A stretch of DNA of 64,000 nucleotides from Neisseria chenwenguii. GTDB taxonomy: Bacteria; Pseudomonadota; Gammaproteobacteria; Burkholderiales; Neisseriaceae. The notes under the pieces were generated by a model. That model was not told the DNA's origin, ran no database searches, and worked only from the letters and a program-made list of their open reading frames with translations. Below are positions 1 to 64,000 of the stretch, piece after piece. The translations under genes and the position numbers were made by a program. How positions within the stretch are numbered: position 1 is the stretch's first letter; the number at the start of each line of letters is the position of its first letter. Where the stretch lies: assembly GCF_002216145.1 (NCBI RefSeq), contig NZ_CP022278.1, positions 930,001 to 994,000 of the forward strand. Reading direction: 5' to 3'.

Positions 1-1379
1 GCCAAAAAGAACCCTTCTCCCCCATCAATCCCGAAAACGTGCGCATGTACGTTTGCGGCATGACGGTTTACGACTACTGCCATCTCGGCCATGCGCGCGT
101 GATGGTGGTATTCGACATGATTGCCCGCTGGCTGCGCGCGCGCGGTTATCCGCTCACTTACGTGCGTAACATTACCGACATCGACGACAAAATCATCGCG
201 CGTGCCGCTGAAAACGGCGAGACCATCGGCGCGCTGACCGCGCGTTTCATTCAGGCCATGCACGAGGATGCGGCGGCGTTGGGCGTGCTGCGTCCCGATG
301 CCGAACCGAAGGCCACCGAACACGTCGGCCAGATGATCGCCATGATTGAGCGGCTGATTGCCAACGGCAAGGCGTATACGGCGGACAACGGCGACGTTTA
401 CTACGCCGTGCGCGAGTTTCCCGAATACGGCCAGCTTTCCGGCAAGTCGCTCGACGATCTGCGCGCGGGCGAGCGGGTGGAAGTGGACGGTTTCAAGCGC
501 GACCCGCTGGATTTTGTGCTGTGGAAAGCGGCCAAGCCCAACGAAGCCGATTTTTGGGAAAGCCCGTGGGGCAAAGGCCGTCCGGGTTGGCACATCGAAT
601 GTTCGGCGATGGGCGAAGAGCTGTTCGGCGACGTGTTCGACATCCACGGCGGCGGTGCGGATTTGCAGTTTCCGCATCATGAAAACGAAATCGCGCAAAG
701 CGTCGGCGCGCACGGCGGCGTGTGCGGCCACGACCATGCGGGCAAACCCGTTGCCAGCCATGTGAAATACTGGCTGCACAACGGTTTCATCCGCGTGGAC
801 GGCGAAAAAATGTCCAAATCGCTGGGCAACTTCTTTACCATCCGCGACGTTTTGAAACAGTACGACGCCGAAATCGTGCGCTTCTTCATCCTGCGCGCCC
901 ACTACCGCAGCCCGTTGAACTATTCCGACGCGCACCTCGACGATGCCAAAGGCGCACTCACACGCCTGTACACCGCGCTGAAAAACACCATGCCGTCTGA
1001 AAACGCGGATTTGGACAACGATTACGTCGCCCGCTTCAACGCCGCGATGGACGACGATTTCGACACCGTTCAGGCCGTGGCCGTGCTGTTCGAGCTGGCG
1101 AACGAAGTCAACAAAACCCGAAACGCAGATTTGGCCGCCTGCCTGAAACACTTGGGCGGTATCATCGGCCTGCTGCAACGCGAGCCGCAAGAATTTCTGC
1201 AAGGCGGCAATGTTTCAGACGGCCTCTCCAACGAAGAAATCGAAGCCCTGATTGAAGCGCGCAAACAGGCGCGTGCCGATAAAAACTGGGCCGAATCCGA
1301 CCGCATCCGCGATGTTTTAACCGCCGCCAACATCATTCTGGAAGACGGCGCAGGCGGAACAACCTGGCGGCGCGGTTAG
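1..1379 (+). CDS. cysS: Cysteinyl-tRNA synthetase, 5' end missing
   Basis: This enzyme charges tRNA-Cys with cysteine in the cytoplasm. The open frame runs in from the left edge (first whole codon at base 3), so the start lies outside the window; only about a dozen N-terminal residues should be missing. The class I signature is seen as CHLGHARV (HIGH motif) near the start and KMSKSLGNF (KMSKS loop) around base 810. The zinc-site region contains GWHIECSAM and the following [11 protein letters not shown] motif. The C-terminal DALR-type helical region is complete and ends at a TAG. A DUS-pair terminator follows about 40 bases later. Identification is firm. Confidence 0.97.
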
Positions 1380-1416
1380 GCCGTCTGAAAAATATTTGCG
1401 GTTCAAAGCCAACGGA

Positions 1417-1444
1417 AGGCCGTCTGAAAATTTTCAGACGGCCT
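1417..1444. terminator. DUS-pair hairpin after cysS
   Basis: Two DNA uptake sequences face each other (AGGCCGTCTGAAAA / TTTTCAGACGGCCT) and form a 14-bp stem. This is the usual neisserial dual-use uptake site and terminator. Confidence 0.8.
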
Positions 1445-1525
1445 CTGCCATTTTCCCCACCCCAAAAATTTGATTTTCCCGACAAAGCACGCATCTCTAC
1501 CAGCGTTACAGAAAGGAGTCCCGAT

Positions 1526-2566
1526 ATGCCCCGTTTTTCCGTCCTCAACCTGGTTCCCCGCCGCGCGGGCGGCAGTTACGCCGATGCAATGGCGGCGATG
1601 GTGCGGCTGGCCCAGACCGCCGAACGGCTCGGCGCCGCGCGCTATTGGATTGCCGAACACCACAACATGAAAAACCTCGCCAGTTCCGCGACCCAACTGC
1701 TGATCCAGCACACGCTGGCCAACACCGCCACGCTCAAAGTCGGCTCGGGCGGCGTGATGCTGCCCAACCACAGCCCCTACATCGTCGCTGAACAATACGG
1801 CACGCTCGCCACGCTCTATCCAAACCGTGTCGAACTCGGCCTCGGCCGCGCGCCCGGCACCGACCAGCGCACCGCCCGCGCCCTGCGCCGCCACAACCTT
1901 CATCACGACTTCCCCGCCGACATCGCCGAGATGCGCAGCTATTTCGCCGACACCGCATTGGTACACGCCTATCCCGCCGCCGGCTTGGACGTACCCGTCT
2001 ATATCCTCGGTTCCAGCACCGAAAGCGCCTATCTCGCCGCCGAACTCGGCCTGCCCTACGCCTTCGCATCCCACTTCGCCCCGCGTATGCTGCACGAAGC
2101 CGCCGACATCTACCGCCGCCTGTTCAAGCCATCCGCAAGTTTGGCCGAACCCTATCTGATTGTCGGCGCCAACGTGATTTTGGCCGACAGCGACGAAGAA
2201 GCCCGCCGCCTCGCGACCACGCAGACGCAGTTTTTCCTCAACGTCGTCACCAACGCCCAACAAGACCTGCAACCGCCGCTGCCCGACGAAAACACGCTCT
2301 GGCAGCAACACCAAACCGCCCGGACCGCCCCGCATTTCGGGCCGGTGGATTTCAAAGGTATCCCGCTGTATCAGCAGGAAAAAGCCGTGGTGGACGACAT
2401 GACCGCCATGTCTTTCATCGGCAGCCCCGTTTCCGTACGACACCGGCTCGGGCAGCTGCAACAGCATCTTGAGTTTGATGAAATCATGGCGGTCAGCTAT
2501 ATCTATGATGAGGAAAAACAGCACCGTTCTTATGAATTGCTGGCGGGGATTTTGGCTGAGGGGTAG
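1526..2566 (+). CDS. LLM-class flavin-dependent oxidoreductase (bacterial luciferase-like)
   Basis: A predicted cytoplasmic FMN-dependent monooxygenase or oxidoreductase of the luciferase-like TIM-barrel family, 346 residues, about the normal length. Family features visible are the N-terminal strand SVLNLVPRRAGGS, the RYWIAEHHNMK motif, GSGGVMLPNHSPYIVAEQ, and the ELGLGRAPGTD flavin-site region. The substrate cannot be told from sequence. The start is the ATG at 1526, preceded by GAAAGGAG at a suitable distance. It is a single gene, bounded by DUS hairpins on both sides, with no evident operon partners. Confidence 0.9.
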   Translation: MPRFSVLNLVPRRAGGSYADAMAAMVRLAQTAERLGAARYWIAEHHNMKNLASSATQLLIQHTLANTATLKVGSGGVMLPNHSPYIVAEQYGTLATLYPNRVELGLGRAPGTDQRTARALRRHNLHHDFPADIAEMRSYFADTALVHAYPAAGLDVPVYILGSSTESAYLAAELGLPYAFASHFAPRMLHEAADIYRRLFKPSASLAEPYLIVGANVILADSDEEARRLATTQTQFFLNVVTNAQQDLQPPLPDENTLWQQHQTARTAPHFGPVDFKGIPLYQQEKAVVDDMTAMSFIGSPVSVRHRLGQLQQHLEFDEIMAVSYIYDEEKQHRSYELLAGILAEG

Positions 2567-2685
2567 GACATGAGGCCGCCTGAAAACTGTTTTTCCATGT
2601 TTTACTACAACCGGTGGCTGAGCGTAGTCGAAACCCGTTCAAACATTCCTGCAACACCAAGCAGGATTTGGCTATGCGCGGGAAA

Positions 2686-2713
2686 AGGCCGTCTGAAAAT
2701 TTTCAGACGGCCT
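2686..2713. terminator. DUS-pair hairpin between LLM oxidoreductase and ubiT
   Basis: A perfect inverted DUS pair lies between the convergent oxidoreductase gene and ubiT, so it can stop transcription from both sides. The preceding bases 2617-2640 hold a common neisserial intergenic motif (GAGCGTAGTCGAA). Confidence 0.75.
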
Positions 2714-2735
2714 GACAAACAAAAAACCAACCGCC

Positions 2736-3167
2736 TTACCCGCCGCGCGCAAACGGTTTCAACGCTGCCCAATCCACGCCGTCGAGCAGGTTTTTGGTAA
2801 CCAGCCCGAGTTCGGTGTCGCCTTCGATTTGCAGTTTGCGGTTGAAAAACAGGGTGTCCGGATCTTCTTCGCGGGCAATCATGCGCATGAAATCAATGCC
2901 GTTGGCGGCGAGGCGCAGGTCGGGTTGGCCGCTGAAATCCTGATTGAGGAATTTTTCGGTGTCGGCGCTGAAACGGATTTTCAGGCCGGCATCCAATACG
3001 TCGATTTCAAACTTCCTACCGTTGAAATAATCCATTTCGGCAGGCAGCAGGCCGCGTCTGAGCATGGTGTTCAAGGCCGTCACCAAGACGAGGCGCGGGG
3101 GCGAGGCGGGCAGGTGGCCGATGATTTTGCCCAACCAGTCGGGCAGGATGATTTCAGGCAGCGTCAT
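2736..3167 (-). CDS. ubiT: Ubiquinone accessory lipid-binding protein UbiT (SCP2 domain)
   Basis: A 143-residue SCP2-type sterol-carrier domain protein of the YhbT/UbiT family. In other proteobacteria UbiT works with UbiU and UbiV in oxygen-independent ubiquinone synthesis, probably presenting the lipid intermediate. The C-terminal [16 protein letters not shown] stretch is the recognisable core of the SCP2 fold in this family. The start at 3167 has a good GGAG site and overlaps the end of ubiV by 14 bases, indicating translational coupling. It is the last gene of the ubiU-ubiV-ubiT operon. Confidence 0.9.
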
Positions 3168-4062
3168 GACGGTGCTCCTTTACGGATTCGATGCCGGCGC
3201 GGCCGTACCAGTAGCCGTCCACAAGTGTGCCGGTGGCAAGGGTTTCGAGTTCGGCCAACGCATCTTCGGCGGCGGTTTGTCCGTCCAGCACTTGGCGGTG
3301 CAGCCCGATGATGCGCGGCATATCGGTCAGCTGCGGCGACAGGCGCATCAGGTCAATACCGCTCTGCTGCATTTCGGCATGGTGCGGCAGCAGACACTGG
3401 CTGTCGTAAGACATGGTCTGAATGCCGTTAATGGTCAGAAACGGCCGGCCTTCGCGGGTATTCATGGCCATACCGTGTTCGTGGTCGAGGCAGCGGAACT
3501 CGCAGCTGTCTTTGTTCAGATTGTAGTGGCGGGCGGTAAAGCAGCGCGACGAGTAGGCCAGCGGGATTTTGCCCCAAGCGAACACTTCGGTTTCGAGGCT
3601 GTCTGAACGGGCGGAGATGACGGCGGTTTTATCGTGCCCCAGTTCGGCGGGAACGACCCAGCGGTATGCGCCCAAATCTTTAAACAGCGCCAGCGTATCT
3701 TCGTTGTAGATATTGAGCGTGGCACCGGCGACAAACGGAATGCCGTGTTGGCGCGCGAGTTTGACTGCGCCCATGTCGTTGGCCTCGATTCTGAATTTGC
3801 CCTGTTCGGCGGTTTTGCGCAGACGTTTCAGATCAGATTCACTCTCCAGCAACACCTGCGACGACAAAACAATCTCTTTGCCGCTGTCCGCCAAATCTTC
3901 CGCCAGTCCGAACCAGTCGGCAAAGCGCATTTTCTGGCGGCGCGAACAAACCGTTTCGCCCAAATAAATCACGTCCAGCGGCGTATCGAGCATCTGAACG
4001 TAAAACTCCAGCAGCATTTCTTTCTGCCAGAAAAACAATACCGGCCCCAAAGTCAGTTTCAT
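3154..4062 (-). CDS. ubiV: O2-independent ubiquinone hydroxylation protein UbiV (U32 family)
   Basis: A peptidase U32-family iron-sulfur protein that with UbiU performs ring hydroxylation in anaerobic ubiquinone synthesis. The start chosen is ATG at 4062 ([12 protein letters not shown]), which has AGGAGA just upstream; the frame extends 20 codons further but without a ribosome site. Cysteines expected to hold the 4Fe-4S cluster are seen in [19 protein letters not shown] and [13 protein letters not shown]. Length is 302 residues, typical for UbiV. It follows ubiU after about 110 bases containing a DUS and overlaps ubiT. Confidence 0.92.
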
Positions 4063-4173
4063 CGGATTATCTCCTGATGCCGTCTGAAAAACCTTTTGGC
4101 AGAAACACGGCGGGTTTACCACCCACCCTACGCATTTCTGAAAAATAATGCGGCATTTTCAGACGGCCTGGTG

Positions 4174-5178
4174 TTATTTCCACGGACGGCTGTATGCGCC
4201 CAACGTCGATTGGTGTCCTTCCGACACCTTGCCCAACGCCCCGCTCCACGCAGGGCTGACCCGGTAATGCTGCGGATCGGCCGCCGCCGCATCCAGCGCC
4301 TGCCGCAATGCGCGGGTTACCTGCGCGGTGTACATCTGGCTGCGCTGGCGTCCCTCCACCTTAATCGCGGACACGCTGATTTTCAGCAGTTCGGGCAGCA
4401 CTTCCAATACGTTCAGACTGGTCGGCTCTTCCAACGCGTAGTAGGTTTCGTCTTCGACTTCGAAACGGCCTTTGCACAAAGTCGGATAGCCCGCCGGCTC
4501 GTCAGGATTGAAGTGGTCGATGAGGATATTGTTCAGACGCACGTTCATACGGTCGGGCAGCTGCTCCCAGCGCACCGCTTTCGCCGGTGAACACACACCT
4601 TGCATGTTCGGCGATTCGCCCGTCGCATAACTCGACAGAATGCAGCGCCCCTCCACCATCACGCACAAGCTGCCGAAACCGAACACCTCGATTTCCACAT
4701 CGGTATTGTCCGCAACGTGTTTTACCTGATCGATGGTCAGCACGCGCGGCAGCACGGCGCGGCGCACGCCGAACAGCTCTTTCATCAGGTTAATCGCCTC
4801 GTAATTGGTCGCCGAACCCTGTACCGACATATGCAGCCGCAGTTTCGGATGCTTTTCGCAGGCATACGCCATCAGCGCGGGATCGGCCAAAATCACTGCA
4901 TCCGCCCCCAAATCCGCCGCCGTATCGACGGCTTTGCGCCACTGCGCTACCTGACCGGCCTGCGCAAACGTATTAATCGCCATCAACACCTGCCGCCCGC
5001 GCGCATGGGCATAAGCCACGCCCTCGGCAGCCGTTTTCAAATCGAAATTCAACCCGGGGAAATTGCGCGCATTGGTCGCATCTTTCAGCCCCATATAAAC
5101 CGTGTCCGCACCGTTATCCACCGCCGTTTTCAGCATAGCGAGGTTACCGGCCGGACACACCAGCTCGGGAATGGCCAT
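4174..5178 (-). CDS. ubiU: O2-independent ubiquinone hydroxylation protein UbiU (U32 family)
   Basis: Partner of UbiV, a U32 iron-sulfur protein of 334 residues. It begins MAIPELVCPAGNLAML, typical for UbiU/YhbU. Four candidate cluster cysteines are visible in FGSLCVMVEGRCILSS, MQGVCSPAKA and YPTLCKGRF. It is the first gene of an operon with ubiV and ubiT, pointing to ubiquinone synthesis under low oxygen. The promoter region has an FNR-like site placed as expected for activation (see 5217-5265), which agrees with anaerobic use. Confidence 0.93.
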   Translation of the reverse strand: MAIPELVCPAGNLAMLKTAVDNGADTVYMGLKDATNARNFPGLNFDLKTAAEGVAYAHARGRQVLMAINTFAQAGQVAQWRKAVDTAADLGADAVILADPALMAYACEKHPKLRLHMSVQGSATNYEAINLMKELFGVRRAVLPRVLTIDQVKHVADNTDVEIEVFGFGSLCVMVEGRCILSSYATGESPNMQGVCSPAKAVRWEQLPDRMNVRLNNILIDHFNPDEPAGYPTLCKGRFEVEDETYYALEEPTSLNVLEVLPELLKISVSAIKVEGRQRSQMYTAQVTRALRQALDAAAADPQHYRVSPAWSGALGKVSEGHQSTLGAYSRPWK

Positions 5179-5216
5179 TGGTGTTCCTTGTTATAAAAAT
5201 CAATATTTGGTAGAAG

Positions 5217-5265
5217 TTTGGCGATTCTATGCCCCGAAACCACAAAATATTCTGACCCATATCAA
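5217..5265 (-). promoter_or_regulatory. Candidate FNR-activated promoter of ubiUVT
   Basis: On the minus strand the site TTGAT-ATGG-GTCAG (5252-5265) matches the FNR consensus TTGAT-N4-ATCAA at 8 of 10 positions, with a perfect left half. A -10 hexamer TAGAAT lies at 5224-5229. Taking transcription to start at about 5217, the FNR-box centre is at -41.5, the classic class II activator position. No good -35 is present, as expected for an activator-dependent promoter. Confidence 0.45.
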
Positions 5266-5339
5266 AATCTGACCTAAAATATTGAAAATTTTTATTAACA
5301 CAATAGCCTTTTAAAAACAGATTCCGAACCCGCGAAAAA

Positions 5340-5367
5340 AGGCCGTCTGAAAATTTTCAGACGGCCT
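5340..5367. terminator. DUS-pair hairpin upstream of the ubi operon, after the bacteriocin operon
   Basis: A perfect inverted DUS pair immediately downstream of the small membrane gene on the minus strand. It would end the bacteriocin operon before the ubiU promoter. Confidence 0.75.
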
Positions 5368-5390
5368 GATATTTTTATCGCCTAATGGAA

Positions 5391-5600
5391 CTACTTGTGT
5401 ATGTTCCTAATTTGAAATAACAAAAAGCTGATGACTACTGTTGCTCCCAGTTGGGCGATAAACGACCATACGGGTTTTTTAGCAATACGGCACATAACCA
5501 ATCGGTAAAAAACATAAGTCGCCAGCAATACTGACGAAATCAGCATAATCTGCAACACACTCAACCGAACTTCCAATACGGCGTTGAACATTTCCATCAT
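5391..5600 (-). CDS. Small two-helix membrane protein, putative bacteriocin immunity protein
   Basis: A 69-residue protein with two hydrophobic segments (about residues 14-36 and 46-62) separated by a short basic loop (CRIAKKPVW). It starts 3 bases after the stop of the double-glycine peptide gene, so the two are almost certainly co-translated. Small membrane proteins directly downstream of class II bacteriocins are usually their immunity proteins; that role is inferred from position and topology only. I do not recognise the family. Confidence 0.6.
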   Translation of the reverse strand: MMEMFNAVLEVRLSVLQIMLISSVLLATYVFYRLVMCRIAKKPVWSFIAQLGATVVISFLLFQIRNIHK

Positions 5601-5603
5601 CCG

Positions 5604-5870
5604 TTAATTTCTATTTAAAAGATAAGTATTAACACCCCCCGCAACTACGCCGCTGGCAATTGCAGATGCCCCAGATGCAATGCCTCTTACAGTGCTAAGT
5701 GCTCTTCCAGCAGCACCGCCTGCCACAGAATAAAGAAAGTCGTCCGGATTTCTGCCTCCGCCGGCCAAATAACCGTATCCACCGGCATAGCCACCCAAGA
5801 TAGCCCCTGCAGCGTTGGCTACCCATCCACCGGATACTTTTTCCAAATCATCTAATCTTAACGTTTTCAT
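5604..5870 (-). CDS. Class II bacteriocin precursor with double-glycine leader
   Basis: An 88-residue peptide precursor. The start is ATG at 5870 with a strong AGGGAGG site 8 bases upstream; the frame is open 9 codons further but without support. The leader MKTLRLDDLEKVSGG fits the double-glycine consensus cut by C39-peptidase ABC exporters. The mature part would be about 73 residues, glycine and alanine rich with repeated GxxxG-type spacing (GGYAGGYGYLAGGG), as in pore-forming class II bacteriocins. No processing exporter lies nearby, so one elsewhere in the genome must serve it. A competence- or bacteriocin-type palindrome lies just upstream at 5902-5932. Confidence 0.8.
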   Translation of the reverse strand: MKTLRLDDLEKVSGGWVANAAGAILGGYAGGYGYLAGGGRNPDDFLYSVAGGAAGRALSTVRGIASGASAIASGVVAGGVNTYLLNRN

Positions 5871-5897
5871 AATATAAACCTCCCTGTTAATAATCAT

Positions 5898-6445
5898 AAA
5901 ATAAGAATCTCACTACTTGTGTGAAATTCTTATTCCTTGGACACCTTTAAATTGAAAGAGCTTTTTGTATAAGTGTTTTTCGTTAAGAAATATAAACTTT
6001 GGATAACAGTATCGGTATATGCTTTTCTAAATATCCATGCCACATTAGTTTTTTGGTAGCATCCTGAAAAGCATGCTGCTTAATTTATAAGTAAAAAATT
6101 AATGATTTAGTACAGGTTTCCCGTTAATTTTCAAGCCTGAATTTGTACCATAGATTGCGTTATCCACTTGACGATTTTCCCCAGCATACTTTTCAGGACA
6201 CTACCGTTTTTTAGCATGAAAACTAAAAAATAGCTATATGAATTAATCATTGGATTAGAAATCTATACTACTTTCGAGTTAAATTCCAGTGTATATATTT
6301 TAATTTTTTTGAAATGCATTAAGCAGAGGATTTTATAATAATACCATTAGCAGGAATCCCTAATTCTGTCTTTAGCAATTTAGCTATTTTGGGATTCAAT
6401 TAGATGCTGTTGAGATTCAGGCCGATACCTTTGTAAAAATAAAAA
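5898..6445. other. AT-rich intergenic region with a dyad and a MITE-like element
   Basis: About 550 bases without a supported gene and far more AT-rich than its neighbours. It holds an imperfect dyad at 5902-5932 (AAGAAT-CTCAC...GTGTGA-ATTCTT) directly upstream of the bacteriocin, a possible operator or hairpin, and an inverted-repeat-bounded segment at 6055-6205. No second bacteriocin gene was found by eye. Confidence 0.5.
6055..6205. repeat. 151-bp segment with 24-bp inverted ends (MITE-like)
   Basis: The left end GGTAGCATCCTGAAAAGC (6055 on) and the right end, read on the other strand as GGTAGTGTCCTGAAAAGT (to 6205), are inverted copies with 4 differences over 24 bases. The interior is AT-rich and non-coding. 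It is not a Correia element, whose ends differ. A small non-autonomous transposon or a long hairpin RNA are both possible. Confidence 0.45.
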
Positions 6446-6476
6446 AGGCCGTCTGAAAATATTTTTCAGACGGCCT
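6446..6476. terminator. DUS-pair hairpin after ppc
   Basis: Inverted DUS pair with a 3-base loop located 20 bases beyond the ppc stop codon on the minus strand. Confidence 0.75.
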
Positions 6477-6496
6477 CTGCCCCTATCCAACACCTA

Positions 6497-9199
6497 TCAA
6501 CCCGTATTGCGCAACCCTTGCGCCACACCGTTGATGGTCAGGTGAACCATCAGAAGCGCGTGCGGGTTGTGCGGCTCTTTGCGCAGGCGTTTGAGCATGG
6601 CGACTTGCAGGCCGTTGAGCGCGTTGAGGTAGGGAATCCGCAGGGCGAGCGAACGGGCGAGGCTGCGGTTGTCGCTCAGAAGCTCGGTGGTTTGCAGGAT
6701 TTCGAGCAGGGCTTTGCGGCTTTTCAGGTATTCTTCCTTAATCATGGCGAAGATGGCGGCGGCTTTTTCGGGCGATTCGCTCAAGCCGGCGTAGTCTTCG
6801 GCCAGGATGATGTCGGTTTTGGCCATCACTTGTTCCATGTTGGAAAGCATGGTTTGGAAGAAGGGGTTTTCTTTGGCGTGCTGCTGAAAAGCCTGCATGG
6901 TGGCGGTTTTTTTCGCGCAAAGTTCGACGACGGCGCTGCCGAAGCCGTACCAAGCAGGCAACATCAGGCGGTTCTGCATCCATGAAAACACCCACGGAAT
7001 AGCGCGCAAATCCTGAATCCGCGCCAGCGTTTTGCGGCTGGCGGGCCGGCTGCCGAGGTTGAGCGTGGCGATTTCCTGGATCGGACTGGTTTGCAGGAAG
7101 TAGTCGATGAAGTCTTCGTGGGTAATCAGGGCGCGGTAGTATTTGAAGGAAACGTCGGACAGCGCCTGCATCAGTTTTTCATCGGGATCTTTGCGCTCGG
7201 GCAGCAGGCTGGCTTCGAGTGTGGCGGCGACGAGGGTTTCCAGATTGCGCCGCGCGTTGCTCGGGTCGGCGTATTTGGCGGTGATGACTTCGCCCTGCTC
7301 GGTAATGCGGATTTGGCCGGCCACGCTGCCTGCGGGCTGGGCGAGGATGGCTTGGTACGACGGGCCGCCTCCGCGGCCGACGCTGCCGCCGCGGCCGTGA
7401 AACAGGCGCATTTTGACGCCGAATTTTTCAAACAGCGCCACCAAGCCCAATTCGGCGCGGTAGAGACACCACGAGCTGGCGACGTAGCCGCCGTCTTTAT
7501 TGGAATCGGAATAGCCGAGCATGATTTCCTGAATGTTGCCTCGGCTGGCCAGAAGCGCGCGGTACCATTCCATACTGAACATGGTTTCCATCACGGGCGC
7601 GGCGTTGTCGAGCGCTTCGATGGTTTCAAACAGCGGCACAATATTGATGCGGCTTTGCGGTTTGCCGTTTTCCACCGTCAAGAGGCCGCATTCTTTCAAA
7701 AGCAGTGCCAGCGCGAGCAGGTCGCTGGGCTGTTCGCAGTTGGAAATAATGCTTTGGGTAACGGCATCTTCGCCGAATTCGTCTTTGATTTTGCGCGCTT
7801 CGGCAAAAATATCCAGCTCGCGGCAGGCGTGTTCGCTGTATTTGACAAACGGGCTGTACAGCGGGCGCGAATGTTGCAGCTCGCGCAATAAAACGGCCTG
7901 TTTTTCTTTTTCGTTTAACTTCGCGTAATCTTCCAAACCCGCGCTGGCAAAGAGTTCCGCCACCACATCGGCGTGTTTTTCCGCATGTTGGCGCAAATCC
8001 AGCGGCATCATGTGGAAACCGCATACCGACGCCGTGCGGATAATGTCGGCCAAACGGCCTTCCGCCATCAGCACACTGCCGTTGTCGCGCAGCGAGCGTT
8101 GCAGTTTTTTCAAATCGCCGATAAATTCCTGCGCATTTTCATACGGCATCGAAAAGCCGAATTTGCAGCCCAAACCCAAGCCGATAGAGCGCGCCTTGCC
8201 CATCACGCGCGCCATAATGTAGGCAATCGCGCGACGGTAGGGCTCTTCCAAGCGGGCGATTTCGTCGTCGGGCGATTCGTCCGAAAGCGCCATCACATCG
8301 TCGTTGACCTTCACGCGGCGGGTCGAAAGCGGCAGCTCGCGGTAGAGCTTGTCGAGTTCGCCGCGATACAGGCGGAACACCGCATCCGCATGGCGGGTAA
8401 ACGCATGGCGCAGCGTTTCGGCGGTAACAAACGGATTGCCGTCGCGGTCGCCGCCGATCCAGCCGCCGATTTTCAGGATATTCGGCACTTCCACATCAGG
8501 ATAGGCCGTCTGAAAATCGCGTTCCATACCGCGGTAGAGTTTGGGCAGCGCCTCGAAAAAACTCATCGGAAAAATCGAAACGCCGTTGTTGATTTCATCG
8601 TTGACGCTCAATTTATAATGGCGCGTTTCGCTGGTCTGCCAAAGCGCCAAAAGAATCGTGTCGATTTCGCGGCGCAGATCCGCCAGCGCGTCGGCGTTAG
8701 TACAGCGTTCGCGCTGCGGTAAAAGCGCGCGGATACGGCGGTTGAAACCCAACACCGACTGCCGCTGCACTTCGGTCGGATGCGCGGTCAAAACGGCGGT
8801 TACACCGGTTTCGTTTAATTGTTTTTGCAGCGTTTTCCCATCCACCTTGCCCGCACGCAGTTTGCGCACGGTTTCTTCCAAACTGCCCTCCGCACCGCTG
8901 TGCCCAGCGTCTTCGTGCACCAAGCGGCGGCGTTCGTGGTGGACGTCTTCCGCGATGTTCAAAATCTGCGCAAACAGGCCGCAGGCCAGCGTCAGATCAT
9001 GCGTCTGCTGCTCGTCGAGCTGCGGCAGAACCTTCTCGATCAACGCCCCGCTGTCTTCCGCCAAAGACAACTGCTTGACCGTCTCCACCACCAAAGGCGA
9101 GGCTTCCTCATGCAAAAGATTAAACAGCGACTGTTTCAAAAATTCCGCATCCGCCGCCAGAGCCGCGTCTTTCGGATTATTCAGAATATGCAGATCCAT
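6497..9199 (-). CDS. ppc: Phosphoenolpyruvate carboxylase
   Basis: Cytoplasmic enzyme that carboxylates PEP to oxaloacetate and refills the TCA cycle. The 900-residue length is normal. Signature motifs are present: the catalytic-histidine motif [18 protein letters not shown] near residue 136, [16 protein letters not shown] near residue 560, the glycine loop [14 protein letters not shown], and the conserved C-terminal NTG. No frame breaks are seen. It is a single gene divergent from moaC. Confidence 0.98.
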
Positions 9200-9239
9200 G
9201 GGTTTTCTCTCTCAAAGTCAGACGAAATCCATTGTATAG

Positions 9240-9470
9240 CAGCACCGCCGAAACCGCCACGATTGCAAACAATGTAATCAAATGTTATTTCACGCAAAAC
9301 AATTTTCAGACAGCCTAGAATGCAGCGCAAACGCTACAATTGCAACACAATTTATTCCGTTTACACGACGGGTAATAGTATTGCCCGTTAAAATATCTTA
9401 AAATAAACGGTATTAATTTGATAACCAACGGACGGCACCTCGACGGACGGCACATTTCAGGAAACCGAAA
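9240..9470. other. Divergent intergenic region between ppc and moaC
   Basis: Contains a perfect short hairpin (ACGGGTAAT...ATTGCCCGT, about 9367-9388) and a tandem direct repeat of CGACGGACGGCAC (about 9430-9455) just upstream of moaC. No known riboswitch was recognised; the moaC leader may be regulated but nothing firm can be said. Confidence 0.3.
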
Positions 9471-9971
9471 ATGCTTGACTTAACCCACTTAAACGAAAAC
9501 AACGAAGCCCATATGGTCGATATTTCGGGTAAAAACATCACCACCCGCATCGCCCGCGCCAGCGGCGTCATCAACATGGGTTTGGAAGCTATCAGAATCC
9601 TCGCCGCAAACGCCGCAGAAAAAGGCGACGTCTTGGGCGTTGCCCGAGTTGCCGCGATTCAGGCCACAAAGCAGACTGGTTTTCTGATTCCGCTCTGCCA
9701 CCCGATTTCGCTCACCCACGTCCGCGTCGATTTCGACGTCGATACCGACCTCGCCCGCGTCAAAGCCACCGTCACCTGCACCACCGAAGGCCAAACCGGC
9801 GTCGAAATGGAAGCGCTCACAGGCGTCAACATCGCGCTGCTGACCATTTACGACATGATGAAAGCCGTGGACAAAACCATGGTCATCAGCCAAGTGCACC
9901 TGGAAGAAAAAACCGGCGGCAAAAGCGGCACGTTTATGTTTAGCGACGATTTTGAAAACATTGATTTTTAA
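9471..9971 (+). CDS. moaC: Cyclic pyranopterin monophosphate synthase MoaC
   Basis: Second step of molybdenum cofactor synthesis: converts 3',8-cyclo-7,8-dihydroguanosine 5'-triphosphate to cPMP. 166 residues, usual length. Motifs seen are MVDISGKN, TGFLIPLCHPISLTHV, GVEMEALTGVN and YDMMKAVDK, the last containing the active-site lysine region. The start at 9471 has CAGGAAACC upstream. A strong intrinsic terminator follows, and a MoeB/ThiF-like gene lies about 420 bases on. Confidence 0.97.
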   Translation: MLDLTHLNENNEAHMVDISGKNITTRIARASGVINMGLEAIRILAANAAEKGDVLGVARVAAIQATKQTGFLIPLCHPISLTHVRVDFDVDTDLARVKATVTCTTEGQTGVEMEALTGVNIALLTIYDMMKAVDKTMVISQVHLEEKTGGKSGTFMFSDDFENIDF

Positions 9972-9991
9972 GCACTACGACAGACACACCA

Positions 9992-10027
9992 AAGCCTGCG
10001 CGGTTTATAATCGCGCAGGCTTTTTTG
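9992..10027 (+). terminator. Intrinsic terminator of moaC
   Basis: GC-rich stem AAGCCTGCGCG / CGCGCAGGCTT with a 9-base loop and a T-run, unrelated to DUS. Confidence 0.9.
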
Positions 10028-10090
10028 TTTTTTAGGCTTGGGTTGGGGCGCGAAGGCCGTCTGAAAAATTTGAACAGAAGCGGCAGCCCG

Positions 10091-10206
10091 CCGTAGGGTG
10101 GGTGTCAACCCACCGCTTGCCTTACCGGCAAGAAAGCTGTTTGAAGAATTTCCAACATTGGGATTTGACCTGCGGTCAAACGGTGGGCTCACACCCACCC
10201 TACGGC
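10091..10206. repeat. Inverted copies of the GTAGGGTGGGT intergenic repeat
   Basis: CCGTAGGGTGGGTGTCAACC (about 10091) and its inverse ACACCCACCCTACGGCG (ending about 10206) bound a 60-base non-coding spacer. A related repeat pair is seen at about 46332-46402. Typical of dispersed neisserial intergenic repeats. Confidence 0.55.
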
Positions 10207-10257
10207 GTTTGTGAAGCCCAAACGCCACTCAAACCCAAAACTTTTTCCAAGAAGCGG

Positions 10258-10295
10258 TAGGTACGGTTAGCCGCCAAAAAGCGGCGTAACCGTAC
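10258..10295. repeat. Palindromic repeat copy (TACGGTTAGCCGC type)
   Basis: Stem GTACGGTTAGCCGC / GCGGCGTAACCGTAC with a short A-rich loop. It is the same family as the four copies around the small lipoprotein gene (14009-14594). Confidence 0.6.
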
Positions 10296-10395
10296 GCCAC
10301 GCCGTTTGGAAGCGCCTGCAGGCCATGCCGTCTGAAAAAACACCCACACCAAGCCGTCCGCAAACTTTTCAGACGGCCCCGAAAAAACCAAACTC

Positions 10396-11148
10396 ATGAA
10401 CGACCACGAACTCCTCCGTTACAGCCGCCACATCCTGCTCGACGAAATCGGCATCGAAGGCCAGCAGAAACTCCTCGCCGCCCGCGCGCTCGTTGTCGGC
10501 TGCGGCGGGCTGGGCAACGCCGCCCTGCCCTATCTCGCCGCAGCAGGCGTGGGCAGCCTCATCATCGCCGACGACGACACCATCGACGACAGCAACCTGC
10601 AACGGCAGATTATGTTTGCCGAAGCCGATCTCGGCCGCAACAAAGCCGAGGCGATGGCAGGCCGTCTGAAAACACTCAACGGCGCGGTCGACATCCAAAC
10701 CGTTGCCGAACGCCTCGACGAAGCGCGTCTGACCGGATTGATGGAACACGCCGACATCGTTTTGGACTGCTGCGACAACTTCGCCACCCGCCAAGCCGTC
10801 AACCGCGCCGCCGTCGCCACCCGCACCCCGCTGGTTTCGGGCGCCGCCGTGCGCTTTGAAGGCCAACTCGCCGTGTACCGCCCCGACCTGCCTGACGCGC
10901 CCTGCTACGCCTGCCTGTTTGACGGCGGATCCGCCGGCGACGGCGCCTGCGCGCTCTTCGGCGTATTCTCGCCGTTGGTCGGCATCATCGGCACTGCCCA
11001 AGCCGCCGAAGCGCTGAAAGTTTTGCTCGGCATCGGCGGCGCGGCGCACGGAATCCTGCGTGTTTACAACGCATTATCGGGCGATTGGCAGCGTTTTGAA
11101 TTCAAAAAAAATCCCGCCTGCCGCGTTTGCGCGCATCAGGCCGTCTGA
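10396..11148 (+). CDS. moeB: Adenylyltransferase of the MoeB/ThiF/HesA family
   Basis: E1-like enzyme that adenylates the C-terminus of a sulfur-carrier protein (MoaD in molybdopterin synthesis, or ThiS). 250 residues. It has the Rossmann ATP motif VVGCGGLGNAALPYLAAAGV, the ADDDTIDDSNLQRQ nucleotide site, the DCCDNFATRQAVN motif, and two zinc CxxC pairs (CYACLF and CRVCAH near the C-terminus). It lacks the C-terminal rhodanese domain found in MoeZ. Closeness to moaC favours molybdopterin-synthase activation, but ThiF function cannot be excluded. Confidence 0.85.
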   Translation: MNDHELLRYSRHILLDEIGIEGQQKLLAARALVVGCGGLGNAALPYLAAAGVGSLIIADDDTIDDSNLQRQIMFAEADLGRNKAEAMAGRLKTLNGAVDIQTVAERLDEARLTGLMEHADIVLDCCDNFATRQAVNRAAVATRTPLVSGAAVRFEGQLAVYRPDLPDAPCYACLFDGGSAGDGACALFGVFSPLVGIIGTAQAAEALKVLLGIGGAAHGILRVYNALSGDWQRFEFKKNPACRVCAHQAV

Positions 11149-11336
11149 AACGCTTGTTTTATCGAACAGTTTTCCCAATCCAAATATTCCCCCTCTCTCC
11201 TCACTCAAAGAGAACAGATTGACACGCGCCCAAGCCCCCTCTGCCAATCTATTCCGGGAAAGGGGATGTGTGGTGGGAGCACCGAACATTCTCTGAAAAT
11301 AAAGCATCCGCACCGCGTTGATTTAATATAGAAACA
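11149..11336. other. Intergenic spacer
   Basis: Contains a DUS overlapping the end of the moeB-like gene and otherwise no recognisable gene; short frames on the minus strand here have no ribosome sites. Confidence 0.4.
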
Positions 11337-11376
11337 AGGCCGTCTGAAAACCCGATTGGGGTTTTTCAGACGGCCT
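11337..11376. terminator. DUS-pair hairpin after pyrI
   Basis: Inverted DUS pair with an inner CCCGATTGGGG extension, followed by a T-run on the plus strand; lies between the convergent moeB-like and pyrI genes. Confidence 0.8.
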
Positions 11377-11392
11377 TTTGCCGTTCGCAAAC

Positions 11393-11851
11393 CTACGCTT
11401 CGGCCACCGAATCGCGCGTAAAGGTTTTTTCGCAGTAATGGCACTTCAGCCGCGTCTGGCCGTTTTGGCTTTTCACATAAAAGCGGCTTTTCACCGGCTC
11501 GCCGTGGCTGGCGCAGTTGCTGTTGGGGCAGCGGAACACTTCGCTGATTTCCTCGGGCAGCGTCAGTTGGTGTTTGGCGACGATTTGGAAGTTTTCAATC
11601 ACGTTGACCGTGGCTTCCGGCGCAAACAGGGCGAGGCGGTTGGCGGCTTTTTCGTCGAGGGTCACACCCGAGATTTTCACGATGTCTTTGCTTCCCTGCG
11701 TTTTGCTCGGCAGGTTGAAACCGACGGTCACGGCGGTGCCGTAATGCAGCAGCTTGAATTGACGCAAAATGGCCAGCCCGGCGCCGGCGGGGATGTGGTC
11801 GATGACGGTGCCGTTTTGGATGGCTTCGACGCTGTATTGTTTCTTTTCCAT
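11393..11851 (-). CDS. pyrI: Aspartate carbamoyltransferase regulatory chain
   Basis: Regulatory subunit that binds CTP/ATP and pairs with PyrB catalytic trimers. The start is ATG at 11849-11851 ([14 protein letters not shown]); 152 residues. Expected motifs are the N-terminal allosteric domain with [10 protein letters not shown] and the zinc domain with four cysteines in RCPNSNC and KCHYCEKTF. It begins 8 bases after the pyrB stop, so pyrBI form one operon. Confidence 0.96.
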
Positions 11852-11859
11852 ATTGTTCC

Positions 11860-12780
11860 TCACACTTCTTCGTTCAACACCAGCGAGAGCATTGCCATGC
11901 GGGCGTACACACCGTTGGTGGCCTGTTCGAAATAGTAGGCGTAGGGCGTGGCGTCGACGTCGGGATGAATTTCGTCCACGCGCGGCAGCGGGTGGAGGAC
12001 GCGCAGGTTGGGTTTGGCATGCGCGAGCATGGCGGCTTCGAGGTTGAACTTGCCCTGGATTTTGGCGAATTCCTGTTCGTCGAAACGCTCGCGCTGCACG
12101 CGGGTCATGTAGAGGATGTCTGCCCATTCGGCGGCGCTTGCCAAGTCGGGCAGGATTTGGTAAGCACAACCGGCCTCGTCCAATTCTTCGGTGATGTAGT
12201 CGGGCATAGCGAGGCTGAGCGGGGAAATGAAGGCAAATTCGCAACCCCAGCGTTTGAGCGCTTGGGCGAGCGAGTGGACGGTGCGCCCGTATTTCAAATC
12301 GCCGCACATGGCGATTTTGAGGTTTTTCAACGTGCCCTGCGTTTCATAAATCGTGACCAAATCGAGCAGGGTTTGCGAAGGATGCTGGTTGGTGCCGTCG
12401 CCCGCGTTCAACACGGGTACAGAAGAGAACTCCGCCGCCACGCGTGCCGCGCCGTCTTTGGGGTGGCGCTGGATAATCGCGTCGGTGTAGCCCGAAATGA
12501 TGCGCGCGGCGTCGGCCAGCGTTTCGCCTTTTTTCGCGCTGGTGTTCGCGCCGTCTGAAAAACCGATCACCTTGCCGCCCAAACGCTGCACGGCGGTTTC
12601 AAACGACAGCCGCGTGCGCGTAGAGGGTTCGTAAAAACACGAGCCGATGAGTTTGCCCTTGAGCAAATCGTCACGCGGCCCGGCCTTGAGCTTCAAAGCC
12701 GTCTGAAGCAGCAGCTCGAGCTGTCCGGTGGTCAAATCCGAGATGGAAACCACATCTTGCTGGTAAAGCGGATTGGGCAT
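11860..12780 (-). CDS. pyrB: Aspartate carbamoyltransferase catalytic chain
   Basis: Commits carbamoyl phosphate and aspartate to pyrimidine synthesis. The start is ATG at 12778-12780 ([16 protein letters not shown]) with AAAGGAAA upstream; 306 residues. The carbamoyl-phosphate loop [13 protein letters not shown] and [18 protein letters not shown] are intact, as are HPLPRVDEI and the PLSLAMPDY loop. A leader peptide and intrinsic terminator precede it (12799-12902), implying UTP-sensitive attenuation as in enteric pyrBI. Confidence 0.97.
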
Positions 12781-12798
12781 CACGTTTCCTTTCTCCAA

Positions 12799-12868
12799 TA
12801 AAAAACCCGCTCTCAAGCGGGCGGGTCAAAACATTTGAAAACAGCAGAACCGCTGCGGCTTGCAGCGG
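12799..12868 (-). promoter_or_regulatory. pyrBI attenuator: pause hairpin plus intrinsic terminator
   Basis: On the minus strand, in order: a pause-type hairpin CCGCTGC / GCAGCGG (12850-12868), a U-rich stretch GTTTTCAAATGTTTTGAC, then a terminator stem CCCGCT / AGCGGG (12806-12821) followed by a T-run, 20 bases before pyrB. This reproduces the layout of the E. coli pyrBI attenuator, where slow transcription at low UTP lets the leader ribosome disrupt the terminator. Confidence 0.75.
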
Positions 12869-12902
12869 CGGCAACACAGGCGTTTCGCGCGGCGCGGTTC
12901 AT
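12813..12902 (-). CDS. pyrBI leader peptide (PyrL-like)
   Basis: A 29-codon frame beginning [14 protein letters not shown] and ending FKCFDPPA. The UGA stop lies within the loop of the terminator hairpin, so a ribosome that follows polymerase closely would cover the stem. The codons before the terminator (GTT TTC AAA TGT TTT) form the U-rich region needed for UTP sensing. The ribosome site is not strong, and no homology is claimed; the assignment rests on placement. Confidence 0.55.
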
Positions 12903-12954
12903 GATTCTGCCTTTTTCGATGGAAATCTTACGGATGCAATTATCGCATATCGAG

Positions 12955-12994
12955 AGGCCGTCTGAAAATCGCTTTGATGGTTTTCAGACGGCCT
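12955..12994. terminator. DUS-pair hairpin upstream of pyrBI
   Basis: Inverted DUS pair with a 12-base loop, between the divergent pyrBI operon and the GNAT gene. Probably acts mainly as an uptake site. Confidence 0.6.
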
Positions 12995-13171
12995 TTTTAC
13001 ACGACTCCGCCGCATCTGTATCAAGACTGCTCCGACAGATAAGCCAAATTCCGAATTCTTAGAATAATTACAACAAAAGCATTCTGTTTACGAAACTTTT
13101 TTACAGCAACTCTTAATCCGACAAAACGACTCAGGTATAATCCGCCTACATTTTCTCTCAGGAAAACAGCC

Positions 13172-13981
13172 ATGCCGCCAGTCTGCAATCCCAACGAAGT
13201 CATCATCCACGGCACCACCAGCAAGGGCAAAACCTTCCGCCCGAGCGACTGGGCAGAACGTCTTTGCGGCATCCTTTCGTCGTTTGACAAAGACAACCGG
13301 CTGGCCTACTCCGAATGGGCACACCCCATTCTGGTCAATAAAATCCGCAGCGTCGCCGTCGACCGCAAACTCGAAGAAGCCAACCCCGCCATGTTCCGCT
13401 TCCTGATGGACTTCGCCGCCGACAACGACCTGCGCGTCATCGACTGCAAAACCCTGATGGAAGAAGGCGTAACCGCCGAAACCGTGCCCGAAACTGCCCC
13501 GGCCGAAACCCAGCCGTCCGTCGCCGAAGCTGCGCCCGCCACCAGCCGACTGCGCGAAATCCCCGCCGGCGAAACCGCCACCGCCTTCGCCGCCCTTAGC
13601 GTTTTGCGTTCCAGCCAAACCGACATCAACCGCTTCGTCGAGCAAATCGACACCCAACAACGCCCCGCCGGCTACCGCCTGCTCGGCATCTTTGAAGAAG
13701 GCAAACACAACGCCGTCGCCGTCTGCGGCTTCCACGAAGCCTGCAACCTCGCCAGCGGCCGCCACATCCACATCGACGACATCGTCACCATGCCGCAAAG
13801 CCGCGGCAAAGGCTACGCCTCGCAGCTTCTGGAAGCGGTCAAACGCATCGGCGCCGACGCCGGTATTGAACAAATCCACCTCGACGTCTATGTCAGCGGC
13901 GACCGCGCCGACGCCCACCGTCTGTATTTCAAAAACAACTTTGAAATCATGTCTTACCACTTCCGCTGCAAAAGCGAATAA
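13172..13981 (+). CDS. DUF3579-type domain fused to a GNAT N-acetyltransferase
   Basis: A 269-residue two-domain protein. The N-terminal about 100 residues (NEVIIHGTTSKGKTFRPSDW, then LAYSEWAHPILVNKIRSVAV) resemble the small DUF3579 family. A proline/alanine-rich linker (about 105-130) joins it to a C-terminal GNAT domain with the acetyl-CoA loop VTMPQSRGKGYASQLLEAV and a typical late LYFKNNFEIMSY strand. The substrate is unknown. The start has CAGGAAAAC upstream. A single gene with a DUS following. Confidence 0.8.
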   Translation: MPPVCNPNEVIIHGTTSKGKTFRPSDWAERLCGILSSFDKDNRLAYSEWAHPILVNKIRSVAVDRKLEEANPAMFRFLMDFAADNDLRVIDCKTLMEEGVTAETVPETAPAETQPSVAEAAPATSRLREIPAGETATAFAALSVLRSSQTDINRFVEQIDTQQRPAGYRLLGIFEEGKHNAVAVCGFHEACNLASGRHIHIDDIVTMPQSRGKGYASQLLEAVKRIGADAGIEQIHLDVYVSGDRADAHRLYFKNNFEIMSYHFRCKSE

Positions 13982-14004
13982 GGTTTTGAAGGCCGTCTGA
14001 AAAC

Positions 14005-14156
14005 CGCCGCAGGTGCGGTTAGCTGCCTCAAAGCGGCATAACCGTACAAACCCGCGCAAGCCGCAGCACCCGATTTTTCAGACGGCATCGGATGGAGATA
14101 TTCACAAACGGCGCGGCGCACGGTTACGCCACCTTCAGGTAGCTAACCGTACCTAC
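14005..14156. repeat. Composite palindromic element, copy 1
   Basis: Two TACGGTTAGC-type palindromes in opposite orientation (14009-14047 and 14116-14156) separated by a DUS-containing spacer. The whole 150-bp unit recurs at 14446-14594 on the other side of the small lipoprotein gene. Confidence 0.65.
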
Positions 14157-14206
14157 ATAGGCATAGGCCGTCTGAAACACCGCCCCGCAACCCGAAAGGC
14201 CCCCCC

Positions 14207-14341
14207 ATGAAAGCCCTCTACACCGCCGCCCTCGCCCTCCTGCTCGCCGCCTGTTCCGCCACTTCCGGCAACGGCAGCAGCGAAATTTACGGCGAAGTCA
14301 AAACCGGCGTCGAAACCGTACACACCAAAACCGGCAACTGA
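14207..14341 (+). CDS. Small lipoprotein (44 aa)
   Basis: A short secreted lipoprotein with a clean type II signal peptide: MKALYTAALALLLAACSATS, lipobox LAAC, cysteine at residue 16. The remaining 28 residues are polar (SEIYGEVKTGVETVHTKTGN). Codon use matches neighbouring core genes. This pattern resembles the short entericidin-like or VirB7-like lipoproteins, but no function is assigned. It is flanked on both sides by copies of the same 150-bp palindromic element. Confidence 0.7.
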   Translation: MKALYTAALALLLAACSATSGNGSSEIYGEVKTGVETVHTKTGN

Positions 14342-14367
14342 AGCGGCTGTTTTGCTGCCAAACCGAA

Positions 14368-14406
14368 AGGCCGTCTGAAAACCCTCGCAAGATTTTCAGA
14401 CGGCCT
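14368..14406. terminator. DUS-pair hairpin after the small lipoprotein gene
   Basis: Inverted DUS pair 27 bases beyond the lipoprotein stop. Confidence 0.75.
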
Positions 14407-14445
14407 TTCGTATCCAAACTGCAATCAGAATTTATAGCTGCAGCT

Positions 14446-14594
14446 GCAGTAGGTACGGTTAGCCGCCCGAAGCGGCGTAACCGTACAAATCCGCACAAAC
14501 CGTACCATTCCATTTTTCAGGCGGCACCAAGATGGGGATATTCGCACGGCACAGCGTACGGTTACGCCACCTTCAGGTGGCTAACCGTACCTAC
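14446..14594. repeat. Composite palindromic element, copy 2
   Basis: Palindromes at 14449-14486 and 14554-14594 repeat the arrangement and most of the sequence of copy 1, including the spacer with GATGGGGATATTC. The embedded DUS is degenerate here (TTTCAGGCGGC). Confidence 0.65.
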
Positions 14595-14613
14595 ATCGGC
14601 CTGCGAAACCGAA

Positions 14614-14652
14614 AGGCCGTCTGAAAACTCCCACAGGATTTTCAGACGGCCT
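14614..14652. terminator. DUS-pair hairpin after the FadL gene
   Basis: Inverted DUS pair 20 bases beyond the fadL stop on the minus strand. Confidence 0.75.
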
Positions 14653-14671
14653 TTCTGCATCCAAACCGCAA

Positions 14672-16093
14672 TCAGAATTTATAGCTGTATTGCAAACCGA
14701 GGATGTTGGCGTAGTTATTGAACTTCGCGGTGGCAGTGCCTTTGCTGTCCACGTTGTCGCCGGTTGAGGCGGCGGCGCTGAAGCTGGTGTCGTTGATGTG
14801 GATATGGCTGTAGGCGACGTCGAATTCGTGGTTTTTGCGGAATTTGTATTTCGCGCCGACCGAATACCAGATGCGGTTGCCGTCGGGAAGCGTGTTCAGA
14901 CGGCTGGAGGCGCCGCGCACGGGGCTTTGGTCGAAGGCGATGCCGGCGCGCAGTTGCAGCGGTTCGCTGATTTGGTAGGAACCGCCGACGGCGACTTTGT
15001 AGGTATTGCGCCAGTCGGGCGTGATGATGGTGCGGTCGGAGCGGCGGGGACTGCCGTCGGCGTTGCGGCCGATGGTTTTGCTGTTTTCAAACACCAGTTC
15101 GGCGCGGTTGAAACGGCTGTGGCGCGTCCAAGTGACGTCGCCGAACAGCTTCAGTTTGTCGGTGGCTTTGTACATGCCGTGAACGGACAAGGATTCGGGG
15201 GTCACGATTTTGACGCCGGCTTTTTCATGGGGAACGTAGCCGTAGGCGGGGGTGCCGATCAGCGCGTCGTAGGCGGATTGGCCGCCTAAGCGCGGGTTGG
15301 GCGAGGTCACGGCGGGACCGTCGGCCTGCCATTCGGCGCTGCCTTTCAGATTGTGCGACACTTTGGAACGGTAGTTGACGCCGACGCGGGTGCGGTCGTT
15401 GACATCCCACAGCCAGCCGAGCTGGTAGCCGAAGCCCCAGTCGTGGCCTTTGACTTCGGCATGGCCGTCCGAAAGGCCGCTCATGTTGCGGCCGGCCATG
15501 GCGCTGACGGCGCCCGAGGCGTCCCAGTCGGCATATTTGCGCAGTTTGGCGCTGGAATATTGGGCAATCGCGCCGACGCCGACGGAATGTTTTTCGTTGA
15601 CTTTATAGGCGACGACGGGTTCGACGGCGACGGTGGTCAGGCCGAGCTCGTTAAGATGATGGCGCAAAACGGATTTTTCGCTGTATTCGGTTTCGGAACC
15701 GAACGGTACATACAGGCCGAGGCCGAGCGTGACTTTGCCGTTGGCTTTATACGCGCCGTAAACGTGGGGGGCGACGGTCACGTCTTTGGTAATTTTGCCG
15801 CCCGTTTCGCCGCCGACGCTGCCGCCGCGGCGGTAGGTGGCTTGGGCGTCGCGGTATTTAATATTGGGCGCGACAAGGTTGACGGCGCCGGTAATTTCGC
15901 TGCGCTCGAGTTTGGCCAAACCGGCGGGGTTGGAGAAAATGGTGGTGGCATCGGCGGCATCGGCGGCAGCAGAATTGGCCGTGCCCTGCGCGGTGACGGA
16001 CTGCGTACCGAAGTGGTAGCCGGAGGCTTGGGCGGCAAAGGAAACGAGGACACCGCTGATAATGAGGGCGAGTTTGTTTAAGGTGTGTTTCAT
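14672..16093 (-). CDS. fadL: Outer-membrane transporter of the OmpP1/FadL/TodX family
   Basis: A 473-residue outer-membrane beta-barrel predicted to take up long-chain fatty acids or other hydrophobic compounds. It has a signal peptide (cleavage after VSFAAQA) followed by the family N-terminal hatch GYHFGTQSVTAQGTANSAAA and the SNPAGLAKLERSEI motif, and ends in an aromatic C-terminal strand (LGLQYSYKF) recognised by the BAM complex. Single gene. Confidence 0.93.
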   Translation of the reverse strand: MKHTLNKLALIISGVLVSFAAQASGYHFGTQSVTAQGTANSAAADAADATTIFSNPAGLAKLERSEITGAVNLVAPNIKYRDAQATYRRGGSVGGETGGKITKDVTVAPHVYGAYKANGKVTLGLGLYVPFGSETEYSEKSVLRHHLNELGLTTVAVEPVVAYKVNEKHSVGVGAIAQYSSAKLRKYADWDASGAVSAMAGRNMSGLSDGHAEVKGHDWGFGYQLGWLWDVNDRTRVGVNYRSKVSHNLKGSAEWQADGPAVTSPNPRLGGQSAYDALIGTPAYGYVPHEKAGVKIVTPESLSVHGMYKATDKLKLFGDVTWTRHSRFNRAELVFENSKTIGRNADGSPRRSDRTIITPDWRNTYKVAVGGSYQISEPLQLRAGIAFDQSPVRGASSRLNTLPDGNRIWYSVGAKYKFRKNHEFDVAYSHIHINDTSFSAAASTGDNVDSKGTATAKFNNYANILGLQYSYKF

Positions 16094-16254
16094 GATGTTT
16101 TTTTAAGGTGATGACAATGAAAGAGCGAGGCCGTCTGAAAACGCCCCGCTACGGACAATCCGATATTTAGATTAGGTGCTCGATTCTATAATAAAGCCTG
16201 TCATCCGCATAGATTTTTTATCGGTTTTCCGCCGCCGTTTTCCAAAAATGCAGA

Positions 16255-16283
16255 AGGCCGTCCGAACGTTTTTCAGACGGCCT
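16255..16283. terminator. DUS-pair hairpin upstream of waaA
   Basis: Inverted pair in which one arm carries a changed DUS (GGCCGTCCGAA). Confidence 0.6.
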
Positions 16284-16341
16284 TTGCCCCCGCCGCTTCA
16301 AATCGGCTAGAATGCCCCATCAATCACAATTTCCCGACCCT

Positions 16342-17640
16342 ATGAACCGCTCCCGCCGGCTGTACACCCTTCTTTGGCACATCGCGCCGCCGCTGATCCG
16401 CCGCTATCTGAAAAAGCGCGCCAAAAAATCGCCCGCCTATCTTGAAAACTGGAACGAACGCTTCGGCGAGCCTTATCCCAATCCCGTTCAAAATCCGATT
16501 TGGGTGCACGCCGTTTCCGTCGGCGAAACCCGCGCCGCCGTGCCGCTGGCGGCCGAGTTGCGCCGGCGTTTTCCCGATGCGCCGCTGCTGCTCACGCAGA
16601 TGACGCCGACGGGGCGCGAAACGGCGCAGAAGCTGTTTCCCGACGCGCAATGCCGCTACCTGCCCTACGACCGCCCCGAATGGGTGGCGCAGTTTCTGCG
16701 CGACCACCGCCCGCGTTTCGGCGTTCTGATGGAAACCGAAATCTGGCCGAACCTGATGGCCGGCTGCGCCGAAGCGGGCGTGCCGCTGTTTCTCGCCAAC
16801 GCGCGGCTTTCCGAAAAATCCCAGCACGGCTACCTCAAAATCCGCCGTCTCGTCGAGCCCGTGATGCAGACCCTGAGCGGCTGTTTCGCCCAAACCGCCG
16901 CCGATGCCGAGCGGCTGCACCTCATCGGTGCGTCCAATGTCCACGTCTGCGGCAACACCAAATACGACATCGCCCCGCCTGATTCCATGCACCGCCTTGC
17001 CGCCGAATTCAAGCAGCGCATCGGCAACCGCCCCGTCGCCGTTTGCGCCAGCACCCGTTTTTACAAAGGCGCCGACGAAGCGCAAATGCTGATGCGGGCA
17101 TGGCGGAATTATCGCGGCGATGCGCTGCTGATTGTCGTTCCCCGCCACCCCGAGCGTTTTCAGACGGCCTTCAACACCGCCGCCGAACTCGGTTTCAGCG
17201 TACAGAAACGCAGCGACAACGCCCCCGTTTCGCCGCAAACGCAGGTTTGGATCGGCGATAGCATGGGCGAGCTGGCCGCCTACTACCTCGCCGCCGACAT
17301 CGCCTTCGTCGGCGGCAGCCTCGTTGATGCCGGCGGCCAAAACATCATCGAACCCATCGCCTGCGGCGTTCCGACCCTGTTCGGCACATCCACCTACAAC
17401 TTCGCCGCCGCCTGCGCCGCCGCCCTGCAATCCGGCGCCGCGCGGCAGGTCGGCAGCGCGGAAGAATGGCGGCAGGCGGTGGAACATTATTTAAACGACG
17501 AAACCCTGCGCACGGATTTTGCCCATCAAGCCGAAGCCTTCGTTGCCGCCCACAAAGGCGCAAGCCGGAAAATGGCGGAACAGATCGGAAAAGCGTTGGG
17601 CGCTCCGGAAGAAATACACGGATATGGTGAAACGAAATAA
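16342..17640 (+). CDS. waaA: 3-deoxy-D-manno-octulosonic acid (Kdo) transferase
   Basis: Inner-membrane enzyme that adds Kdo to lipid A precursor in lipooligosaccharide synthesis. The start MNRSRRLYTLLWHIAPPLI is chosen at 16342; the frame extends 10 codons further without a better site. The N-terminal hydrophobic anchor is followed by WVHAVSVGETRAAVPLA, the METEIWPNLM acceptor region and the GT-B C-terminal site FVGGSLVDAGGQNIIEPIA. 432 residues, usual length. Identification is firm. Confidence 0.96.
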   Translation: MNRSRRLYTLLWHIAPPLIRRYLKKRAKKSPAYLENWNERFGEPYPNPVQNPIWVHAVSVGETRAAVPLAAELRRRFPDAPLLLTQMTPTGRETAQKLFPDAQCRYLPYDRPEWVAQFLRDHRPRFGVLMETEIWPNLMAGCAEAGVPLFLANARLSEKSQHGYLKIRRLVEPVMQTLSGCFAQTAADAERLHLIGASNVHVCGNTKYDIAPPDSMHRLAAEFKQRIGNRPVAVCASTRFYKGADEAQMLMRAWRNYRGDALLIVVPRHPERFQTAFNTAAELGFSVQKRSDNAPVSPQTQVWIGDSMGELAAYYLAADIAFVGGSLVDAGGQNIIEPIACGVPTLFGTSTYNFAAACAAALQSGAARQVGSAEEWRQAVEHYLNDETLRTDFAHQAEAFVAAHKGASRKMAEQIGKALGAPEEIHGYGETK

Positions 17641-17773
17641 TAAAGATACTGTCGGCAGGAGCAGACAGCACAGTAAACCGCAACAGGGAAAATGGATTTA
17701 TCAGGGCCTGATGTAGAAAATCATCGCTTTGTTTACACAACAGGTTGAGAAAAATAAGCCTCCAAAACCACAA

Positions 17774-17810
17774 AGGCCGTCTGAAACGGTTGTCCGTATT
17801 CAGACGGCCT
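17774..17810. terminator. DUS-pair hairpin between waaA and the rhodanese gene
   Basis: Inverted DUS pair positioned between two convergent genes. Confidence 0.75.
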
Positions 17811-17833
17811 GTCAAGCCTGATGCGCCTGCGGT

Positions 17834-18202
17834 TTATTTGATGCCTTTTTTCAGCAAATCCTGATAACCGCCGTGGTTGGTCAGATTGGTGTAACCCATT
17901 GCTTTGAGCTGCTGCAACGCGGCTTCCGCGCGTCGTCCGCTGCGGCAGTAGAGATTGACAGGGGCGTTTTTATCGGGGCTGATTTTCGCAATTTGAGCGG
18001 CAATTTGATCCGCCGGTACATTAATTGCGCCGCTTAAATGGCCTTCGGCAAATTCTTCGGGCGTGCGCACATCAATCCAAACGCCTTTGGCGCGCACGGG
18101 CTGTGCGGCGGCGGCTTTTTCGGCAGCGGGCTTCTTCGCCAGACCCACGGCGGGCGTGGCGGCAACGGCGGCGAGAACGATGGCGGTCAGCAGTTTTTTC
18201 AT
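17834..18202 (-). CDS. Periplasmic rhodanese-domain protein
   Basis: A 122-residue exported single-domain rhodanese. The signal peptide MKKLLTAIVLAAVAATPAVGLA is followed by a lysine/alanine linker, then WIDVRTPEEFAEGHLSGAIN and the active-site loop LYCRSGRRAEAAL, whose cysteine would carry persulfide. It resembles periplasmic PspE-type rhodaneses. The sulfur acceptor is unknown. Ribosome site GGAGGGAT immediately upstream. Confidence 0.88.
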   Translation of the reverse strand: MKKLLTAIVLAAVAATPAVGLAKKPAAEKAAAAQPVRAKGVWIDVRTPEEFAEGHLSGAINVPADQIAAQIAKISPDKNAPVNLYCRSGRRAEAALQQLKAMGYTNLTNHGGYQDLLKKGIK

Positions 18203-18242
18203 CTTACAATCCCTCCTTGATTGGGATAAATTGGAATCATAC

Positions 18243-18281
18243 AGGCCGTCTGAAAACGGATTTTTCCTTTTCAGACGGCCT
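18243..18281. terminator. DUS-pair hairpin after the AhpD-like gene
   Basis: Inverted DUS pair 15 bases beyond the stop of the carboxymuconolactone decarboxylase-family gene. Confidence 0.75.
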
Positions 18282-18295
18282 GTATGTTTGCACGT

Positions 18296-18631
18296 CTAGC
18301 GTTGCGCGTCCACCGCTTCGAGCGCGCGCAGGGCATAAGTATAGGCCGCACCCGCGTTCAGCGAAATGGCGGTGGCCAACGCGCCGGCGATTTCGCCCTC
18401 GGTCGCCCCCAGTTTGGCGGCTTTTTCGGCGTGGACGCTGATGCAGCTTTCGCAACGGGTGGTGATGGCAACGGCAATTGCAATCAGCTCGCGCGTTTTC
18501 TCATCCAAGGCTTCGGCGGCAGCAGCCTGATCCAGGCTCATGTAGGCTTGCAGCATTTTGGGATGTTTTTTACCCAGTTCGCCGAATGATTTTTTAACGT
18601 GCGCGGTGTGCGCGTTCCAGTCTTTAAACAT
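18296..18631 (-). CDS. Carboxymuconolactone decarboxylase-family (AhpD-like) protein
   Basis: A 111-residue helical protein with the peroxidatic-type CxxC motif TTRCESCISVHAEKA, typical of AhpD-like alkylhydroperoxidases rather than of true decarboxylases. The start MFKDWNAHTAHVKKSF at 18631 has a GGAGGG site; upstream residues in the open frame are not supported. It is divergent from the AraC-type regulator at 18740, which may control it. Confidence 0.88.
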   Translation of the reverse strand: MFKDWNAHTAHVKKSFGELGKKHPKMLQAYMSLDQAAAAEALDEKTRELIAIAVAITTRCESCISVHAEKAAKLGATEGEIAGALATAISLNAGAAYTYALRALEAVDAQR

Positions 18632-18739
18632 GGCTGTCAGCCCTCCTATTGTTGTGTTTGCGGGTTTAGAAGCATTATTATTGCAATAAAACAACGAATA
18701 AAATCTTCAAATAGTCTCATTTTATCCTGTAAAAACATC

Positions 18740-19722
18740 ATGGACATTTTGGACAAACTGATTACTTTGGCGCAGATCACGGGCAACGTGGACGTGCAGT
18801 GCCGTTTTCACGGGAGCTGGTATGTCCGCGCCACGAAGCGCGGCGCGCGCAGGGCTTGGCGCATATTGTGGTTTCGGGTTCGGGCTATCTGAAAACCCGG
18901 CACGGCACGCGGCATCTGCAAGCAGGCGACGTGGTGTTTTTCCCGCGCACGGCAGAACACGTTTTGAGCAGCGACATCGCCTGCGCCAACGAAGCGGACA
19001 CGCCGCAGGTGTTCCGCGAAGGGGCGTTTACGGTTAAGGAAAGCGGCGCGGCGGGCGACGGCGGAATGAATCTGTTTTGCGCCCGCTTCGAATACGACGC
19101 GCAGGCAGAACTGGTGGCGGGACTGCCCGAAACGCTGTATCTGAACATCGCCGCCCCGTCTTTAAGCCATTTGGTTTCGCTGCTTCAAGGCGAAGCGGAA
19201 AACGCGATGCACGGCTCGACGGCGGCGGTCAATGCGCTTTCGACGGTACTGCTGGTGTTGATTGTCCGCCATTATTTGGGCGGCCAAAACGCAGAGCTGC
19301 CGCCAGGCGTATTCGGCGGCTGGCGCGACCGCCGTTTGAACCACCTGATTCAGACGCTGCTGGACGCGCCCGAAAAAGACTGGGACATCGACGGCATGGC
19401 GCAAACCGCCAATCTGTCCCGCGCCCACCTGATGCGGCTCTTCAGACAGCAGACGGGCAGCAGCCCCCATGCGTTTTTAAACCGAATCCGGTTGCAGCAG
19501 GCGGCGTTGAAACTCAAAAGCAGCGCGGATTCCGTACTGTCCGTCGCCCTGTCCTGCGGCTTTCAGTCGGAAACGCATTTCGGCAAGGCATTTAAAAAGC
19601 AATACGGCATCACGCCGGGACAGTACCGCAAAGGCGGTACGGGAGGGGAATGGAACGAAGCGCAGCAGGATTTTCCGTGTAGCGGCGGGATTGCGCCATA
19701 CATCATACATAGATTGGTTTGA
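18740..19722 (+). pseudogene. AraC-family regulator with a frameshift
   Basis: An AraC-type activator with an N-terminal cupin domain and C-terminal double helix-turn-helix (IDGMAQTANLSRAHLMRLFR and LSVALSCGFQSETHFGKAFK). The start MDILDKLITLAQITGN at 18740 reads in one frame to about 18829; the rest continues in the next frame as RHEARRAQGLAHIVVSGSGY. An extra GC dinucleotide at 18828-18831 (CGCGCC) explains the shift. As it stands the product would stop after about 50 residues. The tail after about residue QYRKGG is replaced by dRS3-associated sequence. A genuine mutation or an assembly error are both possible. Confidence 0.8.
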
Positions 19723-19731
19723 AAATCCGTC

Positions 19732-19751
19732 ATTCCCGCGCAGACGGGAAT
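19732..19751. repeat. dRS3 element
   Basis: ATTCCC-N8-GGGAAT, the neisserial dRS3 20-mer, which can also serve as a filamentous-phage integration site in meningococcus. Confidence 0.8.
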
Positions 19752-19812
19752 CCGGTAGGTTGAACACGCGCAACTGACTGTTTTAGAAATGTTACCCAAC
19801 CCAAACTTTCGG

Positions 19813-19832
19813 ATTTCCGTCTGCGCGGAAAT
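19813..19832. repeat. dRS3-like element, variant
   Basis: ATTTCC-GTCTGCGC-GGAAAT, a 20-mer with the same architecture as dRS3 but altered arms; together with the copy at 19732 it bounds an RS-type mosaic spacer. Confidence 0.55.
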
Positions 19833-19910
19833 GACGGATTGACATTTGCGGACCAGGTTGGTTTTTGCAAAATGCGGCGTACCGATTTCTCATTCTTCCA
19901 CCATATCGAA

Positions 19911-19940
19911 AGGCCGTCTGAAAATATTTTCAGACGGCCT
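19911..19940. terminator. DUS-pair hairpin after the glycine-zipper lipoprotein
   Basis: Inverted DUS pair 22 bases downstream of the minus-strand stop. Confidence 0.75.
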
Positions 19941-19962
19941 TCGTTAAAACCAAAATCCGCGG

Positions 19963-20178
19963 TTAGCGGTGGCGACGGTGAACCTGGCTGCCGATCACGC
20001 CGCCGAGTGCTGCGCCGCCCAAGGTTGAGCCGGTGTCGCCGCCGATCAGGTTACCGGCAACGCCGCCCAATACTGCGCCGGTAGCGGTGTTGCGTTGGGA
20101 AGTCGTCATGCCCGCGCAGGCGCTCAGGGAAGCGGCAACGGCAATCAGGGCAACGGTTTTAGTGATCATTGATTTCAT
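19963..20178 (-). CDS. Glycine-zipper outer-membrane lipoprotein
   Basis: A 71-residue lipoprotein starting MKSMITKTVALIAVAASLSACAG at 20178 (GGAGATAAAGCC upstream), with lipobox LSAC. The mature part is a glycine zipper (GAVLGGVAGNLIGGD, STLGGAALGGVIGSQV) ending in a basic RRHR tail. It resembles the OsmB/SlyB-type two-helix lipoproteins associated with envelope stress; the exact role is unknown. Confidence 0.85.
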   Translation of the reverse strand: MKSMITKTVALIAVAASLSACAGMTTSQRNTATGAVLGGVAGNLIGGDTGSTLGGAALGGVIGSQVHRRHR

Positions 20179-20358
20179 GGCTTTATCTCCATAGAAGTTA
20201 ATACGCTGTATAAGCGGTGGCAAGTATCGCACAAAGTCGGTTCAGTAATATATGCCATAAGTAAAGAGAGTTTAAACTTAAGAAAAAATCGCTGCCGCAA
20301 TCGCGCCTGCTGCGGGGAATGGTAAAATTAACGCCGTTTCGTTAAAAGAAAGCCGTGT

Positions 20359-20805
20359 ATGAGCATTTATGCAACAGCCCACATCGTGCATCTGTTTTGT
20401 GCGGTTGCGTTTGTGGGTGGGGTGTTTTTCGAGGTGTTGGTGTTGTCGGTGCTGCACACCAAGCGGGTGTCGCGCGAAGCGCGGCGCGAGGTGGAAAAGG
20501 CGATGTCACATCGCGCGGTGCGGGTGATGCCGGTTGTGGTGCTGACACTGTTTGCGTCGGGACTGGTGATGGCGTTCGAACGCTATGTGCCGTTGTTGCG
20601 CGATCCGCTGGCTTCGACGTTTGGCACGCTTTTGTTTATTAAAATATTACTGGCTTTGGGCGTATTGGTACATTTCGCCATCGCAGTCACGAAAATGGCG
20701 CGCCATACGCTGACGGTGGGCTGGTCGAAATACATTCACGCGGTGGTGTTTACCCATATGCTGCTGATTGTGTTTTTGGCCAAAGCGATGTTTTACTGGT
20801 CGTAA
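20359..20805 (+). CDS. CopD-like four-helix membrane protein
   Basis: A 148-residue integral membrane protein with four predicted helices and conserved histidines (ATAHIVHLFCAVAF in helix 1, YIHAVVFTHMLLIVF in helix 4), the pattern of the copper-resistance CopD domain and related heme-type families. A role in copper handling is inferred from family resemblance only. TerC-family gene follows after 100 bases. Confidence 0.75.
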   Translation: MSIYATAHIVHLFCAVAFVGGVFFEVLVLSVLHTKRVSREARREVEKAMSHRAVRVMPVVVLTLFASGLVMAFERYVPLLRDPLASTFGTLLFIKILLALGVLVHFAIAVTKMARHTLTVGWSKYIHAVVFTHMLLIVFLAKAMFYWS

Positions 20806-20905
20806 CCGTTATTATGTGATTGAAAAAACAAAATGAATTTTCAGACGGCCTAAGTTACAATGCCGTCTGGAAAAATTTCAGCCAACCAAATAAAAGGAAC
20901 AAAAT

Positions 20906-21895
20906 ATGGTCGAACATCCGTCGGTCAGCACGCCGCTGTTTTACGGCGTGTTTTTTATTGCTGTATTAGCCATGATTGCCGTCGATATGCTGTCGTTGAA
21001 AAAAACGGGAGCGCACAAAGTCAGTATTAAAGAGGCGCTGGCATGGAGTTGCGTCTGGGTTGCCGTATCCTGCGGTTTTGCCGGCTGGCTGTATTTCGAA
21101 CTTGCAGGGAATCCGGCTTACAGCCATGCGGTCGCCCAAACCAAGGTGTTGGAATTTTTTACCGGTTATGTGTTGGAAAAATCATTGGCGGTGGACAATA
21201 TTTTCGTATTTCTGATGATTTTCGGCTATTTCAAAGTGCCGCCGCAATATCAGCACCGCGTACTGCTTTACGGCGTATTCGGCGCGATTGTGCTACGTGC
21301 GGTAATGATTTTTGTCGGCGCAGTTTTGGTGCAGCAGTTTGAATGGATTCTGTACCTCTTCGGCATATTCCTGCTCTACACGGGCTTCCACATGGTGAAA
21401 TCGGGTGCAGACGACGGAGACGAAGATTTGTCGCAAAACAAACTGCTGACCTGGCTGCAAAAACACGTTCCCGTCAGCAAAAGTCTCGACGGCGAAAAAT
21501 TCTTCACCGTCGAAAACGGCAAACGTATCGCCACACCGCTGTTTTTAGTGTTGATCATGATTGAGTTGAGCGACGTGATTTTCGCTGTGGACAGCATTCC
21601 TGCCATCTTTGCCGTTACCACCGACCCGTTTATCGTGCTTACCTCCAACATCTTTGCCATTTTGGGCTTGCGTGCCATGTACTTTTTACTCGCCGACGTC
21701 GCCGACCGTTTTGTTTTCCTAAAATACGGCCTCGCCTTCGTTTTGAGCTTTATCGGCGTGAAAATGCTGATTATGTACTGGGATGTACACATCCCGATTG
21801 CCATTTCCCTCTCCGTCGTATTCGGCGCGTTGGGTGCTTCCATCCTGACTTCGCTGATTTACAGCAAAAAGCTGGAAAAACGTCAGAGGAAATAA
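20906..21895 (+). CDS. TerC-family integral membrane protein
   Basis: A 329-residue polytopic protein of the TerC/Alx family, which exports or handles metal ions (manganese in well-studied members). Motifs seen are TGYVLEKSLAVDNIFVFLMI with the acidic helix residues, and the second repeat IELSDVIFAVDSIPAIFAVT. About eight or nine membrane helices. Start has AAAAGGAAC upstream. No Mn riboswitch was recognised in the short leader. Confidence 0.92.
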   Translation: MVEHPSVSTPLFYGVFFIAVLAMIAVDMLSLKKTGAHKVSIKEALAWSCVWVAVSCGFAGWLYFELAGNPAYSHAVAQTKVLEFFTGYVLEKSLAVDNIFVFLMIFGYFKVPPQYQHRVLLYGVFGAIVLRAVMIFVGAVLVQQFEWILYLFGIFLLYTGFHMVKSGADDGDEDLSQNKLLTWLQKHVPVSKSLDGEKFFTVENGKRIATPLFLVLIMIELSDVIFAVDSIPAIFAVTTDPFIVLTSNIFAILGLRAMYFLLADVADRFVFLKYGLAFVLSFIGVKMLIMYWDVHIPIAISLSVVFGALGASILTSLIYSKKLEKRQRK

Positions 21896-21908
21896 CGGGC
21901 AGGCAAAA

Positions 21909-21956
21909 AGGCCGTCTGAATTCGGTTACTGAGCGTAGTCGAAGTACAGACGGCCT
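21909..21956. terminator. DUS-pair hairpin between terC and the alanine-rich lipoprotein
   Basis: Inverted DUS pair whose loop carries the common neisserial motif GAGCGTAGTCGAA. Confidence 0.7.
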
Positions 21957-21974
21957 TTCTATCGACCCGGCAGT

Positions 21975-22277
21975 TTACTTGCCTGCTGCATCTTTCGTTT
22001 TTTGCGCCGCTTCGCGCGCCGCCGCTACGGCATCGTCTGCCGCACCTTTGGCCTCCGTAGCCGCTTTGCCCGCCGCCGCTTTCGCATCAGCCGCCGCTTT
22101 ATCGGTAGCCTCAACCGCCTTATCCGCCGCAGAAACCGCCGCTTCTTTCGCCTTATCGACGTTGCCTTTCACATCAGACGCCACCGCATCGGCCGCACCT
22201 TTAACTTCCTGCTTCGTTTCTTGCGAACAGGCCGCCAGCGCAGCGGCAAACAAAGCAGCCGTTAACAGTTTTTTCAT
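21975..22277 (-). CDS. Alanine-rich coiled-coil lipoprotein
   Basis: A 100-residue lipoprotein: signal peptide MKKLLTAALFAAALAACSQE (lipobox LAAC), then a low-complexity A/K/D-rich helical repeat (KAVEATDKAAADAKAAAGKA) expected to form a coiled coil. It resembles small LEA-like or entericidin-neighbour proteins, with no function assigned. It is the last backbone gene before the tRNA-Lys integration site. Confidence 0.8.
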   Translation of the reverse strand: MKKLLTAALFAAALAACSQETKQEVKGAADAVASDVKGNVDKAKEAAVSAADKAVEATDKAAADAKAAAGKAATEAKGAADDAVAAAREAAQKTKDAAGK

Positions 22278-22374
22278 GATTTATACCTTTCCTTGTTTGA
22301 TGGTAAATGACGGTTTGCAACCGTAATAAAATCATATCACAGCCGCAGGTGCAGTAAAATTTTTCAGAAAACCG

Positions 22375-22403
22375 TTGACATCCCAATTTTTCTTCTCTAG
22401 AAT
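22375..22403 (+). promoter_or_regulatory. Promoter of tRNA-Lys
   Basis: TTGACA (22375-22380), 17-base spacer, TAGAAT (22398-22403), ending 12 bases before the tRNA. Near-perfect sigma-70 promoter. Confidence 0.8.
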
Positions 22404-22415
22404 GCGCAGCTTATC

Positions 22416-22491
22416 GGGTCGTTAGCTCAGCCGGTAGAGCAGCGGACTTTTAATCCGTTGGTCGAAGGTTCGAATCCTTCACGACCCACCA
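22416..22491 (+). tRNA. tRNA-Lys (anticodon UUU)
   Basis: A 76-base tRNA with encoded CCA. The acceptor stem GGGTCGT pairs with ACGACCC; the anticodon loop is CTTTTAA (anticodon TTT), and the T arm is GGTTCGAATCC. The tRNA is intact. An integrase gene on the opposite strand ends inside it, so its 3' half is the likely attachment site of the element that follows. Confidence 0.97.
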
Positions 22492-23560
22492 GTTTTTCCA
22501 AGCCTAAACAAGCGTTTAGGCTTTTTTCTTTGCCACCTCCTATTTTGGGGTGTGCCTGATTTGTGCCGAAACCAAGACCGGCACCGTCCAATAATGCAGC
22601 ATGTTCGTGCAGATGTTCCGGTGCAAGATGGGCATACCGCTGCACCATACTGATGCTCTCCCATCCGCCCATCTCCTGCAACGCAGCCAACGGTACACCT
22701 GCCTGAACCAGCCAACTTGCCCAAGTATGGCGCAAGTCATGCCAGCGGAAATCGGATATGCCGGCTTTTTCCAAAGCATTTTTCCAAATGCGCGAACTGA
22801 TACTTTTCACCGGACGGCCGTTCGGATAGGTAAAAACAAAAGACGGGTGTTTCCCCATCTGTTTTTCCAATACGCCAAGTGCCGTCCGGTTGAGTGCAAT
22901 ACCGATTGCACGTCCGGCTTTGGCTTCGTCGGCATCAATCCAAGCCGTTTTCCGGCTCAGGTTTATTTGCGCCCACTTCAACTCCAAAACGTTCCGTTGC
23001 CTCAAACCCGTAGCCAAACTGAAAACCGCCATATCGGCTAGGTGCTCGGGCAAGGCGGCAATGAGATTCTGCGCTTCGTTCTGCGTCAGCCAGCGGATAC
23101 GCCGTTTGGCTTCGCGGTATAACGTGATTTTCGGTACATCGTCCAACCATTGCCACTCATGCGCGGCTTTGTTCAAAATGGCACGGATAAGCGCGAGATA
23201 ACGATTTTTAGTACTGTCGGAACAGGTCATACTGCCGACGGCCTGCATAATGAAATCACGGCTCATATCATGCAGCAAAATCCCTCGGAACTGGGACAGG
23301 CCGCGTAACCGGCTGATGTCGTCTTTGATGCTTTTCTTTTTGCCTCCCTGTTCCTTAATCCATCGGACGGCTGCTTCTTCCCACAGCCGTTCGGGCTTCT
23401 GCCCCAAATAATGCTGCTGCCACAGCTCATAGGCTAGTTTGTCATGCAGCCTTTGGGCTTCTTCACGGTTTTTAGTGCCAGCAGACTGTCGAATTCTGCG
23501 GCCGCTTTGCGTTGTGATGTCAACATACCATATGCCATTGTTTCGTTTGTAAATCGGCAT
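22427..23560 (-). CDS. int: Tyrosine recombinase (integrase) at tRNA-Lys
   Basis: A 377-residue phage/ICE-type integrase. An N-terminal Arm-like segment and SAM-like domain precede the catalytic domain: ATGLRQRNVLELKW (first Arg), HDLRHTWASWL (His-x-x-Arg) and GGWESISMVQRYAHL (nucleophile Tyr). The last about 20 codons are antisense to the tRNA-Lys and its terminator, so the true C-terminus would change when the element excises. The start lies 127 bases inside the preceding HTH gene. It ends the traL-traM-xis-int operon. Its location fixes the left edge of the element. Confidence 0.93.
   Translation of the reverse strand: MPIYKRNNGIWYVDITTQSGRRIRQSAGTKNREEAQRLHDKLAYELWQQHYLGQKPERLWEEAAVRWIKEQGGKKKSIKDDISRLRGLSQFRGILLHDMSRDFIMQAVGSMTCSDSTKNRYLALIRAILNKAAHEWQWLDDVPKITLYREAKRRIRWLTQNEAQNLIAALPEHLADMAVFSLATGLRQRNVLELKWAQINLSRKTAWIDADEAKAGRAIGIALNRTALGVLEKQMGKHPSFVFTYPNGRPVKSISSRIWKNALEKAGISDFRWHDLRHTWASWLVQAGVPLAALQEMGGWESISMVQRYAHLAPEHLHEHAALLDGAGLGFGTNQAHPKIGGGKEKSLNACLGLEKLVGREGFEPSTNGLKVRCSTG
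22500..22527 (+). terminator. Intrinsic terminator of tRNA-Lys
   Basis: AAGCCTAAAC / GTTTAGGCTT stem and T-run 8 bases after the CCA end. It lies within the integrase reading frame on the other strand. Confidence 0.8.
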
Positions 23561-23766
23561 TTTTCTTCACTCCTGCTTTCGAGTGAAGCCTGCAACCGTG
23601 CATTTTCCAAATCAGTGAGAAATGCGTCAAGTGCAGACTTGGTGATACAGTAGGATCGGCCGGGTTTGGACGCTTTCAGACGGCCTGCCCGTATATGTTC
23701 CCGAATCGTCTCGGGATGGCATTTGCAGTACTCCGCAGCCTCCGCCACATTAAACGTCATTTGCAT
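23434..23766 (-). CDS. Helix-turn-helix (excisionase-type) protein
   Basis: A 110-residue protein whose first 60 residues form a MerR/excisionase-type winged helix (FNVAEAAEYCKCHPETIREH, then GRLKASKPGRSYCITKSALD). It lies directly upstream of, and overlaps, the integrase gene, so a recombination directionality factor is the likely role. It is 2 bases downstream of the 84-residue gene in the same operon. Confidence 0.75.
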   Translation of the reverse strand: MQMTFNVAEAAEYCKCHPETIREHIRAGRLKASKPGRSYCITKSALDAFLTDLENARLQASLESRSEEKCRFTNETMAYGMLTSQRKAAAEFDSLLALKTVKKPKGCMTN

Positions 23767-23768
23767 GA

Positions 23769-24023
23769 TTATCTCCCCACTTCATAAACGGGATAGGCCG
23801 CGTTTTCCAGCAGCAAAGCCAGCTTCCTGACGGCCGCATACCTTTTGATGCGTGGTTCCAGCATCAGGAAGCTGCCCGGCTTAATATAGAAAAGCAGGCA
23901 GAGATAACCCTGCCTGTCTGCATCCAGTGGAACCAGACGATAGTGCGGAAACTGTTCTTCAGCCGGTGTGAACGATGCGGCCACTTTCACCGTGGCAACT
24001 ACCTTCTTTTCCTCTGTCAGCAT
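23769..24023 (-). CDS. Conserved-looking hypothetical protein (84 aa)
   Basis: Soluble 84-residue protein with no recognised domain (core YRLVPLDADRQGYLCLLFYI). It is tightly packed between the TraM-like gene (7-base gap) and the HTH gene (2-base gap), which supports that it is real and part of the element's transfer/recombination operon. Confidence 0.65.
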   Translation of the reverse strand: MLTEEKKVVATVKVAASFTPAEEQFPHYRLVPLDADRQGYLCLLFYIKPGSFLMLEPRIKRYAAVRKLALLLENAAYPVYEVGR

Positions 24024-24030
24024 AGCGTTC

Positions 24031-24471
24031 CTAAATAAATTTCAGAAGTGCAAAGAAAACACCCAAACTAATGAGTGCAGCCACTAACCAAGACCGGTTC
24101 ATCTTGGCGGCAATTTCGTCTACCAATGCCTTGTTCTGAGCCGCAATCTTTGGCTGCATGGCTGCATAAATCCGTCCTTCGCTTTCGGTCAGCCGCTCGT
24201 CGCTTTTGGCCAGCAGTTCGGCCAGAATCTGTTCGCGGTAGGTTTTCAGCTCTTCCGCCGCCTTTACAGTAGCTTTCAGAGAATCGTCCATATCCGCCGC
24301 ATACCCTGCCAAACCTTGCTGAATGCTGATACGCTGCTCTTCAAACAAGGCGTTCAGACGGGCTTCCTGCATCAGTAAAATAGCAATCACCGGATCATCG
24401 GCGGTCAGTTTGATGCCCGATGTGCGGAACACTTCGGCGATCAGTGCCTCTACTTCGGCTTGGCTTCCCAT
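24031..24471 (-). CDS. traM: TraM-like conjugation protein
   Basis: A 146-residue, mainly helical protein with a coiled-coil-prone middle and a single C-terminal membrane helix (SWLVAALISLGVFFALLKFI). It starts one base after the TraL-like stop. Size, order and topology match TraM of the IncP traK-traL-traM operon; the sequence alone would not prove this. Its exact role in transfer is unclear even in RP4-type plasmids. Confidence 0.6.
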   Translation of the reverse strand: MGSQAEVEALIAEVFRTSGIKLTADDPVIAILLMQEARLNALFEEQRISIQQGLAGYAADMDDSLKATVKAAEELKTYREQILAELLAKSDERLTESEGRIYAAMQPKIAAQNKALVDEIAAKMNRSWLVAALISLGVFFALLKFI

Positions 24472-24472
24472 A

Positions 24473-25249
24473 TCACGCCCCTTGTCCGCTCTGCTTCACG
24501 TTTTTTACATGTTCCGCCTGAGTGGCCAAGAACGGGATTTTGTCCAATTGTCCGTACAAATCGCGCTGTACCGTGCGCAGGCGTTGGCGCGGCATTAAGC
24601 CGAAAACCCCTGAATTTTGTGCTTCGGTCAAAGTCAGGTTTTTGGTGGTCATTTCCTTAATATCCGCACCGAAGGTATCAGGGTTGCGATTTGGAATATG
24701 CACAATACCGATAATACGTTCTCGGTTTGCCTGATAGACTTTAAAATCAGTAAAGCCTTTGCCGTCTTTCTCAATCACGCCATGAAAATCATTCAGCCAC
24801 ACCACAATTTCCGCACTATTGCTGTTTAACGTTTGACTCAAACCGGTCATACAGTCTTGCAATGATTGTCCACCGGCCAAAGGTACATGGATAATCATTC
24901 GGATACCGTTTTCAGCCAAAAAAGCCGGTACTTCGTTCTCTGCCATATACGACATCAAGGGGACGAAGGTAGCCGCACCGTTATCAATTACTGCAATACC
25001 TTCATCATTTACCAGTTTTTCAATTAAACCATCAAAGAAACGGGCATCAATGTTGTTTGCATCGGTCAAAATTTTGACAACTTCCGGCTCTAATGCAGCA
25101 TAACGGCTGAATGTCTGGTTAACCGGGTCGGTATCATAGCAATGCAGCTCCTCATCGCTTTTGGCTTTCAGATAATCACCCAAAAAACCCGCAATCGTCG
25201 ATTTCCCGACACCGCCTTTACCTTGCGCGATAAAGTGTACTTCCTTCAT
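24473..25249 (-). CDS. traL: TraL-like ParA-type ATPase
   Basis: A 258-residue P-loop protein of the ParA/MinD class: deviant Walker A QGKGGVGKSTIAGFLGDYL at residues 9-27, followed by CYDTDPVNQTF and VIDNGAATFVPL (Walker B region). IncP TraL has the same size and N-terminal motif and is followed by TraM, as here. Could alternatively act in partition of the excised element. First gene of the operon that ends with the integrase. Confidence 0.7.
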   Translation of the reverse strand: MKEVHFIAQGKGGVGKSTIAGFLGDYLKAKSDEELHCYDTDPVNQTFSRYAALEPEVVKILTDANNIDARFFDGLIEKLVNDEGIAVIDNGAATFVPLMSYMAENEVPAFLAENGIRMIIHVPLAGGQSLQDCMTGLSQTLNSNSAEIVVWLNDFHGVIEKDGKGFTDFKVYQANRERIIGIVHIPNRNPDTFGADIKEMTTKNLTLTEAQNSGVFGLMPRQRLRTVQRDLYGQLDKIPFLATQAEHVKNVKQSGQGA

Positions 25250-25288
25250 GGCATAAACCTTTCGTTTTGTTTGAGTATGTTTTTCACA

Positions 25289-25317
25289 AAAAGAAACCTG
25301 CTCGTCCGAACAGGCTT
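25289..25317 (-). terminator. Intrinsic terminator between antirepressor and traL
   Basis: On the minus strand AAAGCCTGTTCG / CGAGCAGGTTT forms an imperfect stem followed by CTTTTTG. Confidence 0.5.
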
Positions 25318-25330
25318 TCGTTTGTAAAAA

Positions 25331-25357
25331 AAGCCGTCTGAAAATTTCAGACGGCCT
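25331..25357. terminator. DUS-pair hairpin after the antirepressor gene
   Basis: Inverted pair (AAGCCGTCTGAAAA / TTTCAGACGGCCT) 4 bases beyond the antirepressor stop. Confidence 0.7.
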
Positions 25358-25361
25358 GTAC

Positions 25362-26234
25362 TTATCGGACCAATTCCGACAATTCGGTCAATTTGTTTTC
25401 ATAACATCTGTATCGGCAATGTTCACTTTCCGTCCATGCTCTCCAGCGCAATTCGTCATCAGATAACGGCGCAGCCTGTTTCAAATAAACCTCCAAATCT
25501 ACCGCGCGGTTCATCGTACGTTGAAACGGAAACGACACACCGTTGCGGTGTTCCAAAATACCGGCCAGCGTATAGCGTGCCATTTTATCGAAGAAGCCTT
25601 CGATAAAGCCCAAACCCTGTCTGGCCACATTACGCGCATATTCCGACATATAGCGTGGCGAAAACGACAGCGCGTGATAAGCGGATTCGGGATTGTTGCC
25701 GGCCAGTTCGATAACTTCGTCAAACCATGCTTCGCCGACGGCGTAGGCTTCGCCCCAATCGTACAGCCCCCTTTCATCGACAGGCGGAACCCAGTTGATC
25801 AGCCGTCCCTGTCTGTCCCGTCGGGTAAACGACAGGTCTTCACGGTTGCGGATTCGGCGTTTGACTGTGGCGGGGAGCCGTTTCTTTTCAGACGGCCTTT
25901 GCGCTTGATGCAGCTTTTTCTCGCACTCGATGAAATAGCGGCGTGCGGCGCGGCCTTGTTCGTTGCGCTCGACCATCGCCAGTTCTTTGGCCATGTCCAG
26001 CGTGATGTGGTATTCGGTTGCCGCTCTGCCTCCTTTGGGTTTTACTGAATTTTTAGTAAAACTCAAAAAGTCTTGATTTTCCTGAAATCCGTACTCGTTA
26101 ATACGGTTTTTAATCCAGTCGTTAAAACGACTGGATACCTGCAAAAATCCGTGCAGTTTGCGCGCATCGCAAAGCAAGGTTTCGGAATCGGAAAGTTTGC
26201 CGCTGAATACGGGAATGAGGTTTTGATTGTTCAT
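25362..26234 (-). CDS. AntA/AntB-type antirepressor
   Basis: A 290-residue phage-type antirepressor. The N-terminal AntA/B domain is recognisable (LCDARKLHGFLQVSSRFNDW and DFLSFTKNSVKPKGGRAATE, then ITLDMAKELAMVERNEQGRA). The C-terminal half is a longer unknown domain (from about residue 130) and not the usual KilA-C domain. Such proteins inactivate CI-type repressors; the CI-like repressor at 31843 is a possible target. The ribosome site TTAGGAG is embedded in a repeated sequence that may control translation (see 26245-26482). Confidence 0.8.
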   Translation of the reverse strand: MNNQNLIPVFSGKLSDSETLLCDARKLHGFLQVSSRFNDWIKNRINEYGFQENQDFLSFTKNSVKPKGGRAATEYHITLDMAKELAMVERNEQGRAARRYFIECEKKLHQAQRPSEKKRLPATVKRRIRNREDLSFTRRDRQGRLINWVPPVDERGLYDWGEAYAVGEAWFDEVIELAGNNPESAYHALSFSPRYMSEYARNVARQGLGFIEGFFDKMARYTLAGILEHRNGVSFPFQRTMNRAVDLEVYLKQAAPLSDDELRWRAWTESEHCRYRCYENKLTELSELVR

Positions 26235-26244
26235 TGCTGAACTC

Positions 26245-26482
26245 CTAACGTTTTAGTTTCAAATTGCCCACTTAGTGGGTGGGCGGGCTTCAACTACCGA
26301 CGTTAGACGGCGGAACTTATTCCCCTTGCGGGTATTGTATTAGGCTCTCTCAACCCGCCATTGCAAGATGGCGGCCTGAAACGGAAATTTCAGGCATAAA
26401 AAAGCCGCAACTGACGGGTGCGAATGAACCGCTAACGTTTTAGTAGTGCGGCTATCGTGCCTGTTTTGCGGCGGTTTGTCAA
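26245..26482 (-). ncRNA. Structured antirepressor leader with c4-like small RNA
   Basis: On the minus strand a TTGACA (26477-26482) with a weak -10 (CACGAT) precedes a hairpin AGCCGCA / TGCGGCT with a 37-base inner part and a T6 run (26397-26453), which would yield a short RNA. The inner part contains ACTAAAACGTTAG (26432-26444), which is repeated exactly over the antirepressor ribosome site (26245-26257). Between them CTAACGT (26300-26306, complementary) can pair with either copy. Two more hairpins lie at 26355-26395. Phage antirepressors of this family are often controlled by c4 antisense RNA; I cannot confirm that family by eye. Confidence 0.4.
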
Positions 26483-26500
26483 TGGTTTTTCCGTGTTACC

Positions 26501-26538
26501 AAAACCAAACCCGCCTTGATTAAAGCGGGTTTGGTTTT
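26501..26538. terminator. Strong bidirectional intrinsic terminator
   Basis: A 14-bp stem AAAACCAAACCCGC / GCGGGTTTGGTTTT with T-runs on both strands, isolating the antirepressor region from upstream transcription. Confidence 0.85.
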
Positions 26539-26597
26539 GAAACAGTTTCAGACGGCCTGAGGTGGGCAAGAAACGTGCGGGTTGGCGGACCGTGGTA

Positions 26598-26834
26598 TCA
26601 GACACGGCAAGCCTTGCGGCTTCCTACACGCGCCTGCCCATAGGGGCGCGTTATGCAAACAAAAAACCGCAAAAGCGGCATTGTGTGCCTGATACGAGAG
26701 AAACAGGCCGCCAAGCCTGCGCTGCTATTGAACAGCTCATTCATGGTAACAAGTTTCTTTCTGTCAGGCAATAACCCGCTTCTGAAAAAGCCGCTTTCGT
26801 TTGTAAAAAAAGCAGCCCCGATTGAGGCTGCCAA
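26598..26834 (-). pseudogene. Possible Ash/Icd-like phage leader ORF, degenerate
   Basis: A 78-codon frame whose C-terminal part (RFFVCITRPYGQARVGSRKA) resembles the Ash/Icd-like reading frames found upstream of phage antirepressors. The continuing similarity (SDTTVRQPARFLPTSG) lies in another frame past the stop, so the product is broken or the region is a non-coding leader conserved for other reasons. Weak call. Confidence 0.3.
26744..26774. repeat. 30-bp repeat shared with the site at 61620
   Basis: TGGTAACAAGTTTCT followed by a short variable part and TGTCAGGCAAT. The same arrangement occurs at 61620-61649, 35 kb away and upstream of the toxin-antitoxin genes, linking both ends of the region. 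Confidence 0.6.
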
Positions 26835-26878
26835 AACTGCTTTAACACTTTATGCCGAATGTTGAAGCAGGAGCGAAC

Positions 26879-27412
26879 TTAACGCACATCCACCCATTTA
26901 CCGCCATTTTTCTCTTCACCGACATAGCGGACGGCATCACCGGCCGTCGTCCAACCATGCTCAAAATAGGCTTTGCAATACGACGGCTTAGACGGACGGA
27001 TATAGGTTTTGCTGACAATCGGGCAACTGTCCCGGTCACGGGAATAGTGATAACGCGGACATTGCCGGACCTGTACCGTGTAACGCATGACGCGGTTTAG
27101 TTCCTTAGCATCACAACGGCCTGCACCATGAGCAATCGCATTAACCAACTGCGGCATGTTCTCTTCATTGCTGGCCGGACACAGCTTCAGGAAATTCAGA
27201 CGGCCTTTGATGGTGTCCGACAGCTTGCGGTGTTTGATGGAAAAATAACGCTTCAGCGAAGGCGCACACTCGCTGGGACGCTCCCCCGACGACAGGCACA
27301 AAGTCGCCTCGCAAGCCAAACGGACATCACCGGTCAGCAGATCGTCTGCCTGAGCCGGCAACACCGCCATGAGCGCGACGGCCACAGCCGCCGCAGGTAA
27401 ACACTTCTTCAT
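26879..27412 (-). CDS. trbM: TrbM-family conjugation protein
   Basis: A 177-residue exported protein starting at ATG 27412 (MKKCLPAAAVAVALMAVLPA, GGGGAG upstream); the signal peptide is cut after PAQA. The mature part begins with the TrbM core DDLLTGDVRLACEATLCLSS and SLKRYFSIKHRKLSDTIKGR. Several cysteines suggest disulfides. TrbM is a conserved accessory protein of IncP-type mating-pair genes; its function is unknown. This supports an IncP-like origin for the element. Confidence 0.8.
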   Translation of the reverse strand: MKKCLPAAAVAVALMAVLPAQADDLLTGDVRLACEATLCLSSGERPSECAPSLKRYFSIKHRKLSDTIKGRLNFLKLCPASNEENMPQLVNAIAHGAGRCDAKELNRVMRYTVQVRQCPRYHYSRDRDSCPIVSKTYIRPSKPSYCKAYFEHGWTTAGDAVRYVGEEKNGGKWVDVR

Positions 27413-27540
27413 ATTCACTCCCCATCTGCACAACGGCAGATATTGCATTGATAGACGAAAAAAAGGATAATCACCGTACCCCTACGAGAGATTATCCATT
27501 TCTCCCAAGAAAAAGCCGCTTTGGAAACAAAGCGGTTTTT

Positions 27541-27717
27541 TCATTGCCACGCGATTGCGCGGACTTCAAATTGACGGCCGACCTGCACGATGTTCACACA
27601 CAAATCCATATTGCCGCGCATCAGCAAATCCACCTGTTTGGCCGCATCCTTCATCGAACCGTAACGTCCGAGCAGACGTTCACGACATTTTTTCAGACGG
27701 CTTTTTTTCGCAAACAT
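27541..27717 (-). CDS. Small basic hypothetical protein (58 aa)
   Basis: Starts MFAKKSRLKKCRERLLGRYG at 27717 with a strong AAAGGAG site 6 bases upstream. Basic N-terminus, helical middle (SMKDAAKQVDLLMRG), then a hydrophobic strand (NIVQVGRQFEVRAIAW). No family recognised. It follows the 45-residue gene in the same direction. Confidence 0.55.
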   Translation of the reverse strand: MFAKKSRLKKCRERLLGRYGSMKDAAKQVDLLMRGNMDLCVNIVQVGRQFEVRAIAWQ

Positions 27718-27735
27718 TTCAATCTCCTTTCACAT

Positions 27736-27873
27736 TCAGGATTGGTTTTCCAACTTGTCGGCAATGGCATCCGCGTATCCGGCATTACCGTTCATTTCAC
27801 AAAAATCCACAAACATCTGCCAATGTTCACCGAGAAAATCGGCCAACAGGCGTTTTTCAAAGTTCTCCAGCAT
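27736..27873 (-). CDS. Small acidic hypothetical protein (45 aa)
   Basis: Starts MLENFEKRLLADFLGEHWQM at 27873 with GAAAGGAACC upstream, the best-supported start in this frame. Acidic, helical, no family recognised. Precedes the basic 58-residue gene by 18 bases; together they could be a pair. Confidence 0.5.
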   Translation of the reverse strand: MLENFEKRLLADFLGEHWQMFVDFCEMNGNAGYADAIADKLENQS

Positions 27874-27903
27874 AAAGGTTCCTTTCGGTTTTAAGAGTAA
27901 AGA

Positions 27904-27938
27904 AAAAGCCGTCTGAAACACATATTCAGACGGCTTTT
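27904..27938. terminator. DUS-pair hairpin after the HEPN-like gene
   Basis: AAAAGCCGTCTGAA / TTCAGACGGCTTTT inverted pair 19 bases beyond the minus-strand stop. Confidence 0.75.
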
Positions 27939-27956
27939 GCAAGCACATTAAAAATT

Positions 27957-28331
27957 CTAGAGATGCTTTTGTATCTGTTCGATTTGAGAAATAGTTTGCA
28001 ATGCCAGTCTTACATCAAGTTTGGCATCCTCAGGCGAAACATAGCTGTCAAGCGCATAATCCGCTTCATTTCTAGCATTTCTGAGCTTTTCCATCTGACG
28101 GCCTATAACCTTCAAATCTTTCCGATCTTGGCATTTGAAAAAATCAATAAGCTGCTTATGGAGAGACATACCCGTTTTATATGCAAAGCCCAAATCATTA
28201 AAAGCAAACTTCAATCCCGTGTGATAAACACTGTAATATATACAGCTGACCGCATTACGGTTACATACTTCGCTTTCACCAAGCATGGCTTGCGCACTGT
28301 CTGCAAAATCTTGGGGATGAATCATAATCAT
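27957..28331 (-). CDS. HEPN-like domain protein
   Basis: A 124-residue helical protein. Residues 8-60 (ADSAQAMLGESEVCNRNAVS and CIYYSVYHTGLKFAFNDLGF) and the late motif LRNARNEADYALDS have the shape of HEPN proteins of the type annotated near SAV-like and MNT antitoxin partners; the RxxxxH RNase motif is not evident (RNEADY instead). It overlaps the 259-residue gene by one base (TGATG), so the two are translationally coupled. A role in a toxin or defence pair is possible but not shown. Confidence 0.6.
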   Translation of the reverse strand: MIMIHPQDFADSAQAMLGESEVCNRNAVSCIYYSVYHTGLKFAFNDLGFAYKTGMSLHKQLIDFFKCQDRKDLKVIGRQMEKLRNARNEADYALDSYVSPEDAKLDVRLALQTISQIEQIQKHL

Positions 28332-29110
28332 CAGCTCCCTATTCCATAACCGGGATTGTAAGGACGGCAAGAAATACTGAAATTAATCAGATTTTCATCA
28401 ACAGATTCCTCCATATCGACCAACATACGGGACAGGGATTCATCTGCTTCGGCAAGCCGTTCCGTATTATTTTCAAAACAAACCATTTTCAACTCAATAA
28501 AAATATCGTGCTCGACCGAATAACCGAAAGAATAGGTAGGAATCTGCAAACCTTCTCCTGCAAGCAGTTTTTTGGCGGCCAAAACCGTATCGGCCATGAC
28601 GGCCTGAGAAACCCCGGTTTGTTTCAACAGCAGATAAATTCTTTCCAATTCGTCTTGCTGGTCAGGCTCCAGCAACTCCATTCGTTTCAGGCGACCGATA
28701 ATCAAGCCGGCATCATCAACAAATCCGTACAGCATTCCCATGTGTGCCAAAGGTTTGAGGTAAGCAGGATTGTCCGTACTTTGCACAGAATTCAACATCT
28801 GCCTGAGATATTCCGTAGCTTCATTGAAAAAACCCATTCGATTCAATCCGTTCAACCGGAAAAAATTTTCCATTACCGGTCTTCCCGCTACAGAAATCAA
28901 ATCAAAATGTTCATCAAATTCCGTTTTCCGGTTACTGATGGCATCAAGCATACCTAAAATCATGTAACCTACACTACCGTGCGGCGTTGCCAATAAAGAC
29001 TTGGCATCACGTTCCAAACCCGAAACCAATAAATAAGAGGGTTCCGGCTTTTCCAATGCGCGGTAAAGCCGTTGGAGAGCACTTGGTGCGAGAGTAGCTG
29101 CAACAGCCAT
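28331..29110 (-). CDS. Hypothetical protein coupled to the HEPN-like gene (259 aa)
   Basis: A mostly helical soluble protein, possibly with TPR-like hairpins (ENFFRLNGLNRMGFFNEATE, LKPLAHMGMLYGFVDDAGLI). No known domain recognised. The stop overlaps the start of the HEPN-like gene. Base composition is lower in GC than the conjugation genes, suggesting a cargo pair. Confidence 0.6.
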   Translation of the reverse strand: MAVAATLAPSALQRLYRALEKPEPSYLLVSGLERDAKSLLATPHGSVGYMILGMLDAISNRKTEFDEHFDLISVAGRPVMENFFRLNGLNRMGFFNEATEYLRQMLNSVQSTDNPAYLKPLAHMGMLYGFVDDAGLIIGRLKRMELLEPDQQDELERIYLLLKQTGVSQAVMADTVLAAKKLLAGEGLQIPTYSFGYSVEHDIFIELKMVCFENNTERLAEADESLSRMLVDMEESVDENLINFSISCRPYNPGYGIGS

Positions 29111-29502
29111 TTTAAACCTTTCTTAAATTTCCGGTAATTGTATAAGATTTTCTGCGGACAAACAAAATTCCACATAGCCGATGATATAGAATTTTTCCAT
29201 TTGTTGGACAGTGCCCGTTACAGTTGAAATGTAAAACCGAGTAAGTCGGTTTAAAAAAGCAGGGCTTGCACCTGCTCCCCGACCTGTCGCCGGTAGCCAG
29301 CGTTATCAGCGCACACGGATATAACAGCAACGGGCTGATAAGACCCGAAACCGCGATTGTTCAAAGGCTGCCGCTGCTGATAATTGGTTCACGGCCAAAG
29401 TGCTTGTACAGGACATCACACACGCTACGGTATCGTAACCGCTCAGTCTTTTGTTACCCGGCCGCTGGGTTGCCGGCCGTCTTAAACGACGGTAGGAACA
29501 AA
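29111..29502. other. Leader-like region without a supported gene
   Basis: About 390 bases where both strands show open frames with cysteine/arginine-rich, low-plausibility translations. The style is like the regions at 26560-26840, 30960-31540 and 35340-35730: phage-derived leader DNA rather than protein-coding genes. Nothing more specific is seen. Confidence 0.35.
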
Positions 29503-29535
29503 AGGCCGTCTGAAACACACACTTTCAGACGGCCT
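29503..29535. terminator. DUS-pair hairpin upstream of the fertility-inhibition gene
   Basis: AGGCCGTCTGAAA / TTTCAGACGGCCT with a 7-base loop. Confidence 0.7.
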
Positions 29536-29613
29536 TCGCATAGGCGGGTATTCCGCTGCCCGTGTTAAGATTGGATTACCACATCTTCTCTTTTCACGAA
29601 ACAGGAAATGCCC

Positions 29614-30183
29614 ATGGAACTTAAACCATTAAAACTTGATTGGGATATTAAATACGAATTTACACTCAATAACAGTTCTCCAGTCGAACCCATTTTGATT
29701 TTTGAAATCCCGGTTAAAAGCAGAACAGTATATATGTTCCTGCCATTTCATGATTACCCTTACCACAACGGATATATCCTGCTGCTTGACACCACATTAT
29801 TCCTCAATGTGTGGCGTATGTCGAAAAATGATGAGGACTACCCAAACTATCATTTAGGAAATGAAATATTGTGGCGTAAAGACAGAAAATTTCAAAATAC
29901 GGAATTTCTGTTCAATCAAGGCAGAAAATCTCCCGTTCCAGTCATCAGTGAGTTAACTTTTGATAAAGATAAAGGCATTGTTTTCTCCGATAGCCTGACA
30001 AGAACCGTTTGGCTACTTGCCAACGGAGCGGAATATTTACCGGTGTTCAGTAAAACCCGTCAGAATGCCATGCTCTTACAGCAAGCTGCAGGCAAAACCG
30101 GATGCAGTATTTATGCCTGCCATGACTTTCTCACTCATCATTTCCAAACACTAAATCATCAATATCGGGAACTAATGCCCTGA
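29614..30183 (+). CDS. Plasmid fertility-inhibition factor (FiwA-like)
   Basis: A 189-residue soluble protein. The motif VFSDSLTRTVWLLANGAEYL near the C-terminal third resembles the conserved DGxHRTxWLxxxGxxxxPV region of the plasmid fertility-inhibition family, whose members (such as FiwA of IncP plasmids) block transfer of co-resident plasmids. The start at 29614 has AGGAA at good spacing; an ATG two codons upstream is too close to it. Ends convergently, overlapping the next minus-strand gene by 53 bases. Confidence 0.5.
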   Translation: MELKPLKLDWDIKYEFTLNNSSPVEPILIFEIPVKSRTVYMFLPFHDYPYHNGYILLLDTTLFLNVWRMSKNDEDYPNYHLGNEILWRKDRKFQNTEFLFNQGRKSPVPVISELTFDKDKGIVFSDSLTRTVWLLANGAEYLPVFSKTRQNAMLLQQAAGKTGCSIYACHDFLTHHFQTLNHQYRELMP

Positions 30184-30502
30184 TTTCGTCCAAATACGCC
30201 CTGAAATAGTAACGCCCATCCGCATATTGCGGATTCAGCAGCAAGAAACGCTCCATACACCGTACCGTAAAGGCAACATCGTCCATACTTCGGCCCGTAG
30301 GCAGGTTGTGCAATGCTTCGGCCAATTGCCCTGCCGGATTCAGCCGTTGCCGCAAATCGCAAATATCCAAATTCTTGAAAGAGCGGTTTTCCGAATCGTA
30401 CAAACCGCCACGCCCGACGCCGAGATTTCTGATAACGGTAAATGCTTCCCGGGCAAGTAATACGGACAGAACCAGTATCTTTTGCTCACGGTTATTTTCC
30501 AT
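30131..30502 (-). CDS. Hypothetical protein, coupled to the 117-aa gene
   Basis: A 123-residue helical protein starting MENNREQKILVLSVLLAREA at 30502, one base after the stop of the upstream gene. Contains NLPTGRSMDDVAFTVRCMER. No family recognised. The convergent overlap with the fertility-inhibition gene suggests compaction of cargo genes. Confidence 0.6.
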   Translation of the reverse strand: MENNREQKILVLSVLLAREAFTVIRNLGVGRGGLYDSENRSFKNLDICDLRQRLNPAGQLAEALHNLPTGRSMDDVAFTVRCMERFLLLNPQYADGRYYFRAYLDEIRALVPDIDDLVFGNDE

Positions 30503-30503
30503 C

Positions 30504-30857
30504 TCACCATCCCAAATAATACCCAACCAGCCGCCGTTTCGTTTCCGCAAACTCTTCCGTCCCGCGCTCGGCACTAATACTTTCGACATAATCGTCAAAC
30601 AACTGCCCATCTACTTCCATAATTACGCCGTCTGAAAGTTTCAATTCGGTAATGAACCACAACGAATGACGGCCATTAGAAGAAAACGGGTCTCCACCGT
30701 ATTTTCGGGCTTCTTTTTTAACAAAAGCCCATTTTTCGGCAATCTCGCCGTCCGTCCAGCCGTTCTTCTTCAAGATATAGTGTTCGGCCTGTTCGAGCGT
30801 GTCGAACAGGTCATGGCGGTTTCCATCGTGGGAAACAAAATATTGGGTTTCACTCAT
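30504..30857 (-). CDS. Hypothetical protein (117 aa)
   Basis: Starts MSETQYFVSHDGNRHDLFDT at 30857 with GGAGGATGG upstream. Small acidic protein with LEQAEHYILKKNGWTDGEIA and DGVIMEVDGQLFDDYVESI. No family recognised. It is the first full gene downstream of the repressor-controlled leftward promoter at 31548-31576, so it may be under phage-type control. Confidence 0.6.
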   Translation of the reverse strand: MSETQYFVSHDGNRHDLFDTLEQAEHYILKKNGWTDGEIAEKWAFVKKEARKYGGDPFSSNGRHSLWFITELKLSDGVIMEVDGQLFDDYVESISAERGTEEFAETKRRLVGYYLGW

Positions 30858-30959
30858 TCCATCCTCCTTTATCGTCAATAAAGCCGACTGCGTAACGTTT
30901 TTCAGACGGCCGCATACTCGGAATTGCCACACCCGACCCGGCAAAGCCTCCTCAAAATA

Positions 30960-31540
30960 TAACGAAAGTTATTTTTTCATAAGAATCGGTGTACAATAAC
31001 GGCATCCAAACTGAAACCCGCTTGAAAAACGGGCTTGGATTTGGATACAGTTAAGACGGCGTGCGAGGCCGTCTTATATAATAAGGTGTGCGTAACCGGC
31101 ACACCCAAGGGCGCAAAGCCCTACATCTGCCCGCAAGGGGCAGTCTCAAAAAGTCAAAATGTCGTTTGGAGCTTGTCCGTAGATACCGCTCCGCATCGGG
31201 ATTACGTCCCGATTATTTCCGTTCAACCGGCCGCTTGACCCGGACGCACACGCGCTACCCGGTTAGTCGGCCTTTTTTCTTTCAGGCATGTTGACGATGC
31301 CCCGTACCGTTTGTCCGATTTACCCAAAGGCTCCCACGCCTTTTCTACGCCTGCCGCCGTCTGTCTGCATCTAGAGGCTCCGAAGGCCGGTACTACGTTA
31401 AATTCAGCCCCAAACGGCCGCGCCATACCCTTTGCACACAGACTGCGTCAGGGAATGGGGGTAAACGGCACCCTGAACGACTGCGGCACCGACGGCGCAG
31501 CGGCACGGGCGATTGGAGGCTGGTTGTTAAAGATCTTTGT
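30960..31540. other. Long structured leader of the repressor-controlled leftward transcript
   Basis: About 580 bases with no convincing protein gene. It contains a perfect hairpin AAGACGGC / GCCGTCTT (31053-31075), a CCCG/CGGG stem near 31016-31032, and phage-leader-type frames on both strands (for instance CLKEKRPTNRVARVRPGQAA on the minus strand). A P4/c4-like regulatory leader is a reasonable guess. Confidence 0.35.
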
Positions 31541-31547
31541 TGCTGAT

Positions 31548-31602
31548 ATATTAGCCATAGGTAACAAATTTTGCAAGAAAAATATTAGCCTAGGCTAATA
31601 TT
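31548..31602 (-). promoter_or_regulatory. Leftward promoter with two repressor operators
   Basis: Minus-strand promoter TTGCAA (31571-31576), 17-base spacer, TAATAT (31548-31553). A perfect 22-bp palindrome with core ATTAGCCTAGGCTAAT (31581-31602) lies just upstream of the -35, and TATTAGCCATAGGTAACA (31549-31566) covers the -10 and spacer. The latter 18-mer is exactly repeated at 32592-32609 between the CI-like and Cro-like genes. Confidence 0.65.
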
Positions 31603-31660
31603 TTACATTTCAATTAGCTTATCTGTTTGAATTTTATCAAAATTTTTTTTATCCAAAAAA

Positions 31661-31690
31661 TAAAAGCCCCGAAACATCGGGGCTTTTATC
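31661..31690. terminator. Bidirectional intrinsic terminator
   Basis: ATAAAAGCCCC / GGGGCTTTTAT, an 11-bp perfect stem with an 8-base loop; T-rich on both sides. It separates the repressor gene from the leftward promoter. Confidence 0.85.
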
Positions 31691-31842
31691 CAAAAAAATT
31701 CATCACTTTCTTACAACTTCAGCTAATAAGGCTTTCTTAATGGAAGAGAAAGTCGAATGTTACAGTACCTGAGTAACAGAGAAGCTCGAAAAATCTATCT
31801 TCAAAAACAGTTTCTGATTTCATAATAATGTGTTTCAAATTA

Positions 31843-32526
31843 TTAAAATCTCTGAAATATCTGAGACTGCCCAAGAAGAACCTTTCCAACTACTACCATA
31901 TTGGACTTATCTTTCGGGGCAATTTCCCAGCTCCGATACTGACGATTATCAGAAATAACCAGTAAATTACTACCGGCCATTTGCAATCTTTTTAAATGCA
32001 GATGGTTTTTTACCATAAAAAGATAAATGCCATCACCATCATAACGATTGATTGAAATATCCACAAATACCAAGTCGCCCGGTTCTAAAGTACCAGACAT
32101 GTTATCTACTTTAATATTAGTCAATCTCAGGCTGCTTGGGTTTCTTGCTGCAAATATTCTTCTATATTGATCTTCAGTGTATTCAATATACGAAATATTG
32201 GCCGCAATATCTGAGGTATTAATCAGATATTGCCCAAGAATATCATCAGCCAACATTTTAACTGTATATGGTGAAGTAGCTACTTCATGAGGCTTCATAT
32301 CTCCGTTTGTATCTGCCCAAAATCCTTTACCGCTGGCCAACCAGTCGGGATCGCATTCCAAAAATTCAGATGCACGAAGCAAATTCTGCCCTTGAAGTGT
32401 CTTAGTGCCTCCATTCAACCATTTAGACACTGATGGCGGCTTGATTTTGCAATACTTGGCTAAATCAGCTTGGGTTTTTCCCAAATCAGCCAAACGATTT
32501 TTGATTCTATCAGCAAGTGTATTCAT
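31843..32526 (-). CDS. CI/LexA-like phage-type repressor (XRE HTH + S24 peptidase)
   Basis: About 227 residues. N-terminal HTH (GKTQADLAKYCKIKPPSVSK) and C-terminal S24 self-cleavage domain with Ser in DNMSGTLEPGDLVFVD and Lys in MVKNHLHLKRLQ. The start is taken at MNTLADRIKNRL (32526); the frame is open to 32574 with two earlier ATGs and no clear ribosome site, so the start is uncertain. Probably the master repressor of the element, cleaved on DNA damage, and the likely owner of the TTAGCC..GG(C/T)TAA operators. Confidence 0.88.
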   Translation of the reverse strand: MNTLADRIKNRLADLGKTQADLAKYCKIKPPSVSKWLNGGTKTLQGQNLLRASEFLECDPDWLASGKGFWADTNGDMKPHEVATSPYTVKMLADDILGQYLINTSDIAANISYIEYTEDQYRRIFAARNPSSLRLTNIKVDNMSGTLEPGDLVFVDISINRYDGDGIYLFMVKNHLHLKRLQMAGSNLLVISDNRQYRSWEIAPKDKSNMVVVGKVLLGQSQIFQRF

Positions 32527-32591
32527 TTTTTGATTATCGCCGTCTGGAGTTTTCCTTTGGGAAACCATCATCACTCAATTATTGATTTATT

Positions 32592-32609
32592 TATTAGCCA
32601 TAGGTAACA
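32592..32609. promoter_or_regulatory. Repressor operator between the CI-like and Cro-like genes
   Basis: TATTAGCCATAGGTAACA, identical over 18 bases to 31549-31566. Located in the 119-base divergent interval between the two regulators. Confidence 0.65.
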
Positions 32610-32645
32610 TACAGTTAAAATTTCCAAATTTCGGGAGTTTCCTCA

Positions 32646-32858
32646 ATGAGCAAATACACATTACAAGAATGGCTGAAGCAACGCCGTGGTCGAGTTACCG
32701 AAATGGCTAAGGATCTGAACATTAATTACACATGGATTTCTCAAATTGCTAGTGGGCGGAAAAAAGCCCCTCTTGAGACCGCAATCAAAATTTCTGCATA
32801 CACACAAAATGAGGTAACTGTAGAAGCGATAGCCGCCGCCTATAAGCCTAAAAAGTAG
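32646..32858 (+). CDS. Cro/YdaS-like antirepressor-type HTH protein
   Basis: A 70-residue single-domain DNA-binding protein: YTLQEWLKQRRGRVTEMAKD, then the recognition helix NYTWISQIASGRKKAP. Divergent from the CI-like repressor and sharing its operator region, so a Cro role in the switch is likely. It is followed after 9 bases by the replication-like gene, with which it forms an operon. Confidence 0.85.
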   Translation: MSKYTLQEWLKQRRGRVTEMAKDLNINYTWISQIASGRKKAPLETAIKISAYTQNEVTVEAIAAAYKPKK

Positions 32859-32867
32859 GAGAAATTA

Positions 32868-33653
32868 ATGCTCATCGCCGACCTGCGCCCCTACCTCGAA
32901 AACAAATTCATCCAAGTCTTCAATGAATTTATGCCCCTGTGCGCGCACGATTTTCAGACGGCCTCGTTCCTCTCAAACCTGTTTTGGTGGAGCGATGTAG
33001 CCGACAAAGAACCGCACCGGCAGGGCTGGCTTTATAAGACCGCATCAGACCTGAAAGCAGAGCTGGGCATGACCCGCCGCGCCTACGAAAAGGCGCGCCG
33101 CATCCTGCTGGAATCGGGTTTGGTGCAGTACCGGCGCGGCGGCATACACGGCAAGATGCACTGGCAGCTCAACCGCGAGGTGCTGCTAGCCAAAATCTGC
33201 GAACTGCGCGGCGTTCCAGTGCCGGAAGTGGCGGGCAAGCACCACTTCGACCGAGACAATTTCCGTCTGCCGAAATTCATCCCGCTCAAACTGTGGCACG
33301 ACTGGCTGGACATGGTGGCGGAAAAAGGCAAGAAGACCGGCAACAGTATGAAAAAAACCGCCGTCAAACAATTGGCGGCACTGCACCATAAAAAGCTGGA
33401 TCTGAAGCCGGTGATGGAAAAATCGATCTTGAAAGGCTGGGAAGGTTTCTTCTCCAACGACGGCCAAACTTCCGGGCCGTCTGAAAAATCCGCACGGGAA
33501 CAGGCTGCACAGGTGGAGCGTGAACTGGCCGAACAGGCTGCCGCCCGAAAACCGCCGACACCGCCGCCGGATAAGTCTGCCGTGGAACATAACGCCGGCT
33601 ATCGGGGCATACAGAAATTTCTTAAAAAGAAAGGTTTGAAATCAGCGCAATAA
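32868..33653 (+). CDS. Replication-initiation-like protein (winged helix)
   Basis: A 261-residue protein whose first 110 residues contain a winged-helix region (TASDLKAELGMTRRAYEKAR, ILLESGLVQYRRGGIHGKMH) as in phage and plasmid replisome organisers. The C-terminal part is charged with a proline/alanine-rich linker and a basic tail (YRGIQKFLKKKGLKS). A candidate origin with a DnaA box lies downstream. Function is inferred from fold and position next to the CI/Cro switch. Confidence 0.6.
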   Translation: MLIADLRPYLENKFIQVFNEFMPLCAHDFQTASFLSNLFWWSDVADKEPHRQGWLYKTASDLKAELGMTRRAYEKARRILLESGLVQYRRGGIHGKMHWQLNREVLLAKICELRGVPVPEVAGKHHFDRDNFRLPKFIPLKLWHDWLDMVAEKGKKTGNSMKKTAVKQLAALHHKKLDLKPVMEKSILKGWEGFFSNDGQTSGPSEKSAREQAAQVERELAEQAAARKPPTPPPDKSAVEHNAGYRGIQKFLKKKGLKSAQ

Positions 33654-33673
33654 GGTCTGAAGCCTTATTGCGC
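33645..33673 (+). terminator. Intrinsic terminator of the rep-like gene
   Basis: Perfect 11-bp stem GCGCAATAAGG / CCTTATTGCGC; the rep stop codon lies in the stem. Confidence 0.7.
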
Positions 33674-33889
33674 TTTGGTGCCGGCCAAGCCCGCTCAAAA
33701 TCCGTCTTCACCCTGCTTTCGGGCTTACCTCGGGCAGTTTTTTACGGCTGATGCGCTGCATCGGCCGTTTTTTTATGCTGTTTCGATGATTTTAAGACTT
33801 CAAGCCGTCTGAAAAGCCTTTTTAGCTTTCTGGAAACCTGTTTTCGGGCATTCCGACCGCCGTTTTGATAACCTTGAAAAGTATTTTAA

Positions 33890-34110
33890 AATCATGTCTT
33901 TGTACATTTTGAGCAAAGTACTTCGTACAAATGGGGCAAAGGTCTTTGTACGCAGGGGGCAATCCCTATACAGAAAACACGTTCAGAGACCACCTTCAGA
34001 TAGATAAAGGCCATGCGGCCTGATGATTTTTTAATCGGTTTGTTTTTTATTGTGGAGATAGCCGTTTAGGGGCTTTTGAGGGGGAGATATACACGGGTTT
34101 TGTGGATAAG
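33890..34110. other. Candidate replication origin of the element
   Basis: Non-coding region after the rep-like gene. It holds two copies of GTCTTTGTAC (33896-33905 and 33942-33951), related CAAAGTAC and TTCGTACAAA words between them, and a perfect DnaA box TGTGGATAA (34101-34109). This matches an iteron-plus-DnaA-box origin, though the repeats are few. Confidence 0.4.
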
Positions 34111-34119
34111 TCGGTTTGC

Positions 34120-34148
34120 TTGGTATGTGTACATAAAACCTGTACAAT
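34120..34148 (+). promoter_or_regulatory. Promoter of the yefM-yoeB operon
   Basis: TTGGTA (34120-34125), 17-base spacer, TACAAT (34143-34148), with TGTACA words that could be antitoxin operators as in YefM-YoeB autoregulation. Confidence 0.65.
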
Positions 34149-34176
34149 TAAATCTTAATTAAATTGGAGACGAAAA

Positions 34177-34425
34177 ATGGATACCGTAGTCAGCTACACC
34201 GCCGCCCGCGAAGACTTGGCCAATATCATGACCAGAGTTTGCGAAGACCATGTGGTAACCCACATTACCCGCAGAAACGGCGGCAACTGCATTTTGATGT
34301 CGGAAGAAGAATACAACTCGATTATGGAGACGCTTTATCTGTTTGGAAATCCGGTCAATGCGGCCCGTTTGGAACAATCCATCGGCGAAGCCGAACAAGG
34401 TCAATTTGCAGAGGTAGAGCTGTGA
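34177..34425 (+). CDS. yefM: YefM-family antitoxin
   Basis: An 82-residue Phd/YefM antitoxin beginning MDTVVSYTAAREDLANIMTR with the family block THITRRNGGNCILMSEEEYN. It neutralises the YoeB toxin and represses the shared promoter. A GGAGAC site precedes it. The stop overlaps the toxin GTG start (GTGA). Confidence 0.92.
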   Translation: MDTVVSYTAAREDLANIMTRVCEDHVVTHITRRNGGNCILMSEEEYNSIMETLYLFGNPVNAARLEQSIGEAEQGQFAEVEL

Positions 34426-34685
34426 AGGCACACCGTTTCACACAAAGTGCGGCAGAAGACTTGGCGTATTGGAAAAAACACGATTTGAAGAAAGTCGGTC
34501 GCATCAAAGCCCTGCTGGACGATATTAAGGCCAACCACCCGAGGGGAATCGGCAAACCGGAACCGCTGCGCCATCAAAAATCGGGCTTATGGTCGCGACG
34601 GATAGACCGTGAACACAGGTTGGTTTATTCCGTTGAAGAAGACACTGTTACCGTTTATGCCTGCCGTTATCATTATGAACGTTGA
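34422..34685 (+). CDS. yoeB: YoeB-family mRNA interferase toxin
   Basis: An 87-residue RelE-superfamily ribosome-dependent RNase. It starts at GTG 34422 overlapping the antitoxin stop. Family motifs are present: RFTQSAAEDLAYWKKHD, GIGKPEPLRHQKSGLWSRRI, DREHRLVYSV and the catalytic C-terminal ACRYHYE. Likely stabilises the element. Confidence 0.93.
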   Translation: MKAHRFTQSAAEDLAYWKKHDLKKVGRIKALLDDIKANHPRGIGKPEPLRHQKSGLWSRRIDREHRLVYSVEEDTVTVYACRYHYER

Positions 34686-34726
34686 AGCGTTTTAAAGCCG
34701 TCTGGAGTTTCAGCCGGCTTTTTTAT

Positions 34727-35107
34727 TTAAAACATTTCTTCAGGGTTAATTGGTTTTTGCCAGTCAAATTTTTGGGAATTCAAGGGTTGTTCAGGAATAA
34801 TGGCTGGCTTTTCGGTTTCAGAAAAGGCCATCTGTTTTTTTGTTAATTGATTAACATTGTTGGATGTGCCCGCCAATTTTTCAGTTTCCGAATCCGGTTT
34901 TTTCAGCCGGGTTCTGATAAATCGGTTTAAAGCCTGTTGGCTTACTGTTACATTTTTCTTTTCAAGCAAAAACTGCAATATCAGTTTTTCGGCAAATCCC
35001 AATTGCTTCATTTTTAAAATTTCACCTTTGTATGGTTCCAACACGGAACGCTTCCCTGAGCTCAATTTATCCCCGTGCGTTTTGATGAAATCGTCCAAAT
35101 CACTCAT
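34727..35107 (-). CDS. Small DNA-binding-type protein, TraK-like or centromere-binding
   Basis: A 126-residue protein with an N-terminal helical region (LEPYKGEILKMKQLGFAEKL) and a helix-turn-helix-like middle (ILQFLLEKKNVTVSQQALNR), then a flexible linker ending FDWQKPINPEEMF. Size and layout recall IncP TraK, the oriT-binding protein, and some plasmid partition regulators. AGGAGG lies 6 bases upstream of the ATG. The upstream 230 bases are an ACAAC repeat array, a likely binding target. Confidence 0.5.
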   Translation of the reverse strand: MSDLDDFIKTHGDKLSSGKRSVLEPYKGEILKMKQLGFAEKLILQFLLEKKNVTVSQQALNRFIRTRLKKPDSETEKLAGTSNNVNQLTKKQMAFSETEKPAIIPEQPLNSQKFDWQKPINPEEMF

Positions 35108-35117
35108 ACAAGCCTCC

Positions 35118-35336
35118 TACAACATTAATACAACTTGTTTTACAACTCAAACAATATTAAAACAACCATTATACAAATTAAAACAACAAAAAACAACTAA
35201 AATAAATTATTTACAACAAGTTTTACAACATAAATTACAACTATAAAACAACAAATACAACTTTTATACAACATAAATACAACTATAAAAAACCAATACA
35301 ATATCTATACAACATCAGTACAAACAAAAAACAACA
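35118..35336. repeat. Phased ACAAC repeat array (candidate centromere or oriT-proximal site)
   Basis: At least 15 copies of ACAAC, mostly as TACAAC, in the same orientation. Starts include 35118, 35129, 35141, 35212, 35224, 35236, 35248, 35256, 35267, 35278, 35308 and 35331, so spacing is mostly 11-12 bases, one helical turn. The DNA is extremely AT-rich and directly upstream of the 126-residue putative DNA-binding gene. Confidence 0.65.
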
Positions 35337-35495
35337 AATACTCCCCTCCGCGCGTACTTCCTCCTTCAAAAACGGATATTTCCTAAGAAAGAAGTGTATT
35401 TCTGCTAGAACGCAGGATAGGCCGCTGCCGACAAAGCGACCCCGCCGAAATTCCGCCCCAAAGGGCGGAAACGCCGCAGAGCGGCTGAAGGTTTG

Positions 35496-35724
35496 AACAA
35501 CCATCGGGGGCAGTCGCCGCCGTGTTGTTGGTTGATGTCTAAATTTCAAAGCGCAAAAAGTCCAGACCAAGACGAGTGTCTTTGCGCGTCTTCCACCTTT
35601 TCCACCACGCCACAGAGGGCGTACCGGACAAAGATGAAAGCCGCACAAAGCCAGTCTGGACTTTTTGCGCTTTGAAATTTTTTACGACATCACAACACGG
35701 CGGCAACTGCCCCCGATGGTTGTT
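35496..35724. repeat. Large inverted repeat (about 71-bp arms)
   Basis: Arms 35496-35567 and 35654-35724 are near-perfect inverted copies (for example AACAACCATCGGGGGCAG and CTGCCCCCGATGGTTGTT) with differences only in a short inner stretch; the loop is 86 bases. Neither strand carries a convincing gene. Possible oriT, leader RNA or remnant of a small transposon. Confidence 0.6.
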
Positions 35725-35758
35725 TATTTATGAACGAACCTTTGTGAAAGGAGTATCG

Positions 35759-36157
35759 ATGGGACTGGATATGTACGGCTATACCATGCGTGCCGAATTT
35801 GTCGGCGACCGTCAGACCGATGTTAATGTGCGTGAAGAAGAACAGGAACAGGCAGGGCTTACCCATTTTGCCTACTGGCGCAAATTCAATCATCTGCATG
35901 GCTGGATGGAAAAGCTGTATCGGGAGAAAGGCGGCAGCAAAGAATCGTTCAACTGCTGCACCGTTCGGCTGGAACTGGAAGACTTGGTACGGTTGGAAGC
36001 GGATTTAGACGGCGGGAAACTGGAGCATACGCCCGGCTTTCTTTTCGGCGGCGAAGAAATCTACCCTGAAGACATCGCCGACACCAAAGTCTTTATTGAA
36101 AACGCGCGTGCCGCCATTGCCGCAGGGCTGGCTGTGTTCTATGACAGTTGGTGGTAA
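35759..36157 (+). CDS. Hypothetical protein (132 aa)
   Basis: Starts MGLDMYGYTMRAEFVGDRQT at 35759 with GAAAGGAG upstream. The pattern MGLDMYxY, FAYWRKFNHLHGWMEKLY and a late aromatic FYDSWW is a known type of phage/element hypothetical protein; no function is assigned. First of four genes transcribed together to 38048. Confidence 0.75.
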   Translation: MGLDMYGYTMRAEFVGDRQTDVNVREEEQEQAGLTHFAYWRKFNHLHGWMEKLYREKGGSKESFNCCTVRLELEDLVRLEADLDGGKLEHTPGFLFGGEEIYPEDIADTKVFIENARAAIAAGLAVFYDSWW

Positions 36158-36175
36158 GGCGTTTGAAACTCTGTT

Positions 36176-36203
36176 TTTCAGACGGCCTTCAGGCCGTCTG
36201 AAA
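36176..36203. repeat. Back-to-back DUS pair
   Basis: TTTCAGACGGCCT followed by AGGCCGTCTGAAA with a 2-base gap; stem-capable but without a T-run, so probably not a strong terminator. A similar pair lies at 37006-37032. Confidence 0.6.
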
Positions 36204-36225
36204 CAGGCTTTGGAGAATGAATACT

Positions 36226-37002
36226 ATGGAAAATAACTATCAAGAATTAGCCAAACATTTCAGGGCGTTTGGTTCAGCATTTCGGACTACCGACGTATTC
36301 AGGGACTTTATCGAGTTGACGGCCATCACGCTGATAAACCAATACGCGTTTGACGAACAATGGAACGAACGGGAAAACCGTTATCACGAAATCCGTCAGA
36401 AATATGCCGAAGATGATTTCAGGCGTTTTCCCAAAATATTGGCGGCGTTGATAGCGGCCGTTTCGGAATCGAAACGACAGGGTACTTTTGATGATGTTTT
36501 AGGCCGTCTGTATATGAATTTGAATTTGGGCAATCCCGACAGCGGCCAGTATTTCACGCCGTACAGCATCAGCAAACTGATGTCGGGTCTTGTTGCCCAA
36601 GACCTGCCCGAAAAGCTGGATACTCAAAAGTTCGTCAGCGTTTTGGAACCTGCCTGCGGCAGCGGGGCGAACCTGATTGCTTTTGCCGAGCAGGTTCAGG
36701 AATTGGGTCATATCCCTGCACAACGAGTGGCAGCGATGGGCGTAGATATTGATGTGCTGTGTGTATGGATGTGCTACATCCAATGCCAGCTTTACCGCAT
36801 TCCCGCAAAAATCGTGCATGGCGACAGCCTGACCTGTGAATTTTGGTCTGCTTGGTGTACTTCCGACTGGGTATATGGCGGTTTTGCACAAGCGATGGCG
36901 GAGAAGGTGGCTCAAGAAAAGGCTGCCGATGGCGCAGAACCGCCTTCAACGCCTGCTTCCCCTGCATCACTGGCACTTGAAGAACAGCTTGTCTTGTTCT
37001 GA
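36226..37002 (+). CDS. N6-adenine methyltransferase-like protein lacking the catalytic motif
   Basis: A 258-residue protein with the HsdM-type motif X (GNPDSGQYFTPYSISKLMSG) and SAM-binding motif I (VLEPACGSGANLIAFAEQV), and DVLCVWMCYIQCQLYRIP following. Motif IV (N/D-P-P-Y/F) is not present; the expected place reads VHGDSLTCEFWSAWCTSDWV. It may therefore bind SAM and DNA without methylating. The start at 36226 is preferred to 36217 because of GGAG spacing. Orphan, no restriction partner nearby. Confidence 0.75.
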   Translation: MENNYQELAKHFRAFGSAFRTTDVFRDFIELTAITLINQYAFDEQWNERENRYHEIRQKYAEDDFRRFPKILAALIAAVSESKRQGTFDDVLGRLYMNLNLGNPDSGQYFTPYSISKLMSGLVAQDLPEKLDTQKFVSVLEPACGSGANLIAFAEQVQELGHIPAQRVAAMGVDIDVLCVWMCYIQCQLYRIPAKIVHGDSLTCEFWSAWCTSDWVYGGFAQAMAEKVAQEKAADGAEPPSTPASPASLALEEQLVLF

Positions 37003-37051
37003 CGCGTTCAGACGGCCTGAAGGCCGTCTGAACCCAAGAAAGGAAAACGAA

Positions 37052-37513
37052 ATGAAATACCGATTTGAATACGATAAATACGGTTGCCGCCTGATGGTGG
37101 CGGAACTGGATGATGAACTTGACTGTATCAACTGCACCGATGAAGACCTTGACTGTTTGGGCGGATACTACCGAGACATGACCGTCATTTTCGACATAGA
37201 CCTTTACTGCCGCCTGTATCAAATGCTGATGGCGGCGGGCGATGACCGTAAGCGGGTCAAGGTTTATATGGATGCGACGATACGGAGTGTCAGCGGCTCG
37301 TTTGAATATGCGCTGATGGGCTGTTGTCTGGAAATCTGTTTTTACGGCAGTTTTGACGTGGAGGCGCATTGGTTTTGGCAGAACACGAACATTGATTTTA
37401 TTGTGGCATTGGTATTTCCGCCCGAATTTTACGCCGACCCTGCCGCTTGGTTTGAACGGGAAACCAAAGCGAAGGGCATTAAAAACCATGAAAGAGGATG
37501 GGATGATGAGTGA
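37052..37513 (+). CDS. Hypothetical protein (153 aa)
   Basis: Starts MKYRFEYDKYGCRLMVAELD at 37052 after AAAGGAAAACG. Acidic, with a cysteine-rich early part (DCINCTDEDLDCLGGY). No family recognised. Overlaps the next gene by 11 bases, indicating an operon. Confidence 0.65.
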   Translation: MKYRFEYDKYGCRLMVAELDDELDCINCTDEDLDCLGGYYRDMTVIFDIDLYCRLYQMLMAAGDDRKRVKVYMDATIRSVSGSFEYALMGCCLEICFYGSFDVEAHWFWQNTNIDFIVALVFPPEFYADPAAWFERETKAKGIKNHERGWDDE

Positions 37514-38048
37514 AGAAAAAAACAGGGTGGGACATATCGTGTCCCTGATTGAAGCACTCGAGCCGAGACAGATACGCGACGTATTCATCACGATGTGGCG
37601 CGATGTTGAAGACTTGAATGAAGGTTTGACGGCAGATGACTGCATTGAGATTTTCGCGGGTGCGTTAAAAGGCAGTTCGGATTTTACCTACGATTTGCTG
37701 AAGCAGACCTGTGATGACTACGGTGTCGGTACGATGACGGAAACATTCGCTTTGCTGCCGCGCAGGGAGTATGACAAATTGTTTTCAGACTGCTTAAAAG
37801 GTGAAATTCCTGAAGGTGTTCGGCTGGATACTCAAGCACTCATTAACCTTTTGATGCTTGAAAACGTAGCCAATGTTGAAGCCAGTATCCGAAAAGGTTG
37901 TATCAATGCTACACATTTTATGGGTTCGGACATGAAATTTATTTATGATTCAGGTATTGATGATGAAGAAATTCAATGGAAAGTAGAAGATTTTAAGACT
38001 GCTTATGCTGGGACTTGGTGGACAATCGACATAATCGTTCACCACTAA
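37503..38048 (+). CDS. Hypothetical protein (181 aa)
   Basis: Starts MMSEEKNRVGHIVSLIEALE at 37503 (or one codon later), with GAGGATGGG upstream. Helical acidic protein, no family recognised. Last gene of the 35759-38048 cluster, followed by a DUS hairpin. Confidence 0.65.
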   Translation: MMSEEKNRVGHIVSLIEALEPRQIRDVFITMWRDVEDLNEGLTADDCIEIFAGALKGSSDFTYDLLKQTCDDYGVGTMTETFALLPRREYDKLFSDCLKGEIPEGVRLDTQALINLLMLENVANVEASIRKGCINATHFMGSDMKFIYDSGIDDEEIQWKVEDFKTAYAGTWWTIDIIVHH

Positions 38049-38060
38049 GCGGATGAAAAG

Positions 38061-38098
38061 AGGCCGTCTGAAGAACAGGTTTATCTTTCAGACGGCCT
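38061..38098 (+). terminator. DUS-pair hairpin closing the cluster
   Basis: Inverted DUS pair followed by TTTTTG on the plus strand. Confidence 0.8.
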
Positions 38099-38444
38099 TT
38101 TTGAAGAAAGGATACGGTGGCCAAAGCCAGCGGCAGCCGCCGAAAAAATCCCGCCGCAGCCCCGTTACCGCCTCTCAAGGTTCGGCAGAAACGGCCCCAC
38201 ACCCCCAAGAAAAAAACAGACTCAGGCGGCTTTTCCGGCATCTTCGACAGCCTGCAAAACCGCCACGCCTGTTTTTTCTTGCCCCCTACGGCGGGATTTT
38301 TATGAGCAAATTCTTTCTGATAAAACAGATTTTGCTTTTTTGAAAATAGTTGCCATTTGTCATTTGTAAAGATATATTATGCCGTTCGCAAAACAGCATA
38401 CTTATCCGCCACCGCAGCACCTTCCGCCTTTTTTGATGTGAAAT
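38099..38444. other. Spacer before the two-partner secretion locus
   Basis: Contains one basic GTG-start frame (38117-38305) without convincing support, and the promoter at 38350-38378. No other feature seen. Confidence 0.4.
38350..38378 (+). promoter_or_regulatory. Promoter of the tpsBA locus
   Basis: TTGCCA (38350-38355), 17-base spacer, TATATT (38373-38378). Confidence 0.65.
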
Positions 38445-40205
38445 ATGAAATCTTTCCCGCCACTTCTACTTAAAGTCATCGTACTGACTGCTTCGCTTCC
38501 TTTGTTTCCCGTATATGCTGCCGCCTCAGACACTCATGAAAACGAACTGATCCGTGCAGAGCAACGCCAACAGAATCTGCAAAACCAATTACAGTCCGAA
38601 ACCGATGTCCGTTTAGATATGCCGTCTGAACAGGTTTCTTACACTCTTTCTGAAGATGAAACACCTTGTACCAAAGTGACGGGAATTGGGTTAGATGAAA
38701 ATTCCGACCGTCAATTCTCTTTTTTGCCGGCTGCCGTCATACGCCAAACAGCTTTCAAACCGGGAATATGCTTAGGCGGAAACAACCTTCAGAGGCTTCA
38801 GAAAGCTGCACAACATGTATTGCTGGCTCAGGGGTACATCACTTCTCAGGCAGTTATCTGGCCTCAGGATATGGCTGACGGGATATTGAAATTAGACGTG
38901 GCGGCAGGCAGAACAGGCATGATCCGTTATCAGGAAAAACGGGGAGAACAACCGGCAGAAGGAAGCGTCGGTGCATTTGCAAATAAATTCCCCCTGCATG
39001 AAAACAAAGTTCTGAATCTGCGTGATATTGAACAGGGTCTGGAAAACCTGCGCCGTTTGCCGAGCGTTGAGGCGGATATTCAGATTGTGCCGTCTGAAGA
39101 AGAAGGGAAAAGCGATCTGCTGGTCAGCTGGCAGCAGGATAAGCCCGTACGGTTCAGCATCGGCATCGATGATTCAGGCAGCAAATCTACCGGCAAATAT
39201 CAGGGAAATGCGGCCGTGTCGTTCGACAATCCTTTGGGCTTAAGCGACTTGTTTTATGTTTCCTACGGGCGCGGTTTGGCACACAAAACCGACTTGACCG
39301 ACGAAGCCGGTACGGAAACCGAAAGCGGCTCCAGAAGTTACAGCGTGCATTATTCGGTGCCGTTTAAAAAGTGGCTGCTCTCCTTCAACCACAGCGGCTA
39401 CCGCTATCACGAGGCGACCGAAGGCTATACCGTCAATTACGACTACAACGGCAAGCAATACCACAGCAATCTTGCTGCTGAACGCTTGGTTTGGCGCAAC
39501 GGCAGCCATAAAACCACTGCCGCCGTCAAATTATGGACGCGGCAGACTTATAAATACATCGATGACACGGAAATCGAAGTACAACGCCGCCGTACCGCAG
39601 GCTGGGAAGCCGAACTGCGTCACAAAGCGTTTTTAGGCCGTTGGCAACTGGACGGCAGATTATCCTACAAACGCGGCACCGGTATGCGGCAAAGTATGCC
39701 CGCACCGGAAGAAGACGGCGGTATCGATACCATTGCAGGCACTTCCCGCATGAAGGTCATTATAGCCGGCCTGGACGCAGCCGCCCCGTTTATTTTGGGT
39801 AAACAGCAGTTTTCATACGAAACCTCAATCCATTCCCAATGGAACAAAACCCCCTTGGTCGCACAGGACAAACTTTCTATCGGCAGCCACTATACCGTTC
39901 GCGGATTTGACGGTGAACAGAGCCTTTCCGGAGAGCGCGGTTTCTACTGGCAGAACACTTTGGGCTGGCATTTCCATCCGCGCCATCAGTTTTATCTCGG
40001 TTTGGACTATGGCCGCATCTCGGGCGAAAGTGCCAAATATGCTTCGGGCAACCGGCTGACGGGGGCAGTAGCAGGCTTTAGAGGAAGTCATAAAGTAGGC
40101 GGCATGTTTTCTTATGATCTGTTTGCCGGCAAACCGCTGCAGAAACCCGAAGGCTTTCAGACGGCTAATACTGTTTACGGCTTCGGACTCAATTACAGTT
40201 TTTAA
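38445..40205 (+). CDS. tpsB: Two-partner secretion transporter (TpsB, ShlB/FhaC family)
   Basis: A 586-residue outer-membrane protein that exports the adjacent TpsA. Signal peptide MKSFPPLLLKVIVLTASLPL (cut near VYAAA), a polar N-terminal helix/linker, POTRA-type periplasmic segment (LRDIEQGLENLRRLPSVEAD is the POTRA2 hallmark), then the beta-barrel with the conserved motif SLSGERGFYWQNTLGW and the loop-6 motif YTVRGFDGE (VRGF). Ends YGFGLNYSF with a terminal Phe for BAM recognition. Complete. Confidence 0.94.
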   Translation: MKSFPPLLLKVIVLTASLPLFPVYAAASDTHENELIRAEQRQQNLQNQLQSETDVRLDMPSEQVSYTLSEDETPCTKVTGIGLDENSDRQFSFLPAAVIRQTAFKPGICLGGNNLQRLQKAAQHVLLAQGYITSQAVIWPQDMADGILKLDVAAGRTGMIRYQEKRGEQPAEGSVGAFANKFPLHENKVLNLRDIEQGLENLRRLPSVEADIQIVPSEEEGKSDLLVSWQQDKPVRFSIGIDDSGSKSTGKYQGNAAVSFDNPLGLSDLFYVSYGRGLAHKTDLTDEAGTETESGSRSYSVHYSVPFKKWLLSFNHSGYRYHEATEGYTVNYDYNGKQYHSNLAAERLVWRNGSHKTTAAVKLWTRQTYKYIDDTEIEVQRRRTAGWEAELRHKAFLGRWQLDGRLSYKRGTGMRQSMPAPEEDGGIDTIAGTSRMKVIIAGLDAAAPFILGKQQFSYETSIHSQWNKTPLVAQDKLSIGSHYTVRGFDGEQSLSGERGFYWQNTLGWHFHPRHQFYLGLDYGRISGESAKYASGNRLTGAVAGFRGSHKVGGMFSYDLFAGKPLQKPEGFQTANTVYGFGLNYSF

Positions 40206-40280
40206 TGCGGGATGACACGATTGCGTTTTTACCGTGAGGCGAAGACTAAAACCGGCAAAAAGATATTTAACACAAGCAGA

Positions 40281-40311
40281 CTTTCAGACGGCCTTTTATG
40301 CCGTCTGAAAA
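40281..40311. repeat. Inverted DUS pair between tpsB and tpsA
   Basis: CTTTCAGACGGCC / GCCGTCTGAAAAC hairpin. May reduce read-through and lower tpsA relative to tpsB, or serve only for uptake. Confidence 0.6.
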
Positions 40312-40356
40312 CACATTATTCAAGCGAACACCAATCAATTTAAAGGGACTATTCAA

Positions 40357-43300
40357 ATGAACAAGGGTTTATACCGTACCGTTTTCAGTAAAAAGCACGG
40401 CACTATGGTCGCCGTTGCCGAAACTACCAACAGCCAGGGTAAAGGCAAACAGGCAGGAACTTCCGCTCCGGCTTCGCCACAAATTTCAGACGGCCTTTAC
40501 GGCAAACTCAAAACCACGCTTAAAACCTTGGTCTGCTCATTGGTTTCCGTCAGTATAGTATTGCCTGCCCACGCACAAATCATTACCGATAAAACCGCGC
40601 CCAAAAACCAGCAGGCCGTTATTCTCAAAACCAATACCGGTGCGCCGTTGGTCAATATCCAAACGCCCAATGCCAAAGGGCTGAGCCACAACCGCTATAC
40701 ACAGTTCGATGTCGACGCTAAAGGCGCTGTACTGAACAACGACCGGAACAACAACCCGTTCCTTGCCAAAGGAAGCGCACAATTGATTTTGAATGAGGTA
40801 CGCGGGGTCGCCAGTAAGCTCAACGGCATCCTTACCGTAGGCGGACAGAAAGCCGACGTGATTATCGCCAACCCCAACGGCATTACCGTCAACGGCGGCG
40901 GCTTTAAAAACGTCGGCCGCGGTATTTTAACTACCGGCACACCCCAAATCGGCAAAGACGGGGCTTTGACAGGATTTGATGTGCGCCAAGGCGTAGTAAC
41001 GGTCGGTCAGGCAGGCTGGAACGATAAAGGCGGAGCCGACTACACCGAAGTGCTCGCCCGCGCGGTCGCCTTGCAGGGCAAATTACAGGGTAAAAACCTG
41101 GCGGTTTCCACCGGTGCGCAGAAAGTGGATTATGCCAGCGGCGAAATCAGTGCAGGTACGGCAGCGGGTACGAAACCTGCCGTCGCCCTCGATACCGCTG
41201 CGCTGGGCGGTATGTACGCCGACAGCATTACCCTGATTGCCAATGAAAAAGGCGTGGGTGTAAAAAATGCCGGCACGTTGGAAGCGGCCAAACAGTTGAT
41301 TGTCACTTCATCAGGGCGGATTGAAAATACTGGCCGAATTGCCACTACTGCCGACAGTACCGAGGCGTCGCCGACTTATCTGAGCATCGAAACCACCGAA
41401 AAAGGCTCCGGCAATGCGTTTATTTCCGACGGCGGCAAGGTTGAAAGTAAAGGTTTGCTCGTTATTGAGACGGGCGAAGACATTGGCTTGCGTAACGGTG
41501 CCGTCGTCCAAAACAATGGCAGCCGCCCTGCTGCTACGGTATTAAATGCCGGCCGTAATTTGGTTATCGAAAGCAAAGCAAATGTGAACAATGCCAAAGG
41601 TTCGACCAATCTGTCGGCCGGCGGCCGTACCGTCATCAAGGATGCCGGTATTCAGACTGGCACTACCATATACAGTTCCAGCAAAGGCAACGCCGAATTA
41701 GGCAATAACACACGCATTACTGGGGCAGATGTTACCGTATTGTCCAACGGCACCATCAGCAGTTCCGCCGTAATAGATGCCAAAGACACCACACACATCG
41801 AAGCAGGCAAACCGCTTTCTTTGGAAGCTTCAACAGTTACCTCCGATATCCGCTTAAACGGAGGCAGTATCAAGGGCGGCAAGCAGCTTGCTTTACTGGC
41901 AGACGATAACATTACTGCCAAAACTACCAATCTGAATACTCCCGGCAATCTGTATGTTCATACAGGTAAAGATCTGAATTTGAATGTTGATAAAGATTTG
42001 TCTGCCGCCAGCATCCATTTGAAATCGGATAATGCTGCCAATATTACCGGTTCCGGTAAAACCCTGACTGTCTCAAAAGACATTGGCGTGCAGGCAGGCT
42101 CGCTGAATGTCAGCAATACCAATCTGCGTACCAACTCAGGCAATCTGCACATTCAAGCTGCCAAAGGCAATATTCAACTGCGCAATACCAAGCTGGATGC
42201 AGGTCAAAATCTTGATGCGGCCGCATTGCAGGGCAATATCGTTTCAGACGGCCTTCATGCTGTTTCTGCAGACGGTCATGTATCCTTATTGGCCAACGGT
42301 AATGCCGACTTTACCGGTCACAATACCCTGACAGCCAAGGCCGATGTCAATGCAGGATCGGTTGGTAAAGGCCGTCTGAAAGCAGACAATACCAATATCA
42401 CTTCATCTTCAGGAGATATTACGTTGGTTGCCGGCAACGGTATTCAGCTTGGTGACGGAAAACAACGCAATTCAATCAACGGAAAACACATCAGCATCAA
42501 AAACAACGGTGGTAATGCCGACTTAAAAAACCTTAACGTCCATGCCAAAAGCGGGGCATTGAACATTCATTCCGACCGGGCATTGAGCATAGAAAATACC
42601 AAGCTGGAGTCTACCCATAATACGCATCTTAATGCACAACACGAGCGGGTAACGCTCAACCAAGTAGATGCCTACGCACACCGTCATCTAAGCATTACCG
42701 GCAGCCAGATTTGGCAAAACGACAAACTGCCTTCTGCCAACAAGCTGGTGGCTAACGGTGTATTGGCACTCAATGCGCGCTATTCCCAAATTGCCGACAA
42801 CACCACGCTGAGAGCGGGTGCAATCAACCTTACTGCCGGTACCGCCTTAGTCAAGCGCGGCAACATCAATTGGAGTACCGTTTCGACCAAAACTTTGGAA
42901 GATAATGCCGAATTAAAACCATTGGCCGGACGGCTGAATATTGAAGCAGGTAGCGGCACATTAACCATCGAACCTGCCAACCGCATCAGTGCGCATACCG
43001 ACCTGAGCATCAAAACAGGCGGAAAATTGCTGTTGTCTGCAAAAGGAGGAAATGCAGGTGCGCCTAGTGCTCAAGTTTCCTCATTGGAAGCAAAAGGCAA
43101 TATCCGTCTGGTTACAGGAGAAACAGATTTAAGAGGTTCTAAAATCACAGCAGGTAAAAACTTGGTTGTCGCCACCACCAAAGGCAAGTTGAATATCGAA
43201 GCCGTAAACAACTCATTCAGCAATTATTTTCCAACCCAAAAGGCAGCCGAACTCAACCAAAAATCCAAAGAATTGGAACAGCAGATTGCGCAGTTGAAAA

Positions 43301-45951
43301 AAAGCTCGCCTAAAAGCAAGCTGATTCCAACCCTGCAAGAAGAACGCGACCGTCTCGCTTTCTATATTCAAGCCATCAACAAGGAAGTTAAAGGTAAAAA
43401 ACCCAAAGGCAAAGAATACCTGCAAGCCAAGCTTTCTGCACAAAATATTGACTTGATTTCCGCACAAGGCATCGAAATCAGCGGTTCCGATATTACCGCT
43501 TCCAAAAAACTGAACCTTCACGCCGCAGGCGTATTGCCAAAGGCAGCAGATTCAGAGGCGGCTGCTATTCTGATTGACGGCATGACCGACCAATATGAAA
43601 TTGGCAAGCCCACCTACAAGAGCCACTACGACAAAGCTGCTCTGAACAAGCCTTCACGTTTGACCGGACGTACGGGGGTAAGTATCCATGCAGCTGCGGC
43701 ACTCGATGATGCGCGTATTATTATCGGTGCATCCGAAATCAAAGCTCCCTCAGGCAGCATAGACCTCAAAGCCCATAGTGATATTGTACTGGAGGCAGGA
43801 CAAAACGATGCCTATACCTTCTTAAAAACCAAAGGTAAAAGCGGCAAAATCATCAGAAAAACCAAGTTTACCAGTACCCGCGACCACCTGATTATGCCCG
43901 CCCCCGTCGAGCTGACCGCCAACGGTATCACGCTTCAGGCAGGCGGCAACATCGAAGCCAACACCACCCGCTTCAACGCCCCTGCAGGTAAAGTTACCCT
44001 GGTTGCAGGTGAAGAGCTGCAACTGCTGGCAGAAGAAGGCATCCACAAGCATGAGTTGGATGTCCAAAAAAGCCGCCGCTTTATCGGCATCAAGGTAGGC
44101 AAGAGCAATTACAGTAAAAACGAACTGAACGAAACCAAATTGCCTGTCCGCGTCGTCGCCCAAACTGCAGCCACCCGTTCAGGCTGGGATACCGTGCTCG
44201 AAGGTACCGAATTCAAAACCACGCTGGCCGGTGCGGACATTCAGGCAGGTGTAGGCGAAAAAGCCCGTGCCGATGCCAAAATCATTCTTAAAGGCATTGT
44301 GAACCGTATCCAGTCGGAAGAAAAATTAGAAACCAACTCAACCGTATGGCAGAAACAGGCCGGACGCGGCAGCACTATCGAAACGCTGAAACTGCCCAGC
44401 TTCGAAAGCCCTACTCCGCCCAAACTGACCGCCCCCGGCGGCTACATTGTAGACATTCCCAAAGGCAATCTGAAAACCGAAATCGAAAAGCTGGCCAAAC
44501 AGCCCGAATACGCCTACCTGAAACAGCTTCAGACGGCCAAGAACGTCGATTGGAAACAGGTGCAGCTTGTCTACGACAAGTGGGACTATAAAGCCGAAGG
44601 CCTGACCGGAGCCGGAGCCGCCATTATCGCCCTGGCAGTAGCGGCAGCAACCGGAGGCGTCGGTGCCGGTTTGATCGGTGTAGCACAGGGAACCACATCT
44701 GCCGCCATAGCCAATGCAGCATTTACCTCGCTGGCTACCCAAGCTTCCATTTCGCTGGTTAATAACAAAGGCAACGTCGGCAAAACCCTGAAAGAACTGG
44801 GCAGAAGCCGTACGGTGAAAAATCTGGTCGTGGCTGCTGCCACCGCAGGCGTATCCAACAAAATCGGCACGTCTGCTTTAGCCAATGTCAGCGACAAGCA
44901 GTGGGTCAACAACATGACCGTCAACCTGGCCGACGCAGGCAGTGCCGCGCTGATTAACACCGCCGTTAACGGCGGCAGCCTGAAAGACAATCTGGAAGCG
45001 AACATCCTTGCGGCATTGGTCAATACCGCGCATGGAGAGGCGGCCAGTAAGATCAAAGGGCTGGATCAGCACTATGTCGCGCATAAGATTGCCCATGCCG
45101 TAGCGGGTTGTGCGGCAGCGGCGGCCAATAAGGGTAAGTGTCAGGACGGTGCGATCGGTGCGGCCGTGGGGGAGATTGTCGGGGAGGCTTTGGTTAAGAA
45201 TACCGATTTTAGTGGGATGACAGCTTCTGAAATTGAAAAAACCAAAGCGCAAATTACAGCCTATGCGAAGCTGGTCGCAGGAACAACAGTGGGTATTACC
45301 GGAGGGAATGTTGATGTTGCGGCGAATGCTGCCGAAACTTCCGTTAAAAATAATGCTTTGGATATTATTTGGGATATTGGTAATCTGATATGGGATGGAG
45401 GAAAATGGATTTACGCCAAATCTATCGGTAATGAACAAATGGCACAGGAAGCCGCTATTGATTTTGGTGTGGATGCGGCAACGGCAGTTGTTCCGTTTGC
45501 CCCTGCAGGAATGACAAAGATCGGGAGAGGTGGGGCTTATGTTTTAAAGACCGGCGATGAAGTCGTAGATTCTGCAAAAGCCGTACAGGAGATTCAGAAG
45601 CAGACCGGAATCAAGCTGACCTATGATAAGGTAAATAAGGTTTGGACGACGCCAGCAGGGTTGGATTATGGTCTTCATCGGAAAGATGGAAACCGAATCA
45701 AACATGTTTTGAAGCATACCGTGCCTAATCCAAATAAACGTTTACATACGGTTTTTAACGTATCAAAAAAAGAAGTACTTCCATTGATTGATGAAGCATG
45801 GAAAAAGAAAGGTGCTCCTTTGCCTAATGATCCAGCTGCATACGTGGTAGATATGGGAAGAGTAATTGGTACAAATGGGGAAACTAAAATACGTATTGCT
45901 ATCGAAGCGAAAGGAAGCAATAGAATTGCTTCTGCATATCCTCAAAAATAA
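40357..45951 (+). CDS. tpsA: Two-partner secretion exoprotein (TpsA/CdiA-like) with C-terminal toxin
   Basis: An 1864-residue secreted filamentous-hemagglutinin-type protein. The ESPR extended signal (MNKGLYRTVFSKKHGTMVAV) leads to cleavage near IVLPAHAQ (residue 73). The TPS domain has the hallmark IIANPNGITVNGGGF. A long beta-helical repeat region follows, with a coiled-coil insertion around residue 970 (NQKSKELEQQIAQLKKSS). Near the C-terminus come DUF637-like sequence (ALINTAVNGGSLKDNLEANI) and a VENN-like junction (ETSVKNNA). The last about 170 residues form a variable toxin: RIKHVLKHTVPNPNKRLHTV and GETKIRIAIEAKGSNRIASA, reminiscent of BECR-fold RNase toxins. The putative immunity gene follows directly. 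SD AAAGGGA. Confidence 0.92.
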   Translation: MNKGLYRTVFSKKHGTMVAVAETTNSQGKGKQAGTSAPASPQISDGLYGKLKTTLKTLVCSLVSVSIVLPAHAQIITDKTAPKNQQAVILKTNTGAPLVNIQTPNAKGLSHNRYTQFDVDAKGAVLNNDRNNNPFLAKGSAQLILNEVRGVASKLNGILTVGGQKADVIIANPNGITVNGGGFKNVGRGILTTGTPQIGKDGALTGFDVRQGVVTVGQAGWNDKGGADYTEVLARAVALQGKLQGKNLAVSTGAQKVDYASGEISAGTAAGTKPAVALDTAALGGMYADSITLIANEKGVGVKNAGTLEAAKQLIVTSSGRIENTGRIATTADSTEASPTYLSIETTEKGSGNAFISDGGKVESKGLLVIETGEDIGLRNGAVVQNNGSRPAATVLNAGRNLVIESKANVNNAKGSTNLSAGGRTVIKDAGIQTGTTIYSSSKGNAELGNNTRITGADVTVLSNGTISSSAVIDAKDTTHIEAGKPLSLEASTVTSDIRLNGGSIKGGKQLALLADDNITAKTTNLNTPGNLYVHTGKDLNLNVDKDLSAASIHLKSDNAANITGSGKTLTVSKDIGVQAGSLNVSNTNLRTNSGNLHIQAAKGNIQLRNTKLDAGQNLDAAALQGNIVSDGLHAVSADGHVSLLANGNADFTGHNTLTAKADVNAGSVGKGRLKADNTNITSSSGDITLVAGNGIQLGDGKQRNSINGKHISIKNNGGNADLKNLNVHAKSGALNIHSDRALSIENTKLESTHNTHLNAQHERVTLNQVDAYAHRHLSITGSQIWQNDKLPSANKLVANGVLALNARYSQIADNTTLRAGAINLTAGTALVKRGNINWSTVSTKTLEDNAELKPLAGRLNIEAGSGTLTIEPANRISAHTDLSIKTGGKLLLSAKGGNAGAPSAQVSSLEAKGNIRLVTGETDLRGSKITAGKNLVVATTKGKLNIEAVNNSFSNYFPTQKAAELNQKSKELEQQIAQLKKSSPKSKLIPTLQEERDRLAFYIQAINKEVKGKKPKGKEYLQAKLSAQNIDLISAQGIEISGSDITASKKLNLHAAGVLPKAADSEAAAILIDGMTDQYEIGKPTYKSHYDKAALNKPSRLTGRTGVSIHAAAALDDARIIIGASEIKAPSGSIDLKAHSDIVLEAGQNDAYTFLKTKGKSGKIIRKTKFTSTRDHLIMPAPVELTANGITLQAGGNIEANTTRFNAPAGKVTLVAGEELQLLAEEGIHKHELDVQKSRRFIGIKVGKSNYSKNELNETKLPVRVVAQTAATRSGWDTVLEGTEFKTTLAGADIQAGVGEKARADAKIILKGIVNRIQSEEKLETNSTVWQKQAGRGSTIETLKLPSFESPTPPKLTAPGGYIVDIPKGNLKTEIEKLAKQPEYAYLKQLQTAKNVDWKQVQLVYDKWDYKAEGLTGAGAAIIALAVAAATGGVGAGLIGVAQGTTSAAIANAAFTSLATQASISLVNNKGNVGKTLKELGRSRTVKNLVVAAATAGVSNKIGTSALANVSDKQWVNNMTVNLADAGSAALINTAVNGGSLKDNLEANILAALVNTAHGEAASKIKGLDQHYVAHKIAHAVAGCAAAAANKGKCQDGAIGAAVGEIVGEALVKNTDFSGMTASEIEKTKAQITAYAKLVAGTTVGITGGNVDVAANAAETSVKNNALDIIWDIGNLIWDGGKWIYAKSIGNEQMAQEAAIDFGVDAATAVVPFAPAGMTKIGRGGAYVLKTGDEVVDSAKAVQEIQKQTGIKLTYDKVNKVWTTPAGLDYGLHRKDGNRIKHVLKHTVPNPNKRLHTVFNVSKKEVLPLIDEAWKKKGAPLPNDPAAYVVDMGRVIGTNGETKIRIAIEAKGSNRIASAYPQK

Positions 45952-45960
45952 GGAAATAAC

Positions 45961-46233
45961 ATGAAAGAAAAAATTAAAATTTGTCCAAGATGTGAACAAG
46001 GTTATTTATTCTTGGCTAAGCCTAAATATTTTTCTGAAGAAATTATACTTTGTGATGAATGTGATGCAGTTTGGCTTAAGAAAATGCCAATATTTTATGG
46101 TGAATACGATAAAGACTTCTATACATATGTCTCTTTTATGGAATCTCAAGGTGTAACAGGCGAGAGTATTTGGGAAGGAGACCTATTTGATTGCCCGTAT
46201 TATGAGGATGAAAATTCAAATGTTAGAGTGTAA
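45961..46233 (+). CDS. Putative immunity protein to the TpsA toxin domain
   Basis: A 90-residue acidic protein starting 10 bases after the tpsA stop. Two CxxC pairs (IKICPRCEQGYLF and IILCDECDAVWL) predict a small zinc ribbon. Position and size are as expected for the cognate immunity protein of a contact-dependent toxin; AAATAAGGAA lies upstream. Much lower GC than tpsA proper, as usual for exchangeable toxin-immunity ends. Confidence 0.75.
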   Translation: MKEKIKICPRCEQGYLFLAKPKYFSEEIILCDECDAVWLKKMPIFYGEYDKDFYTYVSFMESQGVTGESIWEGDLFDCPYYEDENSNVRV

Positions 46234-46331
46234 ATCAGGAAAGATTCCATAGGGTAATAAAACCAGCGATTTTAAAACTCGCCGATAAGAATGAATATAC
46301 AAAAAAGGTTGGTACTAATCCAGATATTAGC

Positions 46332-46402
46332 GAGCGTAGGTTGGGTCATGACCCAACATTACCTAGAAGTACAAGGTTTTGTTGGGTTTTCAACCCAACC
46401 TA
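46332..46402. repeat. Inverted GTAGGTTGGGT repeat
   Basis: GCGTAGGTTGGGT (about 46333) and ACCCAACCTACG (to about 46402) form an inverted pair related to the repeat at 10091-10206, inserted in the cassette junction. Confidence 0.5.
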
Positions 46403-46407
46403 CGATG

Positions 46408-46493
46408 CTGATTAACACCGCAGCCGCGGCAGGGGTCAACACCGCCATTAACGGCGGCAGCCTGAAAAACAACTTGGACAGCGCGACCTTAGC
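46408..46493 (+). pseudogene. Duplicated tpsA fragment (DUF637-like)
   Basis: Codes for LINTAAAAGVNTAINGGSLK and NNLDSATLA in frame, closely matching tpsA at about 44940-45010. It is a short remnant of the conserved region preceding a toxin cassette, marking recombination between full-length and silent copies. Confidence 0.6.
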
Positions 46494-46531
46494 AAGCGTA
46501 GGGTGACGCAATCTAATGCTGTATTAAAAAT

Positions 46532-46566
46532 ATGCCGTCTGAACAATCCTGATTTTCAGACGGCAT
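46532..46566. terminator. AT-DUS pair hairpin
   Basis: ATGCCGTCTGAA / TTCAGACGGCAT, one of the few AT-form DUS pairs in the window. Confidence 0.6.
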
Positions 46567-46583
46567 GATTAAATTCTTTACGC

Positions 46584-47056
46584 GTGTGCATAAATGTACA
46601 CCCTACTCTTGCTAAAACGGCCAGCAAACAGCTTTTAGAAACTATCCGACAAGGCAAGGACACCACCGGCAAAGCTACCGAAGTATTGTTTAATTCATTG
46701 GCTCAGCAGAAAGGCTTTAAGGTATTATCGGGTGGCCGCTACGGCAGCAATAACGGTTTTGACCATGTATGGCAGGCTGCCGACGGCAGTGTTGTTTTGA
46801 TGTGAAAAGTAAGCAGATTAGGAGCAGTACGGTTCAGCTGAATCCGAACGGTGCGGGCGGATATACGCAGATGAGTAGAGAGTGGATTCAACAAGTTGTA
46901 AATAGCTTACCTGATGGTAGTCCTGCTAAAGCTGCTATCTTAAGAGCAGATCAGAATGGCAAATTAAAAACCGCAATAGCAGGCGTTGATCGTCAAACAG
47001 GTAAAGCAGTTATTCTTCCTGTTGAAGTTCCTTCTAAAACTAATATAAGGAGATAA
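46584..47056 (+). pseudogene. Orphan toxin cassette (CT domain), frameshifted
   Basis: A silent toxin C-terminus lacking the upstream TpsA body. The first part (TASKQLLETIRQGKDTTGKA ... YGSNNGFDHVWQAADGS) and the second (DVKSKQIRSSTVQLNPNGAG ... MSREWIQQVVNSLPDGS) are in different frames. A missing T in the TTTT run at 46795-46798 explains the break. The pattern GFDHVW...DVKSK suggests a PD-(D/E)xK restriction-endonuclease-like toxin. Followed by its putative immunity gene after 2 bases. Confidence 0.7.
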
Positions 47057-47058
47057 CA

Positions 47059-47994
47059 ATGGGATTCAATATGATGGCTACAAAAAAATGGTATGAGCAT
47101 ATTACTAATGTAATCATAGGTAACACTACTAATTTTAATAACGGTTGCCCCGATTCTATAGATTATATAGATGAAAAAAAAGGCATTCCGTTTGCCGCGA
47201 TGAAATATATTTTAATGTACACTGATGCTGCAGCATCTCATTCCTATCTATTTGAGCATGATCTTAAGAAATTCAAACAATATGCTTATGTTTCAGGGAA
47301 GCTGGGTATTTTGCGGAGTGTAGATTCTAAATACCCTGAACCCTTCTTCTTTCCATGCGATATGCTCAATATACAGAATCCAATGTTCCTGATGCTGATG
47401 AGCGATAGTCCGCAGATTCGCGAATTTTTGATACGTAATATCGACCATATTGCCAACGACACCGAGGATTTTGTTGACCGCTACGACCTTAACCGTCATA
47501 TGATTTACAACACGCTGCTGATGGTGGAAGGTACGCAGCTCGAGCGGCTTAAGCAACGCAGCTTAAAGGTGCTCGAATATCCCGCGCCGAACAAGTGGCT
47601 GCAAAAGCGGCTGTATGACTACCGTTTCTTTCTGGCTTTTGCAGAGCAGGATCCGGAAGCGATGAAAGCTGCTTTGAATCCGCTGTTTGATAAGAAAACG
47701 GCGCGTATGGCCGCCAAAGAAACATTGAGCTATTTTGATTTCTACCTCCAGCCACAAATCGTTACCTATGCCAAAATCGCCTCCATGCACGGTTTTGATT
47801 TGGGCATAGACCACGAAATCGCGCCTAGGGAACTGATCATTTACGATCCGCTGCCGGCTGATGAATACCAAGACATCTTCGACTTTATGAAACAGTATGT
47901 CTTGTCTTACCCGTATGAATATCTTCAGGACTGGGTGGATTACTATACGTTCAAAACCGATGAGCTGGTATTCGGTAAAGCAGCGCGCGGATAA
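47059..47994 (+). CDS. Putative immunity protein (Imm49-like) of the orphan cassette
   Basis: A 311-residue soluble helical protein starting MGFNMMATKKWYEHITNVII after AAGGAGATAAC. Late motifs include PAPNKWLQKRLYDYRFFLAF and the PFxFP-type and DWVDYY segments. Length and style recall the Imm49 family of polymorphic-toxin immunity proteins; the family call is tentative. It stays intact although the toxin in front is broken, as expected if it still protects against sibling toxins. Confidence 0.6.
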   Translation: MGFNMMATKKWYEHITNVIIGNTTNFNNGCPDSIDYIDEKKGIPFAAMKYILMYTDAAASHSYLFEHDLKKFKQYAYVSGKLGILRSVDSKYPEPFFFPCDMLNIQNPMFLMLMSDSPQIREFLIRNIDHIANDTEDFVDRYDLNRHMIYNTLLMVEGTQLERLKQRSLKVLEYPAPNKWLQKRLYDYRFFLAFAEQDPEAMKAALNPLFDKKTARMAAKETLSYFDFYLQPQIVTYAKIASMHGFDLGIDHEIAPRELIIYDPLPADEYQDIFDFMKQYVLSYPYEYLQDWVDYYTFKTDELVFGKAARG

Positions 47995-48086
47995 AGTATG
48001 CTTGTCTAGAAAATTTCAGACAGGTACGCAGGGGGGAAGCAATCGTTACCCGTAATTTCTACTTAAAAATCTGAATTGAAATCATA

Positions 48087-48121
48087 AGGCCGTCTGAAAA
48101 TCGAAATCCTTCAGACGGCCT
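48087..48121 (+). terminator. DUS-pair hairpin closing the toxin-immunity region
   Basis: Inverted DUS pair followed by TTTTTG. Confidence 0.8.
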
Positions 48122-49735
48122 TTTTGGGACGAGCAAACATAAAGCAAGACAAGTACAACAAAAAATGCAGTTATGCCATTTTTTCGGCTCTAAAATTTAC
48201 CCAAATATATCTAGTATTTCTGACGGGAAAGTTATCAATGGATATTTCTCATCTTGACATGGAACTTTTATTTTTATATTTACTCAAACAATTGCATTCT
48301 GCCGTTAACCATAATGCAATCTATGCCCAAAACGCAAGATATGGCTTTTTTTAATCTGGCCTTACTTTTAAAAGGCTCATTACATTCCACATTAAAATCG
48401 GTATGCCAAAGCCTAGAACACACTTATGGCTGCCGAGCGTTCTATTTTAATGCAATGTAATAAATTTTAAATCTACCTAGGTTTTGATAAATCTTGAAGT
48501 CCTGTCATGATTTAATCATCTCTCTTTAGTGCTTACGCAAAATTATCAGATTTGACTGATTCTTTTATTATATAACTAGCAATGTATTCATTACATTTTA
48601 TTAAGGAAGGCTATCTGCATAAAACAGATAGCCTTTTATGCTACTCCCTTTTGTCTATCTCACGAAATGGCAGAAATTCAATTTATGCCAAATGTCTGAT
48701 ACAAAACAAGCCTCGGAAAGACACTCTTTGGTCACTCAGTAAGAGTAGGATGGGCACTTGCTGCCCCGCAATTTACTATGACTTTCTATATTTATCAAAT
48801 GTAAATGCCATCTGAACAACCCTAATTTTCAGATGCTACAGTGTCTGTTCTTGAAAGGAATTGATGATTAAAAGTCCAGCATTGGAAAATAGGGAGATAT
48901 CGTGTATGACAATAGAGAAATCATGTAGATGGGTAATACTGCGATGCAGCCATTAACAGCAACTATCTACCCGTACTTTTACACAGACTTCGGCATACGC
49001 CGAAATCCAAAATACGCCCTACAAATAAAGATAGAGCCAACTGCTCTAATAATTCAAACAGCAGTTATTTTTCCGGATGTCGAGTAGGATAATAATACCG
49101 ATGCGCAGTTCTGCTACAGTTACTGCCGATAGATACAGCGTTTCAAAGGATTTCCGTCCAACCATACTGTTACGAGATTCTGTGGCAGTGGGTGCAGCGG
49201 TTTGGAAATCACATTGGTATCAAGTAGAAACATCAAAGCTAAACCTTCTGCTCTATTTTTCTTTTAACATCGAAGTGAATTCCGCCGATTTCACAATTTA
49301 TATTAAACAGGAAAGAACCGCAATAGACGCGGCACAGCGGTTGTACTGCCTAGCCCAAAATCAGCTGATTTTCCGTTTCGGTACTACAACTGCATCTTGT
49401 GTTTTGATGGAGTAAAGAGTTTCACCCGACAGTTTTTTTAAGTAATAGATGGCATAGGATACTCCTTTTTCGGTGTCTGTTGTGTAATGCTGCCAGTTTT
49501 AAAATAAAAGCAAAACCGACTGTCTGAAAATTTCAAGGAACCACAAACAAAAAATCTCACAGCACATGAATTAGTTCCACTGCAAGGCTTTTGGGGTAAT
49601 AAATATCTAGCTTTCTTAGAAAATCTTTATATACAATTAGCATTCATTCTTATAGCCACTAGAGCACTGTCAGTTCCTTACTTTTAATTCTGGGCATATT
49701 GAAAGAACATTATTTTTGAGAATGAACACCCATGT
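48122..49735. other. 1.6 kb AT-rich region without a supported gene
   Basis: Contains only short frames on the plus strand (48238-48354, 48254-48460, 48582-48815, 49077-49415) lacking good ribosome sites or recognisable domains; the first two look like one frame broken by a frameshift. It also holds an intrinsic terminator at 48606-48634 and a degenerate DUS near 48788-48835. Probably decayed cargo between two functional blocks. Confidence 0.45.
48606..48634. terminator. Intrinsic hairpin in the decayed region
   Basis: AAGGCTATCTG / CAGATAGCCTT stem with a 7-base loop and T-rich flank. Confidence 0.65.
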
Positions 49736-50824
49736 TCAGATTCCTATAGTTTCTATATCGATATCGGGCTGCCCCTGTCTGGCATAGTAGGATGAAAATC
49801 TTGAAATTATATCCTTTAAAAAAGGAGCTGAAATTTGTATTGCTGGGGTATCAAATGAAGTGTTAATTTCTTCTTCAGTATGCGTAGAAACTCTCCGAAA
49901 ATTAATTACTCCGCCAGAGTAAAATTCAGTTTTCGGTAACCAATGGTAATAAAGTGACTTATTATTTTTATAAGTTTTTTCCAGTTCTTTTTTATTCTTG
50001 TTAGAAAGAGTGTCCCAAGTAAAATCTGGATAAATCTCTTTTAAAGATTGTATCTCAACTAAAAGCGCACGATCAGTATTACAACGACCAGTATCTCGTT
50101 CTGCCAAATCACAAGCTGGATTCATTACAATGAAATATCTTTCATGGCTCTTTTGTTTAAGAATACTGCCTGTATTAATTCGGTTATTTATCGGAGGGGA
50201 TATGTACATTTCTTCAGGATAGCAAAGATTAATATCATTATCTAAATGTTGAAGTAGATGATTCAAGGTATATCTTAGCAAGGCTTTTTCTGTCCTAGTA
50301 TCATCAGATTCTGCATATTTAATCCAACTTCTCTTACCAGAAGGACTATTCGTCAGAGCCGGCAGGAGATTTTTTATGAATATGGTTGTAAGCTTCTGCT
50401 CAATTAAGCCTTTTCCTCCAAGGATTCTAGTCAGTCCAGTACGATAAATACTCTGGAATTGATCTATTATCTCACGATATTGGATATCCCCTTTTTTACA
50501 TATATCAATCAATGGAAATTCATTTTGTTCGGCAACATCTGGGGTTCCTGTCATAATCACAACAGGGATACGATTAAGACTTTCCTTAATTTGTTGTATA
50601 ACCTGATTTCCTTCATCTGGTTCTGAACTGGTAAGTTTCATATCAATAATCACACCATCAAAGTCTGATTCATTCAATCTTTTCTCAGCTTCGGTAACAT
50701 TTCCACAAACTTCTAGGTCAACTCTAAATGTGGAATTATCTTCATTAAAATCGGCTACCGCACTTTGGCAGAGTTGTTGATCCGCCTCATTATCTTCAAC
50801 TAAAAGCAATTTCATATTATTCAT
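49736..50824 (-). CDS. Response regulator with unknown C-terminal domain
   Basis: A 362-residue protein. Residues 1-120 are a complete receiver: acidic pocket LLLVEDNEADQ, phospho-acceptor Asp in DGVIIDMKLTSSEP, Thr in VVIMTGTPD and Lys in DICKKGDI. The remaining about 240 residues have no DNA-binding motif I recognise; RYFIVMNPACDLAERDTGRC and NTDRALLVEIQSL stand out and may form an enzymatic or sensor domain. Third gene of the methyltransferase-GHKL operon, overlapping the GHKL gene end; alternative start at 50815. It may be the effector. Confidence 0.85.
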   Translation of the reverse strand: MNNMKLLLVEDNEADQQLCQSAVADFNEDNSTFRVDLEVCGNVTEAEKRLNESDFDGVIIDMKLTSSEPDEGNQVIQQIKESLNRIPVVIMTGTPDVAEQNEFPLIDICKKGDIQYREIIDQFQSIYRTGLTRILGGKGLIEQKLTTIFIKNLLPALTNSPSGKRSWIKYAESDDTRTEKALLRYTLNHLLQHLDNDINLCYPEEMYISPPINNRINTGSILKQKSHERYFIVMNPACDLAERDTGRCNTDRALLVEIQSLKEIYPDFTWDTLSNKNKKELEKTYKNNKSLYYHWLPKTEFYSGGVINFRRVSTHTEEEINTSFDTPAIQISAPFLKDIISRFSSYYARQGQPDIDIETIGI

Positions 50825-52985
50825 TAGTTATATCCTTCATCTGTAATCTGAAATAAGCTCCTGTACTAGACTGCAATGCAGCAAGTTTCAGACCGTTTCG
50901 CTCTGCAGCCTCCCCAGCAATAGCTAATCCAATACCAGTTCCTGATGGTTTTGTACTGAATTGCGGTTCAAAAATTACACCATCTTCAATCAGAACTGAG
51001 TCAATTCCAGGACCGGTATCACGAAAATCAACGTAGATCAGATTGTTATTTTCTGATTCTATATTCACTAGGATTCTTCTATCCTCTATTGAGGATCTTT
51101 CTTTCAGCCAGAATATACTGTTGTCAATCAGATTAGCAAAAATAGCCTGGATATCCTGCTGCCAGGTTAAAAAAGTCAAATCATCATTACCATTTATCTC
51201 AACCTGAATTTTGTTATCCTCCATATCTTGGCGGAATACATCAAAACATCCCTGAATTTCCTGTTTGATTCTTAATTCTTTAGGAGAGGTGCTTCTACCT
51301 GATGCTAAAGGATCCAATCGTTTAAACAGTTCAGAAAATGCTGCAGCATTTGATTCAACACCTTTGGCAATAGCAGCTATTTCATCGATATTCTTTTTAT
51401 CCCCAGTTTCCAACAATTTTTTCTGAAATCTGCTGATACGTGGTACCTCATTACGGAAGTAGTTTAGTGGTCTTCGGCCTTCATGCATGACAACTGTAAT
51501 GATTTTCCCCAATGTAGCCTGCCCCTGATAAGTGGCTACTGCACGACTAATTTCTTCAGCACTTTTTTCCTTACTCGTTTCCTCATTAGTAATTAATGTA
51601 ATGACTTCATCCGCCGCCTGCTCTTTCATGCCCTGACTAATTAGCTTTTTTCGTATTTGTTTTTTCAGCCCATCCAAGGAAAAAAGCTTCTCCAGTTCTT
51701 TTTCCACTTTAAGCGAGGATTTACTCAGACCAACCTTTCTTCTGTAACTGAACCTGCGCTCTTCAAGCTTACCAATCACTTCTTTTGTAATTTCTTTTAG
51801 CCGTTCATAAGACAAATTTTCCTGTAAGCCATCTCGGGCACTTTTTTCAATCAGGTTAGATTGTTCTTCAGATTGAATAAGTACATAGCCGATAACTTGG
51901 TTACTACCAATCCGCATAGAAGGGTTTTGAATACGCTGTTCATTTAACTTAAGCCAGTCAAACTCTGCATCGCCCAGAGGACGAATCCTGAATCCATTAC
52001 GATAAACACCTATGCCGTTGGATACATTGAGCAAATGAGCAGCCTGTCGTTTACCTACATAATTACCTGCTTCATCTCTTAAACCTCGTTGAATTAGCCT
52101 TTCTATTGATTCAGAATCTCGGTCATAAACCCGTATATCAAAAATCAAGTCACCACAAACGGTATCACGTCCAAGGTCTATGGTTATTTCCTCGTCAATA
52201 GTATTTTTTGCCTTTTGGAGAGAGTAAATGAATTTCCCCTTTCCGTCAGATGTAATTTTTCCTGTAATTTTATAATCAAACAGTTCAAAAATAGGATAAG
52301 ATTCAATTAGTTCGTTAACGTCAGGAATATCGGAGAAACCAGATATAATCAATCGGATTTCAAAGTTTTTATATTCTTCATTAATAATACTTTCTGCAGG
52401 AGTTGGGGAAATTAATTTTTTTAATTCAAACCTAAGTTTGTCAAATTGCTTCTTATTCCATTCTTCATAATTTGACGAATTTCCCTTTATTGTTAATGTT
52501 GTCCCTGAGTGTTCTTCAGAATGCTGATTCTCTACCAGAATTTCAACATCATCTAGATATTCTGAATGCTCAAAACTACTCCATTCAACAAAAACAATTG
52601 TTTTTTCACCAGTCTTGTCTACTGTTTCTAGTAAAAGATTTTCTCCGAGAACGGAAGCTGCATAACGTCCTATCCCTTTTCTTCCCTGCATAATTCGTCC
52701 AGCCGGACTGATTTTACGCTCAAGCTTATCCTTAGTGGACGGAACCATCCACTTATTGATTACCGTCTCCCGAGACATACCGTGACCCTGATCTTCAATA
52801 GTGATCTCATATTGCTTAAGGTCATCTTCTGCAGTGAACTTTATTACTACACAAGGAGAATCAGCGTCATACGCATTTTTTACCAACTCCACAACTGCAG
52901 CATAATTATCCTGTATAAGATCTCGACCGATTGTCAATAAATGTCGTCCAGCTGGTCTTATTTTGTATACTCCATTACTACTCAT
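50817..52985 (-). CDS. Dual GHKL ATPase: MORC/Hsp90-like N-terminus and histidine-kinase-like C-terminus
   Basis: A 722-residue protein starting MSSNGVYKIRPAGRHLLTIG at 52985; AAGGAG lies 8 bases upstream and the ATG overlaps the methyltransferase stop. The N-terminal ATPase has N-box ELVKNAYDADS, G1 IEDQGHGMSRE and G2 GRKGIGRYAASVLGE, as in MutL/Hsp90/MORC. A middle domain and a coiled coil lead to a second ATPase: H-box-like VVMHEGRRPLNYFRNEV (candidate phospho-His), N-box IFANLIDNSIFWL, G1 FRDTGPGID and G2 SGTGIGLAIAG. So it may be a sensor kinase with a built-in MORC-like clamp, signalling to the adjacent response regulator. Confidence 0.88.
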   Translation of the reverse strand: MSSNGVYKIRPAGRHLLTIGRDLIQDNYAAVVELVKNAYDADSPCVVIKFTAEDDLKQYEITIEDQGHGMSRETVINKWMVPSTKDKLERKISPAGRIMQGRKGIGRYAASVLGENLLLETVDKTGEKTIVFVEWSSFEHSEYLDDVEILVENQHSEEHSGTTLTIKGNSSNYEEWNKKQFDKLRFELKKLISPTPAESIINEEYKNFEIRLIISGFSDIPDVNELIESYPIFELFDYKITGKITSDGKGKFIYSLQKAKNTIDEEITIDLGRDTVCGDLIFDIRVYDRDSESIERLIQRGLRDEAGNYVGKRQAAHLLNVSNGIGVYRNGFRIRPLGDAEFDWLKLNEQRIQNPSMRIGSNQVIGYVLIQSEEQSNLIEKSARDGLQENLSYERLKEITKEVIGKLEERRFSYRRKVGLSKSSLKVEKELEKLFSLDGLKKQIRKKLISQGMKEQAADEVITLITNEETSKEKSAEEISRAVATYQGQATLGKIITVVMHEGRRPLNYFRNEVPRISRFQKKLLETGDKKNIDEIAAIAKGVESNAAAFSELFKRLDPLASGRSTSPKELRIKQEIQGCFDVFRQDMEDNKIQVEINGNDDLTFLTWQQDIQAIFANLIDNSIFWLKERSSIEDRRILVNIESENNNLIYVDFRDTGPGIDSVLIEDGVIFEPQFSTKPSGTGIGLAIAGEAAERNGLKLAALQSSTGAYFRLQMKDITNE

Positions 52986-54244
52986 ATCCATTTCTCCTTA
53001 AGCTTCTCGGCAATTTTTCTGGCCAATAGCACAGGAACCGCATTACCTATCTGCCGAAAAGCTGCAGCACGGCTTGGCTTTTCGGTGGCTCCTTCAAAAA
53101 AATAATCATCCGGAAAAGTTTGTAGTCTGGCTGCTTCTCTTGGGGTAATTGATCGGTTTTGTTTTATGTCGGGATGAATATAATAATGACCATCCTTTGA
53201 TAAATGAGCCAGTACAGTATGTGCAGCCGGTAAATCTGCAGCAACAACTTTAAACCTATCAACAAATGCAGTCCTGTTAGTATGGGTTTTTAAGTATTCG
53301 GGAAGCTCATCATATTCTAGTCGTTTTTTCTCTGTTATCCAAAGTTCAACAGCTTTTCTGTATATTTCCAGATCTCGCTTATTGTTAAAGCGGGCAGTAT
53401 GCCACGTTACAGGAAAACGGTTATTTTTAATGCCTGAATCATAAAGCCATTTCCCTTTGTAATTTTTTATATTACACGCCCGAATGTTTCCTTCACCGGC
53501 TTGCAAAGGGGGAAGATCATCAAATATCTCACTGACAGTCACTTTCGGATTCCAGATATCTGGTTCAGGATAAAAATCTGACTTTGCAGTTCTGCAGCCA
53601 ACTAGAATAATGCGTTTTCTGGCCTGCAACACCCCATAATTACTTGCATCAAGTATGCGATGCTCAGTTGCATATCCTGCTTCTTTAAATAGCCTACGCA
53701 TTTCATCAAAATACAACCGACCGCTTTGGTCTTTTGCAGACAGCAAACCCGTTACATTTTCAAAGATAAAGAATTTGGGTTTATAACGCCTCAAAAATTC
53801 AACATAGAAGATGTAAAGATAGTTTCGTTTATCTCCAATCATTTTATTAGCATCACACGCTCTACCAACTAAGGAGTAAGCTTGGCATGGTGGCCCTCCA
53901 ACAATCAAATCAAGAGTCTTATTTTTTAGTAAACCATCAATGGTAAGAAAAATATCCTCTAAAGATTCCTCAGATATTTCCCTATTGATTACCGATCTCA
54001 TAATTTCATTAGGAACAGAAGCATAAAAGTTATTCCTATTTATTTTTCCTGTCAGATAATCTTCATAGATACTTTCCTGTTGATTGGATTTTAGCCAGTG
54101 ATATGCTGAACGAGTGCGAAGAGTAAAACAAGCTGCTTTATCAGATTCTATATGAGCAATAGGCTCAAATCCAGCTTGAATAAAGCCTTCTGACAAACCT
54201 CCGGCTCCCGAAAACAAATCAAGAAAATATCGTTTTTTTAACAT
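52982..54244 (-). CDS. DNA (cytosine-5) methyltransferase
   Basis: A 420-residue C5-MTase with all key motifs: FLDLFSGAGGLSEGFIQAGF (I), GGPPCQAYSLVGR (IV, catalytic Cys), FIFENVTGLLS (VI), GVLQARKRIILVG (VIII), and RQIGNAVPVLLARKIA (X). The region between motifs VIII and IX is the target-recognition domain, so specificity cannot be read. First gene of a three-gene operon with the GHKL ATPase and response regulator. AT-rich relative to neighbours, indicating horizontal acquisition. No recognisable restriction endonuclease adjacent. Confidence 0.95.
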   Translation of the reverse strand: MLKKRYFLDLFSGAGGLSEGFIQAGFEPIAHIESDKAACFTLRTRSAYHWLKSNQQESIYEDYLTGKINRNNFYASVPNEIMRSVINREISEESLEDIFLTIDGLLKNKTLDLIVGGPPCQAYSLVGRACDANKMIGDKRNYLYIFYVEFLRRYKPKFFIFENVTGLLSAKDQSGRLYFDEMRRLFKEAGYATEHRILDASNYGVLQARKRIILVGCRTAKSDFYPEPDIWNPKVTVSEIFDDLPPLQAGEGNIRACNIKNYKGKWLYDSGIKNNRFPVTWHTARFNNKRDLEIYRKAVELWITEKKRLEYDELPEYLKTHTNRTAFVDRFKVVAADLPAAHTVLAHLSKDGHYYIHPDIKQNRSITPREAARLQTFPDDYFFEGATEKPSRAAAFRQIGNAVPVLLARKIAEKLKEKWI

Positions 54245-54620
54245 AAAACCACCTTATCTATCATTTCTTGCATAACATAAATCCGTTTTGTCTTCAGCTT
54301 TGAATAGGTAATAACCATTTCGAAACACAAAATTAGATAGGCAGCCTAATATTAGAGTAAGCAATCTAAAATGTATTTGTATATTGACCTACTTTATTGG
54401 CCACATTTTGATCCGATTATTGAGTTAGAAGATTATAGCAAATTAATAAATTCTCGAAAAAGTTAAACTAATCTACGGGCAGTAGCGTATTCGGGGATCG
54501 GGTTTGGTTTTGTATAAGATGATTCTTGGTATAGATACTAGCCGTCGGCCTATAATGCCAAACGGAATACAGCCACCAGATTGCCGAAACAATACCCGTA
54601 CTGTTTGTTCAGACGGCCTG
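54245..54620. other. Intergenic region between the methyltransferase and the relaxase
   Basis: AT-rich to about 54470, then GC-rich conjugation-module DNA begins. It should hold the promoter of the methyltransferase operon, but no clear -35/-10 pair was found by eye. A single DUS lies at about 54608-54620. Confidence 0.4.
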
Positions 54621-55766
54621 TCAGCGGTCGATGCCGTCGTCCCGCTGCGGACGGTAAACCGTTTCGGGTGCCGGTTGCGGTTTCGATACCGCCGCCGTCA
54701 TAACGGGCGGCTGTACCGGTTTCGTGTTTTGCGGATCGCGGGCGGCGGCTTCCACCGCTTTTCCGTACCGCTCAAATTCGGACGGATGGGCGGCGTAGTA
54801 GTCGTAAGCCTGTTGCGCCTTGGTCTCGAACGGTTGCGATGCGGTTTCTTTCGCCAGTTTGCTTACCAGACGGGCTTCCGTTTTATGCCCCATTTTGTAG
54901 AGTTCTTTGGCGATTTGTCCGTATTCTTCCAAGACCGCGCCGCGCGAGTGCAGGACTTTTTGCAGATAAGGGTGTGTCGGCCGCTCTCCCTGTCCGACGG
55001 CGGCAACCAGTTCCTGCGCGTGCTTCAGGGCGGTGTTGCTCCATTTGCCGCGTTCGCATATCGCTTTCACGGTGCTTTTTTCGGGTTTCTGCACGATGCC
55101 CCTGTGTACGCGCTTGGTGGCGGCGCACTCCACGCCTTCTTCGCGCAGCTTTTCGGCAAAGCGAACCCGCCACTCGAACAGGTCGTTTTTGCGCGGGTTG
55201 AGCCGCTGTCCCGTTTCGTCCCGCATCAGCACGCACAGGTGGACGTGGGGGTGTTCGGGTTCGCCCGGTTTTTCCGATTCATGATGTAGCGCAAAAACGT
55301 ATTGGTGGCCTTCAAACTGTTCTTCGGCAAATTTGCGGGCGGCGTTGAGGACGGCCTGCGGCGGCGTGCCTGCGGGCATCGACAGCACCACGTTTAGGGC
55401 TTCTTTGTGTTTGGATTCTTCGGTAATGCCCAGTTTCTTCCAGTCGTTGACCATTTGGTGCACGGCTTTTTTACCGTTCAGCTTTTCGCCGTCCTGCGTC
55501 TCGATTTGGATTTTGCCGTTGCGGGAAATGTAGTCGAGGTGGTTGCGTACCCCGCGCATTCCCTTCGAGCCGCCGCTGACGCGTTTCGGGATTTTGACCA
55601 TCACTTCGGGATGTTTCTTGGCGGCAGCGGTCAGATTAGTGACACCGCTGCCGGGTTTTAACGGTTTGGACGGTCTGCCTTTGCCGAAATAGACGGCTCC
55701 TTGGTTTTTGGCTTTGACGGCACGGGTTTTGTAACCCAAAAACCAGTCGTCGGTTTTTCTGCTCAT
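54621..55766 (-). CDS. Relaxase / mobilization nuclease (MOBP-like)
   Basis: A 381-residue relaxase that would nick oriT and lead DNA into the recipient. The start is ATG 55766 (MSRKTDDWFLGYKTRAVKAK) with AGGAG 9 bases upstream; the frame opens 6 codons earlier. It shows the motif I region RNHLDYISRNGK with a candidate catalytic Tyr, and the three-His metal motif EHPHVHLCVLMRD. Preceded by the MobC-like gene, as usual. The C-terminal tail is proline-rich. Confidence 0.88.
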   Translation of the reverse strand: MSRKTDDWFLGYKTRAVKAKNQGAVYFGKGRPSKPLKPGSGVTNLTAAAKKHPEVMVKIPKRVSGGSKGMRGVRNHLDYISRNGKIQIETQDGEKLNGKKAVHQMVNDWKKLGITEESKHKEALNVVLSMPAGTPPQAVLNAARKFAEEQFEGHQYVFALHHESEKPGEPEHPHVHLCVLMRDETGQRLNPRKNDLFEWRVRFAEKLREEGVECAATKRVHRGIVQKPEKSTVKAICERGKWSNTALKHAQELVAAVGQGERPTHPYLQKVLHSRGAVLEEYGQIAKELYKMGHKTEARLVSKLAKETASQPFETKAQQAYDYYAAHPSEFERYGKAVEAAARDPQNTKPVQPPVMTAAVSKPQPAPETVYRPQRDDGIDR

Positions 55767-55794
55767 GGCGGTTTGCTCCTGCATTCAAACAAAC

Positions 55795-55823
55795 AGGCCG
55801 TCTGAAATATTTTCAGACGGCCT
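55795..55823. repeat. Inverted DUS pair between mobC-like and relaxase genes
   Basis: AGGCCGTCTGAAATATTTTCAGACGG-type hairpin in the 63-base gap between the two genes; it may attenuate relaxase expression. Confidence 0.6.
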
Positions 55824-55829
55824 GTCGGG

Positions 55830-56351
55830 TTAACGCCCCCGTTTGCGGTTGGCCCGCAATACGCGGCCGACTTTTTCGGTATGTGTATCAATCAGGTTTT
55901 TCAATTCGACGATGTGCTGTGAGGTTAACGATGCCGGTTCGCCGAAATTCATCTTCTTGACCATTTGGTTCAGGTTGCGGCCGATACGCAGAAGCTGGTA
56001 ATTCGACGAATGCAGTTCTTCTGCTTCCTGTCCCAGCAGTACCGGGGTTTTATCTATGTATTCAAGCAGTATGGACAAGGCAACTGCATTCGGTGTCATA
56101 TGCTGGGCTTCAGCGGTTTGGTTCAACCAAGCGGCAACCTTGGGCGGCAGTTTGAGTTCCATACGCGTTTTGGCCTGTTTGGACGAATACTTGGGTATGT
56201 CCGTATCGCCTACCTTGTCTTCCGCCGCCTTCAGCAGCAAATCTCTGGCGAAATTGGAAACATTTGCGCTGCCGTATTTCTTTTCGGACAGGGTGCGCAG
56301 GTTTTCCATTGCGTTTTTGGGCAGGCCATATACTTTCAAAGATTTTGTCAT
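55830..56351 (-). CDS. MobC-like relaxosome accessory protein
   Basis: A 173-residue DNA-binding-type protein. The N-terminal part has a ribbon-helix-helix-like segment (TRMELKLPPKVAAWLNQTAE). The later motif LLRIGRNLNQMVKKMN matches the NLNQ signature of the MobC family, which assists relaxase at oriT. It lies directly upstream of the relaxase gene in the same direction. Confidence 0.78.
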   Translation of the reverse strand: MTKSLKVYGLPKNAMENLRTLSEKKYGSANVSNFARDLLLKAAEDKVGDTDIPKYSSKQAKTRMELKLPPKVAAWLNQTAEAQHMTPNAVALSILLEYIDKTPVLLGQEAEELHSSNYQLLRIGRNLNQMVKKMNFGEPASLTSQHIVELKNLIDTHTEKVGRVLRANRKRGR

Positions 56352-56424
56352 GCTGTTTGTTCCAAAATAAAACCCGGCAACATCTTGCCGGGGTTGGTCG
56401 GTATGGTTTCAGACGGCCTATTGT

Positions 56425-58134
56425 TCAGCGTTCGGCAAACAGTTCCTGCTGCTCAGGTGTTCTTTCCGGTTCGCCCTTTCCATTGATACGGCTGATTAGG
56501 TTTTCGTAAAAATTGACGCGTACCTGCAACTGCGTCTGTTCAGGCAGCCCCTTGGCCAACGCTTCCATGCCGCTTTCCATAAACCGGCCGAGTTTGCGGT
56601 CGGTATCGTTTCCTCCGGCCAACAACCGTTCATATTCCTGCTTGGCCGTTTGCAAGCGTTCGGACAGGCTCTTCGGCATATACAGGGTTGACAGTTCGGG
56701 ATATTCGGCCAATACGTTTTCCGGGGGCAATCGGCTTTTGTCCGGCTCTTCCGCCCCGTTACCGGCGGCCAGATACAGACGGTTGTTTACCGTTCTGTGG
56801 TGTACGTCTTTCACGGCTCCTTCCGGTGTGGCCGCGTCGGAAAAAGCACGGTTCATGCCGTATTCCGCCGCTTCCGGCCGGCGCACTTCCCAACGCCGGG
56901 CGGTATCGGACGGCACAACCCGGGCGTATTCGGCAAACCGCTCCGACGTACACAGGTGCGGCGCGGGCAGCACTTCCAAGGCTACGGCCGCAGCCTCTGG
57001 CGAACGTTGCGCCGAGTCGATGATTTTTTCCGAATAATGCTTTTCAGACGGCCTTTGCGGTTCTTGCCGTTCTGCTTCAAGCTGTCGGCGCAGGTAGTTG
57101 TTTACATTGATGTCGTCGCAATACGGAATATGCGGCGACAGCACCGCCTGAGCCTCAGCCAGATCTCGTGCCATTGCTTCAAATGCGGTTTGGCGCGGAT
57201 TTTTGTAACCGCTGCCGATGTAGTCTGAAGGTTTGATTTGCCCGTCACGCAATCTTTCGATATGGCGGGTAATGTCTGCCAACCGCTGCTGCGTCATCTC
57301 TGTGGTAATGCCGCTGCGTCTGCCGCTGTCTGTTTCCCGGCCGTATTCTGTCAAACCGGTATCGTCAATGCCGGCGGCGGCCAACCGCTCCCGCTGTTTT
57401 TCGATGGCCGCCGGCAGGCTTTCCACCGCCCTGAGCCAAGATGCTTTGAATGCCTTGAGGTCTTGCCCCTGCAAACCAAAGTCGGGCAAAGGCAGAAAAC
57501 TGCCGTATCCGTTTGCTTTGAGGTTTTCAGACGGGCTGTCCGTATTGGCAGCCTGCTTGTCGGCCGGCGACTGCTGTAAAATTTCCATACGGCTGCCTGC
57601 GGGTTTGACAGGCTCAAGGCTGTTTTCCTGTCGGTGCAGCGCGCGGATTTTGCCGTAGGTTTCCTTGAACAGAAGCCGCTGTTCGGGTGGGATACCCTGT
57701 ATATGGCTGTAACCGAATTCCTGTTTGTCTTCAAACCAAATGATGCGTGCCTTCTCCACGCCCTTCACAAAAAAGCGGTTCGGATACTTGCGCCATTGGC
57801 TGATTTCGCCCGATTCCAGCAGGGGCTTCAGGTATTCGGGAATCTTGGTGCCGGCCACCTTGTCGATTTTGTGCTGTTCTCGCTCAATAGCACGTTGCGT
57901 TTTTTCTATGCTTTCCTGCATAGACCGCAGGCCGTCGTTCTGCCGCTCCCAACGGTTCATGGTTGCCTGCCCGTTGCGTTTGTCGTTGAGCGGCTGGCCG
58001 TTGGCGGATTTCACATCATCGAAATGCGCTTGCAGGCGTTCGTCGAATGCAGCCTGCTTGTTGGCCAACGACCGCTGTAAAATTTCCATGCGGCGGCTGC
58101 CTGCGGGTTTGTCTTTGTCGTGTTCTTTTTCCAT
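56425..58134 (-). CDS. Large hypothetical protein of the conjugation module (569 aa)
   Basis: A mostly helical hydrophilic protein. The segment KPAGSRRMEILQRSLANKQA near the N-terminus is echoed as KPAGSRMEILQQSPADKQAA near residue 180, an internal duplication. Long helical stretches (ERQNDGLRSMQESIEKTQRA) suggest coiled coils. No enzymatic motif or signal peptide is seen. It lies between the primase and MobC genes; a relaxosome or DNA-processing role is a guess. Confidence 0.7.
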   Translation of the reverse strand: MEKEHDKDKPAGSRRMEILQRSLANKQAAFDERLQAHFDDVKSANGQPLNDKRNGQATMNRWERQNDGLRSMQESIEKTQRAIEREQHKIDKVAGTKIPEYLKPLLESGEISQWRKYPNRFFVKGVEKARIIWFEDKQEFGYSHIQGIPPEQRLLFKETYGKIRALHRQENSLEPVKPAGSRMEILQQSPADKQAANTDSPSENLKANGYGSFLPLPDFGLQGQDLKAFKASWLRAVESLPAAIEKQRERLAAAGIDDTGLTEYGRETDSGRRSGITTEMTQQRLADITRHIERLRDGQIKPSDYIGSGYKNPRQTAFEAMARDLAEAQAVLSPHIPYCDDINVNNYLRRQLEAERQEPQRPSEKHYSEKIIDSAQRSPEAAAVALEVLPAPHLCTSERFAEYARVVPSDTARRWEVRRPEAAEYGMNRAFSDAATPEGAVKDVHHRTVNNRLYLAAGNGAEEPDKSRLPPENVLAEYPELSTLYMPKSLSERLQTAKQEYERLLAGGNDTDRKLGRFMESGMEALAKGLPEQTQLQVRVNFYENLISRINGKGEPERTPEQQELFAER

Positions 58135-58229
58135 TGCTTACTCCCGGATAAAAAACAGCCCGAAGCACGGCGGCTTCGGGCATGGGCGGATTGTCGCAAC
58201 CGTTCAAATTTCGGTGGAACTTTCCGGAG

Positions 58230-58496
58230 TCATGATGTTTCTTTCCCGATATTCCGGTCTCCGGCCTTATCCGCCGCGTCCCTGCCGGCATATCGGATCC
58301 GGCTTCCTTCCGTCAATACGTAACGGCTTCCGTACACACGGATTTTCAGACGGCCTTCCGTCATTTTTTTCAAAACGCCGCAATACATCAGATAGTCGAT
58401 TTTGGACCGGCTGTTCAACGAATGCGTACACTTCAACACATGAATGCCTGCCCAGTGTTCAGGCCGGTTCGGATGCAGTCTTCTGCTGATACCCAT
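58230..58496 (-). CDS. Hypothetical protein (88 aa)
   Basis: Starts MGISRRLHPNRPEHWAGIHV at 58496 with GGAGAAG upstream, 13 bases after the primase stop. Basic; contains IDYLMYCGVLKKMTEGRLKI, which hints at a small winged or beta-rich domain. No family recognised. Confidence 0.6.
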   Translation of the reverse strand: MGISRRLHPNRPEHWAGIHVLKCTHSLNSRSKIDYLMYCGVLKKMTEGRLKIRVYGSRYVLTEGSRIRYAGRDAADKAGDRNIGKETS

Positions 58497-58509
58497 TAAT
58501 CTTCTCCTT

Positions 58510-60780
58510 TTATCGTGAAATTTCCGGTTCCTGCTCTTGACTGCGTTCGTGGCGGGGCTGCTGCTCGAGCGCCGGTTTCTGTCCTGCCGGTGTCTGTGTG
58601 TGTGAAGGAATCTGAATCGGATGCGGCAAATCCAGTTTGCCGCCCTTCATCATCTTGGCCGTATGCTCGTAGTAGTTACGCAGCGCGTCGGTGCGGGTAT
58701 CGCCTTCCAAACCGCGCAGCGTGTCCGTCACGCCGCGTTCGTAAAACGCCAGTTTCTTCTGTTCGTTTTTACTGAGTTTCTGGGCCTTTTCGGTATAGAC
58801 GGTTTTGGCCGATACAAAACGTGTATCCATAGCAGCAGCCTTCATGTTGTCGGTTTGATGCACGACTTCGGCAGGCACTTCTTCCTGTCCGAGGCTGTGA
58901 ATCGGCACATCGTTGTCGGTATCGGCCCGCGGCGATGAGTTGACTTGGCTTTCAGACGGCATGGTGCTTTGCGCCTTCAAACGCTCGGCGGCGGCCAGCA
59001 TTTCGCGGTCGGGTTCGGTATGGACGCGTTCTCCCTGCTCCTGTTCAGGTTTTGCCTGCGTCTTTTCCTGCTCAGGCTTGGCGGTCTCTGCCTGCCGCTC
59101 CTGCTCGCGCGTCAGTACCGGCTCGATGCCGTTTTTGGCATAACGTTCGCGCAAGGCTTCCACCTGCTGCAAATCGGCCTGTGTCGGCGTGTAACCACTG
59201 GTTTTAATGCCCTGTGCGGCCGCTTCGATAAACATCATCTGCCTGAATGCCTTGCTGCCCGAAATCTTGATGTTGTCCCAACCTTTGGCCTTGACCACTT
59301 CCAGCATATCTTTCACGGTTTGCGGATCTTGCAGCGAAGTTTTAAGTTGTCGGCCTTTGTCTTCAAACAGTACGGTTTTGCCGTCGGCGGCGGAATAAAA
59401 CTTGCCGCCAATCGCGTGATAACGCGTTTTAAGGGTGTCGGGGATACGGTATTCCAAATCCAAAACCGCTTTTTTGGCCTGTTCAGACGGCATGGGTGCG
59501 GTTTGAACATCGGGCTTTGGGGTGTTTGTTGTTTTGGCGGTTTCGCCGGCCGCTTTTTGCTGCGGTTGGTTTTGCTCATGCTCTTCAGGACGGCCTGAAC
59601 GTTCGGTTTCCTGTGTGCGGCCGTCAAATTCGATGCTGTTGGTCTCTGCCGCTGTTGCGGCTCGGGTTTCGGTTTTCATTTGCTGCTCCTGTTGTGAAGG
59701 AATATCGGATTCGGTGTTGCCTGCTGTTTGGGAAGGCTCGGGACTCGGCTCAGGCCGTCTGAAACGGTTTTCAAATGCCGCACGCACGGCTTCGATTCCG
59801 GCCAGATTGTGCAAATCGTTAAAATCGCTCGGCAGCGGCGGACGGCCTTTTTCGTCCACGCCTTTGCCTTTTTGGAACTGCTGAATCTGCGTCATGGTAA
59901 ATTCGGGCTGTACCGCCACCGCGCGGCCGTTGAAGAATTCTGCGGCCTGCCGTGCCTTTTTGATACCGGTCTGCGACGCGTCGTTATCCACCGCAATCAC
60001 CACCGGCACCTGTTCGGGCAGCGTTTGGGAAAGCCGCTCGGCTACCGTCACCATGTTACCGGCGTTAAAGGCGATGATGACCGGTCTGCCTGTTGCCTGA
60101 TGAATGCTGGCGGCAGTCGCATAACCTTCGGCCAATACCACGCCGTTGTCCACGTCCTCCGATTTGCCGATAAAGGCATAGCCGCCTTCTACCTGGCCGC
60201 CTGACAAAAAGCGTTTGCCGCCGTCTTGGTTGATGGATTGCAGGTTGACGATTTCGCGCCCGTACAGCACCGGAATCACCAAATTAATGTCGCCTTGGTA
60301 TTCGTTTAAACGCAGACCGGCAACAGTGGCCGCGTCGGTAATGCCTTTGGCCAACAAATACGGATGAGTTAAATCGGCCGGACGGCTGTTTTTCCAAACC
60401 GTCTGCGCCGTACCTTTCACTTTCTGCCACGTGCGCTGCCGTTCGGCCTCTGCCGCCTGCCGCCTTGCTTCCGATTCCGCTTTGCGCTGCGCCACTTCTT
60501 CGGCACTCGGCGGCGTGTATGGTTTATCGGGCTTCCAGCCGTTTTGCCGGGCCATTTTCCAAACGGTTTCAATGTGCCACATACCCGGCTTCAGGCTTTT
60601 CCATGTCGTTTTCGCATCTCGGGCGGAATAGCTGTCGCCGCGTTGTGACCACTCGTCCCACAGGTCGAAACCGTTTTCGCCCAATTCGTCTTTGACCGCC
60701 GCTCCGACGTGCCACCAGTCGTCGCGGTCGTGCGGGTCGATGTAGCTCAAGGCACTGCGGATGTTGTCGATGTCGCTCAT
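58510..60780 (-). CDS. TraC-like DNA primase (PriCT_2, Toprim, LPD7-type domains)
   Basis: A 756-residue protein starting MSDIDNIRSALSYIDPHDRD at 60780 (GGAGGAAAAC upstream). Residues 1-70 fit the PriCT_2 primase-associated domain (RDDWWHVGAAVKDELGENGF). A Toprim domain follows with VVLAEGYATAASIHQATGRP and VVIAVDNDASQTG. The C-terminal part has an LPD7-like domain (RYHAIGGKFYSAADGKTVLF) found in mobile-element primases and relaxases, then a long charged tail. Such primases are transferred with DNA and prime second-strand synthesis in the recipient. Confidence 0.85.
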   Translation of the reverse strand: MSDIDNIRSALSYIDPHDRDDWWHVGAAVKDELGENGFDLWDEWSQRGDSYSARDAKTTWKSLKPGMWHIETVWKMARQNGWKPDKPYTPPSAEEVAQRKAESEARRQAAEAERQRTWQKVKGTAQTVWKNSRPADLTHPYLLAKGITDAATVAGLRLNEYQGDINLVIPVLYGREIVNLQSINQDGGKRFLSGGQVEGGYAFIGKSEDVDNGVVLAEGYATAASIHQATGRPVIIAFNAGNMVTVAERLSQTLPEQVPVVIAVDNDASQTGIKKARQAAEFFNGRAVAVQPEFTMTQIQQFQKGKGVDEKGRPPLPSDFNDLHNLAGIEAVRAAFENRFRRPEPSPEPSQTAGNTESDIPSQQEQQMKTETRAATAAETNSIEFDGRTQETERSGRPEEHEQNQPQQKAAGETAKTTNTPKPDVQTAPMPSEQAKKAVLDLEYRIPDTLKTRYHAIGGKFYSAADGKTVLFEDKGRQLKTSLQDPQTVKDMLEVVKAKGWDNIKISGSKAFRQMMFIEAAAQGIKTSGYTPTQADLQQVEALRERYAKNGIEPVLTREQERQAETAKPEQEKTQAKPEQEQGERVHTEPDREMLAAAERLKAQSTMPSESQVNSSPRADTDNDVPIHSLGQEEVPAEVVHQTDNMKAAAMDTRFVSAKTVYTEKAQKLSKNEQKKLAFYERGVTDTLRGLEGDTRTDALRNYYEHTAKMMKGGKLDLPHPIQIPSHTQTPAGQKPALEQQPRHERSQEQEPEISR

Positions 60781-60799
60781 GTTTTCCTCCAAAAGAAAA

Positions 60800-60832
60800 A
60801 GGCCGTCTGAAAAAATCATTTTCAGACGGCCT
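60800..60832. terminator. DUS-pair hairpin between the toxin gene and the primase gene
   Basis: Inverted DUS pair 68 bases after the RelE/ParE-type stop on the minus strand. Confidence 0.7.
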
Positions 60833-60899
60833 GTCGATAGGCTGAACCCCGATAATTCGGTCGATAAAAAACCTGCAAACTGTTTTGCAGGCTTCAGAA

Positions 60900-61181
60900 T
60901 TATTCAGGATATTTTCTTCTTGTATGCAGGACACGGAGAATTTTAATTTTTCCTCCCTCCATCTCATAGGCAATAAAATAGTTGGGATGAAAAATCAGCT
61001 CGCGGGTATATTCAATCCGACCGCTCCTGCCTATATAGGGCATATGTACAAGGTTATTGGCACTTTCCTGAACAAGTTGTTCAAACTCAAATGCCGCTGC
61101 CGGATTTTCAGAAAAGATGAAATCAACGATTTCATCCACATCTGTCAAGGCGGATTTTGTCCAATCAAGAAGCAGCGGCAT
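60900..61181 (-). CDS. RelE/ParE-family toxin
   Basis: A 93-residue ParE/StbE-type toxin: LDWTKSALTDVDEIVDFIFS, NNLVHMPYIGRSGRIEYTRE, and the C-terminal strand IKILRVLHTRRKYPE. Overlaps the antitoxin gene end by 17 bases. ParE-type members poison gyrase, RelE types cleave mRNA; which applies cannot be told. Confidence 0.88.
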   Translation of the reverse strand: MPLLLDWTKSALTDVDEIVDFIFSENPAAAFEFEQLVQESANNLVHMPYIGRSGRIEYTRELIFHPNYFIAYEMEGGKIKILRVLHTRRKYPE

Positions 61182-61362
61182 TTTTCAACTTCACTATGCG
61201 CTCAGTACGCTTAGCTGCAAAATGCACCCTTGCCTCTTCATGACTGACTGTCGGTGAAACTCGAGCCTCTTCTATCTTTTTCTTCAGCCATGCTTCATAG
61301 TCGTCAGCCTGCTGTTGAGTGTCGAATTCGGAAATCCGGTTATCCAATGTTGCAGTATTCAT
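61165..61362 (-). CDS. StbD/RelB-like antitoxin
   Basis: A 65-residue protein (SEFDTQQQADDYEAWLKKKI core, then VSHEEARVHFAAKRTERI) directly in front of the toxin gene. The core is the stability-determinant type found with ParE/RelE toxins. Overlaps the upstream paralogue by 4 bases. Confidence 0.8.
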   Translation of the reverse strand: MNTATLDNRISEFDTQQQADDYEAWLKKKIEEARVSPTVSHEEARVHFAAKRTERIVKLKNAAAS

Positions 61363-61553
61363 AATAATCTCTCAATTTGGGTATATGTATTCTCACGTCG
61401 CTGACGTAGGCGTTCCATCACCTCGTCATGGGTATGAAAGGTTTTGCATTTCAAACCTTCTTCAACCTTTTGGCGAAACCAAACATCATAATCATCGGCC
61501 TGTTGCTGAGTGTCGAATTCGGAAACCCGATAATCCAGTACAACATTGCTCAT
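61359..61553 (-). CDS. Tandem paralogue of the antitoxin
   Basis: A 64-residue protein starting MSNVVLDYRVSEFDTQQQAD at 61553 with GGAGAATG upstream. Its core EFDTQQQADDYDVWFRQKVE closely matches the next gene, so this is a tandem duplication of the antitoxin. One copy may have become a dedicated repressor or protect against another toxin. Confidence 0.75.
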   Translation of the reverse strand: MSNVVLDYRVSEFDTQQQADDYDVWFRQKVEEGLKCKTFHTHDEVMERLRQRRENTYTQIERLL

Positions 61554-61619
61554 AATCATTCTCCAAATTATTAAATTATTGCTGTTTCCCACCGCCTGCG
61601 GTGGCTGATTTTCAACTGA

Positions 61620-61649
61620 TGGTAACAAGTTTCTGCTTGTCAGGCAATC
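61620..61649. repeat. 30-bp repeat shared with the site at 26744
   Basis: TGGTAACAAGTTTCTGCTTG then TCAGGCAAT, matching 26744-26774. Located just upstream of the toxin-antitoxin genes. Confidence 0.6.
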
Positions 61650-61688
61650 AAACCGTCAGGCGTCTGAAAAACAATCAGCCCCTTAAAC

Positions 61689-63707
61689 CTAGGCGGCCGC
61701 CACGGTATCTGATGTGTCTTTCAGTATCTTGGCGATAAAGTCCAGACTGCCGCTGCCCCAGTTTTGCGCGATTACCGGCACCAGTTGGGCGACGTAATCC
61801 GGCGGGCTGCCCGGCGGGATGAGGACACTCAGCAGCGAACGGGCGATGTCTTCCGCATTGGACGCATCTGCCCAATGGAAGCTGTCTAACGCTTCCGGTG
61901 GTACAAATTCAGCTTTCGGTATCGCTGCACTTACCTTATTCACTGTACGAACATCCAAAGGCGGAATCACCGGCAGCGGCCGGTTGGCGCGTTTGCTGAA
62001 AACCGGGTCTTGGTAATACACGATTTTTTGCGCGTAAACCGGCCGGCTGTTGCCCAAACTGATGATGCAGTCGCTTTTGGGCATCATCTTGAGTTCGTCC
62101 GGATTCATCACCGCCCTGCGCTGGTCGCTGGTACTGGTGCTGCGGCTGCCGAGTTTGCCCGCCGAACGTGAAACCGATTTGGCTTTGTAGGTCTCGTAGC
62201 CTATCAGCTTGCTGTACTCCTCCGCGTCGGTCTGTTCGCGCGGCGGATAAACGATTTGGCAAGCGAAATTGGTGAAGAAGGTGCGCGTCGCGTCACGCCC
62301 GTACAAATCGGTAACTTGGGACGGCGTTTGGATAATCAGCAGCAGCCGCAAGCCGTAACCGGCGATGTAGGACACGCCGTGCTGAATCGCCGGTATTACG
62401 CCCAAAGCGGTAAATTCATCCATCAGCAGGCAGCATTGGTATTTCAGACTGTCGGGATTGTTGGACGGCAAACCCTGCTGCACGTTTACCGAAACCAATT
62501 GGCTGAAAAACAGGTTGGTCAGCCGTGAAAAAACCGCCGTTTCCGTTGGTACGATTCCGATATAAACCGTCATCCGCTTTTTGCGTACTTCATCGAGATA
62601 GAAATCGTCGCCGCTGGTGGCCGCTTCTACCACGGGGTCGATGAAGATACCCAAAGGGGCGGTCAGCGTGGCCAAAATATCGGCACCGGTCTTGGCGTTG
62701 CCGTTGGCAAAGCCCATCAGCAGGGTGCGGCAGTTTTGGCTCAAGCGTGTCTGCGGTTGTTGGTCACGCAGCATGACCTCGTCTTTAATCCATTCGGCCA
62801 ACGTGTGGCCGTCTGAAGGTGTGGTGAGGCGGAACAGATTGGCCAACGTGGTTTTGTTTTCCTGAAGAGAAAGATCGCGCTCGTTTTCGGTTTCAATCAT
62901 GTAAAGCAGCAAACCGGCAAACAGGTTTTGCGCCGATTCCTGAAAGAAAGTCGCGCTGCCGCTGTCTTTGACCGGTTTCGGATACATGATGGCGGCAATG
63001 TCTTTCACGTCTTTGTAGGTGTAAACCGGATTGCGGCGGATATAGGTGCAGGGATTCCAGCGGTGCGACACCAAAGGCGCATTGGGATTACGCTCATGCT
63101 CAGGCATACGGCCGGCCGGATTGAACAGAAACACTTCTTGACCGTGTTCTGCACGGTAGCCGCCGCTAATGAGGAAATTTTCCAGTTTCGGGTCGAAAAC
63201 GACCATGCTGTCGCGGTAGTGCAGGCAGTTGGGAATCACAATGCCCACACCTTTGCCCGAACGGGTCGGTGCAGCCAGATACAGAAACTCGTTTCCTACC
63301 CAGCGCAGATAATCATTACCGTATTTACCGATCAGTAAATCCGGTTCTTCATCGCCCTGAAACTTCTTTTTCAAAAGGCCGTGTTTGGCGATTTCCGAAC
63401 GTTTGGCAAACCGCGCAGAGCCGTGCAGTTCGCGCTTGGGCTTCATCAGCACCGCCGCACAAATGATGACTGCCGTCACAGCCGGAATCAGCAGCGCAAT
63501 AAAGGCCGATACCTCAAAGGCCGTCTGAGCACCCGGCTTCAAACGGTCGTAATAGTGCCAGTAGCGGTACAGCATACCGACGGACGGCTCCGCTTTCAGG
63601 CTCAGCCATGTTGTCATGACGGTACTGCCCAAATACAGACCACCGGCCAAGCCGAACGGCACGAAGATACCCAGTGCGGCCAGCAGACCGAAAAACTTGT
63701 TTTTCAT
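61689..63707 (-). CDS. traG: Type IV coupling protein (VirD4/TraG family)
   Basis: A 672-residue inner-membrane ATPase that brings the relaxosome to the mating channel. Two N-terminal membrane segments (about residues 7-30 and 65-88), Walker A APTRSGKGVGIVIPN near residue 150, then VVFDPKLENF, Walker B CCLLMDEFTALGVI, and the late IIQTPSQVTDLYG motif of the family. Complete and full length. Follows the SSB gene on the minus strand. Confidence 0.95.
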   Translation of the reverse strand: MKNKFFGLLAALGIFVPFGLAGGLYLGSTVMTTWLSLKAEPSVGMLYRYWHYYDRLKPGAQTAFEVSAFIALLIPAVTAVIICAAVLMKPKRELHGSARFAKRSEIAKHGLLKKKFQGDEEPDLLIGKYGNDYLRWVGNEFLYLAAPTRSGKGVGIVIPNCLHYRDSMVVFDPKLENFLISGGYRAEHGQEVFLFNPAGRMPEHERNPNAPLVSHRWNPCTYIRRNPVYTYKDVKDIAAIMYPKPVKDSGSATFFQESAQNLFAGLLLYMIETENERDLSLQENKTTLANLFRLTTPSDGHTLAEWIKDEVMLRDQQPQTRLSQNCRTLLMGFANGNAKTGADILATLTAPLGIFIDPVVEAATSGDDFYLDEVRKKRMTVYIGIVPTETAVFSRLTNLFFSQLVSVNVQQGLPSNNPDSLKYQCCLLMDEFTALGVIPAIQHGVSYIAGYGLRLLLIIQTPSQVTDLYGRDATRTFFTNFACQIVYPPREQTDAEEYSKLIGYETYKAKSVSRSAGKLGSRSTSTSDQRRAVMNPDELKMMPKSDCIISLGNSRPVYAQKIVYYQDPVFSKRANRPLPVIPPLDVRTVNKVSAAIPKAEFVPPEALDSFHWADASNAEDIARSLLSVLIPPGSPPDYVAQLVPVIAQNWGSGSLDFIAKILKDTSDTVAAA

Positions 63708-63720
63708 CTTTTACCCCATT

Positions 63721-63743
63721 AAAAAAGCCCGCACGGGGCGGGC
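63721..63743 (-). terminator. Intrinsic terminator after the SSB gene
   Basis: GCCCGC / GCGGGC stem with an A6 tract on the plus strand (a T-run on the transcript). A DUS lies beside it. Confidence 0.7.
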
Positions 63744-63772
63744 ATACGGTTACAGGTTTTTTTCAGACGGCC

Positions 63773-64000
63773 TTACAGATAATCCAAACCGGCTGCCGTT
63801 TCTCCCTGCTGCTTGGTATGGATAATCTGCATTTCCCCGGCGATGATTTCATACACCGTTTTCTCAACACCTTGATGGTCGTAGCGGCGCGACTGCATCT
63901 TACCGGCCACCCACAGACAGTCACCTTTTTTCATATAGCGGCAGACCGTTTCCGCCTGTTTGCCGTACAGCACGACGGTAAACCATTCGATACGCTCGCG
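63773..64000 (-). CDS. ssb: Single-stranded DNA-binding protein, 5' end outside the window
   Basis: The C-terminal 75 codons of an SSB: ERIEWFTVVLYGKQAETVCR, YMKKGDCLWVAGKMQSRRYD and VYEIIAGEMQIIHTK match the OB-fold of bacterial SSBs. The usual acidic DDDIPF-type tail is absent, ending instead GETAAGLDYL, as in some element-encoded SSBs. The start lies beyond base 64,000. Likely protects transferred single strands. Confidence 0.85.
   Translation of the reverse strand, partial: RERIEWFTVVLYGKQAETVCRYMKKGDCLWVAGKMQSRRYDHQGVEKTVYEIIAGEMQIIHTKQQGETAAGLDYL

Follow-up and report, generated by a model that had tools for sequence, protein, structure and literature searches.

A methyltransferase, GHKL ATPase-histidine kinase and response regulator block in a conjugative element of Neisseria chenwenguii: a candidate phosphorelay-run defence cassette

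The window analysed here is a stretch of 64,000 nucleotides of Neisseria chenwenguii (contig NZ_CP022278.1, positions 930,001 to 994,000). On its reverse strand, genes for a C5-cytosine DNA methyltransferase, a paraMORC-like GHKL ATPase fused to a histidine kinase and a response regulator follow one another and overlap (Table 1). The first-pass annotation, made from the sequence alone, had described the three genes as coupled by overlaps of 4 and 8 bases. The 8-base overlap stands, whereas the other measures 10 bases with the longest reading frames and 4 only if the kinase starts at Met3, as its 722-aa homologues do. Homologue searches returned 1461 proteins for the regulator and at least 2548 for the kinase (8000 candidates scored), and the best 120 homologues of each span 97-100% of the query, indicating that both frames are real genes. 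Within the block, scans for promoters and terminators yielded nothing above chance level. The methyltransferase is complete, as had been proposed: beside its Pfam match, the motifs DLFSGAGG, GGPPCQAYS, ENV, QARKR and RQIGNAVP are readable in its sequence, and it matches M.HaeIII (4.2e-29) and the PADLOC model DrmMII (2.9e-169).

Table 1. Coordinates of the three-gene block, its domains and predicted key residues, and genes and sites of the surrounding element (positions in the window)
Feature	Position	Strand	Evidence
Attachment-site repeat, 3' half of tRNA-Lys	22444..22492	+	copy at L093:11544-11592, 45/49 bases alike, 53.1 kb away
Tyrosine integrase of element	22427..23560	-	Pfam PF00589 3e-35
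Response regulator, 362 aa	49736..50824	-	ORF, Pfam, homologues
Conserved output domain CD-RxG, residues ~165-356, candidate effector	49757..50332	-	alignments and profile comparisons
R349-x-G351 of output domain	49772..49780	-	R and G in 17/17 sequences
C238-D239 of output domain	50108..50113	-	C in 17/17, D in 15/17 sequences
D61, predicted phospho-accepting Asp of receiver	50642..50644	-	identical across 84 and across 17 aligned sequences
paraMORC-like GHKL ATPase fused to histidine kinase, 724 aa (722 aa from Met3)	50817..52991	-	ORF, Pfam, homologues
C-terminal histidine-kinase GHKL domain, residues 612-718	50838..51158	-	Pfam PF02518 2.7e-17
H503, predicted phospho-accepting His of HEGRRPL H-box	51483..51485	-	28-sequence alignment
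N-terminal MORC/MutL-like GHKL domain, residues 31-146	52554..52901	-	Pfam PF13589 1.6e-18
C5-cytosine DNA methyltransferase, 420 aa	52982..54244	-	ORF and Pfam PF00145 4.6e-61
MobP-type relaxase, next gene upstream of methyltransferase	54621..55784	-	PF03432 3e-10; NF041450 MobP1 1.7e-31 (below model's cut-off)
Type IV coupling protein of element	61689..63707	-	PF02534 2.7e-92

The block had been taken for AT-rich cargo of a conjugative element, and this was confirmed. The surrounding ICE, about 53 kb long and lying at tRNA-Lys, has an integrase, a relaxase, a coupling protein, VirB-like genes and an attachment-site repeat; GC content is 36-38% at about 48-54 kb of the window, compared with 42-52% between 23 and 47 kb and 50-55% between 54 and 64 kb. 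Pfam identified three of the four flanking genes as encoding the relaxase, a MobC-like protein and Imm49, and gave no identification for a 569-aa ORF. Relatives occur in 65 predicted viral loci; L024 directly adjoins two tail genes, and L019 and L021 have phage genes within ~5 kb. Phage records gave three matches to the kinase and one to a regulator of type T2, and none to the window's regulator. At the DNA level, E. coli genomes gave no kinase match; of the sister type, two records contain fragments no longer than 109 bases.

The kinase carries two separate GHKL modules in one protein, as the first-pass annotation had recognised. The N-terminal module matches HtpG (4e-5) and MORC3 (9e-4) chains as well as the NF050001 model of BbrUII/HgiDII restriction enzymes (2.2e-14, residues 22-169, below the model's cut-off), and the C-terminal module matches ZraS and other kinases. 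Across 28 aligned kinase sequences, the N-terminal GHKL motifs and the N, G1, F and G2 boxes are kept, invariant or nearly so, and H503, E504, G505, R506 and P508 of the canonical H-box (H503-E-G-R-R-P-L) are invariant. K383 in EKSARDGL, a candidate for the conserved basic residue of the paraMORC/MORC S5 domain, is invariant in the same 28 sequences. The receiver retains E10/D11, D61, T92 and K111 and matches PF00072 over residues 7-98 (1.1e-6; 29.2 bits, just under the 30.2 cut-off). All 84 aligned regulator homologues match this family at E up to 5, and the next commonest family, among the 25 of 60 Pfam families listed, is matched by 7/84. Both residues of the predicted His-Asp phosphotransfer from H503 to D61 are conserved.

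The C-terminus of the regulator had been left without an assigned family, and Pfam indeed gives nothing credible past residue 100; neither a Pfam scan of the 84 regulators nor a PDB sequence search yielded a credible relative of this part. Alignment nevertheless revealed a conserved output domain, new here, with a near-invariant C-D and R-x-G, which we call CD-RxG. The 17-sequence alignment behind the counts in Table 1 leaves out L004 and L021. All 25 sequences compared from other types, among them standalone proteins, keep C and D. L021 has a T1-like regulator with C-L for C-D and without the R of R-x-G, which we count against a reading of the block as a defence cassette. For one comparison, sequences were cut by script at the C; the cuts of L016 and L044 missed the motif and L021 was left out. 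The same C, D and R also occur in standalone proteins, of which the one of L083 has no Pfam domain and no informative name among the best 120 of its 923 homologues. The standalone CD protein matched diverse T1 regulators at 8.6e-5 as a single sequence and at 1.2e-4 as a 120-sequence profile. Its family matched A1 (the alignment of 84 regulator homologues) at 0.087, T2 at 0.4 and T3 at 0.21, and an unrelated Vsr control profile reached 0.003 against this family; the profile link to the regulators is weak. Prompted by the strand order and a block resembling LDQIRTLD, a MazF/PemK fold was considered for the output domain but not supported, the match not being significant: against 24 PemK-family (PF02452) proteins local p values were 0.058 for T1, 0.44 for T2, 0.035 for T3 and 0.13 for A1, the global p for T1 was 0.014, and the standalone family gave p 0.16, with five unrelated control profiles at 0.27-0.39. 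No cognate endonuclease, the partner expected of a type II system, was recognised in the three proteins by Pfam, PADLOC or NF models, and restriction-enzyme models align to the kinase GHKL only, in agreement with the first-pass annotation. Since no nuclease is recognisable, the CD-RxG output domain is the best candidate effector, and it may itself be a nuclease that escapes recognition.

Among 75 distinct HK loci, a DNA methyltransferase lies beside 33/37 with a CD-RxG output and 11/38 with other or unseen outputs (Fisher 9.7e-8), a grouping that was not blind, being made after methylase matches had been seen, with methylase profiles seeded mostly from the same loci. By hand count, 25/27 clusters with CD-RxG have a methylase, whereas the p of 5.9e-8 was computed with 26/27; the L019/L020 cluster was first scored methylase-positive, and the methylase of L020 lies 5.8 kb away. 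The 38 other loci include five without a visible regulator (L020, L026, L036, L049 and L073) and three with an N4-type methylase whose regulators may carry CD-RxG: that of L080 matches the T3 profile (1.3e-6), the likeness of L056 and L081 was judged by eye, and all three were kept in this group because the likeness was noticed only after the methylase count. Two observations count against the defence reading: a C5-methylase is also near 6/33 other loci with a visible regulator, so the link is not exclusive, and L005 (an Enterobacter mori plasmid) and L043 keep the HK-RR pair with no methylase nearby, so a methylase is no absolute requirement. While the output domain stays, the class of methylase changes, being C5 in two types and N4/N6 in the third (an overlapping N6_N4 methylase accompanies 5/5 T3 regulators). 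The window methylase shares 62% identity with a methylase accompanied by a kinase and a regulator that are just 27% and 17% identical to those of the window; judged by these identities, two unlike kinase-receiver types have methylases of a single lineage. One kinase backbone in turn bears several unlike outputs, as expected of sensor-effector immunity.

Conservation of the three-gene order, on which the first-pass proposal depended, was found across phyla. Methylase, kinase and regulator follow in this order in Neisseria (L083), Rodentibacter (L003), Hymenobacter (L006) and loci L018, L028, L085 and L091, and the methylase is flipped in Campylobacter (L007, L131, L132) and Fusobacterium (L130). 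A reciprocal test in 370 genomes placed 3/3 close methylases beside HK-RR and 6/6 HK beside a C5-methylase. Regular pairing of the methylase with an ordinary nuclease was not observed: 18 neighbourhoods read by eye contained no recurrent nuclease gene and few other restriction-type genes. Vsr genes adjoin 8/18 T1 and 5/14 T2 loci, which is compatible with methylation upkeep as much as with defence.

Loci of this kind are not new. HATPase_c_3 plus kinase proteins paired with receiver-like proteins beside C5-methylases were described in 2021 as HEF_HK (PF19191) and Response_reg_2 (PF19192), with speculation on a regulatory role (PMC8011034). Common to both are HATPase_c_3, a phospho-His region, a HATPase_c kinase, an adjacent receiver and a C5-methylase, which lies upstream, often with Vsr near, as here in relatives. 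The CD-RxG output, found in other receiver types too, is likewise shared: three PF19192 proteins that we fetched end in a similar domain (hhalign 3.3e-6 to T1, 1.7e-4 to T3 and 0.005 to T2, rough single-pair values, given the 0.003 that the unrelated Vsr control reached). CD-RxG is thus combined with the published PF19192 type and with three kinase-receiver types here, for which methylase neighbours were read. The window proteins differ in having a receiver that matches PF00072 and an H-box of sequence HEGRRPL; the fetched PF19192 proteins are 555-617 aa long and their kinases 316-438 aa. Pfam found neither PF19191 in the window kinase nor PF19192 in its receiver at E up to 1, and PF19192 has no match in the window's own genome. 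Membership was therefore rejected, which makes the window locus a separate branch.

Other known systems share single parts. BbrUII/HgiDII GHKL-containing restriction enzymes lie beside a C5-methylase. Their N-terminal GHKL is related, but the match to NF050001 ends at residue 169 of the window protein, the remainder of which is kinase. DISARM class 2 was suggested by the DrmMII match and rejected, no partner genes being recognised beside the methylase (no DrmA, DrmB or DrmC by PADLOC in kinase and regulator or by Pfam in the four flanking genes). Detocs is known chiefly for an ATP-cleaving PNP effector, and its three genes encode a kinase, a receiver-only protein and a receiver-effector (PNP or other); we know of no methylase in it. 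The present block has one receiver gene, a methylase and no PNP domain by Pfam, and so was not assigned to Detocs. Detocs, a defensive two-component system with a glossary entry in PMC11249213, does resemble it in having a sensor kinase and a regulator with an effector domain, there serving phage defence. In GHKL-type Shedu/paraMORC3, an N-terminal GHKL ATPase is the presumed controller of a fused DUF4263 nuclease effector (PMC12137116); the window proteins lack DUF4263 by Pfam and were excluded from this group. paraMORC/MORC operons (PMC2292703) have in common an N-terminal GHKL clamp with intact motifs and a link to C5-methylase and Vsr, but their partners are helicases or nucleases, in whose place a histidine kinase stands here; that paper mentions neither 'receiver' nor 'response regulator'.

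How might the block work? It could be a regulatory two-component system in which the regulator answers a DNA or nucleotide signal by adjusting how strongly the methylase and nearby RM genes are expressed or how active their products are. We consider this unlikely: no DNA-binding family recurs in the Pfam matches of the 84 regulators (among the 25 of 60 families listed), the 18 neighbourhoods offer few other restriction-type genes to control, and an output that is kept through changes of methylase class would be odd for a promoter-specific regulator. A far slimmer prospect is that a solitary methylase merely hitch-hikes beside the kinase and regulator, or that a restriction system has lost its nuclease here. 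C5-methylases are common on mobile elements, and two viral-contig methylases of 50% identity lack a neighbouring HK (L128, and L129, whose contig ends ~700 bases past the methylase), but the overlapping genes, the order recurring across phyla, the three close methylases of the 370 genomes all adjoining HK-RR and the lack of a recurrent nuclease in the 18 neighbourhoods read by eye argue against it.

The output could also be a growth-arresting toxin that is checked by the methylated state and that stabilises the ICE or aborts infection, leaving invader DNA uncut. The ICE, plasmid and viral-contig settings of the relatives, the standalone proteins with their weak profile link and the colinear, if weak, placement of MazF/PemK on the domain by hhalign would fit such a module; against it stand the lack of significance of that match, the absence of any antitoxin-like partner seen and the pairs of L005 and L043 that persist without a methylase nearby. 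It too seems improbable to us.

The reading to which we give an even chance is a mobile restriction-modification-like defence cassette with a restriction arm run by a His-Asp phosphorelay. The methyltransferase would mark resident DNA, and the soluble paraMORC-kinase would detect unmarked or otherwise abnormal DNA via its N-terminal GHKL clamp. ATP-driven dimerisation would lead to autophosphorylation at H503, and the phosphate would pass to D61 of the regulator, releasing or dimerising the CD-RxG effector, which might then attack invader nucleic acid or shut the cell down. The two-component-controlled defence system of the first-pass annotation is thereby supported in part: gene content, intact motifs, co-conservation and the link between output domain and methyltransferase are established here, together with the exchange of both methylase class and kinase-receiver type and the mobile and viral-contig settings, and from sequence we infer DNA sensing, phosphotransfer, effector activity and a role in defence. 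Against defence we also count that PADLOC matches to the kinase and regulator are weak overall, with only PDC-M60B and PDC-M60C on the receiver. The locus probably serves phage defence, with a phosphate signal in place of the usual DNA-cutting enzyme. The wider proposition, restriction-modification without a restriction enzyme, in which a MORC-like clamp reads DNA as self or non-self, a His-Asp relay carries the signal and CD-RxG is a new effector working with C5 or N4/N6 methylases across phyla, is plausible at somewhat less than an even chance.

A nuclease that itself reads the methylation mark is generally regarded as essential to restriction-modification, and Detocs is, to our knowledge, the one system with two-component signalling in phage defence. 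If our reading is true, a phosphorelay that links the reading of the mark to killing would give restriction a new logic, and what was speculation in 2021 would become a system that can be put to the test, its effector domain defined. Such cassettes could account for some C5-methylases that seem solitary on mobile elements, and what MORC ATPases sense could be studied in them as a simple bacterial model.

ORF reading and Pfam upheld the first-pass annotation of three minus-strand genes, encoding a C5-cytosine methyltransferase (MT), a dual-GHKL histidine kinase (HK) and a response regulator (RR), in the window (G000:C1:930001-994000, part of a 2.50-Mb genome). Both ATP-binding motif sets and the H-box HEGRRPL are kept across aligned HK homologues, H503 being invariant in 28 sequences, and aligned RR homologues keep D11, D61, T92 and K111. 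A recognisable nuclease is found in none of the three genes, as previously claimed. The block is AT-rich (GC 36-38%, compared with 42-52% in the left flank and 50-55% in the right), and the roughly 1.7 kb downstream of RR are also AT-rich without a convincing gene.

Coordinates of the cassette genes and other features
Feature	Location	Strand	Description	Basis
MT	window 52982-54244	minus	C5-cytosine methyltransferase	ORF reading, Pfam
HK	window 50817-52991	minus	724 aa; HATPase_c_3 N-terminal, HATPase_c C-terminal	ORF reading, Pfam
RR	window 49736-50824	minus	response regulator, 362 aa	ORF reading, Pfam
AT-rich stretch	window 47994-49736
Imm49	window 47059-47994		immunity gene
TpsA-like	window 40357-45951		1864 aa, large partner ORF of transporter	named by eye
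ShlB/FhaC-type	window 38445-40205		transporter
TIGR04255 set	L083:14693-16438		TIGR04255 gene, small ORF, standalone 207-aa CD-motif protein
DUF4365	L018:13810-14781		adjoins cassette
DUF4365	L034:14194-15231		adjoins cassette

A tyrosine integrase adjoins tRNA-Lys, the 3' half of which is repeated 53.1 kb away (49-base repeat, 45/49 alike), directly behind a VirB-like gene set (Pfam confirmed 4/4 ORFs searched). Since a relaxase, a coupling protein and a MobC-like protein (below Pfam's cut-off) are also present, the element is an integrative conjugative element (ICE), and with the GC profile this bears out the proposal that the cassette is AT-rich conjugative cargo. The same ICE carries a contact-dependent-inhibition-like set of transporter, TpsA-like ORF and Imm49.

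HK was found, own genome included, in 3/83 genomes of the family at 1e-30 (one of them with 30% identity), 6/370 class genomes at 1e-40 and, by profile, 5/397 phylum genomes at 1e-60; its distribution is therefore patchy. Homologues were collected from 80 loci (2 genome contigs, 3 plasmids, 65 viral contigs and 10 genome stretches), of which 5 duplicates were removed. The remaining 75 were grouped by the protein after HK into window-type regulators (T1, n=18), two further types (T2, n=14, about 450 aa; T3, n=5) and others (n=38, five without a visible regulator). The kinase match falls in two or three pieces in Campylobacter plasmids CP120242-CP120313, where frameshifting, phase variation or mis-assembly may account for this; in Spirabiliibacterium (L004) the kinase ORF is split in two at the contig end and the regulator ORF is complete. 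DUF4365 genes adjoin two cassettes.

The RR C-terminus had been described as of unknown kind. No known fold was found by sequence search, with nothing credible in the PDB, but a conserved domain is present. In an alignment of the window and 16 of the 18 T1 loci (excluding L004 and L021), R184, E205, Y207, T218-G219, P236, C238, R349, G351 and P353 are common to 17/17 regulators, H189 to 16/17 and D239 to 15/17. The L021 regulator has C-L for C-D and lacks the R before the last G. Profile comparison matched T2 (1.8e-10) and T3 (9.3e-14) to the C-terminus of the diverse T1 set, more weakly when an alignment of close RR homologues was used instead (2.6e-4 and 8.5e-6), and the match of further types T4-T6 was confined to the receiver. 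A MazF/PemK fold was unsupported by profile comparison. Over four types, the most conserved residues are C-D and R-x-G, with R and G in 31/31 and D in 29/31 sequences (script-cut at C, two cuts wrong); we call the domain CD-RxG. C, D and R are also kept in standalone proteins with a weak profile link to the regulators, such as one adjoining a TIGR04255 gene in L083; this protein has 923 homologues, and no Pfam domain occurs among the best 120. In five loci (L046, L054, L055, L064, L072) and relatives, the receivers that come after this GHKL-kinase backbone have very different C-termini, some Cys-rich, which are possibly further effector types; PADLOC gave no match at E up to 0.1 for the regulators of L046, L054, L055 and L072.

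There is a C5-methylase no more than 4 kb away in 15/18 T1, 13/14 T2, 0/5 T3 and 8/38 other loci, and all five T3 loci instead have an overlapping N6_N4 methylase (Pfam PF01555), whose profile matches three more among the others. Any DNA methylase is present in 33/37 CD-RxG loci (T1-T3) versus 11/38 others (Fisher 9.7e-8), in a grouping made with methylase matches already on view and a C5 profile seeded mostly from counted loci. The four methylase-less loci comprise two with cut flanks (L004, L019) and two real absences (L005, L043). Vsr is nearby in 8/18 T1 and 5/14 T2 loci, and the methylase is convergent in three loci outside the count (L130, Fusobacterium; L131 and L132, Campylobacter). 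In the reverse test, a close methylase (1e-80) occurred in 3 of the same 370 genomes and adjoined HK-RR in 3/3. Two viral-contig methylases at 50% identity without adjoining HK (L128; L129, whose contig ends soon after) count against the association. Apart from these two and the real absences, counts and reverse test agree with co-conservation of the genes. Five viral-contig loci (L032, L034, L062, L066, L069) with an N4/N6-methylase overlapping the GHKL-kinase, and a CD-RxG regulator, form a parallel system of the other methylase class.

The regulator is the most divergent of the three proteins in 11/11 comparisons with the window, as may often be seen in conflict proteins. Identities for methylase, kinase and regulator are 53%, 53% and 37% with L091, and 62%, 27% and 17% with L024, a locus next to two tail genes in a predicted viral contig. 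The L024 values indicate that this methylase has become associated with two dissimilar kinase-receiver pairs, which share the same kind of output domain.

Kinases with HATPase_c_3, HEF_HK and HATPase_c domains adjoin Response_reg_2 proteins, said to lack other known domains, with 91.6% linkage in 644 regions, and C5-methylases and Vsr around these pairs led to a proposal of two-component-like control of restriction-modification (PMC8011034, 2021). Window HK and RR match neither PF19191 nor PF19192 in Pfam. The C-terminus of PF19192 proteins joins the diverse T1 output (3.3e-6), T3 (1.7e-4) and T2 (0.005). ParaMORCs were defined in PMC2292703 (2008), where the words receiver and response regulator are absent, and a figure legend in PMC13092281 names HATPase and REC among predicted-system domains without detail. 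The common output domain and methylase-class swap are not described in the covered parts of PMC8011034 or PMC2292703, and no experimental study of the three-gene set was found in a search mainly of open-access literature. The PADLOC DrmMII model scores the window methylase at 2.9e-169 with no DISARM partners recognised alongside, so DISARM calls resting on DrmMII alone may mislead.

How might the cassette act? Because the CD-RxG domain accompanies DNA methylases of both classes, we take it to be a candidate effector and the GHKL-kinase a putative sensor that would signal to it. On binding ATP, clamps of the MORC and MutL kind close around DNA, which by analogy makes DNA sensing by the kinase plausible. 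Alternatively, RR could regulate transcription; this is less likely, since a Pfam scan of 84 regulators yielded no recurrent DNA-binding family among 25 of the 60 families matched. By eye, the cassettes L003, L083 and L091 are flanked by seemingly unrelated genes. If the sensor-effector reading is right, the cassette would represent restriction run by phosphorelay. The cassette is a real, conserved and mobile system; its kind was first reported in 2021, and its branch falls outside the Pfam models of that year.
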